Source of the DNA: Oceanobacillus senegalensis
GTDB taxonomy: Bacteria > Bacillota > Bacilli > Bacillales > Amphibacillaceae
Length of the DNA stretch: 64,000 bases
Reading direction: 5' to 3'
Assembly (NCBI RefSeq): GCF_900176885.1
Contig: NZ_LT839648.1
Span: 1,984,174 to 2,048,173, forward strand
This document shows positions 1 to 64,000 of this stretch, piece by piece. Numbering within the stretch: position 1 is the stretch's first letter; the number at the start of each line of letters is the position of its first letter. The translations under genes and the position numbers were made by a program. The notes below the pieces were generated by a model. It had not been told where the DNA came from, ran no database searches, and worked only from the letters and a program-made list of their open reading frames with translations.

Positions 1-921
1 TCGAATATCTGTTTTATCGTAAGCAACCTGAATACTCCCTACCTCAATTGCCTTTTTAGATAGTTTCATCCTGTATGGCTCTCCAATATGATGATGGTCA
101 TCACCAAGCCCAACATGTGCTAAAACATGTTTACTATCCGTAATTGCAATTGCTGCTACATCCAATTCCTTGTATAGTAATTCAGCCATTTGTTTAGCAT
201 TCTGTGAGAATGAATGATCCCTTAGTAGTGGTAAAGCCTTCTCTGCAATAGATAAAGCACGGTTCGTTTCTATAGCTGCTTCTCTTTCTGTTTCATTAAG
301 AGCTGCACGAATCATCGTAGTAAATATAGCTAAAGCAACTGAATTTGTAATGACCATGGGGATTCCAACCACATTTACTAGCTCCACCCCCATTAAGTGA
401 TTTGGTAGAAAGATTAATAGTAGCCCCATATGTAGTACAGGTGGAAAGATGCCAATAAATAGTGCTTTATTCGGGGCTATTACTCGATCTTCTGAGAAAA
501 ATTGACCAGTTTTACCTGTTATAACACCAGATAAAGGATTAATTAAACTATTTGCTAACCATCCCCCACCTCCAATTAAGACAATATAGGTACCAGATAC
601 CAATCCAGCACCTAACCCAACAAGGGGTCCTCCTAACAAACCAGCAATCATCACTACTACTAAACTAAAACCAATCAATACTTCATCCGATTCCACCCCC
701 ATCACCCAGACTTGCATAATTAATTCTTCCCCATGCATAACAACACCCGCATGAGTTCCTAAAATCCCCATTAACCCAAAAACCAAAGCATGATAAACGA
801 TTGTTTCCTTATTTATATCCCTGTCAAGTAACGACCGAAAACCGGGTATGCGGGTTAACATAAATACAAGGATTAACAACAAACCTATTCGCTGAAATAA
901 AACAATAGTCAATTCAATCAT
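1..921 (-). CDS. LytS-type sensor histidine kinase (3' end outside window)
   Basis: Reading the minus strand from the ATG at 921 gives an open frame of 307 codons that runs off the window edge, so the kinase domain is not seen. The visible part has several hydrophobic helices with the Gly-rich GPLVGLGAGLVSG and GGGGWLANSLINPLSG segments typical of the 5TM-LYT sensor domain. A GAF-like region follows (KALPLLRDHSFSQNAKQMAELLY, then DVAAIAITDSKHVLAHVG). The SD-like GGGGTGA lies just upstream of the ATG. The gene starts 20 nt after the symporter gene, so it is probably co-transcribed with it. LytS-family kinases next to acetate or pyruvate transporters usually sense the transported acid; that role here is inference. 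The partner regulator would lie outside the window. Confidence 0.85.
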   Translation of the reverse strand, partial: MIELTIVLFQRIGLLLILVFMLTRIPGFRSLLDRDINKETIVYHALVFGLMGILGTHAGVVMHGEELIMQVWVMGVESDEVLIGFSLVVVMIAGLLGGPLVGLGAGLVSGTYIVLIGGGGWLANSLINPLSGVITGKTGQFFSEDRVIAPNKALFIGIFPPVLHMGLLLIFLPNHLMGVELVNVVGIPMVITNSVALAIFTTMIRAALNETEREAAIETNRALSIAEKALPLLRDHSFSQNAKQMAELLYKELDVAAIAITDSKHVLAHVGLGDDHHHIGEPYRMKLSKKAIEVGSIQVAYDKTDIR

Positions 922-941
922 CTTGCGGATCACCCCAAATT

Positions 942-2426
942 TTAAAGATGAATCCTTACAATATAATCCTCATTCTTTTTACTCTGCTTCATTCTGCTGA
1001 GCAATGATCCAATAATCGCACTTATAAAGGTACATGGAATCGTTACTATCCCAGGATTATATAAAGGGAAAATATGAAAGCCTTCAGGTCCTATAGTAAC
1101 CAATAGGAAGGAACCAAAAAACCCAGTGAATAATCCAAAATATGCACCCATATGAGTAAAACGCTTCCAATAAAATGTAAGGAAAAGTAAAGGAAAAATA
1201 GTGGATGATGCAACGGAAAATGTGAGAGATACTAGAAAAGCGACATTTATATCTTCCATTCCAAGAGAAAGAGCAATCGATAAAAATCCCATGACGACTG
1301 CTGTTATACGAGCAATACGTAGTTGCTCTTTCTCACTCGATTTCTTATTCTTTAAAATATGAAAGTATATATCATGGGCGAAAAGGCTAGTAGTAGTAAA
1401 AACAAGGCCTGTTACAACAGCAATAATCGTTGCAAAAGCCACAGCCATGACAAAAGCTACAAGGAAATCACCACCTAATACATCCGCTAAAAGCAAGGCA
1501 GCTAAATTTCCAGTCTCGTCCATTACCATCAGTTTATCCCAACCAACAAGTGTGATTGTACCTAACCCTAAAACGAGGGTAATTATATAAAAAAAACCAA
1601 TAATCCACGTTGCAGACAATACAGAAGTTCTTACCTCCACAGCATTTTTGACGGTTAAAAAACGGATTAGGATATGAGGAAGACCAGACGTACCAAGAAT
1701 TAATGATAATAAAAGAGAAAGTCTTTCAATCGGATGCTGAAATAAATTACCCGCATAAAAAAACTGTTCACCACGTTCACTTTCTTTTATAACTTGGCCA
1801 ATTAAATTTGAAAAATCCCAATTTAACCTAGATAGAAGAATAAACACTAGCAATAGACTACCAGCCATTAATAATACTGTTTTAATAATTTGCACCCATG
1901 ACGTTGCAACCATTCCACCAAAAACAACATAAATAGTCATCAATATACCAATAATCCAGACAGATGCGGCATAATCAACATCTAATAATAATCGAATTAA
2001 AAGACCTGATGCGACTAATTGTGGAATCATATATAGTACAGAGATAATGATTCCGCTCATAGCGACAGCAAATCGTATCTTTTTCCCCGGAAAACGTGCA
2101 GCGATAACATCTCCCAATGAATAGATACTAAGCTTCTGAACTGGCTCTGCTATAAGAAGGAGTAGAATAACATAGGAAACGAGAAAACCCGTTGCATATA
2201 AAAACCCGTCATATCCATAAAAGGCTACTAATCCAGTGATGCCTAGAAAGGATGCCGCACTTATATAATCCCCTGCAATTGCTAGTCCATTTTGATAGCC
2301 AGTTAAACTTCCTGCAGCTACATAAAACTGATGTGTCGTTTTACTACGTTCTGCCGCCCAATGAGTAATGGTTAATGTACCGATAACGATAGCTAAGAAG
2401 AAAATAAAGTAAGTTAGATTCATCAT
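942..2426 (-). CDS. Sodium/solute symporter, acetate permease type (ActP/YwcA-like)
   Basis: A 494-residue protein with about 13 membrane segments and the SSS-family hallmarks GYQNGLAIAGDYISAASFLG near the N-terminus and GLPHILIRFLTV in the middle. Members take up acetate or other short monocarboxylates with Na+. The frame can be extended upstream into the DUF485 gene, but an ATG one base after the DUF485 stop, preceded by GAGGTAAT, is the better start; a second ATG follows directly. It sits between a DUF485 gene and a LytS kinase gene. DUF485 plus symporter is the ywcB-ywcA/yjcH-actP arrangement, which supports a monocarboxylate transporter. The exact substrate cannot be read from sequence. 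Confidence 0.88.
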   Translation of the reverse strand: MMNLTYFIFFLAIVIGTLTITHWAAERSKTTHQFYVAAGSLTGYQNGLAIAGDYISAASFLGITGLVAFYGYDGFLYATGFLVSYVILLLLIAEPVQKLSIYSLGDVIAARFPGKKIRFAVAMSGIIISVLYMIPQLVASGLLIRLLLDVDYAASVWIIGILMTIYVVFGGMVATSWVQIIKTVLLMAGSLLLVFILLSRLNWDFSNLIGQVIKESERGEQFFYAGNLFQHPIERLSLLLSLILGTSGLPHILIRFLTVKNAVEVRTSVLSATWIIGFFYIITLVLGLGTITLVGWDKLMVMDETGNLAALLLADVLGGDFLVAFVMAVAFATIIAVVTGLVFTTTSLFAHDIYFHILKNKKSSEKEQLRIARITAVVMGFLSIALSLGMEDINVAFLVSLTFSVASSTIFPLLFLTFYWKRFTHMGAYFGLFTGFFGSFLLVTIGPEGFHIFPLYNPGIVTIPCTFISAIIGSLLSRMKQSKKNEDYIVRIHL

Positions 2427-2427
2427 A

Positions 2428-2721
2428 TTACCTCGAACCTTTTCCTTTATTGATAATCTCATTTTTTTGATATTCATATACTTTAGCACGTTTTGAATAC
2501 CACCAACCTACAAGCCACGTACCAATAAACAAGGAAAAAACATATAACCACGATAATAAAAGTAAATATTCCCCTAGAAAGTCTGGAAATTTGATAAAGA
2601 ACAATGGAGCAAACAAATAATAAAAAATAAACAAAAACGATGTATAGAAATTTAATCGTATCCTTCTTCTGATTAGTTGCCGAAGTTCTTCATTATTATA
2701 TAATTTTGATGGATCCATCAT
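2428..2721 (-). CDS. DUF485 family small membrane protein (YwcB/YjcH-like)
   Basis: A 97-residue protein with two hydrophobic helices (roughly residues 25-50 and 55-75) and a basic C-terminal tail. This is the length and layout of the DUF485 family, whose genes nearly always precede acetate-type SSS symporters. Here the stop codon is one base before the likely symporter start, so the two are translationally coupled. DUF485 proteins are thought to assist the symporter, but their biochemical role is not settled. Two adjacent ATG codons are possible starts, preceded by GAGGGTGA. It is the first gene of a three-gene minus-strand operon. Confidence 0.85.
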   Translation of the reverse strand: MMDPSKLYNNEELRQLIRRRIRLNFYTSFLFIFYYLFAPLFFIKFPDFLGEYLLLLSWLYVFSLFIGTWLVGWWYSKRAKVYEYQKNEIINKGKGSR

Positions 2722-2957
2722 CCGCCCTTCACCCTCTTATATTTAAATAATTAGCTAGTGTGCATTTGTATGATAATTACTTTTTGTCAACCGTATTTAT
2801 GTTATTTTTTATAAATTTCCCACAAAGCAAAATGGCACCACCTATTTTATTTAAAAAGGAATAGGACTAAGTAAAATTTTATACAATGATTATTGGCGTT
2901 AACTCCTATAATAATCTATGATTATAGTAAAATTATTATTTTCCATTGTATAGATAC
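2722..2957. other. Intergenic region, no gene seen
   Basis: Between the DUF485 gene and the repeat element I see only AT-rich DNA. It must hold the promoter of the DUF485-symporter-kinase operon. I could not identify a confident -35/-10 pair, an FNR box or a terminator in it. Confidence 0.5.
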
Positions 2958-3090
2958 AGTGAATCTTCAATCAGAGAGAGGATTTCCTCTATAGCCCCAC
3001 TGATTGTTAGATGATGAATCAGGAGTTTACTGGCTATTTGCCCCATTTCTATTTATCGAAATATCTTGAATTCTTGAAGTGAGGGTTTAA
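2958..3090 (+). repeat. Dispersed intergenic repeat, family A
   Basis: The element begins AGTGAATCTTCAATCAG and contains the complementary segment CCCACTGATTGTTAGATGA. It then runs through AATCAGGAGTTTAC and ends near ATCTTGAATTCTTGAAG. The same ordered blocks recur at 18961-19061 on the other strand, and shorter versions occur near 11634, 56318, 57311 and 61801. The TCAATCAG/CTGATTG pair can form a hairpin. It lies upstream of dpaA and has no coding potential. Confidence 0.7.
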
Positions 3091-3131
3091 CAGCCATTTC
3101 ATCACGTGATAAAAAGAAAGGTGGCGTTTTT

Positions 3132-4010
3132 TTGAAAGAGAATTTTAAAATACTTGTTATGGGTGGAGACAATCGTTACGTCGAAGTTATTAAAAAGTTA
3201 GCTAGCAGTAATATAAGCGTATTTTTAACAGGATTTAACCAACTTTCATTTGAAGATTCCCATGTTAATCATTGTGAAATTGAAGAAATTGATTTTAGTA
3301 AAATGGATGCTATTTTATTACCGGTTGCCGGTACAGATTTAGAAGGCAACATAGAAGCCGTATATACGGATAAAACGGTCAAACTTTCTGAAGAAATGCT
3401 TAAAAAAACACCTCAACATTGTGTTATTTATACTGGCATAGCCAATGACTACTTACAGAATATAGCCAATACTACAAATCGTAAATTAGTACGTTTATTT
3501 ACCCGAGATGATATTGCTATATATAATTCTATTCCAACATCTGAAGCAACATTACAACTAGCCATTGAGGAAACCGATGTAACCATACACGGTTCTAACG
3601 TTATCATTTTAGGGTTTGGAAGGGTTGGACTAACGATTGCGCGAAACTTTGCTTCGCTTGGGGCAAATGTTACAGTTTCTGCAAGAAAGCCTGAACATTT
3701 TGCACGTATTAGTGAAATGGGGTTAAAATCCATTCCAACTGACAATCTAAATAAGATTATCTCTCAAATGGATATCTGCATAAATACGATTCCATATCAA
3801 ATAATAGACTCAGAGGTAATTGATAAAATGAAATCATCTTCCCTGATTATTGACCTTGCTTCCAAACCAGGCGGTACCGATTTTGAATATGCTAGTCAAC
3901 AGGGTATAAAAGCAATACATGCACTTGGTTTACCAGGAAAAACTGCACCTAAAACTGCTGGGGAAATTATCGGTACGGTTCTATTAGAGATATTAGAAAA
4001 TAACGAATAA
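3132..4010 (+). CDS. dpaA: Dipicolinate synthase subunit A (SpoVFA), orphan
   Basis: A 292-residue protein of SpoVFA length. It has an N-terminal ILVMGGDNRYVEVIKKL segment and a Rossmann dinucleotide site VIILGFGRVGLTIARNFASLGANVTVSARK at about residues 156-185. The conserved C-terminal LIIDLASKPGGTDFEYA and ALGLPGKTAPKTAGEIIG are also present. DpaA and DpaB together make dipicolinic acid in the mother cell for spore-core dehydration. The start is TTG, preceded by GAAAGGTGG. Unusually, no dpaB, asd or dapG follows: a terminator comes 10 bases after the stop. The partner must be elsewhere, or this is a second copy. Family assignment is firm; the consequence of the orphan layout is unknown. Confidence 0.9.
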   Translation: MKENFKILVMGGDNRYVEVIKKLASSNISVFLTGFNQLSFEDSHVNHCEIEEIDFSKMDAILLPVAGTDLEGNIEAVYTDKTVKLSEEMLKKTPQHCVIYTGIANDYLQNIANTTNRKLVRLFTRDDIAIYNSIPTSEATLQLAIEETDVTIHGSNVIILGFGRVGLTIARNFASLGANVTVSARKPEHFARISEMGLKSIPTDNLNKIISQMDICINTIPYQIIDSEVIDKMKSSSLIIDLASKPGGTDFEYASQQGIKAIHALGLPGKTAPKTAGEIIGTVLLEILENNE

Positions 4011-4020
4011 GGCAATGTAA

Positions 4021-4066
4021 AAGGAGTAACGCTCTATGATCGCTGGAGCGCTACTCTTCTTTTTTC
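4021..4066 (+). terminator. Rho-independent terminator after dpaA
   Basis: GAGTAACGCTCTA pairs with TGGAGCGCTACTC (one mismatch, one wobble) around a 7-base loop, followed by TTCTTTTTTC. It closes dpaA as a single-gene unit. Confidence 0.85.
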
Positions 4067-4192
4067 GTATCCAGTTTTAGTTTTAAGCGATTGGAAATAA
4101 AAGTGTAATTCTGTTTATAGTAGGTAACAATGATAAAAGATATCAAAAGAAAATCCGTAAAACCTAAATCAATAAAAATGGAGGTCATCATA

Positions 4193-4603
4193 ATGAAAAA
4201 AAATATCATATTTGTATTAGCTTCTATCACGGTTCTACTGATTAATACTGCATGTACTGCAGGCGAAGAACAGGAAGATGAATTCCAAGAATCGGCTGAA
4301 ACAGAAGCTAATGTGATATTTACCGATGAATTCATCATGTTTTCTTCTGAGGGTCAATTTGATAAAGCAATAGAATACCTTGATGAATCTTTGAGAGAAG
4401 AATTACCTCCTTCTGAACTCGAAGAGATATGGAATTCGATGGAGCAAGAATATGGATCCTTTGTAGGGAAAGAATTGGATTCATATGAGCAGAAAGCTAA
4501 TGAGGATACTATTTTAATGAATGGTGAATTCGAAAATGGAAACGTTACGTTTGAATTCACCATTAATCAAAACGAGAAAATTACCGGTTTTACATACAAT
4601 TAA
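4193..4603 (+). CDS. Putative lipoprotein with DUF3887-like domain
   Basis: A 136-residue protein with a lysine-started hydrophobic signal (MKKNIIFVLASITVLLI) and a Cys at residue 21 in NTAC, an imperfect lipobox because position -3 is Asn. After an acidic linker, residues ~40-135 resemble DUF3887: FDKAIEYLDESLREELPPSELEEIWNSM, then YGSFVGKE and a beta-rich end. Longer upstream starts exist, but GGAGGT at 4180-4185 sits exactly before the ATG at 4193. It is flanked by terminators on both sides, so it is monocistronic. No function is known; it is probably anchored to the outer face of the membrane. Confidence 0.75.
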   Translation: MKKNIIFVLASITVLLINTACTAGEEQEDEFQESAETEANVIFTDEFIMFSSEGQFDKAIEYLDESLREELPPSELEEIWNSMEQEYGSFVGKELDSYEQKANEDTILMNGEFENGNVTFEFTINQNEKITGFTYN

Positions 4604-4613
4604 TTTTCACAAA

Positions 4614-4643
4614 TAGAGGGATGCATTTTAGCACCCTCTTTTA
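4614..4643 (+). terminator. Terminator after the DUF3887-like lipoprotein gene
   Basis: AGAGGG-A-TGC pairs with GCACCCTCT with one bulge, loop ATTTTA, followed by TTTATT. Confidence 0.7.
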
Positions 4644-4808
4644 TTAGTGAGAGCAACAAAATCAACTATAATTTACTGTCTATTCAGAAACTATTTCCAA
4701 TAAACTTTTCTTCCTGTTATAATTGTTAAAAAAATACGCTCCATTCTTTCCTAATCACCATAGTCTTAACAATAATTTTTGAAAGCAAAGGGCTGAAAGG
4801 AAAAAATA

Positions 4809-5102
4809 ATGATACTTTTATTTTTACTTATTTTCTCACTTTGTTTCACATTTTTATGGATAAACTGGATATTTGGAAATAATAAGAAGAGCATCACGGT
4901 AGAATTAAACAAACATTATGTTGATACAGAAGAATATATAAAAGCAGTTCAAATTAAATTGGAAAACCAAGGTAGAAATGTTCAGTACAGGGGAAATCGT
5001 ACATTTAGTATTGATGGAAAAGACTACATGTTACACGAATTACATATACCGAGTGGAATTATTCCTATACAGTACACTATTTTAAAAAGAATTACCAACT
5101 AG
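4809..5102 (+). CDS. Hypothetical small membrane-anchored protein
   Basis: A 97-residue protein with one N-terminal hydrophobic helix (about residues 2-22) and a polar remainder of ~70 residues (VELNKHYVDTEEYIKAVQIKLENQG, then FSIDGKDYMLHEL) that should face one side of the membrane. I do not recognise the family. AAAGGA precedes the ATG at good spacing and a strong palindromic terminator follows, so it looks like a real single gene. No neighbour gives a clue to its role. Confidence 0.65.
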   Translation: MILLFLLIFSLCFTFLWINWIFGNNKKSITVELNKHYVDTEEYIKAVQIKLENQGRNVQYRGNRTFSIDGKDYMLHELHIPSGIIPIQYTILKRITN

Positions 5103-5489
5103 CCAAGACTTGAAGCAATATATATTTAAAATCTATCAGAAACATAATATTTTTCTCATATGACACGGTATGAATTTCATACCGTGTCTATCTGTATTTG
5201 AAACCTATTTACCCCAGCTATTATTAATATTTTACTATACTCCCCTTAATCCATCTCCATATTACCTGCTATTTTTTTACCTTATCTAATATCTAAAAAA
5301 CCAAATGAAATATAAATGACGGCGATTCAAGATAGTACAAAAAAAATACAAACCTTATTGAACTTTTTGTGAAGAATTTCTCAAGGCATTGTCTTTTAAT
5401 AAATAGGATAATAGTATAAACAGAGCAGGCTTTACAAGCATTTCATAAACAATTCAATAAATAAAACAACTCAAGAAAGGGGTAACCAC
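5103..5489 (+). promoter_or_regulatory. Upstream region of qoxABCD with one imperfect FNR-like site
   Basis: Apart from the terminator at its start, this 387-base gap holds no gene. At 5368-5383 the sequence TGTGA-AGAATT-TCTCA differs from the TGTGA-N6-TCACA pattern at one position of the right half. It lies about 107 bases before qoxA, farther than the FNR boxes elsewhere in this window. It could be a weak site for a redox regulator or chance. No convincing -35/-10 pair was found. Confidence 0.3.
5162..5190 (+). terminator. Palindromic terminator after the small membrane protein gene
   Basis: GACACGGTATGA pairs perfectly with TCATACCGTGTC around a very short loop. The downstream T content is modest (TATCTGTATTTG). 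Confidence 0.6.
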
Positions 5490-6413
5490 ATGAAATTTAA
5501 ATGGCTTTTATTAACACTGTTTTTCACTATATCCACAGTGTTAATAGGATGCGAACCATTACTAGTTTTAGATCCAAAAGGACCTCAAGCCGAAACAACA
5601 GCAAATGTTATTTGGATATCCATCATTACGATGGCAGTTATTGTAATTGTTGTTTTTGTCCTATTAGTAATTATGTTAATTAAATATCGCGCTTCAAAGC
5701 AAAGTGAGGATTATGAACCACCACATATAGAAGGTAATCCAATTGTGGAGGGAATAATTGTCGGTATTCCAGTTCTAATCATCATTTTCCTTTCTATTGT
5801 ATCTGTTAAATCCGTATATGAAGTAGAATCGGTACCTGATGGATATGAGGATCAAGAGCCATTAGTCATTTACGCTTCATCTTCCAACTGGAAATGGCAT
5901 TTTAGTTACCCAGAACAAGATATTGAAACAGTAAACTATGTGTTCATTCCAACAAACCGTTCCATCGAATTTAGACTTTACTCTTTCGGTCCGATTACAA
6001 GTTTTTGGATACCACAGTTAGCAGGGCAAAAATATGCTATGGCTGATATGGTGACGAAGATTCATCTTGCCGCAGAAGCAGAAGGTGAATATTTAGGCCG
6101 TAACGCAAACTTCAGTGGAGAAGGTTTTGCTGAAAACACTTTTAATGTAACGGCATTATCACAAGACGAGTTTAATAAATGGGTTGATGAAATCCACAGT
6201 ACAGCCGATGAATTAACAGAAAACAAGTTTAATAAACTACTAGAGCCTGGACATCTTGGACAATTAACTTATACTGGAACACATTTAGATTTCTCACCAG
6301 CGCCCGAAGGGGAACACGCTGGACATAATCATGGAGATGAAAATAAATCTGATTCTGAGGCACATTCAAATAACGATTCATCAGAACATGCTAACCATGA
6401 ACAACATAAATAA
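5490..6413 (+). CDS. qoxA: Quinol oxidase subunit II
   Basis: A 307-residue lipoprotein: signal sequence with lipobox VLIGC (Cys21), then the QoxA hallmark LVLDPKGPQA, two membrane helices (~40-62 and ~85-107), and a periplasmic-side cupredoxin domain. The CuA ligand set CxxxCxxxHxxM is absent, as expected for a quinol oxidase rather than a cytochrome c oxidase. NWKWHFSYPEQ and SFWIPQLAGQKYAM are typical of the family. The His/Asp/Glu-rich tail (HAGHNHGDENKSDSEAHSNN) is a common extension in Bacilli. AAGGGG precedes the ATG. First gene of qoxABCD, the menaquinol-oxidising aa3-type terminal oxidase used in oxic growth. Confidence 0.96.
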   Translation: MKFKWLLLTLFFTISTVLIGCEPLLVLDPKGPQAETTANVIWISIITMAVIVIVVFVLLVIMLIKYRASKQSEDYEPPHIEGNPIVEGIIVGIPVLIIIFLSIVSVKSVYEVESVPDGYEDQEPLVIYASSSNWKWHFSYPEQDIETVNYVFIPTNRSIEFRLYSFGPITSFWIPQLAGQKYAMADMVTKIHLAAEAEGEYLGRNANFSGEGFAENTFNVTALSQDEFNKWVDEIHSTADELTENKFNKLLEPGHLGQLTYTGTHLDFSPAPEGEHAGHNHGDENKSDSEAHSNNDSSEHANHEQHK

Positions 6414-6475
6414 TTTTCGGGTTTGATACCAACTAGAACGAACAAATTATAAGATTCTCGAAAGGAGTCTCAAAC

Positions 6476-8425
6476 ATGGAGTTTTTTGAAAGATTCGCCG
6501 TCCCTCATCCAAGTCCATTGATTTATGCATCAATGGTTGCGATTGGCTTAACACTTATCGCGATTATTGTAGGTATAACGTATTTCAAAAAATGGGGATA
6601 CTTATGGCGTGAATGGTTAACCACTGTTGACCATAAACGTATTGGAATTATGTATATTATTTCAGCTATATTAATGCTTTTCCGTGGTGGTGCGGATGCT
6701 GTTATGATGCGCTTACAAACCGCGGTACCGGAAAATACATTCCTAGATGCCCAACACTATAATGAAGTATTTACAACACATGGGGTTGTCATGATTATCT
6801 TTATGGCAATGGCATTTATTATTGGAATGATGAACTTTGTAGTACCACTTCAAATTGGTGCACGTGACGTAGCGTTCCCACGATTAAATGCAATAAGTTT
6901 CTGGTTGTACTTTGCGGGAGCAATGCTGTTTAACGTTTCATTTGTTATCGGTGGTTCACCTGATGCAGGATGGACCAACTATTACCCGCTAGCGAGTACC
7001 GACTTTAGCACTTCTGTTGGAGTTAACTACTATAATTGGGCCTTACAGATTTCTGGTCTTGGTACATTGATGACCGGTATTAACTTTATTGTAACTATAT
7101 TTAAGATGCGAGCACCTGGCATGAAGTTAATGAAAATGCCAATGTTTACTTGGTCCGCCTTAATAACGAATGCAATTATCGTTTTTGCCTTTCCTGTTCT
7201 AACCATTGCATTATTAATGGGGACATTCGACCGCCAGTTTGGTACTAATTTCTTTACATCCGTTAACGGTGGTATGGACATGATGTGGGCCAACCTATTT
7301 TGGGTTTGGGGACACCCAGAAGTGTATATATTAATATTACCGGCTTTCGGTATTTATAGTGAGATTTTTGCCACTTTCTCACGACGTAATTTATATGGGT
7401 ATAAATCTATGGTGGGATCAATGGTTATTATATCCCTACTATCATTTACAGTATGGTTGCACCATTTCTTTACAATGGGGCAAAATGCTTTTACAAACAG
7501 TGTTTTCTCTGTTACAACTATGGCGATTGCCATTCCAACAGGGATTAAAATTTTTAACTGGCTATTAACCATGTGGAAAGGGAAAATTGTGTTTACCGTA
7601 CCAATGCTTTACTCCATTGCCTTTATACCACTCTTTACAATAGGTGGAGTAACTGGGGTTATGCTTGGAATGGCAAGTGCGGACTACCAATATCATAATA
7701 CAATGTTCCTTGTTGCACACTTCCATAATGTTATTATTCCTGGTGTTGTATTTGCAATGTTGGCAGGGCTCACATATTGGTGGCCGAAAATGTTCGGATT
7801 TATGTTAAATGAAAGAATAGGAAAATGGGCATTCTGGAATCTTGTTATAGGTTTCTGCTTGGCATTCTTACCTATGTATATTACTGGTTTAGACGGACAA
7901 GCACGCCGAATGTACACATACTCTGAAGCAACAGGATTTGGTCCATTAAACATGGTATCATTTATTGGTGCTGGTCTGATGGCAATCAGCTTTGTCCTAA
8001 TTGTCTATAACGTATACTATAGTTTCCGATATGCTCCAAGAAATGTAGGAGATGATCCTTGGAATGCACGTTCTTTAGAATGGGCAACACATAACCCAGT
8101 TCCCGAATATAATTATGCGATTACACCGCAAGTTGATTCATTTCAAGCTTTCTGGGATTACAAAAAGAACGGTCATCAGCTGTTTAGTAATGAGTTAAAA
8201 GAAATTCACATGCCTAATAATAGTGGTATGCCAATAATTATGGCTGGTTTCTTCTTCCTATTTGGATTTTCATTTGTATTCTTTATCTGGCCTGGTGTAA
8301 TCCTCTCTGCAATAGGTATCTTTGGTTGTATGATTTACCGTACTTTTGAGAAGGATGACGGACATCACATACCAGTCAAGGAAATAAAAGAGACAGAAGA
8401 GAAATTTGGAGGTGCTAAACAATGA
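6476..8425 (+). CDS. qoxB: Quinol oxidase subunit I
   Basis: A 649-residue heme-copper oxidase subunit I with about 14-15 membrane helices. The metal ligands are visible: TTHGVVMIIF (low-spin heme), WGHPEVYILILPAFG (CuB His and the cross-linked Tyr four residues later), LHHFFTMG (two CuB His) and VAHFHNVI (high- and low-spin heme His). The intact H-P-E-V-Y motif marks it as a true oxygen reductase. This contrasts with the subunit I at 51244-52917. It starts 62 bases after qoxA with GAAAGGAGT before the ATG and overlaps qoxC by 4 bases. Confidence 0.98.
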   Translation: MEFFERFAVPHPSPLIYASMVAIGLTLIAIIVGITYFKKWGYLWREWLTTVDHKRIGIMYIISAILMLFRGGADAVMMRLQTAVPENTFLDAQHYNEVFTTHGVVMIIFMAMAFIIGMMNFVVPLQIGARDVAFPRLNAISFWLYFAGAMLFNVSFVIGGSPDAGWTNYYPLASTDFSTSVGVNYYNWALQISGLGTLMTGINFIVTIFKMRAPGMKLMKMPMFTWSALITNAIIVFAFPVLTIALLMGTFDRQFGTNFFTSVNGGMDMMWANLFWVWGHPEVYILILPAFGIYSEIFATFSRRNLYGYKSMVGSMVIISLLSFTVWLHHFFTMGQNAFTNSVFSVTTMAIAIPTGIKIFNWLLTMWKGKIVFTVPMLYSIAFIPLFTIGGVTGVMLGMASADYQYHNTMFLVAHFHNVIIPGVVFAMLAGLTYWWPKMFGFMLNERIGKWAFWNLVIGFCLAFLPMYITGLDGQARRMYTYSEATGFGPLNMVSFIGAGLMAISFVLIVYNVYYSFRYAPRNVGDDPWNARSLEWATHNPVPEYNYAITPQVDSFQAFWDYKKNGHQLFSNELKEIHMPNNSGMPIIMAGFFFLFGFSFVFFIWPGVILSAIGIFGCMIYRTFEKDDGHHIPVKEIKETEEKFGGAKQ

Positions 8426-9018
8426 AGATAGATCACTCGTTACCTCTAGAATATAGCACTGAACAAAACCGTATGAATATCCTTGGTTTTTGGATATTCT
8501 TAGGTGCCGAAATTATGCTTTTCGCAACGTTATTTACCACTTACTTCGTTTATGAAAATCGTGTGGGTAATGGACCATCTGGGGGCGAAATTTTTGAAAT
8601 AACTCCTGTTTTATTTGAGACCATTATCCTTTTAACAAGTAGTTTTACCATCGGTCTTGCCGTTCATGCCATGCGAATTAATCGTACAAAAGCTATGCTT
8701 GCCTTTTTAGGTATAACGCTTCTATTGGGTTTAGGATTCCTTGGTATTGAAATATACGAGTTTGTTCATTATTACCATGTTGGAGCGACCCTACAGACTA
8801 GTGCGTTTACAGCTATACTACTTACTACTTTAGGAACACATGGTGCTCACGTAACATTCGGTTTGTTCTGGGGTATATTCATCATCATGCAAATTAAAAA
8901 GCGTGGATTAACTCCAGAAACAGCTAATAAATCCTTTATTTTCTCATTATATTGGCACTTTCTAGATGTTATTTGGATTTTCATCTTTAGCTTCATCTAT
9001 TTGAAAGGACTGATGTAA
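8422..9018 (+). CDS. qoxC: Quinol oxidase subunit III
   Basis: A 198-residue protein with five membrane helices, typical of QoxC/CyoC. Motifs seen are NILGFWIFLGAEIMLFATLF near the N-terminus and TLGTHGAHVTFGLFW plus SLYWHFLDVIWIFIF toward the C-terminus. It overlaps the qoxB stop by four bases (ATGA), indicating coupled translation. Subunit III has no redox centre and stabilises the oxidase complex. Confidence 0.97.
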   Translation: MKIDHSLPLEYSTEQNRMNILGFWIFLGAEIMLFATLFTTYFVYENRVGNGPSGGEIFEITPVLFETIILLTSSFTIGLAVHAMRINRTKAMLAFLGITLLLGLGFLGIEIYEFVHYYHVGATLQTSAFTAILLTTLGTHGAHVTFGLFWGIFIIMQIKKRGLTPETANKSFIFSLYWHFLDVIWIFIFSFIYLKGLM

Positions 9019-9019
9019 A

Positions 9020-9307
9020 ATGAAAGAATTATTTCCGATGAAACAGGTAAATGGATTTATCTTCTCACTACTACTTACTGTCATTGCATTGAGTGTTTAT
9101 TTCATGGATATGTCCTATCAAGTAGGGATGACCATTCTGCTTGTAACAGCCTTTATACAAGCAACTGTACAATTCGTCTTATTCATGCATGCTGGTGAAA
9201 CGAAAGATAAAGGTTCTATTTATCTAAGTACAATTTATGGAGTGCTCATTGCTTTATTTACCGTCTTTGGATCATTATTAGCAATGGTTTGGGGATATAT
9301 GTTTTAA
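9020..9307 (+). CDS. qoxD: Quinol oxidase subunit IV
   Basis: A 95-residue protein with three membrane helices of the COX4 pro/QoxD type. FIFSLLLTVIALSVYF is followed by ILLVTAFIQATVQFVLFMHAGE, the family's characteristic second helix. It starts two bases after the qoxC stop and ends the operon; a strong hairpin terminator follows about 80 bases later. Subunit IV assists CuB insertion and assembly in related oxidases. Confidence 0.96.
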   Translation: MKELFPMKQVNGFIFSLLLTVIALSVYFMDMSYQVGMTILLVTAFIQATVQFVLFMHAGETKDKGSIYLSTIYGVLIALFTVFGSLLAMVWGYMF

Positions 9308-9387
9308 TCAAAAGCGTAAGCGACTGTATGATAACGTATGATTGGAATATTTCCAAGTCATTAAAACTTTCTTACCCCTATCACAAT

Positions 9388-9435
9388 AAAACTGACCATC
9401 CGTCGATGAATACCGATGATGGTCAGTTTTTATTA
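9388..9435. terminator. Bidirectional terminator between qoxD and the convergent small gene
   Basis: AAAACTGACCATC pairs with GATGGTCAGTTTT, with an inner TCG/CGA pair. It is flanked by A-rich DNA on one side and TTTTTATT on the other, so it can serve both qoxD and the minus-strand gene ending at 9457. Confidence 0.85.
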
Positions 9436-9456
9436 ATTTCAGCTAATACCATCACA

Positions 9457-9678
9457 TTATCCATCTTTCCTTCGTTTTAGCACTTCTTCTGTTGCCACTA
9501 AAAATAGCCCCATAATGAATATGAATACACCGCCCATAATGGTCCCATAACCAATTCCAAGCACATTATAGAAACCGTTTACAAAACCGTACAAGAATAA
9601 GAATGTTCCTAACGCAAGTAATGGTACACAAACAAACTTTGTTACATTTAAAATTTGTGGATTAGTAAACATTTCCAT
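9457..9678 (-). CDS. Hypothetical two-helix membrane protein
   Basis: A 73-residue protein from the ATG at 9678, chosen because AAGGGGG lies four bases upstream; an ATG two codons further is also possible. Two hydrophobic helices are seen (VTKFVCVPLLALGTFLFLYGF and GIGYGTIMGGVFIFIMGLFLVA), with a short basic tail. I do not assign a family. It stands alone, convergent to qoxD and divergent from the subtilase gene. Confidence 0.65.
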   Translation of the reverse strand: MEMFTNPQILNVTKFVCVPLLALGTFLFLYGFVNGFYNVLGIGYGTIMGGVFIFIMGLFLVATEEVLKRRKDG

Positions 9679-9924
9679 CAATCCCCCTTTTCTTATATTA
9701 TTCCTTTTGTTCACACTTTTGTCAAATAAATTTAAACATTTTACAAAAAATGTTAATTATCCATTGACAAATATCTCTCTTTATTTTATGACGTTCATTT
9801 ATGATTAGTACCGTCAATTTTTTATTTCAAAGCACGGATTTGCGATATTGTTATTTTCATTTTGCTCTCCAGTTTACAAGACAACGTACCACCTCGAAAT
9901 TAAACCATCTCCCTCCCTTAAAAC

Positions 9925-9939
9925 TAGATTATTAATCTA
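9925..9939. promoter_or_regulatory. 7-1-7 perfect palindrome, possible operator
   Basis: TAGATTA-T-TAATCTA is a perfect inverted repeat in the gap between the divergent genes starting at 9678 and 10041. It has the geometry of a dimeric-regulator site but does not match the Fur/PerR/Zur core, so no regulator is proposed. Confidence 0.3.
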
Positions 9940-9989
9940 ATATAGTAGCCTTTTTTTCTATTTTCTATACGAGTGACACATTCGTTTTT

Positions 9990-10022
9990 AATATTCTTTC
10001 GTAGCTTAAAAGAAAGAATATT
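9990..10022 (+). promoter_or_regulatory. 11-bp inverted repeat just upstream of the aprX ribosome-binding site
   Basis: AATATTCTTTC (9990-10000) pairs perfectly with GAAAGAATATT (10012-10022) across an 11-base loop. It ends one or two bases before the AAAGGA ribosome-binding site. It could be an operator, or an mRNA hairpin that affects access to the SD. It has no U-tract and is not a terminator. Confidence 0.45.
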
Positions 10023-10040
10023 AGAAAGGAATGTTTTCAA

Positions 10041-11327
10041 ATGCTAAGTTTTTCTATGATTCAATTGGTCAGAAAAAACGGACATAAGCTTGATAAAGAG
10101 CTTCGTCATCAGTTTGTACAATTTTACCGACCTTTTAAAACCATTCCTTGTTTTCTTCACAGTCCTCTTGAACGTATTCGGAAAAAGACGAAAAAACTAC
10201 CAGTCTTAATTGAATTTGAAGATGGTTGCTATGATATGGGACTAAATGATGTAAAACGTACAAGATGTAAGGAGCTTCATGAGTTCTCAAGTTTATCTAG
10301 TTGTTCCGCTAAAATGTCGGTAGAGAGTATTGAGCAGCTATTAAATAATCATAATACAATTAAGAAAATATATTATGATCGAAATGTAACCGCATTGCTG
10401 GATGTTGCTTCTCCAGCCATACGAGCAGATCAACTTAAACAGACAGGTTTAACAGGAAAAGATGTTAATATTGCAATTATTGACACAGGTATTCACCCTC
10501 ACGAAGATATACAGGGCAGAATTGTTGCCTTTCAAGACTTTATCAATAATCGCTCTGCACCATACGATGACAATGGACACGGTACACACTGTGCTGGGGA
10601 TGCAGCTGGTAACGGCGCAATGTCTGGTGGTGAGTATCAAGGACCAGCACCGGAAGCAAATTTAATTGGTGTCAAAGTTTTAGATAAAATGGGTTCAGGC
10701 TCTTTATCCACTGTTATAGCAGGAATTAATTGGTGTATAGAAAATAAATCCCTACTTGATATTGATATCCTTTCCCTTTCGCTAGGTTCAGATGCTGTCG
10801 AATCTGCTGCTGATGATCCCGTTGTAGCAGCTGTTGAAACTGCCTGGGATATGGGGATTACCGTTGTCGTGGCAGCAGGTAACTCCGGTCCTACAGAAGG
10901 TACCATAGCTAGTCCCGGAATTAGCCAAAAGGTCATAACTGTTGGTGCTGCAAATGATAATGATTCAATTGACCGTTCAGATGATAGTGTAGCTAACTTT
11001 TCAAGTCGTGGTCCAACTATAGATGGTCTTATAAAACCTGACTTAATCACTCCCGGAGTAAATATTACTTCATTAAGATCCCCTAACTCCTTTATAGACA
11101 AAACCAATAAAGGGGCACGAGTTGATACAAACTATATCTCTTTATCCGGTACCTCTATGGCAACTCCGATTTGTGCTGGTGTAGTAGCACAGCTACTTCA
11201 GCAAAATCCAAATCTTTCTCCAGATGATGTAAAAACAAAGCTTATAGAAGCTAGTATCCATATGGGACAACCACCTACTTCCCAAGGAAATGGTTATCTA
11301 GATGCTAGTCTTCTCATTTCGGATTAA
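10041..11327 (+). CDS. aprX: Subtilisin-like serine protease, AprX type (no signal peptide)
   Basis: A 428-residue S8 family peptidase. The catalytic triad is clear: Asp148 in IAIIDTGIHPHED, His180 in DDNGHGTHCAG, and Ser372 in SGTSMATPICAG, with the oxyanion Asn281 in VVAAGNSGP. Residues 1-130 form an N-terminal extension with an inhibitor-like fold rather than a secretion signal. Length and layout match B. subtilis AprX (about 440 aa), a cytoplasmic subtilase made in stationary phase. The start codon follows AAAGGA by about nine bases; an in-frame ATG at codon 6 is an alternative. Monocistronic, with a strong terminator. Confidence 0.88.
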   Translation: MLSFSMIQLVRKNGHKLDKELRHQFVQFYRPFKTIPCFLHSPLERIRKKTKKLPVLIEFEDGCYDMGLNDVKRTRCKELHEFSSLSSCSAKMSVESIEQLLNNHNTIKKIYYDRNVTALLDVASPAIRADQLKQTGLTGKDVNIAIIDTGIHPHEDIQGRIVAFQDFINNRSAPYDDNGHGTHCAGDAAGNGAMSGGEYQGPAPEANLIGVKVLDKMGSGSLSTVIAGINWCIENKSLLDIDILSLSLGSDAVESAADDPVVAAVETAWDMGITVVVAAGNSGPTEGTIASPGISQKVITVGAANDNDSIDRSDDSVANFSSRGPTIDGLIKPDLITPGVNITSLRSPNSFIDKTNKGARVDTNYISLSGTSMATPICAGVVAQLLQQNPNLSPDDVKTKLIEASIHMGQPPTSQGNGYLDASLLISD

Positions 11328-11401
11328 ATACTAACGCTGAACCGCCCTATAAAGTACTAATAAAAGTAACACTGAAGATTTTGTATTTCTATAATTTTAA
11401 A

Positions 11402-11430
11402 ATGCTCAGATACTGTTCTGAGCATTTTTC
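11402..11430. terminator. Terminator shared by aprX and the convergent miniprotein gene
   Basis: TGCTCAGA pairs with TCTGAGCA around TACTGT and is followed by TTTTTC. It ends at the stop codon of the small minus-strand gene that begins at 11561, so it can serve both strands. Confidence 0.85.
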
Positions 11431-11561
11431 TACTTTGCCGTCCTATTATTATTCTTTGATTTTCCTTCTGGGATGACACGATCAATATCTAAATATGGCT
11501 TTCCTCTTAGGATATCACTTGAAAATGCCTTCATCGACTGTTCCTTTTGATCTTTTCCCAT
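11430..11561 (-). CDS. 43-residue hypothetical protein
   Basis: A short ORF with a strong SD (GGAGGT) seven bases before the ATG at 11561. It codes for a soluble, charged 43-residue protein beginning MGKDQKEQSMKAFSSDIL and containing RGKPYLDIDRVIPEGKSKN. No hydrophobic segment and no Cys. Good SD, a proper terminator and the spore-gene neighbourhood argue that it is real. I do not recognise the family; a small spore protein is only a guess from context. Confidence 0.6.
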   Translation of the reverse strand: MGKDQKEQSMKAFSSDILRGKPYLDIDRVIPEGKSKNNNRTAK

Positions 11562-11633
11562 TTCAAAACCTCCAGATATTAGAGTTCCCTTTCATCAATA
11601 GTATTACCAACCTTCCCCTGTTCATTCCCACTT

Positions 11634-11682
11634 AAAGTGAACCTTCAATCAGTGGGGTTTTCTTTCATCTCCCACTGATTGA
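11634..11682 (+). repeat. Dispersed intergenic repeat, family A (short copy)
   Basis: AAAGTGAACCTTCAATCAGTGGGG is followed after 11 bases by TCCCACTGATTGA, giving a good stem (TCAATCAGTGGG/CCCACTGATTGA). It is the same head segment as the copy at 2958-3090 but lacks the downstream blocks. Confidence 0.7.
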
Positions 11683-11686
11683 ACCA

Positions 11687-11785
11687 TTACTTGTTTCTGC
11701 GTCTTTTTCCACATCCACATCCTGCTTTTTTCACTCTTCTTCTACTAGGACGCTTCACCTTTGTATATCTTTTTTGTTCGTTCAT
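11687..11785 (-). CDS. 32-residue basic Cys-Gly protein
   Basis: A miniprotein from the ATG at 11785, with GAGGAGG upstream: MNEQKRYTKVKRPSRRRVKK, then AGCGCGKRRRNK. It is extremely basic, with a central Cys-Gly-Cys. It lies 22 bases downstream of the DUF1360 gene and is probably co-transcribed with it. Too short for the usual ORF cut-off, but the SD is good. Function unknown; nucleic-acid or metal binding would fit the composition but is not shown. Confidence 0.6.
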   Translation of the reverse strand: MNEQKRYTKVKRPSRRRVKKAGCGCGKRRRNK

Positions 11786-11807
11786 AGTAATACAATTCCT
11801 CCTCTTC

Positions 11808-12167
11808 TTATGCTCCATTCATTAACCTGCCAACTAAAGTCTCAATAATTCCGGCAGCGCCAGCTATGGCAAGAATAGAAATAAGTACCTCCGTACCTTC
11901 TGGCCATATATAATACAAACCAATGAGTAACCCTGAACACCAAATCCCTGAACACCAATAACAGCTCAGTAGTTCCCCTATCCAATACCTTAAACCAGTC
12001 CCTTTGATCTGGATATATGTTACTACACTTCCATCAGGTTCTGATTCTTCCATTTCCTCGTGGAATGGCGCTCTAATAAATGCTGTTATTTTATCAAACA
12101 CAAAGAGTCTTGTAAGTCGAAATGCAGCTAAAACAAATAATAAAAAACCCAATCCTGTTGTGAACAT
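11808..12167 (-). CDS. DUF1360 family protein (YngL-like)
   Basis: A 119-residue protein with three hydrophobic segments. It shows the DUF1360 signature LAAFRLTRLFVFDKIT near the N-terminus and LSCYWCSGIWCSGLLIGLYY in the second half. DUF1360 proteins occur in spore-formers and several are linked to sporulation; the molecular role is unknown. GGAGATGCAAAT precedes the ATG. The genes on either side (a CGC miniprotein and coat-like proteins) support a spore role. Confidence 0.8.
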   Translation of the reverse strand: MFTTGLGFLLFVLAAFRLTRLFVFDKITAFIRAPFHEEMEESEPDGSVVTYIQIKGTGLRYWIGELLSCYWCSGIWCSGLLIGLYYIWPEGTEVLISILAIAGAAGIIETLVGRLMNGA

Positions 12168-12310
12168 ATTTGCATCTCCTACTTGAAAATCAATATGATA
12201 AAGAATACCTACCCTATTCTATGGCATTAGTATAAATTCGTTTATGATAAATGCCCATAAAAATAAGAAATCCGTGATGGAGATGGGATTGCTCTCCAAC
12301 CCTGGACTTC

Positions 12311-12967
12311 TTACTGAAAATGGACCGATTTAATATGGTGTAAATTGATTAATACCGGGTCCTCCCTTGCTGTAGCTAACTCTAAATAGTTATCAGAAAT
12401 CCTTTTTAATTGTCCTATTTTATCTGTAGCTAACCCTAGATCTAAAACAATAATTTGACCTTTCAATTTTTCTAATTGTATCGCCAAAGTTCTTGCTAGT
12501 GTAATATTAGATGGCTTTACTGGAAACTTTTCTCTTTCTAATGCATATGGAGTCTGGTGTCTATGGTATGGAATGAGCCATTTAAGATGTTTGAAGGGAA
12601 TAAACATTGTTTTGTATACAGGAGAATAAAAAACGAAGTAATCATTTAAGATGCTGGTAACATAACCATGAATTGTTTCCGTATCAGTTACGGAAATTTC
12701 AGCGAAAATTCCTTTGGATGTGGTTAGAACTTTACGAATGGAGAGATGATCCGTAATTTGAATCTCATCTTCTTTATTCATTCTAATGTCTTCACCATCG
12801 GCATTTTTTATTTTTTGGATATGCATATATGGTATATAAACATAATCTTCACCATTATAAATCACAATGACATCTGAACCCTGTTCAAGCAAAAGTCCAA
12901 AATGACGTTTTTTTCCTGAAAGCTTTACTTCTATTTGCTTTTGGATATAACTATTGAGCAGATTCAT
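12311..12967 (-). CDS. CotB/DUF2642-like spore coat protein (two repeated SH3-like modules)
   Basis: A 218-residue soluble protein rich in beta strands, with the repeated pattern of DUF2642/CotB-type modules: GKKRHFGLLLEQGSDVIVIY then YVYIPYMHIQKIK; TETIHGYVTSILNDYFVFY then MFIPFKHLKWLIP; and a third LKRISDNYLELA then VLINLHHIKSVHF. These proteins are spore coat or crust components in Bacilli. GGAGGG precedes the ATG. It is the most downstream of three related genes. The family link is by pattern, not by search. Confidence 0.7.
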   Translation of the reverse strand: MNLLNSYIQKQIEVKLSGKKRHFGLLLEQGSDVIVIYNGEDYVYIPYMHIQKIKNADGEDIRMNKEDEIQITDHLSIRKVLTTSKGIFAEISVTDTETIHGYVTSILNDYFVFYSPVYKTMFIPFKHLKWLIPYHRHQTPYALEREKFPVKPSNITLARTLAIQLEKLKGQIIVLDLGLATDKIGQLKRISDNYLELATAREDPVLINLHHIKSVHFQ

Positions 12968-13069
12968 TAGTATAATCCCTCCTTAAACAGTAATCCGCAC
13001 CAGAATTACCGTTTCGTTTCATAGTGAATCCCTGCTAAAATAATTAGTACTAAACCTGAAGAAGTTAAA

Positions 13070-13091
13070 CGGGGGCATATTATATCCCCCC
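13070..13091. terminator. G/C-rich hairpin between coat genes
   Basis: GGGGGCATAT/ATATCCCCC forms a compact stem. The T-run (CTTTTCTTC) is on the plus-strand side, so as a terminator for the minus-strand coat gene it is weak. Role uncertain. Confidence 0.35.
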
Positions 13092-13122
13092 TTTTCTTCA
13101 ATTTTGAAAAAACGGTGAATGT

Positions 13123-13845
13123 CTATCTGTATCGATGTTTTCTTCTTGCTGCTGAACTTCTGTAAACTACTTTTTTCTTCGAAGTTGAATGGTTACCATC
13201 GTGTTTATTTTCATATTTATTTATCATCTTGAAAGAACTTAAACAATGGTCTGCTTTCTTTTGTTCTTCTTTGTGTTTATCACTATGCTTTTTATCTATC
13301 TTTCCATTATCAGAATGAGTGTGTTTCTCTTCCTTTTTACCGAACTTAGTGGTGTCTTTTCTTACCTTGTTAGTATCGCAATGTTTTTCTTCTCTACCAC
13401 TCTTACCTTTTTTACCTTCCATTACTTTATTACTAGATAAATAGGAAATTTGGGATAACGGAATAAGTGAAATTTCATCCTTCATAATAAATAAAATACT
13501 TGAGGAATTAACTTTACTAATAAATCCTTGAATCGTTTTAACTCCTTCTCTTGTTATCTTTACCCAGTTGTTTTCGTATGCTTCCAATAAACTTATAAAA
13601 TCATAACGATCTGTATATGCAATATCAGAAACATCTTCCGCTGCAATGTCTTTGGTACTTCTCGTTAATCCCCTAATTTTATCATGTTTAATATAGTGAA
13701 TGAATTCATCTTCATCTTTTAATACAATATGATCATGGTTATTTTCTAAAAATAACCCCTTTATTTTATCCATATTGACATCGGGATAAGTGACTTTCAC
13801 TTCAAATCCCTTGAAGTGATTCATCTCTTTGTAGTACTCTTTCAA
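13123..13845 (-). CDS. CotB-like spore coat protein with Lys/His/Ser-rich tail
   Basis: A 240-residue protein. Residues 1-140 hold two DUF2642-like modules (GLFLENNHDHIVLKDEDEF then IHYIKHDKIRGL; TIQGFISKVNSSSILFIM then ISLIPLSQISYLS). From about residue 142 to the end the sequence is low-complexity and strongly basic (repeated KHSDKHKEE-type stretches, ending SSAARRKHRYR). B. subtilis CotB has the same plan: a globular N-terminal part and a charged repetitive tail. The start is a TTG preceded by AGAGGGGG. It forms a probable operon with the gene starting at 14317. Confidence 0.78.
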   Translation of the reverse strand: MKEYYKEMNHFKGFEVKVTYPDVNMDKIKGLFLENNHDHIVLKDEDEFIHYIKHDKIRGLTRSTKDIAAEDVSDIAYTDRYDFISLLEAYENNWVKITREGVKTIQGFISKVNSSSILFIMKDEISLIPLSQISYLSSNKVMEGKKGKSGREEKHCDTNKVRKDTTKFGKKEEKHTHSDNGKIDKKHSDKHKEEQKKADHCLSSFKMINKYENKHDGNHSTSKKKVVYRSSAARRKHRYR

Positions 13846-13882
13846 AACTTTTACCCCCTCTATTAATCAGTAAAGGACTTGA

Positions 13883-14317
13883 TTAATCCTTTGTACTCAT
13901 CTCACCAATAGAAACATTTTTGATATGCTTAATGAAAATTCGAACAACTTCCTTGTTATCTACAATAGTTAATATCCCGTCATCTACTTCATTTACAATC
14001 CCGTCTACTTTCTCATTACCACCACGATTAATTTGAATCCAATCATACTTGCACGTCTCTAACAATTTCATAAAATTTTCAGGAAGGTACTCGGCTGAAT
14101 CCAATACTTTTACATCTAAGTTATAATTGTGCTTTACGTTTTCTGTAATACTTTTAATATGCTTTGTTTGATAATAAACTACCCCATCATCCTTTGTTAA
14201 CAGGGCAATATAGTCATCTTTTACAGCAACCAATTTTCCAACCTTAGATTCGGAACCGCCACGATTGACTTGGACAACTTTATCTCTTAAAGCCTTAAAT
14301 ATCATCGTTTTTTCCAT
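13883..14317 (-). CDS. CotB-like spore coat protein, tail-less
   Basis: A 144-residue protein made of two tandem copies of one module, each containing QVNRGG or QINRGG (VVQVNRGGSESKVGKLVAVKDDYI; WIQINRGGNEKVDGIVNEVDDGI) and each ending in a KHIKSI/KHIKNV strand. It equals the N-terminal half of CotB without the basic tail. AAAGGAGACG lies upstream of the ATG. First gene of the coat cluster; it probably acts in the outer coat or crust of the spore. Confidence 0.75.
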   Translation of the reverse strand: MEKTMIFKALRDKVVQVNRGGSESKVGKLVAVKDDYIALLTKDDGVVYYQTKHIKSITENVKHNYNLDVKVLDSAEYLPENFMKLLETCKYDWIQINRGGNEKVDGIVNEVDDGILTIVDNKEVVRIFIKHIKNVSIGEMSTKD

Positions 14318-14595
14318 CGCTCATTCGTCTCCTTTTCTAAAAAAATTTCTATGCGTTTTCCCTGTATGTATATGCATCCTATAAGGACGTCGCACTATGC
14401 AAATGCCCGATTTCCCTATAATGATTAGAAGGCCTATCACTAGAAACCTCCACCATTTTAAGGACTTTCTTATTGATTAGCCTTCTTAAACTATTAAAAT
14501 AATTAACCCGACACCTTTCATAGGCAAAGACATAAATATGAATAGGAAGAAACAATAAAAAACACAGGTGTTAATAAACTACAAGGGGGATGAAT

Positions 14596-15402
14596 TTGAG
14601 TATCATTCAAACAGATAAGTGGATAGCTGATTTTTATGATGATCCAAAGGCTTTATGTAAGAAATTGCATGGTTATTTTAATGGCATATCTCCCGAAGAA
14701 ATTTTCCACCATCTAATCCAGCATGGTATGTACAGATACCCATTAAAAAATGATGAGAATTTTATAGACTATCTACAAAATATGAAAATCTATCAAAATA
14801 TTAAAAAGGAACATTTGTACCTTATGGATAAGTGGAATGGACCAGATATCCCGATTTTCATACTCCCATCAGATAGAACGAGCCGGAGACTGAAAAACGA
14901 ATATAATGGAAAATCAGGACTCGCCTTTAAAGATAAGTTATTTCTTTTTCTTTCAGAAGAAAATACAATGAGCGAGCTAAGAGCATTATTTACACATGAA
15001 TACAATCATGTTTGTAGACTATTACATTCTCCTGTAAAAGAAGAGAATTTTACCTTGTTGGATACAATTATTTTAGAGGGGTTAGCAGAAAATGCTGTTC
15101 AACAATCATTTAATAAAACATATCTTGCACCCTGGACCACATATTATTCTGAGCAGCAATTACGAACGTTTTGGAGAAAGTATATTCTTCCCCATAAGGA
15201 ACTAGCTATTCACACAAGAAAGCATCATGAACTTTTATATGGCCTTAACTTTTATCCTCGTATGCTAGGATATTCTGTTGGTTATTATCTTGTAAATATA
15301 TATTTAGAAGAGAGCAATGATTCCATAAAAAATCTACTATCCATTGACTCCAAAACAATTGCTAAAACATTGGAGATTAAAGATGAAGATAGGAATTATT
15401 AG
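14596..15402 (+). CDS. DUF2268 (YjaZ-like) putative zinc metalloprotease
   Basis: A 268-residue protein with the zincin motif HEYNHVCR and, about 25 residues on, ILEGLAENAVQ, where the Glu would be the third zinc ligand. This is the DUF2268/YjaZ pattern. No signal peptide. An ATG at 14590 touches the SD (AAGGGGG), which is too close to work. The TTG at 14596, six bases from the SD, is the better start. Stands alone between coat genes and YjcZ-type genes. B. subtilis YjaZ is uncharacterised; a protease role is inferred from the motif. Confidence 0.78.
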   Translation: MSIIQTDKWIADFYDDPKALCKKLHGYFNGISPEEIFHHLIQHGMYRYPLKNDENFIDYLQNMKIYQNIKKEHLYLMDKWNGPDIPIFILPSDRTSRRLKNEYNGKSGLAFKDKLFLFLSEENTMSELRALFTHEYNHVCRLLHSPVKEENFTLLDTIILEGLAENAVQQSFNKTYLAPWTTYYSEQQLRTFWRKYILPHKELAIHTRKHHELLYGLNFYPRMLGYSVGYYLVNIYLEESNDSIKNLLSIDSKTIAKTLEIKDEDRNY

Positions 15403-15493
15403 CCCAAATCACAGGAATTTGGGGAAATGCCCATGTCAAGCAAACACCTATAACATATAGTAATTGTGTAAATCACTTGGAGGTGATGTTTGA

Positions 15494-15595
15494 ATGGGTG
15501 AAAAATTTAATGAAGGATATGGTAGCGGGTTTGCTTTAATCGTTGTGCTATTTATCCTTTTAATCATTGTAGGTTCGGCATACGTTGGTTACTAA
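15494..15595 (+). CDS. YjcZ-family miniprotein (33 aa)
   Basis: A 33-residue protein with the family core [15 protein letters not shown] preceded by a short Gly-containing head and ending SAYVGY. The SD GGAGGTGAT is six bases before the ATG. YjcZ-type proteins are hydrophobic miniproteins found only in spore-formers, usually in tandem copies. A second copy follows 51 bases downstream. Confidence 0.8.
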   Translation: MGEKFNEGYGSGFALIVVLFILLIIVGSAYVGY

Positions 15596-15646
15596 ATAAT
15601 AAATTTAAAAGAATCATTAAAGTTTGTTAAAGGAGGAATAAATATT

Positions 15647-15787
15647 ATGAGTTGTGGATGCGGATATGGACACGGTGGATTCAATCATGGTTATGGTTAC
15701 GGTGGAGGATACGGAGCTGGAAACGGTTTTGCGTTAATCGTTGTACTATTTATCCTACTAATTATTGTAGGAGCAGCTTGGCTGTAA
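15647..15787 (+). CDS. YjcZ-family miniprotein (46 aa, Cys/Gly/Tyr-rich head)
   Basis: A 46-residue protein with head [20 protein letters not shown] followed by the family core [29 protein letters not shown] precedes the ATG. The core is almost identical to that of the neighbour at 15494, so the pair arose by tandem duplication; the head differs. Likely a spore-associated membrane miniprotein. Confidence 0.82.
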
Positions 15788-15892
15788 AATAATCTAACTA
15801 AACATCTCTTACACTAAATATAAAGACACTATCATTAACTTACACTCTACTAGTAAAATCCTACAAAGCGAGGACTCCCTTTCCTTATATAG

Positions 15893-15925
15893 ACCGCTGG
15901 TAATTAAGCCAGCGGTATTTTGTTT
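15893..15925 (+). terminator. Terminator after the YjcZ pair
   Basis: ACCGCTGG pairs perfectly with CCAGCGGT around TAATTAAG, followed by ATTTTGTTTGTTT. Confidence 0.88.
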
Positions 15926-16080
15926 GTTTCCGCTCTCCAGGAAAAAACAACGTACTATTTTCCACAATGACATAATCTTAAAAAGAAATTTTATTCATCA
16001 TACTAAAATTGAAATTTATCAACATTTTCGTTACACTTATTCCGAAAGAATGTAAACTAATATAAAGATAGGTGACAGAT

Positions 16081-16566
16081 TTGACTGATTTTACACATTT
16101 TAATGAGCATGGCCGAGCAAAAATGGTTGATATTACGAATAAGAAAGAATCATCTAGAAAAGCAATTGCAAGGTCCAGTATTCAACTGAATCAGGATGTA
16201 TATGAAAATATCACTCTACAAAAAAATAAAAAAGGTGATGTTTTATCCGTCGCTCAGGTTGCAGGAATCATGGCAGCAAAACAAACATCTACACTGATTC
16301 CGATGTGTCACCCCATCCCCATCAGCGGAGTAGATCTAACATTTAACTGGCAATCAAAAGAAAACCATATGTATGAACTCATTATAGTGTCAGAAGTGAA
16401 GACTAAAGGTAGTACCGGTGTAGAAATGGAAGCCTTAACGGCGGCATCAGTAGCTGCATTAACCGTTTATGATATGTGCAAAGCTGTTGACAAAGGGATG
16501 GTCATTGGAGAGACCTACCTCCTAGAAAAAAGTGGTGGTAAAAGCGGTGATTTTAAAAGAGAATAG
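16081..16566 (+). CDS. moaC: Cyclic pyranopterin monophosphate synthase
   Basis: A 161-residue MoaC with family motifs [54 protein letters not shown] and MCKAVDKGM. MoaC converts the MoaA product to cPMP, the first stable intermediate of molybdenum cofactor synthesis. A GTG nine bases upstream keeps the frame, but GATAGGTGA with the TTG at 16081 gives correct SD spacing, so TTG is preferred. It is the only Moco gene on the plus strand and convergent to modB. The rest of the pathway is at 16846-25224. Confidence 0.95.
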
Positions 16567-16572
16567 TTCAAG

Positions 16573-16812
16573 GCTGGGACATAACCAAAGTATCTTACTC
16601 AAGTGACGAACAATGAATTGCATAACGAAATACACGTAGAAAATGCACTCGCTTTTTCTCACGTAGATGCTTCTGTGTCGAAGCATTCTTAGCCCTACAT
16701 GGATGAGAAATCTAGGTAAGTCACACTAAGGTACGCAAAAGTATATTTCCGGGACGGCTTTTAGCACCAATCATGTTCTGGTTCTGCGTTGAAAAAATAA
16801 TTTTGTCCCAGC
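16573..16812. repeat. Dispersed repeat, family B (GCTGGGAC ... GTCCCAGC)
   Basis: A 240-base non-coding element bounded by the inverted pair GCTGGGAC / GTCCCAGC. It includes blocks also seen in the element at 59341 (AAGTATATTTCCGG; CAATCATGTT; a closing TT-rich stretch). The boundary stem plus TTTTTCTC after the right arm could terminate moaC, and the reverse could terminate modB. Confidence 0.7.
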
Positions 16813-16845
16813 TCATTTTTCTCTTATGCAATCCCGTAAAACATA

Positions 16846-17505
16846 TCAGGTGTCCCCACGAATACGATTGATAATGAATAACAATAGAAAAGAGAAGCTG
16901 ATGCTAATCCATACATAATACCATGCAATATTGGTTGCTCCTGTTTCAATAGCGAGATATATTGCTGTTGGAATGGTTTGCGTTTTCCCTGGAATATTCC
17001 CTGCAAACATTAGTGTTGCACCAAATTCTCCAAATCCACGTGTAAATCCAAGTACAACACCTGTTAAGATAGAACGGAAGGATAAGGGAATTACTATCTT
17101 CCACAAAATGACCCATTCTGTTGCTCCATCTACCTGAGCAGCACCAATAATATTAGAATCAACAGATAAAAAACCTGTCTTAATTGACTGATACATAAGC
17201 GGAAATGCAACTACCGCAGCTGCGATAACTGCAGCGGTTGTCGTAAATAAAAGACTATTTCCTGTTATGCTTTCAATAGCTTGTCCAACCCAACTATTTC
17301 TCCCAAAAATAATAATTAATAAAAATCCAATGACCGTTGGTGGTAGAACAAGAGGAAGAAAAAATATGGTTTCAATAATAGCTTTACCCTTCCTATGCTT
17401 CTTTGTCATCCAAAATGCTGCAAGAATGGCGAGAATAAACGTCCATATCGTAGCCACAGTGGCAACATAAAAGGATAATTGGACGGGATACCAGGACCAT
17501 TGCAT
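16846..17505 (-). CDS. modB: Molybdate ABC transporter permease
   Basis: A 219-residue permease with five to six membrane helices and the ABC-permease EAA loop (GAAQVDGATEWVILWKIVIPL), followed by GFTRGFGEFGATLMFAGNIPG, diagnostic for ModB. It carries molybdate across the membrane for Moco synthesis. A GTG directly after the modA stop is in frame, but AGGTGA overlaps it and better serves the ATG at 17505. No modC ATPase gene is adjacent, as in B. subtilis yvgL-yvgM, so a shared ATPase is needed. Confidence 0.92.
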   Translation of the reverse strand: MQWSWYPVQLSFYVATVATIWTFILAILAAFWMTKKHRKGKAIIETIFFLPLVLPPTVIGFLLIIIFGRNSWVGQAIESITGNSLLFTTTAAVIAAAVVAFPLMYQSIKTGFLSVDSNIIGAAQVDGATEWVILWKIVIPLSFRSILTGVVLGFTRGFGEFGATLMFAGNIPGKTQTIPTAIYLAIETGATNIAWYYVWISISFSFLLLFIINRIRGDT

Positions 17506-17517
17506 ATTCAAATTCAC

Positions 17518-18291
17518 CTACTTCATCGCTTGGAACCCATTGCGTTCAAAAACTTCTCCGGCTGTATCGCTTAATATAAATTGGTAAAATTTCTTCATTG
17601 CTGCCAATTTATCTTTTTGATTTTCATTCTTTATCACCGCAACATAATATTCAATAGGAGAATGCAAGTCTGACGGATATGTTTCTAATACCGAAATCTC
17701 GTTTTCTCCCAAGACATCGCTTGCATAAACAATGCCAATATCAGCTGCGGATTGATTAACTAAAGTTAACACTTGACTTACATCCTTCGTAAAAACAATT
17801 CGGTCTTCTAGAAAATTCCATACTTCTAAACTTTTTAATAATTCCTTTGAGTATGTTCCAGCAGGTACTGCATCCACTGTTCCCATTGCTAACGTTCCTG
17901 ATGTATTTCCCAAAAACTCATCCAATGATTTCACGTTGTTCTCTTTAGAGGTTATGAGTACAAGACTATTTTCCAGAATTGCAGTGCCCTTTCGAACATG
18001 ACCCTGTTGTTCTAATTTATCGTAATCTATCTTGGAAGCTGAAAAAAACATATCTATTGGAGCACCTTGCTCAATTTGCCTTCTCAATGAACCAGAACCA
18101 CCAAAATTAAAAGTAATATGTATGGAAGGATTTTCTATCTCGAAAATATCTTTTAATTCTAATAGACTTTCTGTCATGCTAGACGCTGCAGAAATCCTTA
18201 GCTCCATTTTTTCATCCGTTGCTTTGGTAGACGTGCACCCTACTAAAAGAACAAGTATGCTACAAATAAAAATAAAGAAAAATTTTTTCAT
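17518..18291 (-). CDS. modA: Molybdate-binding lipoprotein
   Basis: A 257-residue substrate-binding protein. Lipobox LLVGC (Cys19), then LRISAASSMTESL, NFGGSGSLRRQIEQGAPID, and GTVDAVPAGTYSKELL, the classical ModA anion-binding loops. It captures molybdate (or tungstate) outside the membrane and delivers it to ModB. Its stop is within a dozen bases of the modB start, and it follows moaB by 15 bases, so moaB-modA-modB is one operon. Confidence 0.94.
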   Translation of the reverse strand: MKKFFFIFICSILVLLVGCTSTKATDEKMELRISAASSMTESLLELKDIFEIENPSIHITFNFGGSGSLRRQIEQGAPIDMFFSASKIDYDKLEQQGHVRKGTAILENSLVLITSKENNVKSLDEFLGNTSGTLAMGTVDAVPAGTYSKELLKSLEVWNFLEDRIVFTKDVSQVLTLVNQSAADIGIVYASDVLGENEISVLETYPSDLHSPIEYYVAVIKNENQKDKLAAMKKFYQFILSDTAGEVFERNGFQAMK

Positions 18292-18306
18292 GATTATTCA
18301 TCCTGA

Positions 18307-18822
18307 CTATTGCTGTACATCCTTATGAATTTCTTTTACCATATGTCCAATTTCAGGTAGGATTAGTTTCTCCATCGCTAACGTTACTGCACCCGTGGAT
18401 CCTGGAATAGAAAATATCAGGCAATTATTTGCTACACCACATGTTGCACGTGATAGGATGCTTGCTGTCCCAATATCATATTGAAAACTAAGAAACCGGA
18501 ATAATTCCCCAAAGCCCGGAAGATGCTTATCAAATAAAGGCTCAACTGACTCTATCGTTACATCACGATAAGCAATGCCCGTCCCACCATTAATAATGAC
18601 CGCTTCTAGTTTATCACTATACATTGCCTTTTCCACAATCATGCGTATTTGTTCCTTGTCATCTGGTACAATTCGATAAAGAGGTACCTGGTGGTCATTT
18701 TCTATTAATAAGTCCATTATTCTTTTTCCACTTTTATCTGTTTCTTTCATTCTTGTATCACTAACAGTTAATACCGCACATCTTACATTTGCCTTAGCTT
18801 CTTTACGGTGCTTTGATAGCAT
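18307..18822 (-). CDS. moaB: Molybdopterin adenylyltransferase/binding protein
   Basis: A 171-residue MoaB/MogA-family protein: VRCAVLTVSDTR, VIINGGTGIAYRDVTIE, LPGFGELFRFLSF and SRATCGVANNCLIFSIPGS. It adenylates molybdopterin before metal insertion. The frame extends upstream to 18879, but AAAGGAG lies eight bases before the ATG at 18822 and the family start fits there. First gene of moaB-modA-modB. A family A repeat lies upstream, separating it from mobA. Confidence 0.92.
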   Translation of the reverse strand: MLSKHRKEAKANVRCAVLTVSDTRMKETDKSGKRIMDLLIENDHQVPLYRIVPDDKEQIRMIVEKAMYSDKLEAVIINGGTGIAYRDVTIESVEPLFDKHLPGFGELFRFLSFQYDIGTASILSRATCGVANNCLIFSIPGSTGAVTLAMEKLILPEIGHMVKEIHKDVQQ

Positions 18823-18960
18823 GTCAAACACTCCTTTCTTATTTTTAGCTGTTGTATTTCCATAGCGATAAGACCCCATAACACAAGCTACTACACATTT
18901 TCTTTCACATGCATAATAGCTCCTTTGTTTTTATTACGTGATTAACTAAGACCCTTAACG

Positions 18961-19061
18961 AGAAGAATTCAAGATACCTCAAGAATTATAAATGATGGTC
19001 GGCTCCTATAAACTCCTGGTTCGTTCATCTAACAATCAATGGGAATGAGTGAAGTTTCACT
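18961..19061 (-). repeat. Dispersed intergenic repeat, family A (near full copy)
   Basis: Read on the minus strand it has AGTGAAACTTCACTCATTCCC, ATTGATTGTTAGATGAACGA, ACCAGGAGTTTATAGG and TCTTGAATTCTTCT. These are the same blocks in the same order as at 2958-3090. It lies between mobA and moaB and abuts the mobA stop. Confidence 0.75.
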
Positions 19062-19649
19062 TTATTCCGATGATATCCATTTAGCATAGTCTTCTTGGCG
19101 ATTTATATTATAAAAAGGATATTCTTCCTCTATGGATATATACTTCACACGACATTCATTTAAAATTCCAGAAACAGCCCTATTACCTTGTTTTAATTGT
19201 TTCTGAATAACATCCTTTACTGTGTGGCGATAAATCCCAATAAGTGGCTGAACCTTACCTCCGGATTCCGGAATGACAGCATCGAAATTTTCGTCCACAT
19301 GGCCCTTAATAATTGCGATAATTCTAGATTCCATAAATGGTACATCTGTTGGGATAACAATATACCATTCACTTTTTAAAGTCTGCATTGCTGTATATAT
19401 ACCTGCAAGTGGCCCTTGACCCCTAAACTCCTTTATATCATTTATTATAGCAAAATTACGATGTTCATGAAAAAATCTTCTCGAAATCTGCGGATTAGTT
19501 ACGACGAGAAGGGATTCTACTTCTGGACATAACGCATCGATTGAATATTCATAAAAAGCCTTTCCATTTCTTATAGCAAAAGATTTGGGTGAACCAAATC
19601 TTCTCGACTTGCCACCTGCAAGAACGACACCTACAAATTCATCTTTCAT
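19062..19649 (-). CDS. mobA: Molybdenum cofactor guanylyltransferase
   Basis: A 195-residue nucleotidyltransferase with the MobA N-terminal signature VGVVLAGGKSRRFGSPKSF, then FRGQGPLAGIYTAM and PTDVPFM (metal-binding Asp). MobA attaches GMP to Mo-molybdopterin to form the MGD cofactor required by the NarG enzymes in this window. The ATG at 19649 was chosen to place the GTP loop near the N-terminus; an upstream ATG (19667) is possible. Lies apart from mobB, with fnr divergent from it. Confidence 0.93.
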   Translation of the reverse strand: MKDEFVGVVLAGGKSRRFGSPKSFAIRNGKAFYEYSIDALCPEVESLLVVTNPQISRRFFHEHRNFAIINDIKEFRGQGPLAGIYTAMQTLKSEWYIVIPTDVPFMESRIIAIIKGHVDENFDAVIPESGGKVQPLIGIYRHTVKDVIQKQLKQGNRAVSGILNECRVKYISIEEEYPFYNINRQEDYAKWISSE

Positions 19650-19784
19650 AACATCACACTCATTCATATATAGTTTGAACAAAATTCACAAATTCGTAAC
19701 TAGCTAGTCACCGAATCCATTCCATCCAATGTTAAAATATAATTATAGCAAAATGTTTTGCAATCATAGAGGAGGGTTATTGAT

Positions 19785-20507
19785 ATGCAAACAAGTTTAT
19801 TATTAAAAACGCGCACACAGGATAAAATTATCTCCTCAGAACTTAGAGCATTAATGGACTCAATAGGTACCGTTAAAACAATGGATAAGGATTCTTATTT
19901 GTTTCACGAAGGAACAGATGCCCATGAAATATATATAATTAAGTCAGGATTAGTACAGGTCTCCAAATTAACGACAGACGGTAAGGAAATGATCCTTAGG
20001 ATTTGTAAAGATAAAGATATAATTGGTGAATTAACCCTATTTAGTAATAATCCAAAATATTTACTAAGCTCTAAAGTTCTAGAGTCTGGAGAAGTATTGG
20101 TTATTGAAAAAGATTTATTAGAAAAAACATTAATAACGAATAATTTTCTTACATTTGAATTTATGAAATGGACCAGTAATCATATGCGTAAATTCCAAAC
20201 GAAGATTAGAGATTTAATGCTGAATGGAAAAAAAGGTGCTCTATATTCCACGCTTATCCGCTTATCAAACAGCTATGGTATTAAACAGAATGATGGAATA
20301 CTAATAGACCTCGTTTTAACGAATCAAGAACTAGCCAAATTCTTTGCAGCTTCAAGGGAAAGCGTTAATCGAATGCTGGTTGAACTTAGAAGATTAGGTG
20401 TTATAAAAATGGATAAGTCCGGAAGAATTAAAATCCTGAACATGGACTATTTACGTCAAGAAATCGGATGTGAAAACTGCCCTATTGAAGTATGTAATAT
20501 AAATTAG
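19785..20507 (+). CDS. fnr: Anaerobic regulator Fnr (C-terminal 4Fe-4S type)
   Basis: A 240-residue Crp/Fnr regulator: cyclic-nucleotide-like beta barrel (residues ~30-120), dimer helix, and a winged HTH with LTNQELAKFFAASRESVNRMLVEL. The C-terminus has Cys229, Cys232 and Cys237 (C-x2-C-x4-C), the Bacillus-type Fe-S ligands rather than the N-terminal ones of E. coli FNR. B. subtilis Fnr binds TGTGA-N6-TCACA and activates nar genes without oxygen. Five matching boxes in this window fit that role. GGAGGG precedes the ATG. It sits within the Moco genes. Confidence 0.95.
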   Translation: MQTSLLLKTRTQDKIISSELRALMDSIGTVKTMDKDSYLFHEGTDAHEIYIIKSGLVQVSKLTTDGKEMILRICKDKDIIGELTLFSNNPKYLLSSKVLESGEVLVIEKDLLEKTLITNNFLTFEFMKWTSNHMRKFQTKIRDLMLNGKKGALYSTLIRLSNSYGIKQNDGILIDLVLTNQELAKFFAASRESVNRMLVELRRLGVIKMDKSGRIKILNMDYLRQEIGCENCPIEVCNIN

Positions 20508-20530
20508 AACTATCTTATCTGAAAGCATGA

Positions 20531-20650
20531 GACTGGGACAAAAGTATTTTCTCTAGGCAAAAGCCGAACGCGATTGGTGGATAAAAACTGCTCCGAAAAA
20601 TAGTGCGTTGTTCGTCTTTTGTGTTAAATACTTTAGCTATGTCCCAGCCT
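20531..20650. repeat. Dispersed repeat, family B (CTGGGACA ... TGTCCCAG)
   Basis: A 120-base element bounded by GACTGGGACA and TGTCCCAGCC, followed by TCTTTTTAG. It separates fnr from the convergent mobB and may terminate both. The interior shares only short words with the copy at 16573-16812. Confidence 0.7.
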
Positions 20651-20654
20651 CTTT

Positions 20655-21158
20655 TTAGATGTGAAATCCCAGTTCTAAATGGTCCATTAACCATGCACAA
20701 AAAACGTTATATTCCGAATGACAAAAAGTAGGATAAGGTAAATGTAAATCTCTCCATTCAAACGGAAGGATAACAGCCTGAATATTTTCAACTTCTTTCA
20801 ATAGGTTCAATTCTTCTTTTCTATTAATCAATACAACCTTTGGAAAAGGCTCATTTTTAAAACCTTCCATTACTATAGTTTCTATATTCATCCACTTATA
20901 ACATGCTATCATTTCTTTTATAGTCCATGTTTGCTTAACTAGCTGTAGTACTCCATCACCTTCTACTCCAGCTACTACAGCTCCTGATTGTTTGTGTTTC
21001 ATGCTATCCGTGTTTTCTAATCCGGTTGGTACACCACCATGACCATGATGTTTTAATGAAGCTACATTCTTCCCTTGTTTGGATAAAGTCTCTATTACTT
21101 TCGTTGCAAGGGTTGTTTTCCCGCTATTCTTATACCCAACAATTTGGATAATTTGCAT
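20655..21158 (-). CDS. mobB: Molybdopterin-guanine dinucleotide biosynthesis protein B
   Basis: A 167-residue P-loop protein: IIQIVGYKNSGKTTLATKVIE, then SLKHHGHGG and IVMEGFKNEPFPKVVLI. MobB binds GTP and assists MobA in MGD formation. It is the last gene of the minus-strand operon moaA-moeB-moeA-moaE-moaD-mobB and starts five bases after the moaD stop, with AAGAGGA in the gap. Confidence 0.93.
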   Translation of the reverse strand: MQIIQIVGYKNSGKTTLATKVIETLSKQGKNVASLKHHGHGGVPTGLENTDSMKHKQSGAVVAGVEGDGVLQLVKQTWTIKEMIACYKWMNIETIVMEGFKNEPFPKVVLINRKEELNLLKEVENIQAVILPFEWRDLHLPYPTFCHSEYNVFCAWLMDHLELGFHI

Positions 21159-21163
21159 TCCTC

Positions 21164-21397
21164 TTAACCACCACTTACAGGTGGAATAAACGCAACCGTA
21201 TCACCAGCACGAACGATATCTGTGTCGATTGCATATTCCTCATTTATTGCTACCATCACTTGATCTATCTCTGTTAAAGGATAACGTTCTTTTAACGAAT
21301 TTTTTAAGTCTGTCACAGATATCTGGTCCAATTCAATATCAACCCGATCCTTGCCAACCTTTTCTTGCAAAGAGGCAAAAAGTAATATATGAATCAT
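21164..21397 (-). CDS. moaD: Molybdopterin synthase sulfur carrier subunit
   Basis: A 77-residue ubiquitin-like protein ending in PPVSGG, the double-Gly tail that is adenylated and thiocarboxylated. It supplies sulfur to MoaE for converting cPMP to molybdopterin. Its ATG overlaps the moaE stop (ATATGA), indicating coupled synthesis of the two subunits. Confidence 0.95.
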   Translation of the reverse strand: MIHILLFASLQEKVGKDRVDIELDQISVTDLKNSLKERYPLTEIDQVMVAINEEYAIDTDIVRAGDTVAFIPPVSGG

Positions 21398-21870
21398 ATT
21401 TTCACATCCTTTTTATCTGGTTTTCCATCTGGGTAGGAAACATTTTCTAATTGATCCCCAATCCATGTTTCACCATCTTCCCAATGTTCCTTTTTCCAAA
21501 TTGGTACCATCTGCTTGATTCGTTCAATGGCATATTCATTTGCTTCATAGGCTGCCTTACGATGTGGAGATGAAACAGCTATAACAACAGCAATATCAGA
21601 GATGTCTAATCGACCGACTCGATGGGTAATGGCAACTTTTGTATTCGGCCATTTTATTTCAACTTCTTCTCCAATTTTTGCTAACATTTTTACTGCCATT
21701 GGTATATATGCTTGATATTCTAAATAAATGGTTCGCTTCCCTTTTGTCCATTCTCGAACAGTGCCGATAAAGGTTGTAATTGCACCTGCTTCTCTTCGTT
21801 CAACTTTTTTCACTAATGCTTCAACTTGGATAGGTTTATTTGTAATTTCAAACAGGGAGTCATTCTTCAT
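21394..21870 (-). CDS. moaE: Molybdopterin synthase catalytic subunit
   Basis: A 158-residue MoaE with GAITTFIGTVREWTKG, LEYQAYIPMAVKML, HRVGRLDISDIAVVIAVSSPHR and PIWKKEHWEDGETW, the active-site Lys/Arg set of the family. AAGGAGA lies before the ATG inside the end of moeA (11-base overlap). It forms the heterotetrameric synthase with MoaD. Confidence 0.96.
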   Translation of the reverse strand: MKNDSLFEITNKPIQVEALVKKVERREAGAITTFIGTVREWTKGKRTIYLEYQAYIPMAVKMLAKIGEEVEIKWPNTKVAITHRVGRLDISDIAVVIAVSSPHRKAAYEANEYAIERIKQMVPIWKKEHWEDGETWIGDQLENVSYPDGKPDKKDVKI

Positions 21871-23170
21871 TACGATTTCTCCTTCTTACATTATCTGTCA
21901 ACATGAAAGCTTCTAGGTTTGTCCCTTCCTGATCTTCCAACAGCATAACTTCAACCTCCATCCCCTTTTCATAGCCTCTTGTACCACCAGGTAAAATAAT
22001 CAAGACATTGGCATCTGCTAAAGAGGATACAACATTCGATTTATCAAGCCCTACTGGGGTAGCCATTAGTGTTCCTTTGTCATAGGATAACTTTCCACGA
22101 ACAAAGCGATCAAAAGGATTTGCCTTTTTAAAATCCGCACCAAGCAATGCTACTTCCTTCTTAGAAAAAGCATTTTCTGAATGTAAGAAGGTTCGAATAA
22201 TAGGTCTTGTATACAGTTCAAATCCTACGTAGCAGGCAGAAGGATTCCCTGAAAGACCAAATAGTAATTTTCCGTCCATTTCTGCAACTGTCGTTACACT
22301 ACCAGGCCTCATCATAATCTTATTAAATAAAACATTTGCACCTAGTTTCTCATAAATAGCAGGAAGATAATCATAATCCCCTACGGAAACACCACCAGTT
22401 GTAATAAGGATGTCCACCTCTTCTAGTGCGTCATTTACCTGTTTAAAGCAAGTATCAAACTCATCACTAAATTGACCATAGTAGATCGGCTCTCCGCCTG
22501 CTCGAATGACTTGCGAAAAAACCATGTAAGCATTACTATTTCTTATTTTTCCCGGCACCATTGGTTCATCTAAATCTAATAACTCACTTCCCGTTGCAAT
22601 GATTCCTATTTTCGGCTTTTTGCTGACAGGTACCTTTTTATAACCAAATGTTGCTAATAATGCAACCACGCCTGGGTTAACAAAAGTACCTTTTGAAACA
22701 AGTGTTGTTCCTTTTTTGGTATCCTCACCGGTAAAAGAAATATTATCTCCCACCTGTAATGGACGCCTAATTTGAATCATTGGATGATCATTATTAACAA
22801 ATTCCTTTACAACTTCAAACATAACAACAGCGTCACAACCATCAGGTATTTGAGCACCTGTCATAATCCGTACAGCCTGCATGGGGCCAACTTCTCCTTC
22901 AAATACACTTCCTGCCCCAATTTCACCGATAACCTCTAATTCAATTGGATTTCTAGTTGAAGCTTCTTTCGTATCTTGTGCTCGTAAAGCGAATCCATCA
23001 TATGGGGATCGATCAAATGGTGGCACATGATGGTCAGCTAATAAATCCTCACCAAGAAAACGTCCATAGCTTTGCTCAATTGGTGTGTATTCCTTGCTTC
23101 CTTCATGTTGGTATATCATAATCCGTTTAATAGCTTCGTTTACTTTTATAGGTTTTCGTCTTTCTACCAC
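21860..23170 (-). CDS. moeA: Molybdopterin molybdotransferase
   Basis: A 436-residue MoeA: HHVPPFDRSPYDGFALRA, VRIMTGAQIPDGCDAVVMFE, IGIIATGSELL, ITTGGVSVGDYDYLP, MMRPGSVTTVAEM and LFGLSGNPSACYVGFEL. It inserts molybdenum into adenylated molybdopterin. Length and domain order are normal. Twelve bases separate it from moeB upstream; its end overlaps moaE. Confidence 0.95.
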   Translation of the reverse strand: MVERRKPIKVNEAIKRIMIYQHEGSKEYTPIEQSYGRFLGEDLLADHHVPPFDRSPYDGFALRAQDTKEASTRNPIELEVIGEIGAGSVFEGEVGPMQAVRIMTGAQIPDGCDAVVMFEVVKEFVNNDHPMIQIRRPLQVGDNISFTGEDTKKGTTLVSKGTFVNPGVVALLATFGYKKVPVSKKPKIGIIATGSELLDLDEPMVPGKIRNSNAYMVFSQVIRAGGEPIYYGQFSDEFDTCFKQVNDALEEVDILITTGGVSVGDYDYLPAIYEKLGANVLFNKIMMRPGSVTTVAEMDGKLLFGLSGNPSACYVGFELYTRPIIRTFLHSENAFSKKEVALLGADFKKANPFDRFVRGKLSYDKGTLMATPVGLDKSNVVSSLADANVLIILPGGTRGYEKGMEVEVMLLEDQEGTNLEAFMLTDNVRRRNRNEE

Positions 23171-23182
23171 ACTTTTTCACCC

Positions 23183-24193
23183 TCATCCTGCTAATTGGTT
23201 ATAAATAGATTTTGCTTTCTCTATTGAATCTGTCCCATGAACCAATGTTCTTCCATCCTGAAAAAATACAAGACGATATGATTTATACTCTATCGATAAT
23301 AAAAACTCATTATATTTAATAGGAGCAATATTCCTTAGTCGATTTGCTAATTCATCTAAATTTGGTTTTTGCGGTTTTCTAATTTGAACGGTATTTCTTC
23401 CACATAAAATGTCGGTTTTCGTACTTGATTCATATTGCAGATTCGGATAACTTGGATTTTTTCCACAAGTTGGACATTCTTGTTTTTTTGCTCGTGCTAC
23501 ATTCATCATATGATAATGATTATTCCATAAATCAAAAGTTACTAATTTACTACGTAATGCTTTTTTATCCCCTACAAGTAACTTTATGACCTCTGTTGTT
23601 TGATGGGCTACTACCATTTGAACGGCTGGGGAGATAATTCCAACAGAGTCACATGTAGCTCCAGATACAGGAATAGAATTTAATAAACATTGAAGACAGG
23701 GTGTTTCATTCGGTAAAATCGTAAAACTCATACCTGTACTTCCAACACAAGATCCGAAAACCCATGGTAGTTCCTCCCTCTGTAACAGATCATTCAGGAT
23801 AAAACGAGTTTCAAAATTATCCGTCGAATCGATTACCATATCTATTCCTTTAAGTAAGGGTAGTAAGGAATCCGGAGTAACATCTAAAACATGTGCATGT
23901 ATCATAACTTCTGAATTGATTTCTAACAATCTTTTTTTAGCTGCTACAGCTTTAGGAAGCTGATGGCGAACATCCTCCTCTGTATACAATTGTTGGCGCT
24001 GTAAATTGCTAAGTTCGACATAATCACGATCAACAATCGTTAGTTCACCTACACCAGAGCGGACTAAATTTTCAGCGTTAGCAGATCCTAATGCACCACA
24101 ACCAATAATCAAAACATGTTTATTTAATAGTTTCTTTTGACCGTTCTCTCCAATAGGTTTGAATAACGCTTGACGCGAATACCTTTCACTCAT
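23183..24193 (-). CDS. moeB: MoaD adenylyltransferase (MoeB/ThiF family)
   Basis: A 336-residue E1-like enzyme: nucleotide loop VLIIGCGALGSANAENLVRSG, DRDYVELSNLQRQ, DSTDNFETRFILND and zinc ligands in CLQCLL and ECPTCG. The C-terminal ~90 residues form a small extra domain found in Bacillus homologues. In this operon it should activate the MoaD C-terminus; ThiF-type activity on ThiS cannot be excluded from sequence. Confidence 0.9.
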   Translation of the reverse strand: MSERYSRQALFKPIGENGQKKLLNKHVLIIGCGALGSANAENLVRSGVGELTIVDRDYVELSNLQRQQLYTEEDVRHQLPKAVAAKKRLLEINSEVMIHAHVLDVTPDSLLPLLKGIDMVIDSTDNFETRFILNDLLQREELPWVFGSCVGSTGMSFTILPNETPCLQCLLNSIPVSGATCDSVGIISPAVQMVVAHQTTEVIKLLVGDKKALRSKLVTFDLWNNHYHMMNVARAKKQECPTCGKNPSYPNLQYESSTKTDILCGRNTVQIRKPQKPNLDELANRLRNIAPIKYNEFLLSIEYKSYRLVFFQDGRTLVHGTDSIEKAKSIYNQLAG

Positions 24194-24204
24194 TTTCCTT
24201 CTCC

Positions 24205-25224
24205 TTATCCACCTATATAAGACATTTCAATCTTTTTCTTCGTTCTTGCAGACTCTTCTGTTCGTTCATCTGAATACCGGTCCGTTCGATTATTCCATAT
24301 TTTAATAATTTCATTCCTAACTTCCACATCACTTTTATCGGAACGCAATAAAGCTTTAAAATCGAACCCATTTTCAGCAAATAAGCATGTATACATTTTT
24401 CCATCTGCCGCAATTCTTGCCCTCGTGCATGTAGAGCAAAAGGATTCAGATACAGATGTAATAAAACCAACCTCCGTTCTGCTTCCAACATATTGATAAC
24501 GTTTCGCAACTTCTCCAATATAGTCAGGGTCGACAGGTACCATGTCAAAATGCTGGGATAACTGCTCAAAAATTTCCTTTTTCGTAACGACACTACTGAA
24601 ATCCCATCCATTTGACTGACCTACATCCATAAATTCGATATAACGTAAGGTGATTCCTTGTTCCTTGAAGTATTTTGCCATCGGAACGACTTCTTTATCA
24701 TTCATTCCTTTTTTGACAACCATATTTACTTTTACTTCAAGCCCAACTTCTTTTGCTTTTTGGATTCCTTTAAGAACACGATCCGGACCAACTCCACTAT
24801 CATTTATAGATTTAAAAAGGTTTTCATCTAGTGCATCTAAACTTACATTTACTCGTTTTAATCCTGCTTTCTTTAGCTTCTCAGCCATATGTCCTAATAG
24901 CGAACCATTTGTAGTTAAACCAATATCCTCTAGGCCTTCAATGGACATAAGCTTTTCTATTAATACTGGTAAATCCCTTCTTAAAAGTGGCTCTCCTCCT
25001 GTCAATCTTATCTTTTTCACACCTAAATCTATAAAAATAGCAGCTAGCCGCTCGATTTCCTCAAAACTCAAAAGCTGCTCCCTTGGCATAAAAACAAAAT
25101 CTCTGCCAAAGATTTCTTTTGGCATACAATAGGTACATCGAAAATTACAACGATCTATAACTGAGATACGAAGATCCTGTAGGGGTCGACCTAGTTTATC
25201 TGTGATTACTGTCACTCGGATCAT
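24205..25224 (-). CDS. moaA: GTP 3',8-cyclase
   Basis: A 339-residue radical SAM enzyme. The SAM cluster motif is Cys26-x3-Cys30-x2-Cys33 ([11 protein letters not shown]). The GTP-binding second cluster is in the C-terminal half ([18 protein letters not shown]), and the protein ends in the conserved Gly-Gly. [13 protein letters not shown] is present. It makes the first Moco intermediate from GTP and heads the operon. AAAGGAGAG almost touches the ATG; a GTG three codons on would have better spacing, so the true start is uncertain by nine bases. Confidence 0.96.
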
Positions 25225-25383
25225 CTCTCCTTTTAGAGGTTGTTCAAAAGGTCTGATAAAATGTCACATTCCATTTTTATCCCCTTTTTGAACCCATACT
25301 TTTTAAATTAACCATTCTCATTTCTAATTATATCTACTATTATAAGTGATGTCTGTTACAAATATCACTATTTTTCAAAAAAA
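25225..25383 (-). promoter_or_regulatory. moaA upstream region with a family D repeat
   Basis: GTTGTTCAAAAGG (25235-25247) faces CCCTTTTTGAAC about 40 bases on, the inverted 'GTTCAAAAAG' element also seen at 26955 and 53690. A degenerate FNR-like half site (AAAATG-TCACA at 25258-25268) lies inside. It is too close to moaA to be a standard activator site. The moaA promoter should be in this stretch. Confidence 0.35.
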
Positions 25384-26904
25384 CTAATGTTCTCCTTCGT
25401 TTGGTTTTGTTCGTAGCTTCACAAATTTATCTTCATACATTCTTCTTTTTCTTTGGTTGAGGTTTCTAGTATAAAATTCTATGATACCAGCTAAAGCCTC
25501 TTCTATTAACTCTTTATTACGAGCCCTTTCTATTAAATAGAAACCTTTTTCAATATAATACTCTGCCCTTTGTATATCTTTTTCTTCCATATTTTCATAA
25601 CAATAGGCTAAGCGTATAGATGTAAGACCTTTTTCTTCCTTACAGTTCGGTAAATTTTCATAGATTTCTAATGCTTTCTTATAGTAGGAGAATGCTTCTT
25701 CATACTTTTCTTGCTGTACGTAGTTAAAGGCTATGGCCTGTAGTGTGTTCCCACATGCAAGTGATTTTTTCTTTCCACCCTTTTCTAATTGCTCTAGGAA
25801 TTCTTGAAAAACGGCAAATGCCTTTTCAAAATCTTTTTCATCAGAATAAATTTTTCCTAAAGCATAAAGGAATTGGCTCCTTACTTTCGGGAATGGAGTA
25901 GACAAGACTAATCCCTTTTCCAGATATTCCCTTGCATTTTTCCATTTAAACGTCTTGATGGACAATGTTCCGATTTTAGAATAGATAAAAACAATCATAA
26001 AGTGATTCTCATCATAAAAGGACGTTAGTTGTTGAAGTGCTTGTTTATAGTAATTAATGGCTCTCGGAAAGTTCCCTAAATTCTCATCAATTTCAGCAAG
26101 CATTAAAATCGCTTTTGAAATTTCTAAATGATTCCCTTTATAGATTTCGTCCATCAATTTAATAGCATCTGTTATGGTTTTTCTGGCTTTTCTTAAATCG
26201 ACCCGAAAATTCACTTCGCCAATCTTTAAAAGAATTCGTGCTTCAGACTCTTTATCACCTTGTTCACGATAGGCTTTCCTTAATTCCTCATATAGTTCTA
26301 TAGCCTTCGGATAGTTCTCTATCTGAATATAGGCACCAGACAGAATATCGACTGTTTTAGAAATGATAGGATGTGTGGTAGGAACAGCTTTATGGTAATA
26401 AACTAATGCCTTTTCAAGTTGAGCTAAGCCACTTTCCATATTTTCTTCTTCCATGGAGATCCTAGCCAAACTACTAAAAATATGTCCTTTTGACAGTGAG
26501 TCTTTATAATCATTCGCATCTAAAAAGGCTAACAGTTTTGCTAACTCTATCCTCGCGGTAGATTGTTGACCATATTCCCTTTCTAAAGCAGCATAATCCA
26601 AATACGTATCAATAATTACTTCTATATACTCTTTTGAGACATCCTTTGTCATCCGAATAGCTTGCCTGCTGTAATTTCCAGCTTTGTCGTACTGTTTTAT
26701 TTTTCTGTAATATTTAGCAAGGGTACTTAATATAAGAAATCTATCATCTGATACTAACTCCGGTTTGCTTTCTAATTTATTTTCTAATTCCATTATTTTC
26801 ACTTTTGCTTTTTGAGGTGTATCATGCAGAATGAAGTCCTTAACATTAGCACATAAGGTAAGAATAGTTGGGGATTGTTGGTTTTCTACAGTAGTATTTA
26901 TCAT
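25384..26904 (-). CDS. Tetratricopeptide-repeat protein of unknown function
   Basis: A 506-residue soluble protein built almost wholly of TPR-like helical pairs, e.g. AKYYRKIKQYDKAGNYSRQA, YIQIENYPKAIELYEELRKA, LGNFPRAINYYKQALQQL and YVQQEKYEEAFSYYKKALEIYENLP. No HTH, signal peptide or enzyme motif is seen, so it lacks the DNA-binding domain of RNPP regulators. AAGGTTGTGA suits the ATG at 26904; a GTG three codons upstream is also open. It lies between moaA and the nar-1 operon. A protein-interaction or signalling role linked to nitrate respiration is possible but only positional. Confidence 0.8.
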   Translation of the reverse strand: MINTTVENQQSPTILTLCANVKDFILHDTPQKAKVKIMELENKLESKPELVSDDRFLILSTLAKYYRKIKQYDKAGNYSRQAIRMTKDVSKEYIEVIIDTYLDYAALEREYGQQSTARIELAKLLAFLDANDYKDSLSKGHIFSSLARISMEEENMESGLAQLEKALVYYHKAVPTTHPIISKTVDILSGAYIQIENYPKAIELYEELRKAYREQGDKESEARILLKIGEVNFRVDLRKARKTITDAIKLMDEIYKGNHLEISKAILMLAEIDENLGNFPRAINYYKQALQQLTSFYDENHFMIVFIYSKIGTLSIKTFKWKNAREYLEKGLVLSTPFPKVRSQFLYALGKIYSDEKDFEKAFAVFQEFLEQLEKGGKKKSLACGNTLQAIAFNYVQQEKYEEAFSYYKKALEIYENLPNCKEEKGLTSIRLAYCYENMEEKDIQRAEYYIEKGFYLIERARNKELIEEALAGIIEFYTRNLNQRKRRMYEDKFVKLRTKPNEGEH

Positions 26905-26954
26905 GAAATTCACAACCTTATCTTAAATAATAAAAACTTTAATGTTTCATATAC

Positions 26955-26986
26955 GTTCAAAAAGAAAATGAACGGACTTTTTGAAC
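26955..26986. repeat. Inverted repeat GTTCAAAAAG / CTTTTTGAAC (family D)
   Basis: A perfect 10-bp inverted repeat with a 12-base loop just after the stop of the b-type-like membrane protein gene. It may end the nar-1 transcript, although the U-tract is poor. Related words occur at 25235-25300 and 53690-53706. Confidence 0.6.
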
Positions 26987-26990
26987 ATTG

Positions 26991-27467
26991 TTACAGGATC
27001 AAGTGTAAGCTAATTAGGAAGAACAAACTTAACCCTAAACCTAAGTGTATTTTTCGCAATTTGCCAGTAGGTTTGAATAATCTTAACCATCCTGTTCCAA
27101 CTAATAAAAATAAATTTAAACATGCTATGAGACCAACTACCATTTTAGTAATGGAATAAGAGAAACCATACCATTTAATAATAAAGACGGCATGGAGTAT
27201 TATAAAAATTAATGCAGAAGTTCCAGTCCAGCGGTGAAATGGCAAAACCTTTTTTGAAATATTAGCTAATTTAATTTTCCTTTTACGATCCGGAGTTGTC
27301 CGTATCGAGGAAAACATAGCATTTCTCGTCCAATTAAATAAGTAAAATAGAAATCCTATTAAGCCAAATAAAACGGGCAGGCTTAATGTCGAAAAAGTAT
27401 AATGTGTCATCACTTGATATAATACTAATAATAATAGAAAGATATTAGCATAAAACCACTTGCTCAT
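26991..27467 (-). CDS. Four-helix membrane protein, cytochrome b561/ferric-reductase-like
   Basis: A 158-residue protein with four to five membrane helices. Histidines sit where a di-heme membrane cytochrome would place them: LPFHRWTGTSALIFIILHAVF, RKIHLGLGLSLFFLISLHLIL. The R-K-I-H-L-G and L-H-A patterns recall ferric-reductase-like and b561-type domains. AAAGGAGAGG precedes the ATG. It follows narI-1 by 50 bases with no terminator between, so it is probably the last gene of the nar-1 operon. Heme binding and a link to quinol oxidation are inference. Confidence 0.6.
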   Translation of the reverse strand: MSKWFYANIFLLLLVLYQVMTHYTFSTLSLPVLFGLIGFLFYLFNWTRNAMFSSIRTTPDRKRKIKLANISKKVLPFHRWTGTSALIFIILHAVFIIKWYGFSYSITKMVVGLIACLNLFLLVGTGWLRLFKPTGKLRKIHLGLGLSLFFLISLHLIL

Positions 27468-27517
27468 ATAGCCTCTCCTTTAATACCTTAAAAAGATCCT
27501 CATGAAGAGAGCATGTA

Positions 27518-28231
27518 TTAAATGCTGCTCTCTTCAGATACTTTCTTCGTTTGAGGAATTCTTTTTTTATATATAACATAGCTTCTCCTCAAATATTTAA
27601 CTGGAAAACTGAATGCATGTACCAATCTTGTAAATGGCCAAACTACATATAAAGCAAAAGTAGCATAAATATGAATTTTAAACCAAATTGGAATGGTTGC
27701 CATAAGCTCTGGCTGAACATTAAATATGAATAATCCCCTTAGCCATGGTGCAATCGTTGTTCGATAATCGAACCCATTAGAATCAACATTTAATGAAGTA
27801 GCTATAAGTCCAGTTACAATGGCCAGAATAAGGAAAATTAATGTAACCCAATCACTCGTGGATGTTGTTGCTTTAATTCGTTTTATACTTATTCTTCTAT
27901 ATGTTAAAAGGATTATTCCTATTAATGCAGCGATACCTACTGGAACACCAAAGGTAATCGCAATAACATGGTACATATGCTCTGTAATACCTAGTGCATT
28001 ATAAAAACTCACCGGAATAATTAAACCTAAAACATGTCCTCCAAATACAAATATAATGCCCCAATGGAATAAGAGAGAGCCAATTCGAAGACGTTTTTTT
28101 TCAAGAAATTCACTTGATTTCGTCGTCCATCCAAATTGATCTTTCTGATATCGATAAACATGACCACCAATAAAAATCGTCAGTACAATATAAGGGAAAA
28201 CCCCCCATAATAATAAATCCGTTAAGTCCAT
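27518..28231 (-). CDS. narI: Nitrate reductase gamma subunit (operon 1)
   Basis: A 237-residue NarI with five membrane helices. His56 and His66 (LLFHWGIIFVFGGHVLG) and the C-terminal pair in FKIHIYATFALYV and RLVHAFSFP are the heme b ligands. NarI oxidises menaquinol and passes electrons to NarH. GAGGGTG precedes the ATG. Fourth gene of narGHJI-1. The copy at 35972 shares order, length and ligands. Confidence 0.95.
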   Translation of the reverse strand: MDLTDLLLWGVFPYIVLTIFIGGHVYRYQKDQFGWTTKSSEFLEKKRLRIGSLLFHWGIIFVFGGHVLGLIIPVSFYNALGITEHMYHVIAITFGVPVGIAALIGIILLTYRRISIKRIKATTSTSDWVTLIFLILAIVTGLIATSLNVDSNGFDYRTTIAPWLRGLFIFNVQPELMATIPIWFKIHIYATFALYVVWPFTRLVHAFSFPVKYLRRSYVIYKKRIPQTKKVSEESSI

Positions 28232-28269
28232 TTAAACACCCTCCTCTTAAGACGAATAAAACAAGAAAA

Positions 28270-28812
28270 TCAATGTATTTCCTTTGATACTAGAGTTGTT
28301 GATAACCCATTATTTGCCATTTGCAGCATAAGGGCATCAAATAATAAATGATAGTAACTTCCTGTTTCTGTTACTTTTTTGCGAATTTCCTCTATGGCTT
28401 TGATATGCATCATTAATAATTCATTGCTTGTTTCAATAGGTGTATTGGCACAAAACTCTAACATAAGTGGTAAATAATCAGGTAATTCTTTCTCTGTTAC
28501 TTCAAAGCCATGCGCTTCATAGAATTTCTTTAACTTTAATAGTTCCAATCCACGCTCTCGCTGTTCTCCTAACTTCAAATACGTAACATAAAGATTCGTT
28601 ATTCGTCCAAAATCAAAATGTTCAATATAGTGACTTATCCATTCTTCTAATGAGATTTTCTTGGAATACTTCACAAATTGCTGAAGACAGTCTCTAATTA
28701 AAATGTCCTCTGTTTTTTCTATTTCTCTATCAAGTTCAGGTAAAATTTCAACCATTTCCTCGTTAGGATAATGTAGCAAAAATGATATCAATTGATAAAT
28801 TTGCTGATTCAT
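28270..28812 (-). CDS. narJ: Nitrate reductase assembly chaperone (operon 1)
   Basis: A 180-residue all-helical NarJ/TorD-like chaperone: ISFLLHYPNEEMVEILPEL, FDFGRITNLYVTYLKLGEQRERG and ELPDYLPLMLEFCA are typical. It binds NarG and lets the Moco cofactor be inserted before membrane docking. A TTG six bases upstream is in frame; AAGGTGG fits the ATG at 28812 better. Sixty-three bases separate it from narH-1. Confidence 0.92.
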   Translation of the reverse strand: MNQQIYQLISFLLHYPNEEMVEILPELDREIEKTEDILIRDCLQQFVKYSKKISLEEWISHYIEHFDFGRITNLYVTYLKLGEQRERGLELLKLKKFYEAHGFEVTEKELPDYLPLMLEFCANTPIETSNELLMMHIKAIEEIRKKVTETGSYYHLLFDALMLQMANNGLSTTLVSKEIH

Positions 28813-28875
28813 AGTCAACCACCTTCATTGGAATTAGGCAGCTGAACAGAAGATGTTCAAACTGCCAATCATTAA

Positions 28876-30348
28876 TTAAGAAAGTACTCCACAGCTTCCT
28901 GGGCCACCAGCAAAGTCTAAACCACATGCTCCTTGTTCATCATATAAATCAGCCACTTCCTCTTTATGGCTGTGTGGAATGACAAAGCGATCTTCATATT
29001 TTGCAATAGCTAATAAACGATACATTTCTTTTATTGCTTTTTCAGTTAAACCTAGTTCTGCAATGATTTCCTGATCAAACTCTTTTCCAGTTTGTTCAGC
29101 CCGCATAAAGCTACGCATTACCGCCATTTTTTTCAATACAGTACGAATATGACCCGTATCTCCAGCTGTTAAGAGATTTGCTAGATATTCAATAGGAATA
29201 CGCATATTATCAATCGCAGGGAAAATATCCTCTGTATCCGCTTGACTTCCTTTTCCTTCAATCATGTTCATAATTGGGCTTAGTGGCGGAATATACCAAA
29301 CCATTGGCATTGTTCTGTATTCAGGATGAAGTGGTAAAGCAATTTTCCAATCAATAATCATTTTATAAAGTGGTGATGCCTGAGCCGCTTCAATCCAGTC
29401 CATTGGAATACCGTCTTTTTTCGCTTGTTTAATAACTTCTGGATCGTTTGGATCTAGGAAAATACCTAGTTGTGCATGATAAAGGTCTTTTTCATCCTCA
29501 ACAGAAGCTGCTTCTAGTACCCGATCTGCATCATATAGCATGATACCGATGTAGCGAATACGTCCCACACATGTTTCCGCACAAATGGTTGGTTGACCAT
29601 TTTCAATTCTTGGGAAACACATTGTACATTTTTCTGCTTTATTTGTTTGCCAGTTAAAGTAAACTTTTTTATATGGGCAGGAAGTTGTACAATGCCTCCA
29701 TGCACGACATGCATTTTGATCGACAAGAACAATTCCATCCTCATCTCGTTTATACATAGCACCAGATGGGCAAGAAGATACACATGGAGCATTAATACAG
29801 TGTTCACAAATTCTTGGAAGGTACATCATAAACACATCTTCAAATTCTGTTTTGATTGATTCTTCCATCTGCACAACGTTTGGGTCACGAAGACCTGTAA
29901 TATGTCCACCAGCTAAATCATCTTCCCAGTTTGGTCCCCACTCTAGGTCCATGAATTGCCCAGTAACCGCTGATTTTGCTCTAGCAACTGGCTGGTGATT
30001 TCTCTCAGGACTATTTGTTAATGTTTCATAGTCGTAGTTCCACGGTTCAAAATAATCATCCATTTCTGGTTGGTTTGGATTATGGAATAGGTTTAATAGT
30101 CGGTTTGTCTTAGAACCTGACTTCAATCGAAGTTCTCCCTTATGAAGTTCCCAACCACCTTTATATTTTTCCTGGTCTTCCCATTGTTTTGGATAACCGA
30201 TACCAGGCTTTGTTTCTACATTGTTAAAGTACATATATTCTGCTCCTGGGCGATTTGTCCAGGTGTTTTTACATGTCACACTACACGTATGACAACCAAT
30301 ACACTTATCAAGGTTCATAACCATTCCAACTTGTGCTTTAATCTTCAA
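28876..30348 (-). CDS. narH: Nitrate reductase beta subunit (operon 1)
   Basis: A 490-residue iron-sulfur protein. Cluster ligands are visible in CIGCHTCSVTCKN (Cys16, 19, 22, 26), CEHCINAPCVSSCPSGA, CRAWRHCTTSCPYKK (Trp in place of one Cys, the 3Fe-4S site) and CTMC. It carries electrons from NarI heme to NarG. The TTG start at 30348 overlaps the narG-1 stop and sits nine bases from GGAGG, so translation is coupled. Confidence 0.97.
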   Translation of the reverse strand: MKIKAQVGMVMNLDKCIGCHTCSVTCKNTWTNRPGAEYMYFNNVETKPGIGYPKQWEDQEKYKGGWELHKGELRLKSGSKTNRLLNLFHNPNQPEMDDYFEPWNYDYETLTNSPERNHQPVARAKSAVTGQFMDLEWGPNWEDDLAGGHITGLRDPNVVQMEESIKTEFEDVFMMYLPRICEHCINAPCVSSCPSGAMYKRDEDGIVLVDQNACRAWRHCTTSCPYKKVYFNWQTNKAEKCTMCFPRIENGQPTICAETCVGRIRYIGIMLYDADRVLEAASVEDEKDLYHAQLGIFLDPNDPEVIKQAKKDGIPMDWIEAAQASPLYKMIIDWKIALPLHPEYRTMPMVWYIPPLSPIMNMIEGKGSQADTEDIFPAIDNMRIPIEYLANLLTAGDTGHIRTVLKKMAVMRSFMRAEQTGKEFDQEIIAELGLTEKAIKEMYRLLAIAKYEDRFVIPHSHKEEVADLYDEQGACGLDFAGGPGSCGVLS

Positions 30349-33300
30349 ACCAATCTACCTCCTTCATTTTTCGAATAACTACATTTAAATCCCGTTGGTT
30401 ACCAGTTGGACCATAATAGTTAAACCCATAACTTAATTGCGCATATCCACCAATCATATGGGTGGGTTTTACATGGATCTTGGTAGGACTATTATGTGTA
30501 CCTCCACGATTCTTCGTTAGCTTCGTTCCTGGTGTATGAATATGACGATCCTGGGCGTGGTGCATAAATGCCATTGTTCTCGGTATACGGTGAGAAACAA
30601 CCGCCCTCGCTACTACAACCCCATTTCGGTTAAAGCATTCTATCCAATCATTATCTTCTACATCAATATCAGCTGCATCTTCTTTATTCAGCCACACGGT
30701 TGGACCACCACGGAATAGATTTAACATTGGCTGTGAATCGAAATACATACTATGGACGGACCATTTATTATGAGGTGTCAGATAATTTAATGTTATTTCT
30801 TTTCCTTCTTTATCCGGACGATTGGAACGAAATGGTTTATCATTCAAGATTGGTTTAAATATAGCAAATGATTCACCAAATTCCTTCATCATCTCGTGAT
30901 CAAGAAAGTATGATTGTCTACCTGTAATCGTCCTAAATGGAATCATTCTTTCAATATTGGTTGTAAATGGAGAATACCTTCTTCCACCTTTTTCCGAACC
31001 ACTAAATGCTGGTGACGTGATGACAGTTTTTGGTTGGGCAGTGATATTATCAAATGTAAATAACTCTTCTTCCCTTTCCGTAGCCAAATCTTTTAACTCA
31101 AGATTTGTCTGTTTCTCTAGTGCCTCCCATGCTCTTACAGCAACTTTTCCATTTGTTGTGGAAGAAAGCATTAATACTGCATCACAAGCATCTCTTGCAC
31201 TCGAAATATCTGGACAACCATCTGTAATCGTTCCATTTTGTACGGTACCAAATGTACGTTTGGCCTGTTCATATTCTTTTTCCATATTCCAGTTAATCCC
31301 TTTTGTTCCATAAGGCCCCTTCGCAATGTTTGGTCCGAGTGCTGTCATTTTATTGTAAATTTGCTTAAAATCACGCTCTACAACATGGATTTGTGGCATA
31401 GTTTTCCCTGGAATAGGTTCACATTCCCCTTTTGACCAGTCTCTTATCTCACCAAAGGCCTGAGACATTTCTGCTGTTGTATCATGATTTAATGGGGTTG
31501 CAACAATTTCTTTAATTGTATCCATATCAAGTTCTTCTGCTAAATCGGATACGCCCTTTGCAACAGCTTTAAAAATATCCCAATCTGATTTAGCTTCCCA
31601 GGGTGACGTGATTGCTGGATTAAATGGATGTACAAATGGATGCATATCCGTACTTGATAAATCATACTTTTCATACCATGTTGATGCAGGCAAAATTACA
31701 TCAGAGTATAGTGCTGTACCCGCCATCCTAAAATCAAGATTGATAAGGAGATCGACTTTTCCTTCCGGTGCTTCTTCTCGCCACTCTATTTCTTTTGGAC
31801 GAATACTGTCTTCATCCGAATTAAGGAGTCCATGTGATGCACCTAATAAATGTTTAAGGAAATACTCGTGTCCTTTTCCAGAACTGGAAATTAAGTTTGC
31901 TCTCCAAACAAATAAATTTCTAGGGAAGTTAACTGGATTGTCAGGATCTTCAATAGCAAATTGTAGTTTCTTCTCTTTTAGTTGTTTTGCAACATAATTT
32001 CCAATTTCTTCTGTTGTTTCATTGCCTGCTTCAATAGCCTCGTTATATAAATCAATTCCATTTTTAGTAAACGTTGGGTAAGATGGTAGCCATCCTAATC
32101 GTGCTGCTAATACGTTATAATCACCTGGATGATCATATCTTGCTTTTTCTACTGTAGCACTGGCAAGTTCCGATAATGGAGTTTCTTCATAACGCCACTG
32201 GTCTGTTGCAAAATAGAAAAAGGAAGTACCGTTTTGGAATTTCGCAGGACCTCCCCAGTCCTTAGCTGATTGAATCGTAGCCCAACCTTCTGCAGGTCGA
32301 AGTTTTTCTTGTCCTACATAGTGGGCCCAGCCACCACCATTAACACCTTGTGCACCAACCATAAGGATTAGATTTACAACTGCACGATAAATGGTGTCTG
32401 AGTTATACCAATGGTTAATTCCAGCTCCCATAATAATCATGGAGCGCCCCTTCGTATCGATAGCATTTTGAGCAAATTCACGGGCAATTTTAATAACTAA
32501 ATGACGATCCACCCCAGTTATTTCCTCTTGCCATGCTGGGGAAAATGGTGCGATTTCATCATAGGAACTTGCAGCCTCACCGCCTAGTCCACGATCAATG
32601 CCATAGTTAGCAAGCATTAAATCATAGACTGTTGCAACATATTCGGTTTTGCCGTCTACCTCAACCTTTTTAACCGGAACGGCACGTTTTAATACTTTTT
32701 TCTCCCTAGCATCGAAGTATGGCATATCGACATGTACTACTTCATCTTCCATACCTAGAAAACTTAATATTGGCTCAATGTTTTCATTGGTATTTTCATC
32801 AATCAGTTTTAGATTCCATTTTCCTTTTTTGTCCCAGCGTGAACCCATGGTACCTTGTGGAATAGAAAATCCCTCCGTACGTTTGTTATACATAGCTGGT
32901 TTCCATTCATTATTATCTATATCCATACCTAAGTCCTTCGCATGGAAGAATCGATCTGCTATAAACTTGCCATTCTCTTTTTTCAAAAGAACGGAGAATG
33001 GGAAATCCGTATATTGTTTTGCATAGTCCTCAAAATAAGGTGTGTTGTTTTTATCGTAAAATTCATTTAATATAACATGGCCCATTGCCATTGCTAAAGC
33101 ACCATCTGTCCCTTGTCTAACAGATAACCAGTCATCAGCAAATTTTGTTGATTCTGCATAATCCGGGCTCACAGAAACTACTTTGGTCCCTTTGTACCTT
33201 GCCTCAACTAGAAAGTGAGCATCAGGTGTGCGTGTCATTGGTACATTGGAACCCCAGGTCATGATATAGCCGGAGTTAAACCAGTCAGAGCTTTCTGGTA

Positions 33301-34021
33301 CATCTGTTTGATCCCCCCAAATTTGTGGAGAAGCTGGTGGTAAGTCAGCATACCAATCGTAAAAACTGAGCAATTGTCCACCCATTAAATGTAAAAAGCG
33401 ACTACCAGCTGCGTAACTAATCATCGACATTGCTGGAATTGGAGAAAATCCAACATTACGATCCGGTCCATATTTCAAAGTAGTGTATAGTGTGGATGCT
33501 GCCACAAGCTTAGTCACTTCTTCCCAATCAGCTCGAACCAGCCCGCCTTTACCTCTTGCTTGTTTATAAAAAGCTGCTTTTTCCTTATCCTCTACAATAC
33601 TTTTCCATGCCTCTAATGGATTATCATAGACTTCAAGCGCTTCTTTCCACATATTCAGTAACCTTTTACGAACGTATGGATATTTCACACGTAAAGGACT
33701 GTATATATACCAAGAGAAACTTGCACCCCTTGGACATCCACGTGGTTCAAACTCCGGCATATCAGGTCCAGTAGTAGGATAATCTAATGCTTGCCCTTCC
33801 CATGTGACAATTCCATCTTTTACGTATATATTCCAGCTGCATGAACCCGTACAGTTTACACCATGTGTAGATCGGATTACCTTGTCATGCTGCCATCTTC
33901 TTCGATATACATTCTCCCAATCACGATTACCCTCTTGTAATTGGCTATGATTATTTGAATATGTTTCTTTCGGCTTCAAGTAATTCATTCGTTGCCATAG
34001 TGGAGATGATTTCTTTTTCAT
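30338..34021 (-). CDS. narG: Nitrate reductase alpha subunit (operon 1)
   Basis: A 1227-residue Mo-bisMGD enzyme. The FS0 cluster ligands are His53, Cys57, Cys61 (STHGVNCTGSCSW) and Cys96. The segment WGDQTDVPESSDW around residue 240 holds the family's Mo-ligand Asp. SNVPMTRTPDAHF follows. No Tat signal is evident, so it faces the cytoplasm as in other NarG. GGAGGG lies before the ATG. A perfect FNR box is 71-86 bases upstream. First gene of narGHJI-1. Confidence 0.97.
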   Translation of the reverse strand: MKKKSSPLWQRMNYLKPKETYSNNHSQLQEGNRDWENVYRRRWQHDKVIRSTHGVNCTGSCSWNIYVKDGIVTWEGQALDYPTTGPDMPEFEPRGCPRGASFSWYIYSPLRVKYPYVRKRLLNMWKEALEVYDNPLEAWKSIVEDKEKAAFYKQARGKGGLVRADWEEVTKLVAASTLYTTLKYGPDRNVGFSPIPAMSMISYAAGSRFLHLMGGQLLSFYDWYADLPPASPQIWGDQTDVPESSDWFNSGYIMTWGSNVPMTRTPDAHFLVEARYKGTKVVSVSPDYAESTKFADDWLSVRQGTDGALAMAMGHVILNEFYDKNNTPYFEDYAKQYTDFPFSVLLKKENGKFIADRFFHAKDLGMDIDNNEWKPAMYNKRTEGFSIPQGTMGSRWDKKGKWNLKLIDENTNENIEPILSFLGMEDEVVHVDMPYFDAREKKVLKRAVPVKKVEVDGKTEYVATVYDLMLANYGIDRGLGGEAASSYDEIAPFSPAWQEEITGVDRHLVIKIAREFAQNAIDTKGRSMIIMGAGINHWYNSDTIYRAVVNLILMVGAQGVNGGGWAHYVGQEKLRPAEGWATIQSAKDWGGPAKFQNGTSFFYFATDQWRYEETPLSELASATVEKARYDHPGDYNVLAARLGWLPSYPTFTKNGIDLYNEAIEAGNETTEEIGNYVAKQLKEKKLQFAIEDPDNPVNFPRNLFVWRANLISSSGKGHEYFLKHLLGASHGLLNSDEDSIRPKEIEWREEAPEGKVDLLINLDFRMAGTALYSDVILPASTWYEKYDLSSTDMHPFVHPFNPAITSPWEAKSDWDIFKAVAKGVSDLAEELDMDTIKEIVATPLNHDTTAEMSQAFGEIRDWSKGECEPIPGKTMPQIHVVERDFKQIYNKMTALGPNIAKGPYGTKGINWNMEKEYEQAKRTFGTVQNGTITDGCPDISSARDACDAVLMLSSTTNGKVAVRAWEALEKQTNLELKDLATEREEELFTFDNITAQPKTVITSPAFSGSEKGGRRYSPFTTNIERMIPFRTITGRQSYFLDHEMMKEFGESFAIFKPILNDKPFRSNRPDKEGKEITLNYLTPHNKWSVHSMYFDSQPMLNLFRGGPTVWLNKEDAADIDVEDNDWIECFNRNGVVVARAVVSHRIPRTMAFMHHAQDRHIHTPGTKLTKNRGGTHNSPTKIHVKPTHMIGGYAQLSYGFNYYGPTGNQRDLNVVIRKMKEVDWFED

Positions 34022-34091
34022 CGTTGTCCCTCCAATTAAATTGCTTTGTTTACTCTATATTTACATTTAACCATGCCATTTTTTTACTTGA

Positions 34092-34107
34092 TGTGAAAAA
34101 TGTCACA
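34092..34107 (-). promoter_or_regulatory. FNR box upstream of narG-1
   Basis: TGTGA-AAAATG-TCACA, a perfect dyad of the Bacillus FNR consensus. Its centre is about 78 bases before the narG-1 start codon. A start point ~41 bases downstream would leave a 35-40 base leader with AT-rich -10-like sequence (TAAATGTAAATATAG) in place, as expected for FNR activation. Confidence 0.85.
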
Positions 34108-34440
34108 TTGGAGATAACTGTCATTAATTGGTCACAAAAATACATATTCTTTCTGCTTTTATAGAAAATTACTATTGAGATCTTTTTTAAGGCTTCTTGT
34201 GAATTTTATAGTTTCTTTCTTCTTATTTGAAAGAAGATGCGCAATAACTCTAAAAATCAAGATAGTATAATAATACCGATACGTAAATACATCGACGTGC
34301 TATTCACAGGACAAGGAAGGCTTCGTGAGCATGACATCTTCGTTAGAAAATCGGATAGTATTTTCAAGGAGGCAACTGCACTCCATTCCAATTCACTATT
34401 CAATATGTGAATAAATTTTTGACATAAATAGAAGGTGTGT

Positions 34441-34610
34441 GATGTTTAGCACCAACCAGCGAAGGAATACACGAAGACTCAAGTGGGATGAAAAGCCTAG
34501 GTGAGACTACGGAGCATTAGCTCGGAGGAGGCTCAGCAGCTCCCACGGAAAGCGTAGTGTATTTCCGCAGCGGTATTTAAGCTCCAGATTTCAGGTGAAG
34601 TTACTGCGCA
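34441..34610. repeat. Dispersed repeat, family C, in the narG-1/TDT-like gene gap
   Basis: A GC-richer non-coding stretch in the 686-base gap 34022-34707: GGAATACACGAAGACTCA, then GCTCGGAGGAGGCTCAGCAG, GGAAAGCGTAGTGTATTTCC and GCAGCGG. It is the Bacillaceae-type element with GGAAAGC..ATTTCCGC words; a decayed version is at 45770-45970. The rest of the gap (34110-34440) shows only a weak 57-codon ORF with no good SD. Confidence 0.6.
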
Positions 34611-34643
34611 TTCTATATATTTTGTGAAAAAAAAATTAAAAAT

Positions 34644-34672
34644 AAAAAAGTCCTTCATCTAAAATGAAGGAC
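34644..34672 (-). terminator. Terminator of the TDT-like gene
   Basis: GTCCTTCAT pairs perfectly with ATGAAGGAC around CTAAA; on the minus strand it is followed by TTTTTTATTTTTAATTTTT. Confidence 0.9.
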
Positions 34673-34707
34673 AAAAATTATATCTGTATTTTTCCATAAA
34701 ATGTGCA

Positions 34708-35751
34708 TTAAACCAAATTCCTTTTTTGTACTAATTCTTCTGTTATCAATCGAGATCTTATATATACCACTATCTGGCCAAGTAACGCAAGTAGGACGAT
34801 CCATGCCCAGAATGGCATAAAAACATGCTGAAAATTATCTAACCATGTAGGCATCGGATAGTATGGGTTAACCTGCATCACAGAAGTAAATGCATAAAAC
34901 ATACCAAATGTAAAGTTTCGTGACCATTGCGTGACATTGTATTTAAATACCCCTTCTTTCCATCCATATACTTTAATACGTTTAATGGCCCGGATAATCT
35001 CAAGTACTTCAACGATAACAATTAAAATGAAAATAATAATCCAAAGTATGATTGCGAATAAAGTAGTAAACGTATTGGAAGAAACAATAGCTAAACCAGT
35101 AATGGACAATGCTCCGTGAATAATACAATTTGTATTTGTCCAATCATCAACAAGAGTCCAGCCATTTTGTCTTATATAACGATTTATTATTAAGACCATC
35201 CCTAGTATATAGAAGAATACACCTAACATAATTATAGAGCTTGAAATGATTTTAGGTAATTCAAAAAAGACATTATTTAATAACACAATAATGGACTGGG
35301 TTCCAACTGCTGACAATAAAACGACTCCATGCGCTGGAAAATTCTGATGGTCGAAAAATAGTTGTTTAAAGTTGTAAAAACAATTGACTAAGAAAAATAA
35401 AAACAAAAACGTATTTAAAATGCCCATGGCCTGAGTAACAGGTAAAATTTCAGGAAAATACTTAAGAAATACATTACATAATACTGACACACCAGCTATC
35501 CAAGTCCCTATTGCAAATGAATTAACCGGGTGTTTTAAAAATGGAATAAGAAAATCACGGTGTACAAATTGAATAGATAATCGAGAATAAATGAAAATCC
35601 AAGCTAAAAGTAAAAGAAATGCTAAATAAACGCCTACATCCTTATCTAAAAAAGGAAATGCCTGTACAGCACCAATTAGGAAAATCCCGTTTGCCATTAT
35701 AATGGCACCTGAGGCTGGCGCTATTTTCTTATACTTACCTTTTAATAACAT
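34708..35751 (-). CDS. TDT/SLAC1-like ten-helix membrane protein, possible anion channel
   Basis: A 347-residue protein with about ten membrane helices and no large soluble domain. The pattern of paired helices and the short N-terminal segment IAPASGAIIMANGIFLIGAV recall the tellurite-resistance/dicarboxylate (TDT) and SLAC1 anion-channel group; I rate that family link as moderate. The frame extends to a TTG at 35769, but AGGAAGTG is well placed for the ATG at 35751. A perfect-type FNR box lies upstream, and the gene sits between two nar operons with no narK in the window. Export or import of nitrite or nitrate is a reasonable guess. Confidence 0.6.
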   Translation of the reverse strand: MLLKGKYKKIAPASGAIIMANGIFLIGAVQAFPFLDKDVGVYLAFLLLLAWIFIYSRLSIQFVHRDFLIPFLKHPVNSFAIGTWIAGVSVLCNVFLKYFPEILPVTQAMGILNTFLFLFFLVNCFYNFKQLFFDHQNFPAHGVVLLSAVGTQSIIVLLNNVFFELPKIISSSIIMLGVFFYILGMVLIINRYIRQNGWTLVDDWTNTNCIIHGALSITGLAIVSSNTFTTLFAIILWIIIFILIVIVEVLEIIRAIKRIKVYGWKEGVFKYNVTQWSRNFTFGMFYAFTSVMQVNPYYPMPTWLDNFQHVFMPFWAWIVLLALLGQIVVYIRSRLITEELVQKRNLV

Positions 35752-35817
35752 ATTTTCACTTCCTATCAAGTAACTTTTCTACCTACTCATAAGTTAACAC
35801 ATTTTTATTGTCTAGCA

Positions 35818-35833
35818 TGTGAAAAATGTCACT
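35818..35833 (-). promoter_or_regulatory. FNR box upstream of the TDT-like gene
   Basis: TGTGA-AAAATG-TCACT, identical to the narG-1 box except for the last base. Its centre is about 74 bases before the ATG at 35751, the same distance as at narG-1. Confidence 0.8.
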
Positions 35834-35919
35834 TGTTATTTTATCTTATTCTTAGTTAACGAATCAAGACAATGTTTAAGGTTATACTATCCATTTCTAC
35901 CATGCAATATTTAATATAC

Positions 35920-35954
35920 AAAAAGAATCAGAAGCATGTAATTTGCTTCTGATT
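35920..35954 (-). terminator. Terminator of the narGHJI-2 operon
   Basis: AATCAGAAGC pairs perfectly with GCTTCTGATT around a nine-base loop; on the minus strand it is followed by CTTTTTG. It lies 17 bases after the narI-2 stop. Confidence 0.85.
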
Positions 35955-35971
35955 CAATATATAATGCGGTA

Positions 35972-36670
35972 CTAAGATTCTTGTCTTTGATATTCATCCC
36001 TTGCCCTGTATTGTTGAGGCGCTCTTGATGGATACCGGATTGGGAAGCTAAAGATATGAACCAATCTCGTAAACGGAATCGTCGCAAAGAACGCAAATGC
36101 GGAGGCAACATGCAACTTGAATATAAATGGTACCCCGCTCATTAATTCGAATTTGGGCATGAGTACAAAAAGACTGCGAAACCATGGACCAATGGTTTCA
36201 CGGTATTCATACTCAATCACGGTGGTATTAAAAATGACAGTCATATATGTTCCTGTACCAGCAACAAATAATAAGGCTAATACGGAAAAGAAATCAGCAA
36301 ATCCAGCTTTTATCCGAACTGGGTCAATGGTTATTTTTCTAATTAGAAGAATAACTAGTCCAGCAACAACCATTAATCCTGCTAATCCACCACCCCATAT
36401 CGCTCCGAAATGGTATAGGTGATCGGAAATACCTATGCTTTGATAAAATTCCATCGGAATAACCATCCCCATCACATGTCCAATAAATGCGAAGACAATT
36501 CCATAGTGAAAAAGTGGTGAGCCTATTCGTAGCCATTTTTTTTCAAAAAAATTCGTTGATGGAGCAGCCCATGTTAGCTGTCTAAATGTATGTCGGTAAA
36601 GGAGACCAACAATCATAATAGTTCCGGTAATATACGGGAATATGACCCACCAAAAAATATCGGCCATCAT
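35972..36670 (-). CDS. narI: Nitrate reductase gamma subunit (operon 2)
   Basis: A 232-residue NarI with five membrane helices and heme His in LFHYGIVFAFIGHVMG, FKLHVASAFAFFA and RLVHIFSFP. It ends SRAPQQYRARDEYQRQES, a charged cytoplasmic tail. GGAGGGTT is very near the first ATG; the adjacent second ATG (36667) may be used. Last gene of operon 2, before a strong terminator. A paralogue of the gene at 27518. Confidence 0.95.
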   Translation of the reverse strand: MMADIFWWVIFPYITGTIMIVGLLYRHTFRQLTWAAPSTNFFEKKWLRIGSPLFHYGIVFAFIGHVMGMVIPMEFYQSIGISDHLYHFGAIWGGGLAGLMVVAGLVILLIRKITIDPVRIKAGFADFFSVLALLFVAGTGTYMTVIFNTTVIEYEYRETIGPWFRSLFVLMPKFELMSGVPFIFKLHVASAFAFFATIPFTRLVHIFSFPIRYPSRAPQQYRARDEYQRQES

Positions 36671-36708
36671 AACCCTCCTTTTAGAAAGTAATTGGATGCC
36701 TTAACCTA

Positions 36709-37311
36709 TCATTGATACATGATAGGATAAGGCAGTTCTTCTAAGTCTGCTTTTTCTCTTCCTGCTTCCAATTGCTTCATTTCTTCTTTTGTAGGAGTAG
36801 GAAATACATGCTTTACTAACATTTCTAGTATTTTCGCGTATGGGTTTTCCTTGTTTATGTTTTCAAGCATGTACGTAATTGCTACAGCTACACGCTTGGT
36901 CAAACGTTCTGTGTCGGGTTTATTAGGTGCAACAGCTAGAAATTCAAGTAACATAGGAATATAATCTACCAACTCTTCTCCGACACGTTCAAATCCAGAT
37001 TGATTGATTACTTTCTGCAATTTAATTAATGCAGCTCCTCTTTTATTACTATCGCCAAGTTCATGTGCTGTTAAATAAAGACCAAGCCTGGATTTTAAAT
37101 CAAAGGTCTCCACATATAATTCCTGTATTTCTGTTGAACCTAATCGAGTTAGAGGTGTATAGGCGTGCAGTAATTCCTCTCTAAGTAAAGTTTCCTCAAT
37201 CGTTTCTTCTATTAATTTTTTTATATCATTCTTTACCTTATCGAAATCCTCAGATGGATACCCGAGTAATCTTGAAGCCATCACAAGTACAACCCGTTGC
37301 TCCTGTTTCAT
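36709..37311 (-). CDS. narJ: Nitrate reductase assembly chaperone (operon 2)
   Basis: A 200-residue helical chaperone with LLGYPSEDFDKVKNDIKKL, YVETFDLKSRLGLYLTAHELGD and ELVDYIPMLLEFLA. It overlaps the narH-2 stop by four bases (ATGA), whereas in operon 1 the two genes are 63 bases apart. Divergence from the first NarJ suggests that each operon keeps its own dedicated chaperone. Confidence 0.92.
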   Translation of the reverse strand: MKQEQRVVLVMASRLLGYPSEDFDKVKNDIKKLIEETIEETLLREELLHAYTPLTRLGSTEIQELYVETFDLKSRLGLYLTAHELGDSNKRGAALIKLQKVINQSGFERVGEELVDYIPMLLEFLAVAPNKPDTERLTKRVAVAITYMLENINKENPYAKILEMLVKHVFPTPTKEEMKQLEAGREKADLEELPYPIMYQ

Positions 37312-38816
37312 AGTTTGTCTCTCACTTTCATCATTCCGAATGTTGGGTTCATCCCTTCCGGTGGTGCTAAATCCTCAAGACTACATGAACCTTGTTTATA
37401 ATGTAAATCATCATCCATTTCCCTGCGTCCAGTTGGAATCACATACCGTTCATCATATTTTGCAATTCCTAATAATCTTGCCATTTCTTCAATTTCCTCG
37501 GGACTCGTATTTGCCTGTTTGACTAATTCACTTTGTTTAAATTCATCAATACCACCAACTGTTTTTCCACGCATATATACTCTCATTGCCGATAATTTTA
37601 ACAGTACCTTGCGAATCACCTCTGTATCATCTGCAGATAAAATGGAAGCCAGGTATTCCATAGGGATACGCATTTGATCAACAGCTGGAATGTATCCATC
37701 TGTATTTAATTCATCCTCATTTGTAATGTGATTCATGATTGGGCTAAGTGGCGGTACATACCAAACCATAGGCATGGTCCGATACTCAGGATGTAACGGT
37801 AATGCAATTTTCCATTTCATTGCCATTTTATAAACTGGGGACTCCTTCGCCGCTTCTAACCAAGCATCCGTAATCCCAGCTTCTCTTGCTTTTTCTTGGA
37901 CAACTTCATCAAATGGATCAAGAAAACAATCAAGTTGTGCCTCGTATAAATCCTGTGGATCTTCAACAGATGCAGCTGCCTTAACTTTATCCGCATCATA
38001 TAATACAACACCGATATAACGTATTCGTCCAACACAAGTTTCCGAGCAAATTGTTGGAAGTCCAGCTTCTGTCCTTGGATAGCAGAAGTTACACTTTTCC
38101 GCCTTATGGGTATTCCAGTTATAGTATACCTTATGATAAGGGCAACCATTCTGGCAAAATCTCCACCCACGACATGCATCATGGTCAACTAGGACAATTC
38201 CATCCTCATCACGCTTATATAATGCACCTGTAGGACAAGAAGCTACACAAGATGGATTTAGGCAATGTTCACAAATACGTGGCAAATACATCATAAATGT
38301 TTTTTCATATTCTGTTTTTATATGATCTTGCATTTTTTCCACGTTAGGATCACGCGCAACATTTTCACTACCGCCTGCTAAATCATCATCCCAATTTGAC
38401 CCCCATTCCGGTTTATCCATATACTTCCCAGTTATTTGGGATACTGGTCTTGCAACAGGGAGGTTATCACTTTTCGGACTGTGAATTAAATGATCATAAT
38501 CATGGGTCCATGGCTCATAAAAGTCTTCCATCTCAGCCATGTTCGGATTATAGAAAATATTAGCAAGCTTTGATATAGGGCCTCCAGCACGTAGCTTTAA
38601 TTTTCCATTTCTTAATTCCCAACCTCCCTTATAACGCTCTGTATCCTCCCATCGTTTTGGATATCCTACACCTGGACGAGTTTCTACATTATTAAACCAC
38701 ATGTATTCCGTGCCAGGGCGATTAGTCCACGTGTTTTTACACGTAACCGAACATGTATGACAACCAATACATTTATCTAAGTGCATGACCATTGCTACCT
38801 GTGCTTTAATCCTCAA
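37308..38816 (-). CDS. narH: Nitrate reductase beta subunit (operon 2)
   Basis: A 502-residue NarH with the same cluster ligands as the first copy: CIGCHTCSVTCKN, CEHCLNPSCVASCPTGA, CRGWRFCQNGCPYHK and CNFC. The TTG start overlaps the narG-2 stop in exactly the same arrangement as in operon 1 (GGAGGTAGATTGG before TTG). This conserved junction supports duplication or shared ancestry of the two operons. Confidence 0.97.
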   Translation of the reverse strand: MRIKAQVAMVMHLDKCIGCHTCSVTCKNTWTNRPGTEYMWFNNVETRPGVGYPKRWEDTERYKGGWELRNGKLKLRAGGPISKLANIFYNPNMAEMEDFYEPWTHDYDHLIHSPKSDNLPVARPVSQITGKYMDKPEWGSNWDDDLAGGSENVARDPNVEKMQDHIKTEYEKTFMMYLPRICEHCLNPSCVASCPTGALYKRDEDGIVLVDHDACRGWRFCQNGCPYHKVYYNWNTHKAEKCNFCYPRTEAGLPTICSETCVGRIRYIGVVLYDADKVKAAASVEDPQDLYEAQLDCFLDPFDEVVQEKAREAGITDAWLEAAKESPVYKMAMKWKIALPLHPEYRTMPMVWYVPPLSPIMNHITNEDELNTDGYIPAVDQMRIPMEYLASILSADDTEVIRKVLLKLSAMRVYMRGKTVGGIDEFKQSELVKQANTSPEEIEEMARLLGIAKYDERYVIPTGRREMDDDLHYKQGSCSLEDLAPPEGMNPTFGMMKVRDKL

Positions 38817-41800
38817 GCCAATCTACCTCCTCAAGTCGTCTTACAACAGCCATTGTGTCGCGTTGATGTCCAGTTGGACCGTAATAGTTAAATCCATAAC
38901 TTAATTGCGAATACCCGCCAATCATATGGGTTGGTTTTAAGGTTATTCTTGTCACACTATTATGTGTACCACCACGTTTTTTCGTAACAGTAGTTCCAGG
39001 TACACCCATCGTACGATCTTGGGCGTGATACATATAAACCATACCCCTAGGGATTCGATAAGTAATTACAGCCCTTGCAGCAATCGCTCCATTACGGTTA
39101 TACACTTCAATAAAGTCATTATCTTTTATCCCAATAGAAGCTGCATCTTCTTCATTCATCCAAACAACCTGCCATCCTCTAAACAGAGTGGTCATTTGAT
39201 TGGTTTCCGTAAACATCGTATGAATGCCCCATTTTTGATGTGGGGTTAAATACCTTACAGTAAGTGATTCTCCATTATCTTTTACACCCTTCTCATTCTT
39301 CATGAAAGGACCTTTTTGAAGCGGTGGCAAGTACAATGGTAATCCTTCACCAAAATCTAGCATCATTTCGTGATCGAGATAAAAACTCTGTCTCCCCGTC
39401 AGTGTATGCCATGGAAGTTTATATTCCTTATTAACTGTAAATGGAGAATATCTTCTTCCACCCTTTTCCATTCCGCTCCACATTGGGGTCGAAATAGATG
39501 TACGCGGTTGAACCGTTATGGATTGTAATGTATGATCCTCTTCTTCTCTTTCCTTGGCAATGTCCGTTAGCTTCTGACCAGTTTTCTTCTCAAGGGACTT
39601 CCACCCTTCTACGGCACGTTTTCCATTTGTGGCACCGGAAGATAATAGAATGGCATTAATAGCTTTCTTATCTGTTAAAAGATCAGGATTACCTTTACCA
39701 ATTCCTTCCCTTTTCGACACACCAAGTCGATCTTTTAACTCTTCATAAACTTTTTCACCTGGAATTCTTACCCCTTTACCACCATAGCCATTCTTTAATT
39801 CTGGTCCAATTGTGGTCATTTTTTGATACGTGTTTGGAAAGTCTCTTGTCACAACATTCAAGTTAGGCATCGTTTTACCTGGGATAGGTTCAACTTCTCC
39901 ATTCCGCCAATCCTTAATCTTTCCATAAGCTTGAGCTATTTCACCTGGAGAATCATGACCTAGTGGACGCATAAGCAATTCTTCTTGCGCAGGTAAATGC
40001 TCTCTAGCTAGTTCCGAAAACACTTCAGCGATTTCACGAAATGAATCCCAATCACTTTTTGCCTGCCATGGTGGTGAAATAGCTGCATTAAACGGGTGAA
40101 TAAATGGATGCATATCCGTACTGCTAATATCAAATTTCTCATACCAAGTAGCAGCAGGAAGAACAATGTCTGAGAATAATCCAGAACTAGTCATCCGGAA
40201 ATCAATGCTGATAAATAGATCGGTTTTCCCTTCTGGAGCCACCTTAGAAACATTAACTGCCTCTGGTTGCCAAGAACTATCAGTATCTGTTAGAACAGCA
40301 TGATCTCCACCAATTAAATGCTTCGCAAAGTATTCATGTCCTTTCCCACTATCCCCTAACAAATTGGATCTCCAGTTGAAGAAAACTCGTGGGAAATTTC
40401 TAGGATCATCAGGATTTTCAATGGCCCAATCAATATCTCCAGACTTGATTTGCTTCACTACATGGTCAATTATTTCCTTTTCATCTTTTGCACCTTGTTC
40501 TTTTGCTTCTTTTACTATATCAATCGAATTCTGGGTGAACTGTGGAAAAGATGGAAGCCACCCTAGCCTAGCTGAAAGGGCATTCACATCTGCTGGATGC
40601 ATGTTATTGTACTTACTACTCCATGTGGTATTTTCTTTATTATTCTCTGTTTCATATCGGAACTGTTCTGTTGCAAAATAGAAAAAAGATGTACCATTCT
40701 GTAGTCTTGGTGCATTTCCCCAGTCACCAGCGAAAGCAACCATATTCCAACCTTCTACAGGTCGTACTTTTTCCTGCCCAACATAGTGAGCCCAGCCACC
40801 TCCATTTACACCTTGGGAACCTGTTAACATGATTAGATTTAAAATAGATCGATAAATTTGATCACTATGGTACCAATGGTTTGTTCCACCACCCATAGCA
40901 ATCATGGATTTTCCTTCTGTCCGTTCCGCATTGTCAGCGAATTCCTTCGCTATTTGAATAACATGGTTCTTATTTACACCAGTAATACTTTCTTGCCATG
41001 CTGGTGTATAAGGTTTTTCATCATGATAGTCTTTGGGATAATCACCTGGCAGATTTCGATCAACCCCAACATGGGCCATCATTAAATCATAAATGGTCGT
41101 TACCTTGAGCTTGTTCCCTTTTGTGTCTTGAACATTTTTGACTGGTACACCTCGCGTAACCGTACCACCTTCTGCTTCCGCAAAATACGGGAACGTAACT
41201 TGGGTCACTTCATCCGTATCTTTAATAAAACTTAATTTTGGATCAATCTCAGAACCATCTGCCCTTTTCAAATCAAGATTCCATTTATTGTCATCATCCC
41301 AGCGGAATCCCTGACTACCATTAGGGATTTCCATTTGATTTGTCTGTTCATCCCAAACAACAGTTTTCCATTCACCGAGCTTTTGTGAATCATTAATATC
41401 GGCAGATCTGAGGAATCGGTCGGTGCGATATTCTTCCCCATGTTCACGTAAAATGACAAGGAAAGGTAAATCAGTAAAACGTTTAACATAATCAATAAAA
41501 TAGGGGGTTTGCTTTTTAACATAGAATTCCTTCAATATGACATGTGTCATCGCCATTGCAAGAGCTCCATCTGTCCCTGCCCTTGCTGGAAGCCAAACAT
41601 CAGCAAATTTCTCATATTCGGCATAGTCAGGACTTACACCGACAACTTTTGTGCCATTGTAGCGTGCTTCTACCATAAAATGTGCATCTGGTGTACGAGT
41701 CTGAGGTAAATTGGTTCCCCAAATAATGAAGTACTTTGTGTTGTACCAATCTGCACTTTCGGGTACATCCGTTTGATCTCCCCATACTTGTGGTGAAGCC

Positions 41801-42486
41801 GGTGGAAGATCTGCATACCAATCATAAAAGCTTAGAAGTGTTCCTCCTATTAAAGATAGAAAGCGACCACCAGCAGCATAGCTTACCATAGACATTGCTG
41901 GAATCGGACTAAATCCGACGACACGATCCGGACCATATTTTTTAATGGTGTAAATAATGGAGCTTGCAATAATTTCACAAACTTCTTTCCAATCCGTCCG
42001 TACAAAACCACCTTTACCTCGTGATTTTACAATTTTATTTCGTTTTCCATGGTCACTTTGAATGTTTTCCCAAGCTTTAACAGGGTCATGCCCCTGTTCT
42101 TTTTCTTTCTTCCAAAGCTCATATAAATTACTACGAATATATGGATATTTCACTCTTGCAGGACTGTATGTATACCAAGAAAAACTCGCACCTCTTGGAC
42201 AACCACGAGGTTCGTATTCTGGAAAATCATCCCCTGTTGAAGGGTAATCCGTTTGCTGGGTTTCAGATGTAATAATCCCATCCTTCACATAAATCTTCCA
42301 GCTACATGAACCAGTACAGTTAACACCATGTGTGGAACGAACAATCTTATCATGTGCCCATCTACGTCGATAAAGTTCTTCAGAATCTCTAGGACGTGGA
42401 CTCTCTTCTGTCCATCCTTCATTAATTGTCTTCCCGCGTCTTAGGTACTTAAATGAGTCAAGCAATTTATTACTTTTCTTCGCCAC
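38806..42486 (-). CDS. narG: Nitrate reductase alpha subunit (operon 2)
   Basis: A 1226-residue NarG. FS0 ligands His53, Cys57, Cys61 and Cys96 occupy the same numbers as in the first copy. The Mo-ligand region WGDQTDVPESADW is intact, followed by TNLPQTRTPDAHF. The start is GTG, with GGGGGAT seven bases upstream inside the preceding small gene (17-base overlap). Unlike operon 1, three non-nar genes precede narG in this operon and no FNR box was found in its promoter region. Confidence 0.97.
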   Translation of the reverse strand: MAKKSNKLLDSFKYLRRGKTINEGWTEESPRPRDSEELYRRRWAHDKIVRSTHGVNCTGSCSWKIYVKDGIITSETQQTDYPSTGDDFPEYEPRGCPRGASFSWYTYSPARVKYPYIRSNLYELWKKEKEQGHDPVKAWENIQSDHGKRNKIVKSRGKGGFVRTDWKEVCEIIASSIIYTIKKYGPDRVVGFSPIPAMSMVSYAAGGRFLSLIGGTLLSFYDWYADLPPASPQVWGDQTDVPESADWYNTKYFIIWGTNLPQTRTPDAHFMVEARYNGTKVVGVSPDYAEYEKFADVWLPARAGTDGALAMAMTHVILKEFYVKKQTPYFIDYVKRFTDLPFLVILREHGEEYRTDRFLRSADINDSQKLGEWKTVVWDEQTNQMEIPNGSQGFRWDDDNKWNLDLKRADGSEIDPKLSFIKDTDEVTQVTFPYFAEAEGGTVTRGVPVKNVQDTKGNKLKVTTIYDLMMAHVGVDRNLPGDYPKDYHDEKPYTPAWQESITGVNKNHVIQIAKEFADNAERTEGKSMIAMGGGTNHWYHSDQIYRSILNLIMLTGSQGVNGGGWAHYVGQEKVRPVEGWNMVAFAGDWGNAPRLQNGTSFFYFATEQFRYETENNKENTTWSSKYNNMHPADVNALSARLGWLPSFPQFTQNSIDIVKEAKEQGAKDEKEIIDHVVKQIKSGDIDWAIENPDDPRNFPRVFFNWRSNLLGDSGKGHEYFAKHLIGGDHAVLTDTDSSWQPEAVNVSKVAPEGKTDLFISIDFRMTSSGLFSDIVLPAATWYEKFDISSTDMHPFIHPFNAAISPPWQAKSDWDSFREIAEVFSELAREHLPAQEELLMRPLGHDSPGEIAQAYGKIKDWRNGEVEPIPGKTMPNLNVVTRDFPNTYQKMTTIGPELKNGYGGKGVRIPGEKVYEELKDRLGVSKREGIGKGNPDLLTDKKAINAILLSSGATNGKRAVEGWKSLEKKTGQKLTDIAKEREEEDHTLQSITVQPRTSISTPMWSGMEKGGRRYSPFTVNKEYKLPWHTLTGRQSFYLDHEMMLDFGEGLPLYLPPLQKGPFMKNEKGVKDNGESLTVRYLTPHQKWGIHTMFTETNQMTTLFRGWQVVWMNEEDAASIGIKDNDFIEVYNRNGAIAARAVITYRIPRGMVYMYHAQDRTMGVPGTTVTKKRGGTHNSVTRITLKPTHMIGGYSQLSYGFNYYGPTGHQRDTMAVVRRLEEVDWLED

Positions 42487-42760
42487 CTGTTGATCCCCCT
42501 TCTACCATAGAATCAATTGGATTAAATCGTTCTCCAACTAATTTAAAGCTGCCATCACCCGCTTCTAGTTCCTCAATGAAAATGCTCAATGAAGGTGCAT
42601 TTGCAGCTGCTAAAATTAATCGCTCTATCGTATCCAATTCGTTCATTTCATACACCTTTTCTATGATACCGGGAGCTACATCACCAAAACGCATACGTAG
42701 TACTTGGATTAAATCTTCACGGTCTTGAGCTAAATCAGCTTCATTATCAAATAAAAACAA
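42470..42760 (-). CDS. Unknown small acidic protein in the nar-2 operon
   Basis: A 96-residue soluble acidic protein: RMRFGDVAPGIIEKVYEMNE, LDTIERLILAAANAPSLSIF. Its helical stretch QVLRMRFGDVAPGIIEKVYEM resembles that seen in short Rpn/YqgB-type proteins, but I make no family call. TTG start with AAGGAGG upstream. Its end overlaps narG-2, so its translation is tied to that of the alpha subunit. A regulatory or assembly role for the second enzyme is inference from position only. Confidence 0.65.
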   Translation of the reverse strand: MFLFDNEADLAQDREDLIQVLRMRFGDVAPGIIEKVYEMNELDTIERLILAAANAPSLSIFIEELEAGDGSFKLVGERFNPIDSMVEGGSTGGEEK

Positions 42761-42793
42761 CTTTTCTCCTCCTTCTCAAATTGAATTTTGGAC

Positions 42794-43111
42794 CTATTTC
42801 GGTGCCATTCTCTTAAAATAATCATCAATTAAAACCTGTTTACAAAATTCTCCAGCTTCAATGATGAATGCTTCTAATTCTTTTTTATCTTCCAACTTGT
42901 TATTGGAGAAAAATTGTTCTTTTTTTTGATCAAAATAATCACCGAACCGTAATATAATGTAGATTCCATTTTCTTTTTTTATTGCATCTGCCTGAAAATC
43001 GTATGAGTGAATATGGTACCGATTTTCCAGCTCTGTGGTAAAATATCTATATAACTTAGGTGAAACCGATATAAGAGACTTAACTTGTGCTTGTTTTGTC
43101 TTTCCGCTCAT
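42794..43111 (-). CDS. Unknown 105-residue protein in the nar-2 operon
   Basis: A soluble protein of mixed helix and strand: SPKLYRYFTTELENRYHIHS, IYIILRFGDYFDQKKEQFF, AFIIEAGEFCKQVLIDDYF. One Cys only, no metal motif or membrane segment. GAGGTGA precedes the ATG. It lies between the hemerythrin gene and the small acidic gene with gaps of 17 and 33 bases, so it is in the same transcript. Family and function unknown. Confidence 0.65.
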   Translation of the reverse strand: MSGKTKQAQVKSLISVSPKLYRYFTTELENRYHIHSYDFQADAIKKENGIYIILRFGDYFDQKKEQFFSNNKLEDKKELEAFIIEAGEFCKQVLIDDYFKRMAPK

Positions 43112-43128
43112 AAACTATCACCTCACAA

Positions 43129-43560
43129 TCAATAATGGGGTAAAATTCTCTCCTCCTCTATATTATGAAATTCATCAACATGAACGAGGGCTTGAAGTTT
43201 TTCCAATACCTCTTTGCTGAAACCTTCTTTTTCTAACAATTGTTTAATCTCTTTTACTAAAAAACGTAAAATATTATGGTCTCTTGTTAATGCAATCACA
43301 TCATCTTTTAATTTTGGGGATTTCTTGACTAATTCCTTATATAAACCATTTTCTTCTGCATCCGCATGTCTTAATGTCCGTGTTTCCCAATGTTCCACAG
43401 CAATATAAGCGATTTCCAGTGCCTTATCCATCTGATTATCTTCGGTTAACTTCGCAAGGATATCATTAATTTCCCTTGCTTCATTCAATGCAGCTTCATG
43501 GATTGCAGAATGACTATCTACATACTTTAAACCTGGCCCCGATGCACCTTGATTTGGCAT
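43129..43560 (-). CDS. Hemerythrin-like HHE domain protein, first gene of the nar-2 operon
   Basis: A 143-residue four-helix protein with the histidine and acid pattern of HHE/hemerythrin domains: DSHSAIHEAALNEAREI, EHWETRTLRHADAEENGLY, TRDHNILRFLVKEI and HVDEFHNIEEERILPHY. Such proteins bind a di-iron centre and sense or buffer O2 or NO. The frame starts at 43581, but AAAGGAGGG fits the ATG at 43560. Leading a nitrate reductase operon, it may link expression or protection of the enzyme to NO or O2; that is inference. Confidence 0.82.
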   Translation of the reverse strand: MPNQGASGPGLKYVDSHSAIHEAALNEAREINDILAKLTEDNQMDKALEIAYIAVEHWETRTLRHADAEENGLYKELVKKSPKLKDDVIALTRDHNILRFLVKEIKQLLEKEGFSKEVLEKLQALVHVDEFHNIEEERILPHY

Positions 43561-43597
43561 AAAATTTTCCCTCCTTTTCATAGGTAGTCCGTTACCT

Positions 43598-43654
43598 AGA
43601 AAAACTTACATTCTTATATATATGTATTATTTAAACAAATTGGTAAGTTTTTCT
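43598..43654 (-). promoter_or_regulatory. Paired inverted sites flanking the nar-2 promoter
   Basis: AGAAAAACTTAC (43598-43609) and its exact reverse complement GTAAGTTTTTCT (43643-43654) are 33 bases apart. On the minus strand the space between holds TTGTTT and TATATAAG, a plausible -35/-10 set. Both arms continue into GTTAC/GTAAT-type words. This looks like a two-site operator around the promoter of the hemerythrin-nar-2 operon. The regulator is unknown, and the site does not match FNR. Confidence 0.5.
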
Positions 43655-43937
43655 ATTACGTGGTACTTCGAAATTTTTATCATATCAATACATTCTTGCC
43701 AAAATTTAATGTTTTAACGTGTAAGAAAATACCCATAAACCATTATAGGATTCTAATGCTACTTTTATACCAAAATACGATAATAGTTAAAACCAATTAC
43801 TAGATAGTATTTGGCACCCACCATTAAGGGATTCATCAAATTTCCGCGTTTTTTGACTAACTTTCACTAAGTAACTTCCACCTTTTGACAAATTCCTCCC
43901 TTACGTAACACTGTAACCTGTACTTTGATTTTTAAAA

Positions 43938-43966
43938 CAAAAATGCCAAGCAAGATTTTGCTTGGC
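43938..43966 (-). terminator. Terminator after the radical SAM pseudogene
   Basis: GCCAAGCAAG pairs with CTTGCTTGGC around a short loop; on the minus strand it is followed by ATTTTTG. Confidence 0.88.
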
Positions 43967-43975
43967 TTCAGATTA

Positions 43976-44781
43976 TCAAACAGTTGACTTTTTCTTTCTT
44001 TTTTCCCTCATTGCTCTAGGAATATACACACAGTATGGTTCACTTTCCATGTAATCCCCTGTTACATTATATGCCCTAGATCTTGATCCACCACAAACAT
44101 GACGAAATTCACAAATACCACATTTTCCTTTATATTTATCTGGATTTCTAAGGTTTTTAAATACCTCTGATTCACGGTATATTTCAGGTAATGGCGTTAC
44201 TCGGACATTTCCCGCTTTTATTGGTAACAAACCACTTGGATAAACATCACCAGTATGTGAGATGAACACAAAACCATTACCATCGTTTACACCCTTTGGC
44301 GCTCGACCTAATCCATCAATTTTCCCAGTTTTCCCTTGATTTATAGCATCCTCATAAAATATATTTTCCTTATCACGATCCTTCTGTACCACGGAAATGG
44401 TCATAAATTTCCTTGCAATGTCCGTCAATACTAAAGGCCCATCTGGAAAGACCAACATCTTTAGCCTTTTTCATTGCTTCTTTTGTCACATTTGGGGTTA
44501 CCTGATGGTGTCATAGAAACTCGCACACCTTTTTTTACAGCATATTCCGCTATATCAAATACATCAGGTCGTTCTAAAGGATCTCCTCCTGTAAAGACTA
44601 GCATCGGATTATCCATTTCATAGATATCATCTATTAATTTCTTTCCTTCTTCAAACGTTAATTCTAATGGGTGTCTATGATATTGCGCCTCGGCACGACA
44701 ATGTAAACAGTGTAATTGACAAGCACGTGTTAATTCCCAAATTACTATAAATGGGTTTTCATTATAATCTCGATTAAACAT
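43976..44781 (-). pseudogene. Radical SAM/SPASM protein, frameshifted and internally deleted
   Basis: The first part (ATG 44781) has the SAM-cluster motif in TRACQLHCLHCRAE and MLVFTGGDPLERPDVFD. At about 44503 one extra base shifts the frame. In the shifted frame the family sequence continues (VTKEAMKKAKDVGLSRWAFS, then EIYDHFRGTEGS) to two stops at about 44375. A third frame then resumes far downstream in the family (ENIFYEDAINQGKTGKIDGL) and runs to a SPASM-type end with Cys ligands (CGICEFRHVCGGSR, then EPYCVY). About 100-150 residues of the middle appear missing. The product cannot be functional. It is in line with DUF2249 and cupredoxin genes upstream. Confidence 0.85.
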
Positions 44782-44908
44782 TATGATCCCACCCTTCATA
44801 TATATATTTAAATTGTAATCCAATTCGAATTTCCATTACGTAACTTTTATCACTATTTACATCCTGTACTGAGATTTACGCCCCTTAATCCGCGTTAAAT
44901 TTCATAAA

Positions 44909-45148
44909 TTATTTTTTCTCAATGGCTACTCTCCAAAGATTAGGACCTTCTTCTAAATACTCCCATTCAAATTTTCCTTCTCTCTCAATCATAAATTGAT
45001 ACCGCAGTGGTTTTGGATCATGGTCATTAGAAAGATGCATTACTTCTCCACTATTCATCCCATCAAAAGCCTCAAAAATACGTGGATGACGAATCCTCGG
45101 TTCAATGTCTGGTGCGTGCAACTTTACAGCATATTGTTTTTCACTCAT
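44909..45148 (-). CDS. DUF2249 domain protein
   Basis: A 79-residue protein of the DUF2249 fold (SirA/TusA-like alpha-beta): APDIEPRIRHPRIFEAFDGM, GEVMHLSNDHDPKPLRYQF, EWEYLEEGPNLWRVAI. The conserved H-D-P-x-P-L turn is present. DUF2249 proteins are common in nitrate, nitrite and NO gene clusters, but their activity is unknown. A GGGGGG-type SD precedes the ATG. It follows the cupredoxin gene by 31 bases and shares its FNR-boxed promoter. Confidence 0.8.
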   Translation of the reverse strand: MSEKQYAVKLHAPDIEPRIRHPRIFEAFDGMNSGEVMHLSNDHDPKPLRYQFMIEREGKFEWEYLEEGPNLWRVAIEKK

Positions 45149-45179
45149 AATAATATTCCCCCCATTTAATTAAGTTAGA

Positions 45180-45590
45180 TTATTGAACCATTAAAGTAGC
45201 TATCATTTCTTCATGACCTTCGCCACAGAATATATTGCAATATATTTCATATTCACCTGGGTCCTCCGGCACAATTACTGCTTCTCCATCACTTTCTATG
45301 ATAACTCCAAGTTCATCAATAGAAATTCCATGATTTCCCTCTTCATTAGTAAGAGTAATAGTAACCTCTTCCCCAGATTGAACTACATACGCTTCTTGAT
45401 TAAAATCAAAATTTGTAGCAACTATATTTACTTCATTACTGACTGCTGTTGATTCTTCTGATGAATTAACTTCCTTCGTTTGCTCGGAATTATTTTCTTT
45501 ATTATTATCCCGTGTTTCTGTAGTAGTATTATCATTACCACCACAAGCAGCTAAAGCTAATAAAAGACTAAATAAAATAATTTTTTTCAT
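45180..45590 (-). CDS. Lipoprotein with CuA-type cupredoxin domain
   Basis: A 136-residue protein: lipobox LALAAC (Cys16), a ~35-residue Asn/Thr/Glu-rich linker, then a cupredoxin. It has a complete CuA ligand set: His87 (EEGNHGIS), Cys118, Cys122, His126 and Met129 (YCNIFCGEGHEEM). No membrane anchor other than the lipid is present. CuA domains of this type occur in oxidase subunit II, N2O reductase and CuA-NOR; a free-standing one is unusual and may be an electron carrier or copper donor. An FNR box lies ~90 bases upstream. Confidence 0.82.
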   Translation of the reverse strand: MKKIILFSLLLALAACGGNDNTTTETRDNNKENNSEQTKEVNSSEESTAVSNEVNIVATNFDFNQEAYVVQSGEEVTITLTNEEGNHGISIDELGVIIESDGEAVIVPEDPGEYEIYCNIFCGEGHEEMIATLMVQ

Positions 45591-45679
45591 GATGTATCCC
45601 CCCCTCGATTTATTAATTTCTACATGTATAGCATAATCGTTGAACGATTAAAAAACAGTGAGATACCGCACTTTACCAC

Positions 45680-45695
45680 TGTGATTTTACTCACT
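45680..45695 (-). promoter_or_regulatory. FNR box upstream of the cupredoxin gene
   Basis: TGTGA-TTTTAC-TCACT. Its centre is ~97 bases before the cupredoxin start, leaving room for a promoter and a ~55-base leader. It also faces the divergent operon starting at 46109, which has its own box. Confidence 0.75.
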
Positions 45696-45769
45696 TTACA
45701 AAAAAGTTTAGACAAATAAACCTCAAATTGATTGATCACATAATAGATAAAATGTGCAGTCATTCAACT

Positions 45770-45970
45770 TAATAGTGGCGTATGTTGATTTCCGCAACGG
45801 ACAATCGCGGACCTTAGGGCATACTTTCAGCCGTCCTCCTGGGAAGCCTATTATTCTATTAATTAATATACAATCAAGTTGTAAGCTACAACAGCTGCAC
45901 AGGAAATACACGAAGAGGGGGCTAGAGCAGCCGCCTGGGGAAAGCTAGAATTTTCGCATTAATACGCATT
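45770..45970. repeat. Decayed family C repeat between divergent operons
   Basis: The right half has GGAAATACACGAAGAGGG and GGAAAGCTAGAATTTTCGC; the left half carries the inverse-type words GATTTCCGCAACGG and GGGCATACTTTC. Together they resemble two facing, degraded copies of the element at 34441-34610. The stretch has no gene and pushes apart the FNR-boxed promoters on either side. Confidence 0.5.
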
Positions 45971-46035
45971 CTCTTTCGATATAGAAGATAATAAGCAACA
46001 AAAAAGACAAAAAAGAACGATAATAAACGCCAATT

Positions 46036-46051
46036 TGTGATTTAAGTCACT
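46036..46051 (+). promoter_or_regulatory. FNR box upstream of the DUF2249/12-TM operon
   Basis: TGTGA-TTTAAG-TCACT, centred ~65 bases before the ATG at 46109. The distance to a -10 at about 46072-46078 fits class II activation. Confidence 0.8.
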
Positions 46052-46062
46052 ACAAATCTAAT

Positions 46063-46077
46063 TGATAATTATTATCA
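46063..46077 (+). promoter_or_regulatory. Fur-type 7-1-7 box overlapping the same promoter
   Basis: TGATAAT-T-ATTATCA is a perfect match to the 7-1-7 core bound by B. subtilis Fur-family regulators, with Fur-like rather than PerR-like outer bases. It lies 12 bases after the FNR box, where the -10 region should be, so binding would repress. AT-rich sequence makes chance matches possible, but a perfect dyad at a promoter is noteworthy. Confidence 0.6.
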
Positions 46078-46108
46078 TAAAGGTATTAAATATATCTGGA
46101 GGGATTAG

Positions 46109-46366
46109 ATGAATAAAAAAGAAATAGTCGAACTGGATGTGCGTGAAGATCTTAAATTAAAGCGTGAGCCCTTTGACAAAATCATGGGTACTGTTAAGAG
46201 CTTAAAGGAAGGCCAAGCATTTGTATTACATGCTCCGTTTAACCCTGTTCCATTACACAAAGTATTAGGTAGAAAAGGATTCGAACATGAAGCCGAAAAA
46301 GTAGAAAAGAAACATTGGAAAGTTACGTATACAAAGACAGGGAGGATAAAAGATGAAAATTATTGA
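46109..46366 (+). CDS. DUF2249 domain protein
   Basis: An 85-residue DUF2249 protein: ELDVREDLKLKREPFDKIMG, LKEGQAFVLHAPFNPVPLHK, HWKVTYTKTG. The HAPFNPVPLH turn corresponds to the H-D-P-x-P-L turn of the DUF2249 protein at 44909. GGAGGGATT precedes the ATG. It is the first gene of a four-gene operon whose frames overlap or nearly touch, under both an FNR and a Fur-type box. Confidence 0.8.
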   Translation: MNKKEIVELDVREDLKLKREPFDKIMGTVKSLKEGQAFVLHAPFNPVPLHKVLGRKGFEHEAEKVEKKHWKVTYTKTGRIKDENY

Positions 46367-46571
46367 TAACCGTGGGTTACAGCCACCTCAACCAATGATG
46401 AGAACATTAAAAACCCTTGAAAAAATGAAACCAGGGGAAACCCTGGCCATCATTAATGATCGTCGACCGATGTTTTTATATGAAGAACTAAATGAACTTG
46501 GTTATCAACATGAAACGGAGCCACAGGAAGATGGTAGCTTTAAGATAACGATTACAAAGTCTGGTGAGTAA
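46353..46571 (+). CDS. DUF2249 domain protein (second in tandem)
   Basis: A 72-residue DUF2249 protein: DNRGLQPPQPMMRTLKTLEK, GETLAIINDRRPMFLYEEL, FKITITKSGE. Its start overlaps the end of the first DUF2249 gene by 14 bases, with GGGAGGAT as SD. The two tandem proteins differ clearly in sequence, so a heteromer is possible. Function of the family is unknown. Confidence 0.8.
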   Translation: MKIIDNRGLQPPQPMMRTLKTLEKMKPGETLAIINDRRPMFLYEELNELGYQHETEPQEDGSFKITITKSGE

Positions 46572-46572
46572 C

Positions 46573-47811
46573 ATGATTCAAACTGACATAAAAAACGATA
46601 CATCCATTAAACTTCCATTAGCATTTATTTTATTTGCACTTTTCGCCTTTGTGATAGCTCAAGGGATTCTTTTATTTAATAGTACCCAGTTATTAACAGG
46701 GCAATTTCGAATTCCAGAAATATGGATGAGTGCCCATTTTCTACTACTAGGTTTTGCCGTTATGGTTGCAATGGGGGCCATGTATCAACTAGTTCCCGTT
46801 ACTTTTTTAACTCCAATATGGAACCCATTTTTTGGGATTATTCAATTTATCGTTACATCTGTAGGAATAAGCTCATTATCTATTCTTCTAGGTATAAAAC
46901 CAAACTACGCTATTTATGGAGGCGTGCTTGCGGTTCTTGGTATCATCATGTTTGTCATACAAATGATAATGACATTACGAAGCCAAAAGGAAAAAAGCAT
47001 ATTATCTAAGTTTATTGGTACAGCAATAATCTGCTTCTTTCTTACCATTGTTGCTGGACTTTTATTAGCTGGAAATATAGCGTTTGGCGGAGTCAACTAT
47101 TATTATACAATTCTTAAATCGCATATTGTTCTCGGTATTGGCGGATGGTTCACCTTATTAATCTTTGGATTTTCTTATAAACTCATCCCCATGTTTAGCC
47201 TTTCCCATGGTTTTTCAATGAAATGGGCAAAGTCTTCCTTTGTAACTTATATAGGTGGAATCATCATTGTTTTATTCTCTTTTTGGACAAATACTCTTTT
47301 ACTGGGTATGACTGGATGGTTGTTTTTATTTATTGGGTTTACCCTTTTCATTCTTGATATAAAAGAAATACTAAGGAAACGAATAAAGAAAAAACTTGAC
47401 AAGTCCTTTAGCTTCTCTCTTTTTGCTATATTAATTGGGTGGATCACCCATATTCTTGCCATTCCACTAAGTTTATTTCAACTGTCTAATCTATGGGGAT
47501 GGCTAATCTACCTGTATATAATGGGATGGATTATATTCAGTATTTTAGGGTACCTTTATAAAATTGTTCCATTCCTATGGTGGACACATAAATACTCAGA
47601 AAGAATAGGTAAAGAAAAAGTTCCAACCATGAAGGATATGATGAGCGAGAAACTTGGAAGTATATTATTTTGCTTATTTACTATTGGTGTGATTGGAAGC
47701 ATTTTTAGTGCTTTATTTCATTTTAACCATGGTTTTGTTATTACCCAAGGTGTATTAACTGCAACTTCAATAGGTTATTGTTTTTCGATTATTCGAGTAT
47801 TATATCATTAA
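46573..47811 (+). CDS. Twelve-helix membrane protein, heme-copper/NnrS-like by pattern
   Basis: A 412-residue protein with about 12 membrane helices. Histidines occur in or near helices (SAHFLLLGF, LKSHIVLGIGGWF, ITHILAI, WWTHKYS, FHFNHGFV). A phrase of the type Y-[KQ]-[LI]-[VI]-P repeats three times (AMYQLVPV, FSYKLIPM, YLYKIVPF), as in subunit I-like proteins and NnrS. I infer heme or copper binding and a role in NO or nitrite chemistry, but cannot prove family. A GTG nine bases upstream is in frame; GGTGA favours the ATG at 46573, right after the DUF2249 stop. Confidence 0.65.
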   Translation: MIQTDIKNDTSIKLPLAFILFALFAFVIAQGILLFNSTQLLTGQFRIPEIWMSAHFLLLGFAVMVAMGAMYQLVPVTFLTPIWNPFFGIIQFIVTSVGISSLSILLGIKPNYAIYGGVLAVLGIIMFVIQMIMTLRSQKEKSILSKFIGTAIICFFLTIVAGLLLAGNIAFGGVNYYYTILKSHIVLGIGGWFTLLIFGFSYKLIPMFSLSHGFSMKWAKSSFVTYIGGIIIVLFSFWTNTLLLGMTGWLFLFIGFTLFILDIKEILRKRIKKKLDKSFSFSLFAILIGWITHILAIPLSLFQLSNLWGWLIYLYIMGWIIFSILGYLYKIVPFLWWTHKYSERIGKEKVPTMKDMMSEKLGSILFCLFTIGVIGSIFSALFHFNHGFVITQGVLTATSIGYCFSIIRVLYH

Positions 47812-47828
47812 TAGGAGGTTACTACGAA

Positions 47829-48128
47829 ATGTCTATGAAATTAATGGTGCAAGAGGCCTTGCATGAAGTAATTGATCCTGAATTAGGCGTTAACATTGTC
47901 GATTTAGGGCTTGTATATAAAATTGAAGTGGATAACAATAATAACATTACCATAACGATGACTTTAACCACTCCAGGTTGTCCAATGCATGATAGTATAG
48001 CAAATGGGGTAAAGCATCGACTAGGATTAATTGATAAAATTGGAAATATCCAAGTAGATATCGTATGGGAGCCGGCATGGAGCCCGGACAAAATGAGTAA
48101 TCGTGCAAAGGAAATGTTATGGAGCTAA
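47829..48128 (+). CDS. DUF59/MIP18-family metal-sulfur cluster assembly protein
   Basis: A 99-residue DUF59 protein: EALHEVIDPELGVNIVDLGL, TMTLTTPGCPMHDSIANGV (with the conserved Cys), VDIVWEPAWSPDKMSNRAKE. This is the PaaD/SufT-like fold that helps Fe-S cluster maturation. AGGAGGTT fits the ATG at 47829; the longer frame would start inside the 12-TM gene. As last gene of the DUF2249/12-TM operon it may mature a metal site in a partner of that operon. Confidence 0.85.
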   Translation: MSMKLMVQEALHEVIDPELGVNIVDLGLVYKIEVDNNNNITITMTLTTPGCPMHDSIANGVKHRLGLIDKIGNIQVDIVWEPAWSPDKMSNRAKEMLWS

Positions 48129-48141
48129 ACAATAATCATTC

Positions 48142-48218
48142 CCTCGATGAAGGTTCTTAATTTGGATAACATTACGATAAAGCTTTTACGAAACATCCTT
48201 CATAAAGGGAATTTACTT
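48142..48218 (+). terminator. Large imperfect hairpin after the DUF59 gene
   Basis: CCCTCGATGAAGG pairs with CCTTCATAAAGGG (two mismatches) around a long loop, followed by AATTTACTTTTTTC. A plausible terminator for the four-gene operon. Confidence 0.55.
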
Positions 48219-48261
48219 TTTTCAATAAGAAACAATCCTTCCACTATATTCCACTTATGAT

Positions 48262-48275
48262 ATGATTTTTATCAA
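48262..48275 (+). promoter_or_regulatory. TTGAT-type Crp/Fnr box upstream of the second regulator
   Basis: ATGAT-TTTT-ATCAA, one base from the E. coli-type FNR/DNR dyad TTGAT-N4-ATCAA. It lies ~75 bases before the regulator's ATG. It differs from the TGTGA-type boxes elsewhere and fits the Glu-x-x-Ser-Arg recognition helix of the protein encoded downstream, which suggests autoregulation. Confidence 0.55.
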
Positions 48276-48342
48276 ATCCCTAGTCCGGTATTCATGATAA
48301 CATGTATAATGGACTAAATACGGTGTGGAAAGGATGACACTT

Positions 48343-49035
48343 ATGTATCCGGAATCGGTTAAGAAATTATTGCAACGTTTTCCTTTGTTTAAAAGTTTAA
48401 CAGACTTTGAAATAGATCCAATTGTTAGCCTAGCTAAAAATCGAACCTATCGTCAAGGAACACATATTTTTATGCAAGGCGATCCTTTGACAAATGTTTA
48501 TTTTATTCATTCTGGTAAGGTGAAAATTTACAGAACTGACTTTCAAGGGAAAGAGCAAATTATTAATGTGCTAAATAATGGAGAAATGTTTCCCCATCAA
48601 GGATTTTTCCGCAATGATGACTACCCAGCACATGCACAGGTTCTTGAAGATGCCGTATTAATATATATACCTATCCATTTGTTTGAGGACTTCCTAATCA
48701 ATAATCCGGAAGTAAGTATTAAAATTTTCCGTGTTTTAGGAGATAAAATTGTTGACTTACAAAATCGATTAGAGGAAAAAATTCTACGTAATACGTATGA
48801 GCAAATTATATTACTTTTAATCCGCTTGAGTAAAAAACATGGAAATATAGATGCTAATGAAAAAATTACGTTAACAACGCATTTTACAAACAGAGAATTG
48901 GCAAATATGATTGGCTCCAGTCGAGAGACCATTAGTAGAACGTTAACTCGGTTAAAGAAAAAGGAATTGGTTATGACAGGTCGTGATGGTAATATGATAC
49001 TTGATACCAAAGGATTAAAGGAAGAATTGTTTTAA
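48343..49035 (+). CDS. Crp/Fnr-family regulator without cysteines
   Basis: A 230-residue regulator: effector barrel (FPLFKSLTDFEIDPIVSLAK, QGDPLTNVYFIHSGKVKIY, residues ~8-120), dimer helix, and HTH FTNRELANMIGSSRETISRTLTRL. It has no Cys at all, so it cannot hold an Fe-S cluster like the Fnr at 19785. The recognition helix R-E-T-I-S-R is like that of E. coli FNR and DNR/NnrR proteins. It may sense heme-NO, redox or a ligand; this is inference. Upstream GTG and ATG codons are in frame, but AAAGG best serves the ATG at 48343. Confidence 0.85.
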   Translation: MYPESVKKLLQRFPLFKSLTDFEIDPIVSLAKNRTYRQGTHIFMQGDPLTNVYFIHSGKVKIYRTDFQGKEQIINVLNNGEMFPHQGFFRNDDYPAHAQVLEDAVLIYIPIHLFEDFLINNPEVSIKIFRVLGDKIVDLQNRLEEKILRNTYEQIILLLIRLSKKHGNIDANEKITLTTHFTNRELANMIGSSRETISRTLTRLKKKELVMTGRDGNMILDTKGLKEELF

Positions 49036-49070
49036 ATGGATCGTAACGTAAGTGAAGAAGAATGATAATA

Positions 49071-49107
49071 GAGGAGAATGTTCCTATTTTGGAGCATCCT
49101 CTTTTTA
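49071..49107 (+). terminator. Terminator after the cysteine-free Crp/Fnr gene
   Basis: GAGGA-GAA-TGTTCC pairs with GGAGCA-TCCTC around TATTTT, with a small internal loop, followed by TTTTTATTTTG. Confidence 0.8.
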
Positions 49108-49123
49108 TTTTGTATATTACTTA

Positions 49124-49819
49124 CTAATGAATATAATCATCTTTATTATCAATATATAATGAACCATCCTTTTGAACTTCTGCATAGAAAACCTCAGAAA
49201 GATTATGAATACCTTGTTGTTCTAACTGCTTATCCAACCATTGTTGATCAAGGTTTATTTTAGAAAGATTCTTCCTTAGAACTTTGCCATCTGAAATAAC
49301 TTGTATCGTATTAGAATAAATATTAGATGCCGAATTCATATTCATATCTTCTCTTGTTATCGGCTTCTTTTCATGTTTTAAGTTGACAGAAAGATTGCCG
49401 TTTGTTTCAAAAATAGCAAAATCTACATCCGATACAGAAAACACCTGATTTTTACGTAATAACGAAATAAGAGAATCTACATCTAGTCGTGCCTTACGTA
49501 AGGCGTTTTCCATGATTTTGCCATCCTTCACAACAATGATTGGCTGTCCGGTCGTAACTTTTCGTGCAACCTTCGACTTAATATCTATGATACCTAAAAT
49601 GACGGTAATAGCACCCCATCCTACTAATGCTAAAACTCCATTAAGAATACTTAAATTTTGACTTGTTACGAATGACCCCGATATGGAACCAATGGCAATA
49701 GCGGAAACAAAATTAAAAAATGTCATCTGACTAATTTCTTTCCTACCCATGATTCTTGCCATTAAAAACAATACGAAAAATGAAATGAAAACCCTTAGTA
49801 ATAATTCCATTACACTCAT
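49124..49819 (-). CDS. DUF421 family membrane protein (YetF/YdfR-like)
   Basis: A 231-residue protein with three N-terminal membrane helices (FISFFVLFLMARIMGRKEISQM, then GSISGSFV.., GWGAITVILGI) and a cytoplasmic C-terminal domain in two parts (QPIIVVKDGKIMENALRKAR, FETNGNLSVNLKHEKKPI). This is the standard DUF421 plan. Some members are induced in sporulation; function is unknown. The SD is weak (GAGGCTTGACAT). Monocistronic and convergent to the Crp/Fnr gene. Confidence 0.85.
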   Translation of the reverse strand: MSVMELLLRVFISFFVLFLMARIMGRKEISQMTFFNFVSAIAIGSISGSFVTSQNLSILNGVLALVGWGAITVILGIIDIKSKVARKVTTGQPIIVVKDGKIMENALRKARLDVDSLISLLRKNQVFSVSDVDFAIFETNGNLSVNLKHEKKPITREDMNMNSASNIYSNTIQVISDGKVLRKNLSKINLDQQWLDKQLEQQGIHNLSEVFYAEVQKDGSLYIDNKDDYIH

Positions 49820-49885
49820 ATGTCAAGCCTCTTCCTTTTTCTTTATAGTGTTCGTGAACGAATAAAATTTATACTTAAATCAAAA

Positions 49886-49916
49886 AAGGGATATCCCTTA
49901 AAGGAAATCCCTAACA
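49886..49916 (-). terminator. Terminator of the ba3-like/SCO operon
   Basis: AGGGAT and ATCCCT arms form a short stem, with the inner AAGGGATATCCCTT, followed on the minus strand by TTTTTGATTT. It closes the operon after the gene ending at 49921. Confidence 0.6.
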
Positions 49917-49920
49917 AAGT

Positions 49921-50484
49921 TTACTCCATTTCATAGTCCTCGGGGTGGATAAAAAGACTTTGAATGAAATAAATCATGATACATAAACCTGTTAATAAAA
50001 AGGTCCATCCTAAAGCTTTCTGCTCAGTAACTAGATAATTATTACAGAGCTGGACTGGGGATGCAATATATAACCAGCCTAACACAATGGATAATAGGCT
50101 TAAAATGACAAACACTGTATTTTTTCCAAATTTCGTTAATTTCCCCCAACTATCGCGTAAAGGAATACCTGCCAAAAATGGTAAACTAATAAACTTAAAA
50201 AGCTCAACGGCCGGAATGGTTAAAGCTTCATCCATCGTACGTGGAATCATCCAATAAATAACAATAATCATAAATAGCATAATTCCTGGTAATCCGTTTT
50301 GATTCCAATTCACAAAAAATCCGGGGAATTTTTGCTTGAGGTATGGCGTAAAGAGCATACCAGCTATAACTAATAAAGGCATCTGCATATGCATATGAAC
50401 AACCATGATGGATTCTGACATCGTAACAACTGGTGGGAGCATCATAAATAAATATAGTACAAATCCATATTTAGCTTGTTTCAT
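49921..50484 (-). CDS. Five-helix membrane protein linked to the ba3-like operon
   Basis: A 187-residue protein with five membrane helices. A His/Met cluster in the first third (SIMVVHMHMQMPLLVIAGML) could bind copper. Its ATG overlaps the stop of the SCO gene by one base (TAATG), so both are made together. I do not recognise a named family; a copper-delivery or assembly role for the heme-copper enzyme is inferred from position and the HMHMQM motif. Confidence 0.7.
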   Translation of the reverse strand: MKQAKYGFVLYLFMMLPPVVTMSESIMVVHMHMQMPLLVIAGMLFTPYLKQKFPGFFVNWNQNGLPGIMLFMIIVIYWMIPRTMDEALTIPAVELFKFISLPFLAGIPLRDSWGKLTKFGKNTVFVILSLLSIVLGWLYIASPVQLCNNYLVTEQKALGWTFLLTGLCIMIYFIQSLFIHPEDYEME

Positions 50485-51116
50485 TATATGTCACCAGCCT
50501 TTGAGTCGAGAATAGAAATAACTCGATTTGCAGCTTGATCAATTTCCTGATAATCCATTACATCTACTAATACTCCTTCTGGATTTACTAAATAAAAAGC
50601 AGAATTATGGGTGAAATTTCCATTATTATCTGGAATAACGATTACACCAAATTCATCCAATAACTGGTCCAACTCTTTTTGGTCTGGAATTCTAGCCATT
50701 CGCCATGTCTCCCCATCCGCATTAAAATAATATCGATATTTTTCTAATGTCGCTGGGTCATCGTTTTCTGGATCAAAGCTAATACTTAAGAAAATAATGT
50801 CCTCCCCAATATACTCTTTGGGAACCTGATTATATACTTGTGCAAGATTCATCTCTAATTCCGGACAAACGTCGGTACATGCTGTATAAATAAAGGTTAA
50901 CATAACGTATTTTCCCTCAAATTCTGAAAAAGGGTAAACCCGTTCCTTACTATCCTCTAATGTAACTTCCGGAAATGTTGGTGATTCTTCCATAAGCTTC
51001 ATTGTTCTCGCTGTTTCTGCCGTAAAGGCCCGAAATCCATCTGTACCAATAAAGAATAGCACTATGCCAAACGTGATAACAATGATTAATGATACTGTAT
51101 TTTTATTCCTGATCAT
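50484..51116 (-). CDS. SCO1/SenC-type copper chaperone
   Basis: A 210-residue protein with an N-terminal membrane anchor (residues ~8-24) and a thioredoxin-like domain. The copper-binding motif C80-x3-C84 (YTACTDVCPELEMN) and the distal His in NGNFTHNSAFYLV are present. SCO proteins load the CuA site of subunit II. It lies downstream of the subunit I gene in the same direction, separated by a hairpin that may lower its expression. Confidence 0.92.
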   Translation of the reverse strand: MIRNKNTVSLIIVITFGIVLFFIGTDGFRAFTAETARTMKLMEESPTFPEVTLEDSKERVYPFSEFEGKYVMLTFIYTACTDVCPELEMNLAQVYNQVPKEYIGEDIIFLSISFDPENDDPATLEKYRYYFNADGETWRMARIPDQKELDQLLDEFGVIVIPDNNGNFTHNSAFYLVNPEGVLVDVMDYQEIDQAANRVISILDSKAGDI

Positions 51117-51148
51117 ACAATCACGTCCTACAATCTTTTTTATTTTAA

Positions 51149-51190
51149 AATCAAAGAGATAGCCAAGCAGACTATCCCTATTTGATTTTA
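51149..51190 (-). terminator. Hairpin between subunit I and SCO genes
   Basis: AAAATCAAA..GGGATAG pairs with CTATCTC..TTTGATTTT around TCTGCTTGG; on the minus strand it is followed by AAAATAAAA. The U-tract is part of the stem. It may terminate or attenuate before SCO. Confidence 0.7.
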
Positions 51191-51243
51191 ATAATTTTAT
51201 TTTATTTTACTTGCTAAACTGTTTCTTGCTTTCGCTTTTATAC

Positions 51244-52917
51244 CTACCATGTTCTAAATGGTGGTGATCCTGGGACATTGATTATTTCTGTTAGTGGTAC
51301 GACATAGCCCATTGCTACTGTTAGCAGTAATAGAACGATAATAAGTCCCCATCTTTCTGTCCATTTAGGTGTAGGTTGTGCATTTAATTCAGGTGCTGCA
51401 ATTGGAAATTCTGTATGTCCTCTCGGTGCTAGGAACATGAGATAGAATACGATATATACCATGAGTAACACACCGATAATTAAGAATGTTCCTCCGATTG
51501 CTAAGAAAATTAATAATGGATCCCAGCTTAATGCTGTTGCACTATCACCATAAGTTGTAAAAGATGTTCTTCTTGGTGAACCTAGAAGTCCCACAAAATG
51601 CATTGAGCCAGACATAAATATCATACCAATCGTCCAGAAAGCAGTTTGTACTAGACCAATTTTATTGATTTGTGGGGTAAATTGACGTTTTGACAAATGA
51701 GGGATTAACCAGTAAGCAATCCCAAAGAATGTTAATGCTACTGTAACTCCAAGCGTTAGGTGGAAGTGTCCAACAATCCACAGTGAATTATGAACCACTT
51801 GGTTTAATTGGTTATTTGTCTGTGCAATTCCACCTGCCCCAGCAGGGATGAATGCTACCATGGCAATGAATGGTGCTAGGAAACGAACATCTCCCCATGG
51901 TAATTTCTTAAACCAACCTAATAATCCTTTTCCACCTTTTCTTCTGCCCGCACGTTCAAATACTGCAAACATGGCAAATGCAGTCATCATAGATGGGAAA
52001 CCAATAGCTAGACTCATGAACACATGGATGTATTTCCAACCTTCTGTTATACCTGGGTCAATGATTTGGTGGTGGAATCCACCAGGAATATTTAGAATAA
52101 CTAGTAGGATGACAACCAATCGTGTTAATGCATCACTAAATAATTTTCCGCCGATAATTTTTGGTACAGCAACGTACCATGCAGAAATGGCAGTTAAATA
52201 CCAAATATTTACGAGTGTATGACCGAAACTCCAGAATAACGTACGACTTAACATTACATTTATAGTTTCTGTCCATCCAAAAGCCCAAGGAATTAACATT
52301 AATACCTCAACCGTTACCCCAATACTTCCAAATACCAGCATTACGAATACTCCGGTCGCAAAGAAAGCTAACAACGGTATATGCTGACCTTTATGATTTT
52401 TTCTCCAGTTAGCAACATTGATAAACGCTCCGAATGCTGCAATCCAAATTCCAACTACTAAAAATACCAAACCAATATAGAACCACGGTGATGCTTGCAT
52501 TGGTGGGTAGAATGTATACATAACTGAAGCATTACCTAAGATAACCTGAGTAGCTACAAAGACTACACCAACAACCATGGAGAAGAATGCTATCCAACCC
52601 ATCTTTCTTACCTTAGGAAGAAGTCCACCTAATGTATGAGAAAGTGAAGCATAGAAATATCCAACAGTAAATGTTGTCGTAAATACTAAAACTAGTAAAA
52701 TACCATGTGTTGTCAGTGTTTGATAGTAATCAAACCATGATGGTAATTCCATCAGCCCTGCACGATTTAAACCTTGAAATAGTCCTAAAAATCCGCCAAT
52801 TAATAATGCTATAAATGAAACCGTAAAATAGGTTAATGATAATCGTGCATCCTGAGGGTTTACACCTAACGCTTTTTCAACCTTATCATTAAATGGTATT
52901 TTCTCAGCTAAATCCAT
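51244..52917 (-). CDS. ba3-like heme-copper subunit I with Tyr-to-Asn change, candidate CuA nitric oxide reductase
   Basis: A 557-residue B-type heme-copper subunit with about 13 helices. All six His ligands are seen: His71, His384, His386 (hemes) and His233, His282, His283 (CuB); from memory they fall on, or within one of, T. thermophilus ba3 numbers. The oxidase Tyr at position 237 is Asn here: W-S-F-G-H-T-L-V-N-I-W, codon AAT at 52207-52209. Tyr248, Ser309 and Thr312 of the K path are kept; position 244 is Ile. Loss of the cross-linked Tyr is a mark of NO reductases such as CuA-NOR of B. azotoformans. NO reduction is inference; usual annotation would be ba3 oxidase. AGGAGGG precedes the ATG. 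Confidence 0.85.
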   Translation of the reverse strand: MDLAEKIPFNDKVEKALGVNPQDARLSLTYFTVSFIALLIGGFLGLFQGLNRAGLMELPSWFDYYQTLTTHGILLVLVFTTTFTVGYFYASLSHTLGGLLPKVRKMGWIAFFSMVVGVVFVATQVILGNASVMYTFYPPMQASPWFYIGLVFLVVGIWIAAFGAFINVANWRKNHKGQHIPLLAFFATGVFVMLVFGSIGVTVEVLMLIPWAFGWTETINVMLSRTLFWSFGHTLVNIWYLTAISAWYVAVPKIIGGKLFSDALTRLVVILLVILNIPGGFHHQIIDPGITEGWKYIHVFMSLAIGFPSMMTAFAMFAVFERAGRRKGGKGLLGWFKKLPWGDVRFLAPFIAMVAFIPAGAGGIAQTNNQLNQVVHNSLWIVGHFHLTLGVTVALTFFGIAYWLIPHLSKRQFTPQINKIGLVQTAFWTIGMIFMSGSMHFVGLLGSPRRTSFTTYGDSATALSWDPLLIFLAIGGTFLIIGVLLMVYIVFYLMFLAPRGHTEFPIAAPELNAQPTPKWTERWGLIIVLLLLTVAMGYVVPLTEIINVPGSPPFRTW

Positions 52918-52931
52918 TTAATTTCCCTCCT

Positions 52932-53399
52932 TTATTTCACAGTAATGGTGGTAGCCATCACTTGGTGCCCTGCACCACAGTATTCATTACAGATAACTAA
53001 ATATTCTCCAGGCTCATCAAATGTCTGTGAAATTCGTTGTACATGTCCTGGTGTTACCATTGCATTTATGTTTGTACCAGGAACTTGAAAACCATGGACG
53101 ACATCTTTAGAAGTCATCGTAAAATGAACCTCAGATCCTACAGGTATTTCAATTTCATTTGGAGTAAAACTAAAGGCTTGAAGTGTCATAACGACCTCAT
53201 ATTCATTTTCTCCTACTTCAAAAACTCCTGGATTATCAAACGGTGCAGTTTCATCTACTTTCTGTGGGTCAATTGTTTCCATTCCACTTGGCGGTGCCAT
53301 CCCGTGAGCAAATGCTTGATAACCAGTAACAGCCATGGATAATACAATGATGGCAACACCAAAAATTAACCAAATCTCTTCGGCACGATGCATTTTCAT
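52932..53399 (-). CDS. Subunit II with intact CuA site
   Basis: A 155-residue protein: one N-terminal membrane helix (~8-27) and a CuA cupredoxin domain. Ligands His102 (DVVHGFQV), Cys137, Cys141, His145 and Met148 (ICNEYCGAGHQVM) are complete. It takes electrons from a c-type cytochrome and passes them to subunit I. AAGGAGGG precedes the ATG; 14 bases separate it from the subunit I gene. CbaB of ba3 oxidases and the CuA subunit of CuA-NOR have the same plan, so this gene does not by itself tell them apart. Confidence 0.93.
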   Translation of the reverse strand: MKMHRAEEIWLIFGVAIIVLSMAVTGYQAFAHGMAPPSGMETIDPQKVDETAPFDNPGVFEVGENEYEVVMTLQAFSFTPNEIEIPVGSEVHFTMTSKDVVHGFQVPGTNINAMVTPGHVQRISQTFDEPGEYLVICNEYCGAGHQVMATTITVK

Positions 53400-53412
53400 A
53401 ATAAAACCCTCC

Positions 53413-53565
53413 TTAAATTCTAATCATATAAAGTACAAGAAGTAACAAAATACAAGCGACAATCGTTCCTCCAACAAAAACGACAGAAGAAAATAATGCT
53501 CCCTTTAGAGAATGTTCTTCCTCATTGACATTTTTTTCTGAGATAATGCCTTTATTTGATTCCAT
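53413..53565 (-). CDS. Subunit IIa (small single-helix subunit of B-type heme-copper enzymes)
   Basis: A 50-residue protein: charged N-terminal half (MESNKGIISEKNVNEEEHSL) and one C-terminal helix (ALFSSVVFVGGTIVACILLL). This is the CoxIIa/COX2A layout of ba3-type enzymes, and it is found directly before subunit II. GGGAGGG precedes the ATG at 53565. First gene of the operon. Confidence 0.85.
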   Translation of the reverse strand: MESNKGIISEKNVNEEEHSLKGALFSSVVFVGGTIVACILLLLVLYMIRI

Positions 53566-53623
53566 TCCTAACCCTCCCTTGTATCTTTCATACTTTTATT
53601 TTAGTGGATATAAAAATAAATTA

Positions 53624-53639
53624 AGTGAACCAAATCACA
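53624..53639 (-). promoter_or_regulatory. FNR-like box upstream of the ba3-like operon
   Basis: AGTGA-ACCAAA-TCACA, one base from the TGTGA-N6-TCACA dyad. Its centre is ~66 bases before the subunit IIa start. An oxygen reductase would not normally need anaerobic activation by Fnr. Confidence 0.65.
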
Positions 53640-53839
53640 CCGGGAATGTGATTTTTAGCACATATTAGTATTTTCTTGACAACTTTTTGAACAACTCAAA
53701 AATGGAAGATGTCCTTACAAGTTATGAATGCGACATCCTATCACAATACCTGTACTAGCCGTCGTGGACATGGCCGTTCTTACTTACGTGTAAAATAACA
53801 CTAAAAGTCTATAATTCCTTACATGTACCAAAAAAGAAA

Positions 53840-53880
53840 CATAAAAAAAACAAGACTCCTTAATTGGAATCTTGTCTTCT
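53840..53880 (-). terminator. Terminator of the 123-residue unknown gene
   Basis: ACAAGACTCC pairs with GGAATCTTGT (one wobble pair) around TTAATT; on the minus strand it is followed by TTTTTTTTATG. Confidence 0.85.
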
Positions 53881-53888
53881 GACTATTA

Positions 53889-54260
53889 TTAACTTCTATG
53901 CCCAGCCAAAATTTGCTCTATTTTTTTCTTTATTTTCTTACTGTAATCTACATTAATCTTCCATACCCTTTCATCTAATGATATTTCGCTAAAATAATCG
54001 TCCTTTAATTCTACATCAAACTCATTGGCAATTAATTTCTTCAACAACTCTTTATTAATCATTTCAACTAATGGGAATGCATATACTTTTAATTTTTCTT
54101 TGAATGTATTTAATGTACGTTGTTCTTCATGGGCTATTGGGTGCACCCCTGTAAAATTAACAGAGATTATTTTCTTTTGTTTCACTTCAACGATAATATA
54201 GACCCAATCTTCGTGTGTTTTTAATGGTAAATCAATTATATCCGCTTCTATATATTCCAT
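53889..54260 (-). CDS. Hypothetical 123-residue protein
   Basis: A soluble protein, strands then helices: DWVYIIVEVKQKKIISVNFT, FKEKLKVYAFPLVEMINKEL, VWKINVDYSKKIKKKIEQIL. No metal motif, membrane segment or signal. GGGGGTG precedes the ATG and a strong terminator follows, so it is a real monocistronic gene. I do not recognise the family. Confidence 0.7.
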   Translation of the reverse strand: MEYIEADIIDLPLKTHEDWVYIIVEVKQKKIISVNFTGVHPIAHEEQRTLNTFKEKLKVYAFPLVEMINKELLKKLIANEFDVELKDDYFSEISLDERVWKINVDYSKKIKKKIEQILAGHRS

Positions 54261-54374
54261 TTATAACACCCCCAACATGATAAAAGGCCCTAAATAAAAA
54301 TACTCTTAACTATTTTCTATACATACACACTATCATAAAATTACGTATAATGTGAAACGTCAGATAATAAAAAC

Positions 54375-54405
54375 CTAAAAAAATGGCATACATTCACTGT
54401 ATACC
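54375..54405 (-). terminator. Terminator of the XRE-cupin regulator gene
   Basis: GGTATAC pairs with GTATGCC (one wobble) around AGTGAAT; on the minus strand it is followed by ATTTTTTTAGG. Confidence 0.8.
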
Positions 54406-54427
54406 AATTGTTTATCAATATGTTCTA

Positions 54428-54994
54428 TTAAACATCACGATCAATAAAACATGCTAGTACCTGTGCTTCTTCATCATTCACTGGAACAAATAAATGGGGT
54501 TTAGCACCTTCAAAATAAGCACTGTCTCCTTTTTCCATGTAATAATTTTCACCGTCGTATAATAAATAGATAGAGCCTTCTAAAATATAAATAAACTCAT
54601 CATGTGAATGTGTATATGTTTCCGTACGCTTGTTCATATTCTTTGGAGTAACATGAACAACGGTGGGCTCTATTCCACTGAATTGGGACCGATTTGCAAG
54701 GAGCTCATAGGAATATCCCATATGTTCATCCCCAACCTTTGATCGGCGACTTGACCTTTTTTGTAAAACTAAATGATCATCAATTTTATCATCAAGTAAC
54801 CATGACAATGAAACTTGTAAAGCATCACTTATTTTTGAAAGTGTTGCAACAGCAGATGCTGTTTGTCCGTTCTCGATTTTAGATAGCATGCTTTTAGAAA
54901 TCCCACACTCATCTGCTACTTGCTGTTGTGTCCTTTTTTGCCTCAAACGAACACCTTTAATTTTTTCTCCAATTTTCTCTAGATCTATTATCAT
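54428..54994 (-). CDS. XRE-family regulator with C-terminal cupin domain
   Basis: A 188-residue protein. Residues 8-65 form an XRE HTH (IKGVRLRQKRTQQQVADECG, ISKSMLSKIENGQTASAVATL). Residues ~100-185 form a cupin barrel (RTETYTHSHDEFIYILEGSI, MEKGDSAYFEGAKPHLFVP) with the His/Glu metal-binding set. Such proteins regulate small metabolic operons in response to a ligand bound by the cupin. AAGGGAATGA precedes the ATG. Its target may be the divergent or neighbouring metabolic genes; not determinable here. Confidence 0.9.
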   Translation of the reverse strand: MIIDLEKIGEKIKGVRLRQKRTQQQVADECGISKSMLSKIENGQTASAVATLSKISDALQVSLSWLLDDKIDDHLVLQKRSSRRSKVGDEHMGYSYELLANRSQFSGIEPTVVHVTPKNMNKRTETYTHSHDEFIYILEGSIYLLYDGENYYMEKGDSAYFEGAKPHLFVPVNDEEAQVLACFIDRDV

Positions 54995-55301
54995 TCATTC
55001 CCTTCTGCAAACATTACTTTATTCAGATGATTTAATCATAGAATAGTACATCATTTATAGTCAAGAAAGGCTATACATTAATAAAGAGGATTCTTATATA
55101 TTAGAACAAGAACCCTCACTGGCTTAAAACGTACGATCCTTGGACTACGATTGCTCCCCCCACCCAATACCATTTTTCTATGCCGCCTGTACTACAGCTT
55201 TAGCGCGCTGTGGGCATGAAGGTTCCTGCTTAAACTTATTCTTTCGTACCTATTACAAAAGAAAAATACCAGAGAAGATCTCCCGTATTCCATATAAGAT
55301 A
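54995..55301. other. Gap without a gene; contains the HMG-CoA lyase terminator
   Basis: No coding region with a usable SD is seen. At 55262-55288, read on the minus strand, ATAC-G-GGAGA pairs with TCTCT-G-GTAT followed by TTTTTC, a likely terminator for the lyase gene. The middle (55100-55230) is slightly GC-richer and may be a repeat remnant, but it matches no other copy in the window. Confidence 0.45.
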
Positions 55302-56201
55302 TTATTGACCGCTTACCAATAGGGATTTGCTCGGTAAAGCCTTTCCTAATTTATTCTGAATAAATAGCGAGGCTTCTTGTATTTTTTTCTCATCAATTCC
55401 CGTTTTTATTCCTAATCCATGCAAAAGGTACAAAACATCATTCGTTGCAACATTTCCTGCAGCTCCAGGAGCATATGGGCAACCGCCTAGTCCGCCAATT
55501 GAGCTATCAAACCTAGTTATTCCATACTGCATAGACGAATGGATATTAGCTATTGCCATTCCTCTTGTATCATGGAAATGCATGATTAACTTTTCAGGTG
55601 TATAGTATTCTAAAAGTTCAGATATCAACTCCTCAACTTGTAAGGGAACTGCTGTGCCAATCGTATCCCCAAGAGATAAATCATCTACACCTAAATCTAA
55701 TAATTGATCACAAATTGGGATAACCGTTCCGGGCAGAATTCTACCTTCATATGGACAATCAAACACCGTTGAAACATATCCTGTTACATGTTTTCCCTCT
55801 TTTTTTGCATCCTGAATCACCTGTTTGAGTATAGGATACGTATCACCTATCGATTTATTAATATTTTTACGATTATGTGTTTCACTTGCTGACATAAATA
55901 CGGAAATGCCATCGACTCCTGCTTCAAGTGCAAATTCTAGACCGCGTTGATTAGGTACAAGAGCAGAATAAGTAACATGAGGATTTCGTTTAATTAGTTT
56001 TCCAACTTCACGAGCATCAGAAAGCGCAGGTATCAATTTCGGATTAACAAAAGAAGAAAACTCAATCTCTCGTATACCAGTATTAGATAACAAATTAATC
56101 CAAGCAATTTTGGATTCGGTAGGAACCCATGTCTTTTCATTTTGTAATCCATCACGAGGTCCGACTTCCTTTATTCGAACAGTGTACGGTAACTTTTTCA
56201 A
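55302..56201 (-). CDS. Hydroxymethylglutaryl-CoA lyase family protein (YngG-like)
   Basis: A 299-residue TIM-barrel lyase, the length of B. subtilis YngG. Motifs: IKEVGPRDGLQNE (catalytic Arg-Asp), FMSASETHN, STVFDCPYEG, LSLGDTIG, MHFHDTRGMA (metal His) and GGLGGCPYAPGAAGN (catalytic Cys loop). It cleaves HMG-CoA to acetoacetate and acetyl-CoA in leucine breakdown. Two in-frame TTG codons exist; GGAGGGT sits seven bases before the one at 56201, the preferred start. It stands alone here, whereas YngG-type genes are often in a leucine-degradation cluster. Confidence 0.92.
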   Translation of the reverse strand: MKKLPYTVRIKEVGPRDGLQNEKTWVPTESKIAWINLLSNTGIREIEFSSFVNPKLIPALSDAREVGKLIKRNPHVTYSALVPNQRGLEFALEAGVDGISVFMSASETHNRKNINKSIGDTYPILKQVIQDAKKEGKHVTGYVSTVFDCPYEGRILPGTVIPICDQLLDLGVDDLSLGDTIGTAVPLQVEELISELLEYYTPEKLIMHFHDTRGMAIANIHSSMQYGITRFDSSIGGLGGCPYAPGAAGNVATNDVLYLLHGLGIKTGIDEKKIQEASLFIQNKLGKALPSKSLLVSGQ

Positions 56202-56317
56202 AATCAAACCCTCCTATCGTAGATTTAAATTTATATTAAGTTGTCTGGAGATTGACAGAGATTTAAGTCTTATATTTTATGTGAAATGAAATGGTAATGT
56301 GTTTATTCATCAGATCG

Positions 56318-56380
56318 ATAAAATGAATCTTCAATCAGTGGGGGTATTACTGCCCCTTAGCCTGCGATAAAAGGTAAATA
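56318..56380 (+). repeat. Dispersed intergenic repeat, family A (partial)
   Basis: GATAAAATGAATCTTCAATC then AGTGGGGGTATTACTGCCCC and GCGATAAAAGG. The head matches the copies at 2958 and 61801, and the ACTGCCCCTT..CCT.GATAAAA tail also recurs near 61880-61910. Confidence 0.6.
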
Positions 56381-56483
56381 AAATAGACCTAATACAGCTT
56401 ATTCATCCTAGTTTCCTATTATTCAACATTGTTGAATATAGTATATAATAAATATTTTGACATTGTCAATTTCAGCTATACGT

Positions 56484-56520
56484 AAAAAAGCTTGGGGGTA
56501 AGCACATCCCCAAGCTTTTT
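56484..56520. terminator. Strong symmetrical hairpin between minus-strand genes
   Basis: AAAAAGCTTGGGG pairs perfectly with CCCCAAGCTTTTT around GTAAGCACAT. Functional on either strand; it closes the YbaK-type gene upstream on the minus strand. Confidence 0.9.
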
Positions 56521-56604
56521 CACATTCTTGATATCGTTTAAACAAACATCACTATATGTACAAGGTTATACACATAAACTTATATTGTTGAATAATATGC
56601 GTCA

Positions 56605-57117
56605 TTACATACTTTCTTCAATAACTTTCTCTTTGATGTCCGCGGTATCCCATCCTTTACAAACATTTACCCATTTTTTAGCTGATGCATATGTAGCTAA
56701 TTCTTCATTGGTTAATTCAATTGCACTATTCGTACTACCGCATGCAGGAAAAACGGTATCAAATCTTTTCAGTGATACATCCAAAAATACATCCAAATTA
56801 TTTCTCAAGCCAAATGGACACACACCACCAATGGCATGCCCGGTTTGTTCTAATACCTGCTCAGGTGACAGCATCCGAGCCTTAAAATCAAATGTTTGAC
56901 GGAATTTCTTATTATCAATTTTAGCATCTCCGGCAGTAACTACTAAGATAGCCTGGTCTTCTTTTCCTCTAAAGGATAATGTTTTTGCAATACGAGCAGG
57001 TATGACTCCTATCGTTTCAGCTGCTTCTTGTACCGTTGCACTAGATGTATCAAACTCCTTTACATCCCGCTCTCTACTCCATTTCTTAAAATGTTCTCTA
57101 ACAGTTTCAAGTGACAT
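56605..57117 (-). CDS. YbaK/EbsC-type aminoacyl-tRNA deacylase
   Basis: A 170-residue protein of the YbaK/ProX editing fold: TVQEAAETIGVIPARIAKTL, AILVVTAGDAKIDNKKFRQT, AIGGVCPFGL and VFPACGSTNSAIELT. It removes wrongly attached amino acids from tRNA. The frame opens at 57141, but the ATG at 57117 matches the family N-terminus; AGGAAGGAT is ~11 bases before it. Monocistronic. Confidence 0.9.
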   Translation of the reverse strand: MSLETVREHFKKWSRERDVKEFDTSSATVQEAAETIGVIPARIAKTLSFRGKEDQAILVVTAGDAKIDNKKFRQTFDFKARMLSPEQVLEQTGHAIGGVCPFGLRNNLDVFLDVSLKRFDTVFPACGSTNSAIELTNEELATYASAKKWVNVCKGWDTADIKEKVIEESM

Positions 57118-57141
57118 TCTAAAAAAACATCCTTCCTTCAT

Positions 57142-57646
57142 TTATTATTAGAATAGTAACACACTTTAATAGAGGAAAGCGATAAAAGTAGATTTTTTAG
57201 CTAACTACTAATTTATTTAGAATGTAAAGTCCATTGAATTTAGAAAACTTTTTTGGTAATATGAAGTTTACTTTCATAGATGACTTATCAAATCGATACA
57301 ATAGGGGTTCAATGAATATAAGTATTCAATCAGAGTAGAGATAATTGATGAAAAGGTTAATTGCAAAAGCATATTAAGTGTTTATCTTATTGCTGGCTAG
57401 GATGTAACCTGAAAAAGGGGCATCCTGCCATTCTCGTCATTTAATAAGTTTGGGGATTTATTAATCGAAACGGAGGATAACAATATTGTATACTGAAATC
57501 AATGATGGGTTATTTTCTATCATTGTTTTTTTTTGTTAAAAGTCTATTACTAATTATTCCTTTTATACGATTTCGAAACTCCCCATTCATTTCCACCCAT
57601 CACCTAGTGACTATATTTAACAGATACTGACTAAGGAGAGATTCGC
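57142..57646. other. 505-base gap with repeat remnant and hairpins
   Basis: No gene is seen. TTCAATGAATATAAG then TATTCAATCAGAG at 57311-57335 is a decayed family A head. AGGATG/CATCCT arms at ~57400-57427 and CAATGAT/ATCATTG followed by eight Ts at 57500-57536 form two hairpins. The second looks like a plus-strand terminator with no gene before it, so a small RNA or leader is possible. GGAGAGATT before 57647 is the SD of the amidohydrolase. Confidence 0.4.
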
Positions 57647-59242
57647 ATGAGAAAAATCTATGCAAATGGACACTTTCATACATTTGACCGGATTCAACCA
57701 ATTGTACAAGCGGTAGTTGTAGATAATGGGCGATTTATCGACATTGGAACTACTAAAGATATGTTATTACACTGGAAAAACTCAAAAACAAAAGTCATTG
57801 ATCTACAGGGTAAAACCGTTACTCCTGGATTAATAGACAGTCACCTTCATCTATCCTTAGTTGCGGAAAATTTTATTAATCTAGACCTAACCGGCATTAC
57901 ATCCAAAACAGAAATGCTTGAAAGAATTCACGAAAAAACAAAACAATTACAGCCTGGACAATGGCTATTAGGTAGCGGTTGGGATGAAAACCTATTTATA
58001 GATGGCAATATCCCGACTATTTCCGAATTAGATCATGTTGCACCTGGAAACCCACTGTTTTTACAGCGGATTTGTCAGCATGCGGCAGTAGCGAATACAA
58101 AAGCTTTCGTAGTGAGTAATTATCATCCAAACATGACAATTCCTGAGGGTGGAACGATTGTACTTGATAAACAAACCAGACAACCAACAGGTCTCATTTT
58201 GGAATCTGCTAGAGACCTTATTTCCCAAAACATCCCAAGAGTGACATTTCCAGTTTTAAAAGATGCTATGAGGAAAGCAATTCAGTTTGCAATTGAAAAA
58301 GGACTTACAAGTATACATACAAATGATTCCTTATATTTAGGTGGTTTGGATCAAACTTATCGTGTCTACGATGAACTGTTAAATCAAGAAGATCTTGGCC
58401 TGCGATCCAACCTTTTAATTAATTATGATTTTCTAAATGATCTACGTGATGCCGGTATGTATACAGGATTTGGAAATAACACTTTACAAATCGGGGCTGT
58501 TAAACTATTTGCTGATGGTGCTTTTGGTAGGAGAACGGCACATCTTTCTGAACCCTATAGTGATGACCCAAGAAACTTTGGAGATATCATGTTAGATTCT
58601 TCTACATTATATGAAATTGTAGAACGTGCTAGAACTTTAAACATGCCTGTTGCTGTTCATACCATCGGTGATAAGGCATTAGAAAATGTGTTAGATGTAT
58701 TAGATCAATTTCCTACGGTACCATTTAGGGACAGACTAATTCATGTTCAAGTCTTGCGTAAAGATTTACTAGAACGATTGGCCAAACCTAGCAGAATTGC
58801 TGATATTCAGCCACGTTTCGTAGCTAGTGATTTCCCATGGGTTATGGAACGTTTAGGAAAAGAACGAATGAAGCTTTCTTATGCATGGAAATCATTACAG
58901 AATGAAGGTGTCATATGCGCAGGAGGTTCAGATGCTCCAGTTGAACCAGTCAATCCATTGCTCGGAATTCATGCAGCTGTTACAAGAAAAACCCCTGGCC
59001 AAACCCATAATGGATATAACCAAACTGAAAAGCTATCAATGAAAGAAGCATTCCAATTATTTACAGAATTAGGTGCTTATCCCACCAATGAGGAACATAT
59101 AAAAGGAACCATTTCTCGTGGAAAATTAGCAGATATGACAGTTTATTCTAAGAACCCTTTTCAAATGGAAAATCCTGATGAATTATTAGAAACAAGTATA
59201 GATATGACCATAATCGGTGGTGAAATAAAATACGAGTGCTAA
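57647..59242 (+). CDS. Amidohydrolase, YtcJ-like
   Basis: A 531-residue metal-dependent hydrolase of the YtcJ group: N-terminal beta domain, then TPGLIDSHLHLSLVAEN with the His-x-His metal site, VAVHTIGDKALENVLDVLDQ, IQPRFVASDFPWVMERLG, AGGSDAPVEPVNPLLGIHAA (metal Asp) and a C-terminal GKLADMTVYSKNPF. Members act on N-acyl or cyclic amide substrates; the actual substrate is unknown. TAAGGAGAG precedes the ATG. Monocistronic, followed by a family B repeat. Confidence 0.9.
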   Translation: MRKIYANGHFHTFDRIQPIVQAVVVDNGRFIDIGTTKDMLLHWKNSKTKVIDLQGKTVTPGLIDSHLHLSLVAENFINLDLTGITSKTEMLERIHEKTKQLQPGQWLLGSGWDENLFIDGNIPTISELDHVAPGNPLFLQRICQHAAVANTKAFVVSNYHPNMTIPEGGTIVLDKQTRQPTGLILESARDLISQNIPRVTFPVLKDAMRKAIQFAIEKGLTSIHTNDSLYLGGLDQTYRVYDELLNQEDLGLRSNLLINYDFLNDLRDAGMYTGFGNNTLQIGAVKLFADGAFGRRTAHLSEPYSDDPRNFGDIMLDSSTLYEIVERARTLNMPVAVHTIGDKALENVLDVLDQFPTVPFRDRLIHVQVLRKDLLERLAKPSRIADIQPRFVASDFPWVMERLGKERMKLSYAWKSLQNEGVICAGGSDAPVEPVNPLLGIHAAVTRKTPGQTHNGYNQTEKLSMKEAFQLFTELGAYPTNEEHIKGTISRGKLADMTVYSKNPFQMENPDELLETSIDMTIIGGEIKYEC

Positions 59243-59340
59243 TCTACCAATAAACTTTAAATAAGGATTCTATTTGTATAGCTTTATGATGCCTTTTAAT
59301 ATGGTGTACATTAACTTAATCAAATAATTAGATCATTAAT

Positions 59341-59456
59341 ACCGCACAGTGGGTGGCCCATCAGCCACCCTAAGATGCGTGAAGTATATTTCCGGAGTAC
59401 ATTTTCGCAACAATCATGTTCGGGTTTTGTGTGAAAAAATATTTTTATTCCAGCCT
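59341..59456. repeat. Dispersed repeat, family B (degenerate)
   Basis: Starts with the hairpin GGGTGG/CCACCC (59351-59370), then GTGAAGTATATTTCCGGAGT, CAATCATGTTC and a closing TTATTCCAGCC, matching the right half of the copy at 16573-16812. The left boundary CTGGGAC is lost. Confidence 0.6.
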
Positions 59457-59620
59457 TTATTTGTTTAGCTCCCCACTCCATTCCTCCTATATAATTCTTC
59501 TTACCTAAGTATTCCTACCCTATTTTCTTTATACTATTCTAACTATTAATTAATAATAGTTTAATAGAACTTTAGTAGAATTCAAGATGGAAGGGTAACA
59601 AAGATTGGGAGGAATTATAA

Positions 59621-60982
59621 ATGTTGAAGAAGATCGGAAAAAAATTAATACCATTTGCACTGATATCTACTCTAGCTTTTGGAATATTTGCTAATGGCAC
59701 ATCTGTTGTTGATGCAAAAATAAGCCCAAATCAAGGAAAAGTCAAAAATGTCATTTTTTTGATTGGAGATGGTATGGGACCAACTTATAGCACAGCATAC
59801 CGTGCATTTATGGATGATAAAACGACACCATATATGGAAAAAACAGCATTTGATAACTATTTGGTAGGAATGCAACAAACATATCCATGGGATGAAGATG
59901 AGAGCATTACTGACTCAGCCGCTGCCGCAACATCTATGGCTGCTGGAATCAAAACATATAATAATGCGATTGCTGTAGATGTTAATAAAAATGAGGTTGA
60001 AACGGTCTTAGAAATGGCGAAAAAAGATGGGAAAGCAACTGGCCTCGTTGCTACCTCACAGGTAAATCATGCTACTCCAGCATCCTTTGGAGCACATGAT
60101 GAATCCCGTCACAATTATAATGATATTGCAGATGATTATATTGATGAGAAGATTAATGGAGAACCTAAGATCGATGTGATTCTTGGTGGTGGTACATCCT
60201 ATTTTGATCGTGCAGACCGTGATCTTACAGAGGAATTCCAAGAAGAAGGTTTTAGCTATGTAACAACAACAGAAGAGCTTAAGAAAGATGACAATGAACA
60301 AGTACTTGGCTTGTTTGCACCTGTAGGTCTTGATAAGGCTATTGATCGTACCGAAGAACAACCTTCATTAGCTGAAATGACTGATTCAGCATTAGACCGT
60401 CTAAGTGAGGATAAGGACGGATTTTTCTTAATGGTTGAAGGAAGTCAAATTGACTGGGCGGGTCATGATAACGATATTGTCGGTGCAATGAGTGAGATGA
60501 AAGATTTCGAAGAGGCATTTGAAGAAGCAATTGAATTTGCAAAAGAAGATGGTCAAACACTTGTTATAACAACGGCAGACCACTCTACTGGAGGATTTGC
60601 TATGGGGATTGGCGGTGTTTACAAATGGGATCCAGCTCCATTAAAAGCTGCTAAACGTACACCAGATTTCATGGCTTCCCAAATTGCAAATGGTGCTGAT
60701 ATTGAAGATGTTTTAGAACAATATATTGATTTGGACTTAACTACAGAAGAAATTCAATCCGTTAAAGATGCTGCAGAATCAAAAGACGTAACGGAAATTG
60801 ACAATGCGATAGAACGTATTTTTGACCTTCGTTCTGGTACGGGATGGACTACTGGCGGACATGACGGCGTAGACGTAAACGTTTATGCTTACGGTCCACA
60901 AGCTGATAAATTTATCGGTTTACATGATAATCATGAAGTCGGTCAAATGGTAATGGACGTATTAAAAAACAAAAGGAATTAA
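59621..60982 (+). CDS. Secreted alkaline phosphatase
   Basis: A 453-residue phosphatase with a signal peptide (residues 1-~32, ending SVVDA). Metal and active-site motifs: VIFLIGDGMGPTY, DSAAAATSMAAGIK (nucleophile Ser in TDSA), TSQVNHATPASFGAH, EGSQIDWAGHDND, TTADHSTGGFA and TGGHDGVDV. This is the PhoA/PhoB family, acting outside the cell to release phosphate. GGGAGG precedes the ATG. The protein is notably acidic (many Asp/Glu), as in salt-tolerant species. A Pho box could not be confirmed upstream. Confidence 0.94.
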   Translation: MLKKIGKKLIPFALISTLAFGIFANGTSVVDAKISPNQGKVKNVIFLIGDGMGPTYSTAYRAFMDDKTTPYMEKTAFDNYLVGMQQTYPWDEDESITDSAAAATSMAAGIKTYNNAIAVDVNKNEVETVLEMAKKDGKATGLVATSQVNHATPASFGAHDESRHNYNDIADDYIDEKINGEPKIDVILGGGTSYFDRADRDLTEEFQEEGFSYVTTTEELKKDDNEQVLGLFAPVGLDKAIDRTEEQPSLAEMTDSALDRLSEDKDGFFLMVEGSQIDWAGHDNDIVGAMSEMKDFEEAFEEAIEFAKEDGQTLVITTADHSTGGFAMGIGGVYKWDPAPLKAAKRTPDFMASQIANGADIEDVLEQYIDLDLTTEEIQSVKDAAESKDVTEIDNAIERIFDLRSGTGWTTGGHDGVDVNVYAYGPQADKFIGLHDNHEVGQMVMDVLKNKRN

Positions 60983-60991
60983 CGAATGGAT

Positions 60992-61020
60992 CCCGTTGCA
61001 TTTCTAGCAACGGGTTTTCA
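60992..61020 (+). terminator. Terminator after the alkaline phosphatase gene
   Basis: CCCGTTGC pairs perfectly with GCAACGGG around ATTTCTA, followed by TTTTCATCTC. Confidence 0.9.
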
Positions 61021-61049
61021 TCTCTTACTTCTTTAGAGGAGGTACATAA

Positions 61050-61712
61050 ATGAAATATACGATAATTTCTATCATACTTATTACAATTCTTATGGGGTGT
61101 TCAAACGACACGGAACCGTCAACTTCTACAAAATCTGAAGAAAAAAGCGATTCTAGTGTGATTCATGCGGAACAAAGTGATGAAAACTATGTTAATAATC
61201 CTCAGGCCCCTGACACTCGTTCTTTAGATGAAATTGGTCAAGTATATAATGATGAAGATGGTACGGTAGTTTTAAAGTCTATTACGGACTACCATAAGTC
61301 ACATAAGATTGGGCCTGTCAAACTTACCATTAGTAATATCAAAGTAATGAATTATGAGCCAGCAATGCATTTGATTGATTATTTCCATGGTTTTACCAAT
61401 AACGAAATGAAATTTAACTATGTAAAATTTCATATTACGATGGAAAACACTTCTGATAGGCCTATTCATTTTGCTCCAGTTTCTATACTTGAAACAAATA
61501 CAGGGGAAATGAAAGGTTTTGAAGACGACTTCTATCTCCAAAACTTAAATGGGGTAATGGAACCAAAAGGACAAAAATCAGGGGAGCTTGCCTTTATATT
61601 AGATGGAACTCCCCCAGAAAATTTATCTAAAATAACATTAACAACGAGTGATGTTTTTAATGAAAATAATGAATCGATTCAAAAAGGAAAACAAATAGAA
61701 ATTAAGTTTTAA
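61050..61712 (+). CDS. Putative lipoprotein, DUF4352-like domain
   Basis: A 220-residue protein with lipobox ILMGC (Cys17), a Ser/Asp/Glu-rich linker (~20-60) and a C-terminal beta domain: IGPVKLTISNIKVMNYEPAM, YVKFHITMENTSDRPIHFAP, LQNLNGVMEPKGQKSGELAF. The telltale 'measure a change in N-S-D-R-P-I' beta pattern resembles DUF4352 immunoprotective-type domains. Cell-surface location is likely; function unknown. GAGGAGGT precedes the ATG, and a terminator follows. Confidence 0.72.
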   Translation: MKYTIISIILITILMGCSNDTEPSTSTKSEEKSDSSVIHAEQSDENYVNNPQAPDTRSLDEIGQVYNDEDGTVVLKSITDYHKSHKIGPVKLTISNIKVMNYEPAMHLIDYFHGFTNNEMKFNYVKFHITMENTSDRPIHFAPVSILETNTGEMKGFEDDFYLQNLNGVMEPKGQKSGELAFILDGTPPENLSKITLTTSDVFNENNESIQKGKQIEIKF

Positions 61713-61729
61713 AAAATACGATAGAATCT

Positions 61730-61763
61730 GAGTCTGTTTGTACTACAAACTAGACTCTTTTTT
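61730..61763 (+). terminator. Terminator after the DUF4352-like gene
   Basis: GAGTCT-G-TTTGTA pairs with TACAAAC-T-AGACTC in a near-perfect stem, followed by TTTTTTTAAAAG. Confidence 0.88.
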
Positions 61764-61800
61764 TAAAAGCTGCTTTCTAAACAACAGTTGCTTTATGCAT

Positions 61801-61920
61801 AAAGTGAATCTTCAAATCAGGGGTGGTCTTTCATCCCCCACCTAAAAGGATTCGGTTTTTCCTTAATTCGATGTGAGGATATAACTGCCCCTTCACCTAT
61901 GATAAAATAGATATAATGTT
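61801..61920 (+). repeat. Dispersed intergenic repeat, family A
   Basis: AAAGTGAATCTTCAAATCAG, GGGTGG, CCCCCACCT, then ATAACTGCCCCTTCACCTAT and GATAAAATAGATA. Head and tail blocks match those at 56318-56380, with a different spacer. Confidence 0.65.
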
Positions 61921-61962
61921 TATTAACTTATCATTTAAATGCGTAGAGCTTCGGTTAGAGCC

Positions 61963-62781
61963 TTATTTAATATTTTCAACTGCTTGTTGTACTGTAGCAA
62001 ATGAACTAATTTCAGACCCATCTATACCACTTCTTATAATGGTTTGAACCATATCAGGACGCATTCCTGTCAAGATAAGATGAATCCCCATCAGTTCAAA
62101 AGTATGTTGCAATTGACATAGAAAATCAGTTGTTTGTATGCTATTCATCAATGCACCCGATAAATCAAGAATGACATAACTTACATGCATGTCCACAATC
62201 TTTGGTACTACATTTTCTCTTATATTTTCAAAATGTTTTTCCTCAAAGGAACCTATTAGAGGGAGAATAACAATTTCATCTTTGATTGGAACGATTGGTG
62301 CTGATAGTTTTAACAGTTGCTGTTCTGTTTCTGTTTTACATTTATCAGACATTCGTTTAAAAGAAAGCATTGTCTCATTCATACTAATATCCAACATATG
62401 ATTAATACGTTTCAAGATATCGGCATTCTCCTTCACAGTTAAATCATGCTCTATACTTATTCGCGTTATAATATCGTTAAATACATCCCTTGTCGGAGAA
62501 TATCGGAGAATAATATCTGTAATATCACCACCAGATGATACTTGCATTTCCGAGTTCTTGTAACTCCATTCCATAAGAACATCTGGGATTTTATCAAGTT
62601 TTATTTCAATAAGTGCTTCCCCTAAAAATTGGAACAACTCGGTATACATATGTATTGCTTGTTCTTTTTCCCAGTTGGGTATATCTAAATCCATTCTTTG
62701 GAGAACAGATTCAACAACTTCTATCGCTAATGGTTCGGCATTTTGATAAAAGTATTTTTCAACTAGCTTTGATGAACTCAC
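61963..62781 (-). CDS. RsbR-like STAS domain protein
   Basis: A 272-residue protein: helical N-terminal domain (~1-150) and a C-terminal STAS domain starting LLKLSAPIVPIKDEIVILPL and containing VSYVILDLSGALMNSIQTTD. The RsbR group builds the stressosome that controls the general stress sigma factor. The phospho-acceptor Thr/Ser positions cannot be confirmed by eye (SGALMNSIQTTD is the likely loop). GTG start with AAAGGAG upstream. It stands alone, as RsbR paralogues often do. Confidence 0.88.
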   Translation of the reverse strand: MSSSKLVEKYFYQNAEPLAIEVVESVLQRMDLDIPNWEKEQAIHMYTELFQFLGEALIEIKLDKIPDVLMEWSYKNSEMQVSSGGDITDIILRYSPTRDVFNDIITRISIEHDLTVKENADILKRINHMLDISMNETMLSFKRMSDKCKTETEQQLLKLSAPIVPIKDEIVILPLIGSFEEKHFENIRENVVPKIVDMHVSYVILDLSGALMNSIQTTDFLCQLQHTFELMGIHLILTGMRPDMVQTIIRSGIDGSEISSFATVQQAVENIK

Positions 62782-62860
62782 TCCTACCCCACTCCTTTAA
62801 GATCCTACTAACGTAAACCCTTGTATTGGTATATTTTATTTCATATTGTTGAATTGAAGA

Positions 62861-62890
62861 AGCTATATTTTATTATAATAAAATATAGCT
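62861..62890. promoter_or_regulatory. Perfect 30-base AT-rich palindrome
   Basis: AGCTATATTTTATTA is followed directly by its exact reverse complement, then AATTTTTC. It lies between divergent genes (62781 minus, 62946 plus). It may be a cruciform-prone operator; the zero loop makes a terminator less likely. Confidence 0.45.
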
Positions 62891-62945
62891 AATTTTTCGC
62901 TTAAAATCACTTATACCAAAAATAGATAAAGTGCGAGGTTACAGT

Positions 62946-63728
62946 ATGAAAGAAATCATTATAACGAAGCTAATGGAAATAGAGAATAAACACCAAATAA
63001 AGATTCTATTTGCTTGTGAGGCGGGAAGTAGATCTTATGGTCTCGCTTCAGAGAAAAGTGATTATGATGTACGCTTTATTTACATTCATCCAACTACCTA
63101 CTACCTCAGTATTGATCCGATTGGAATTGGAAAAAAGAAAGATGTGAAAAAGGTACCATTTAACAATGCTTTAGATATGTATGGCTGGGATCTGACCAAA
63201 GCACTAAAGCTATTTCGCAAATCAAATCCAAGCTTACTTGAATGGTTACATACAGATATAGTATACTACCAAGCTTTCTCTACAATTGAAAAAATAAAGG
63301 AAATGGAGAAAGCATATTTTTCAGAAAAGTCTTGTATACACCACTATATCAATATGTCTAAAAATAACTTTCGACGATGCAGTGAAGAAACAGTAAATAT
63401 CAAGCTTTATTTAAATGTTTTGCGTCCTTTATTACTGGCCACTTGGATAAAAGAGTATAAGGAATTTCCACCATTAAAATTTAGCTATTTAGTAGACAAG
63501 CTTGTTCCCGAGGGAAAAATTAAACGAATTGTTAATCATTTAATAAAAATAAAATTAGGGAATAATCTGGAGTTAAACCCATTAGACCTACAAAATTTAC
63601 ATATATACATACAAGTGGAACTAAAAAGACTTGATAATTATGCAAAATCCTTAACTGATAAAAACCAATCAATCACCACTCCATTAGATTTCCTTTTCCA
63701 ACAAACATTAAAAGAAGTGTGGTCTTGA
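62946..63728 (+). CDS. Predicted nucleotidyltransferase (YcgL-like)
   Basis: A 260-residue protein with a pol-beta-type nucleotidyltransferase motif near the N-terminus: FACEAGSRSYGLASEKSDYD then VRFIY, where the paired Asp residues would bind metal. The C-terminal part is helical (LHTDIVYYQAFSTIEKIKEM, LYLNVLRPLLLATWI). This is the COG3541/YcgL group; substrate unknown. A GTG start at 62931 is open, but GCGAGGT with the ATG at 62946 gives good spacing. No antitoxin-like partner is adjacent. Confidence 0.85.
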   Translation: MKEIIITKLMEIENKHQIKILFACEAGSRSYGLASEKSDYDVRFIYIHPTTYYLSIDPIGIGKKKDVKKVPFNNALDMYGWDLTKALKLFRKSNPSLLEWLHTDIVYYQAFSTIEKIKEMEKAYFSEKSCIHHYINMSKNNFRRCSEETVNIKLYLNVLRPLLLATWIKEYKEFPPLKFSYLVDKLVPEGKIKRIVNHLIKIKLGNNLELNPLDLQNLHIYIQVELKRLDNYAKSLTDKNQSITTPLDFLFQQTLKEVWS

Positions 63729-63950
63729 TTGTTTTCAGTTTTGTAACAATTGTCATATTCAATGATTATTCTCCCAACTTTACCAAAAATTGGAGGTTTT
63801 TTCCCATTGGATAAAAATACCAGACAATCGATAAGGTTAGAGTAGTTATAAGGTGTCATCGATTATATCCATATTGGGAAATTTTGGGCCATGCTAAATT
63901 CTATTACATCTAGTAATCTTTTATGTAAACTGCTTCGGGGAGGAAAATAC

Positions 63951-64000
63951 ATGAAAAAGATTACTAAGCTATTATTAATAACAGCTATGTCAGTAAGTAT
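63951..64000 (+). CDS. Start of a secreted protein gene (truncated by window end)
   Basis: Only 16 codons are visible: MKKITKLLLITAMSVS, the start of a signal peptide. GGGGAGG lies seven bases upstream of the ATG. The mature protein lies outside the window and cannot be named. Confidence 0.55.
   Translation, partial: MKKITKLLLITAMSVS

Follow-up and report, generated by a model that had tools for sequence, protein, structure and literature searches.

A ba3-like operon of Oceanobacillus senegalensis probably encodes a type I CuA nitric oxide reductase

A stretch of 64,000 nucleotides of Oceanobacillus senegalensis DNA (hereafter the window) was analyzed, and a ba3-like operon within it very probably encodes a heme-copper enzyme of the B family, namely a CuA-NOR of type I (qCuANOR, now bNOR); judging from sequence, we put the probability of this reading at about 0.92. 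The assignment is based on orthology, operon order, an active-site residue, the CuA site and FNR-type boxes, and it agrees with the earlier note on this DNA, which had proposed a probable CuA-NOR. The enzyme family is already described: the operon is a sound identification and overturns nothing known. In PMC3475470 (2012), the CuA-NOR of B. azotoformans is described with this operon and this Tyr-to-Asn change; both features are also described in B. bataviensis, where the NO reductase function of the protein is deduced from sequence. The enzyme was named bNOR in PMC11388526, where the Asn and the misannotation as oxidase are also covered.

The residues of the catalytic subunit I were considered first. 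The product of cbaA (51244-52917, minus strand; 557 aa; PF00115, 265.8 bits) retains all six metal-ligand histidines (H71, H233, H282, H283, H384 and H386), whose individual metals we assume to be those of the ba3 oxidase. The motif at metal B reads G-H233-T-L-V-N237, with codon 237 being AAT at 52207-52209: the His-Tyr pair four residues apart that characterizes B-family oxygen reductases (ba3) is thus replaced by His-Asn. The earlier note had reported these histidines and this substitution, as well as the normal H-P-E-V-Y of the qoxB gene of the window (6476-8425, plus strand; G-H-P-E-V-Y), and all are found in the sequence. Chance, error or a pseudogene as the origin of Asn237 is ruled out: the frame is open and Asn is present in 54/54 other close relatives.

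The six histidines are invariant in all 155 aligned rows, which comprise the window, Thermus ba3 and a type II paralogue (two short frames, L027 and L196, both reading Tyr, were excluded). Near-duplicates are present in the counts on 80, 81 and 155 rows, and absent from those on 147 genomes given below. Between the 81 type I rows with Asn and the 73 rows with Tyr (hereafter Asn-type and Tyr-type), seven differences are fixed: F186/M, N237/Y, Y240/L, N276/S, G279/V, M301/L and S302/T. Ser245 is found in 81/81 type I Asn rows and in no Tyr row, Tyr244 in 73/73 Tyr rows and never in an Asn row, and Y248 and T312 are shared by all rows of both types. In Asn-type enzymes Tyr237 and Tyr244 are gone and Tyr240 is gained (81/81), such that the tyrosines of the metal-B helix are displaced by about one turn; residues 237, 240 and 244 are encoded at 52187-52209 of the window. 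This residue split (Asn237, Phe186, Tyr240, Ser245, Asn276, Gly279, Met301, Ser302) is a simple marker to tell NO reductase from oxidase in this group, and the relocation of tyrosines, lost at 237 and 244 and gained at 240, offers an entry point to the question of how a ba3-like protein supplies protons for NO reduction. The predicted structure of CbaA has the ba3 fold (mean pLDDT 78.1, several loops below 50), a fold that does not discriminate NO from O2 reductases.

When 147 genomes of the family were searched with CbaA, 127 matches were obtained in 82 of them. They fall into a close group of 55 (identity of at least 63%) and a more distant one of 72 (at most 53%). Asn is present in 55/55 members of the close group (54 fetched sequences and the window) and Tyr in 72/72 members of the oxidase-like group; the Asn-type gene is carried by 55 of the 147 sampled genomes. 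Among 28 named loci, some of which seem to be copies of unnamed loci (L003/L100, L014/L122 and L018/L095 have identical values), 26 have Asn, and Tyr is found in two Paenibacillus proteins (49-53% identity). Three variant Asn-type genes (L016, L020 and L117, two of them in Sporosarcina) read H-T-F-V-N, and neither a senC nor a cbaD of the window kind was found alongside. A degenerate pattern for the N-terminus of the B. azotoformans subunit II matched 0/398 genomes of the class, and B. bataviensis was therefore used as the orthology anchor. Its protein L005, to which the window CbaA is 69% identical, corresponds to BABA_00225 (contig02 46749-45070 here, 46749-45067 in the table of PMC3475470).

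The comparison of clades proposed in the earlier note was carried out on trees of 60, 59 and 58 rows, hand-picked from the 157 gathered to span the groups; these are quick trees with SH-aLRT support only. The window CbaA falls together with the CuA-NOR published for B. bataviensis and is separated from both the Tyr-type relatives and Thermus ba3. A single branch with support 100 splits Asn from Tyr rows, and it persists after removal of all trait columns. When the type II row serves as outgroup, the Asn label takes two changes, or one if only Asn and Tyr rows are counted; when this row is omitted, the label takes one change, with support 100. The points at which Thermus ba3 and the type II row attach are unsure: both sit on very long branches, and the program warns that long branches meet. 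An alternative is a B-family oxygen reductase that has kept O2 reduction, in which Tyr240, an acquisition of this group, might take the place of the missing cross-linking Tyr. We regard this as very improbable, as Asn-type rows share one side of the branch with the published CuA-NOR, Tyr244 is lost too in 81/81 rows, and the genome contains other, Tyr-bearing oxidases.

The gene order on the minus strand, cbaC-cbaB-cbaA-senC-cbaD, is that of the type I CuA-NOR cluster, as established from the ORFs, Pfam matches and comparison with the available text of PMC3475470. The small membrane peptide (subunit IIa) is assigned to a 50-aa ORF (53413-53565, minus strand) in the position of cbaC in that text; it has no match in Pfam or NCBIfam, and a similar ORF is present in 28 loci. 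Subunit II is encoded by cbaB (52932-53399, minus strand; PF00116), and its CuA motif is complete as had been claimed (H102 and C137-N-E-Y-C141-G-A-G-H145-Q-V-M148). CbaB has COX2/cupredoxin matches only, hence a CuA site without heme c, and its best solved-structure match is the subunit II of Thermus ba3. On the other side of cbaA lie senC (50484-51116, minus strand), for an SCO1-type copper insertion protein (PF02630, 68.9 bits; C-x3-C at residue 80), and cbaD (49921-50484, minus strand), for a membrane protein recognized by its position in the operon and its conservation beside Asn-type loci. CbaD has no match in Pfam; six membrane helices are predicted for its B. azotoformans homologue in the part of PMC3475470 available to us. 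The gene set of the earlier note, senC included, is correct; the span it had given to the operon, 51244-53639, excludes both senC and cbaD. Within the family, senC adjoins 53/54 Asn-type loci, and an SCO-like ORF of 21-28% identity is also found at 11/72 Tyr-type loci; cbaD adjoins 52/54 Asn-type loci and 0/72 Tyr-type loci.

The best matches of the window CbaA are ba3 enzymes. Standard libraries do not name the enzyme: with CbaA, Pfam reports nothing but COX1, and the NCBIfam hits are all oxidase models that score far below cut-off. A capacity to make N2O is overlooked in annotation for this reason, as is also stated in PMC11388526, where the misannotation as oxidase that had been anticipated is already reported. 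The N-terminal cytochrome-c-like domain of qNOR/cNOR NorB (PF22085) has no match in the whole genome.

Two FNR-like boxes are present ahead of the operon where a single one had been described: a proximal box at 53624-53639, conserved upstream of relatives, and a distal box at 53647-53662, 23 bp apart and each with one mismatch to TGTGA-N6-TCACA. In the window, nine sites lie within one mismatch of this motif for 2.28 expected, and 0/100 shuffles reached nine; they include one ahead of narG (34092), one ahead of a gene for a CuA lipoprotein (45680-45695) and the pair ahead of the cba operon. Among 78 distinct Asn-type upstream regions, 61 have a box no farther than 350 nt from subunit II (0.9 expected); the set includes the region of L125, the type II row, and excludes the window. 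Such a box also occurs in 13/72 Tyr-type upstream regions (0.79 expected), so that it is not exclusive to the Asn type. A looser rule, applied without Tyr-type control, gives 71/78 regions. The consensus of the proximal box is TGTGATttagTTCACT, and box pairs 22-23 bp apart are seen in 27/77 distinct upstream regions. Residues, operon, orthology and conserved boxes are demonstrated for the window. In Bacillus, boxes of this kind are recognized by FNR, whose cluster is bound by C-terminal cysteines. An FNR-type regulator with C-terminal cysteines is encoded at 19785-20507 (plus strand; HTH_Crp_2 match and sequence) and is a candidate for reading the boxes. Another CRP/FNR-family regulator, without any cysteine, lies close to the NOR operon (48325-49035, plus strand), with relatives in 15 fetched loci.

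The COX1-family matches of the genome are CbaA, the QoxB of the window, C4:1901071, C4:1384880, C4:2865283 and, weakly, a 415-aa protein of the window. C4:1384880 (L124) is the own ba3-type oxidase of the genome, with H-P-L-V-Y. C4:2865283-2866608 (minus strand; L125, also L033) belongs to a second NOR-like operon, of type II, which has a CuA subunit, senC and cbaD of its own; its 490-aa protein reads H-I-F-A-N and is without Tyr240. The 415-aa membrane protein (partial COX1 match, 40.9 bits) belongs to a run at about 46107-48128 (plus strand), behind an FNR-like box at 46036, together with two short ORFs, which we take to resemble DUF2249 proteins, and a PF01883 iron-sulfur assembly protein. 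A hemerythrin-like protein is encoded at 43129-43581.

The earlier note had placed NO reduction within nitrate respiration. In favor of this, the window carries two different narG-type alpha subunits (30338-34021 and 38806-42486, both minus strand; TIGR01580, 2108.9 and 1743.6 bits, over cut-off) and the cysteine-bearing FNR gene; against it, neither NirK nor NirS was matched. Profile searches of the genome, rated 99.99% complete, covered NirK, NirS, NrfA, the N-terminal domain of qNOR, NosZ and NirB; the last two gave matches below cut-off only, and the other four gave none. These results make full denitrification by this genome unlikely. Membership of the enzyme in a complete chain, whose nitrite reductase would be of a type outside the searches, is accordingly improbable, even considering the nitrate reductases of the window and the two NOR-like operons of the genome. 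The likelier role is NO removal alongside nitrate respiration. As no NirK or NirS was matched, the source of this NO would have to be external, an enzyme outside the searched set, or nitrite reduction that releases NO as a side reaction. A genuine NO reductase that is induced mainly by NO stress, for detoxification with little energy conservation, is possible, but we hold it the less probable use. The lack of NirK and NirS matches, the cysteine-less CRP/FNR relative nearby and the hemerythrin-like protein would fit such a function; the FNR-type boxes common to the nar region point instead to oxygen lack as the signal, and the B. azotoformans enzyme is reported to be electrogenic in the part of PMC5826923 available.

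The least expected item of the analysis is the stand-alone CuA lipoprotein encoded at 45180-45590 (minus strand). This 136-aa protein, with C-N-I-F-C-G-E-G-H-E-E-M and a lipobox, resembles the CuA domains of ba3 subunit II and of NosZ, and its motif is kept in 20/20 fetched matches, window copy included. Relatives are found near 15/54 Asn-type operons and 0/70 Tyr-type operons, with flanks of 3.5 kb examined for the former and 2 kb for the latter, contigs permitting; all but two of the 15 linked cases are no farther than 2 kb away. Six are directly behind cbaD on the same strand, seven are divergently upstream, and two are about 2.7 kb upstream. In lists of 100 genomes compiled by hand, rows below 40% identity being excluded, the lipoprotein is present in 22/37 genomes with the Asn-type gene and 19/63 without (Fisher p 0.006): it is associated with this gene and not exclusive to it. 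Somewhat doubtfully, we suggest that it may serve this NO reductase specifically, passing electrons to it (or else copper), such that a CuA-to-CuA relay would replace or supplement cytochrome c551. A literature search for such a lipoprotein brought up only PMC3475470, where, in the text available, cytochromes c are named as donors and cupredoxins appeared absent in B. azotoformans.

In the type I CuA-NOR proposed here, electrons would enter at the CuA of subunit II and pass to the low-spin heme (H71/H386), then to the high-spin heme (H384) and the metal-B site (H233, H282, H283), where 2 NO would be converted to N2O; Asn237 stands where O2 reduction would require a Tyr. Protons would probably be drawn from the cytoplasm via an analogue of the K pathway (Y248, S309 and T312 are kept), which would make the reaction electrogenic. 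Copper would be loaded by SenC, and in the absence of oxygen FNR would activate the operon along with nar. Since no NirK or NirS was found, we infer that the role here would be to remove NO arising alongside nitrate-to-nitrite respiration and to conserve energy, with no full denitrification chain. Substrate, donors (cytochrome c551, menaquinol) and electrogenicity would carry over by analogy from the B. azotoformans enzyme; a c551-type cytochrome gene is present in the genome, over cut-off, and its product is a possible donor to the CuA-NOR.

Among known systems, the closest is the qCuANOR/bNOR of B. azotoformans and B. bataviensis, which shares the cbaC-cbaB-cbaA-senC-cbaD order, the Asn for Tyr and the CuA-bearing subunit II. 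As far as the available published text goes, B. azotoformans differs in having two qNOR genes and NirK, whereas no qNOR, NirK or NirS was found in the window genome; in B. bataviensis ctaB adjoins the cluster, and none is among the ORFs listed around the window operon. The type II CuA-NOR, or sNOR-like enzyme (BAZO_04705; L125), likewise has Asn in the equivalent column, a CuA subunit II and adjoining senC and cbaD; L125, however, is only 22% identical to the window CbaA, has 490 aa and lacks Tyr240, Ser245, Asn276 and Gly279. Our guess is that the sNOR of PMC11388526 and the type II of PMC3475470 are one family. The ba3 oxidases of Thermus (1EHK) and of this genome (L124) have in common with the window enzyme the fold, the six His, the CuA subunit II, Y248 and T312; they differ by Tyr237, Tyr244 and Leu240, with identities to the window CbaA of 35% and 48%, respectively, and Tyr-type loci differ from the window operon in having no cbaD alongside (72/72).
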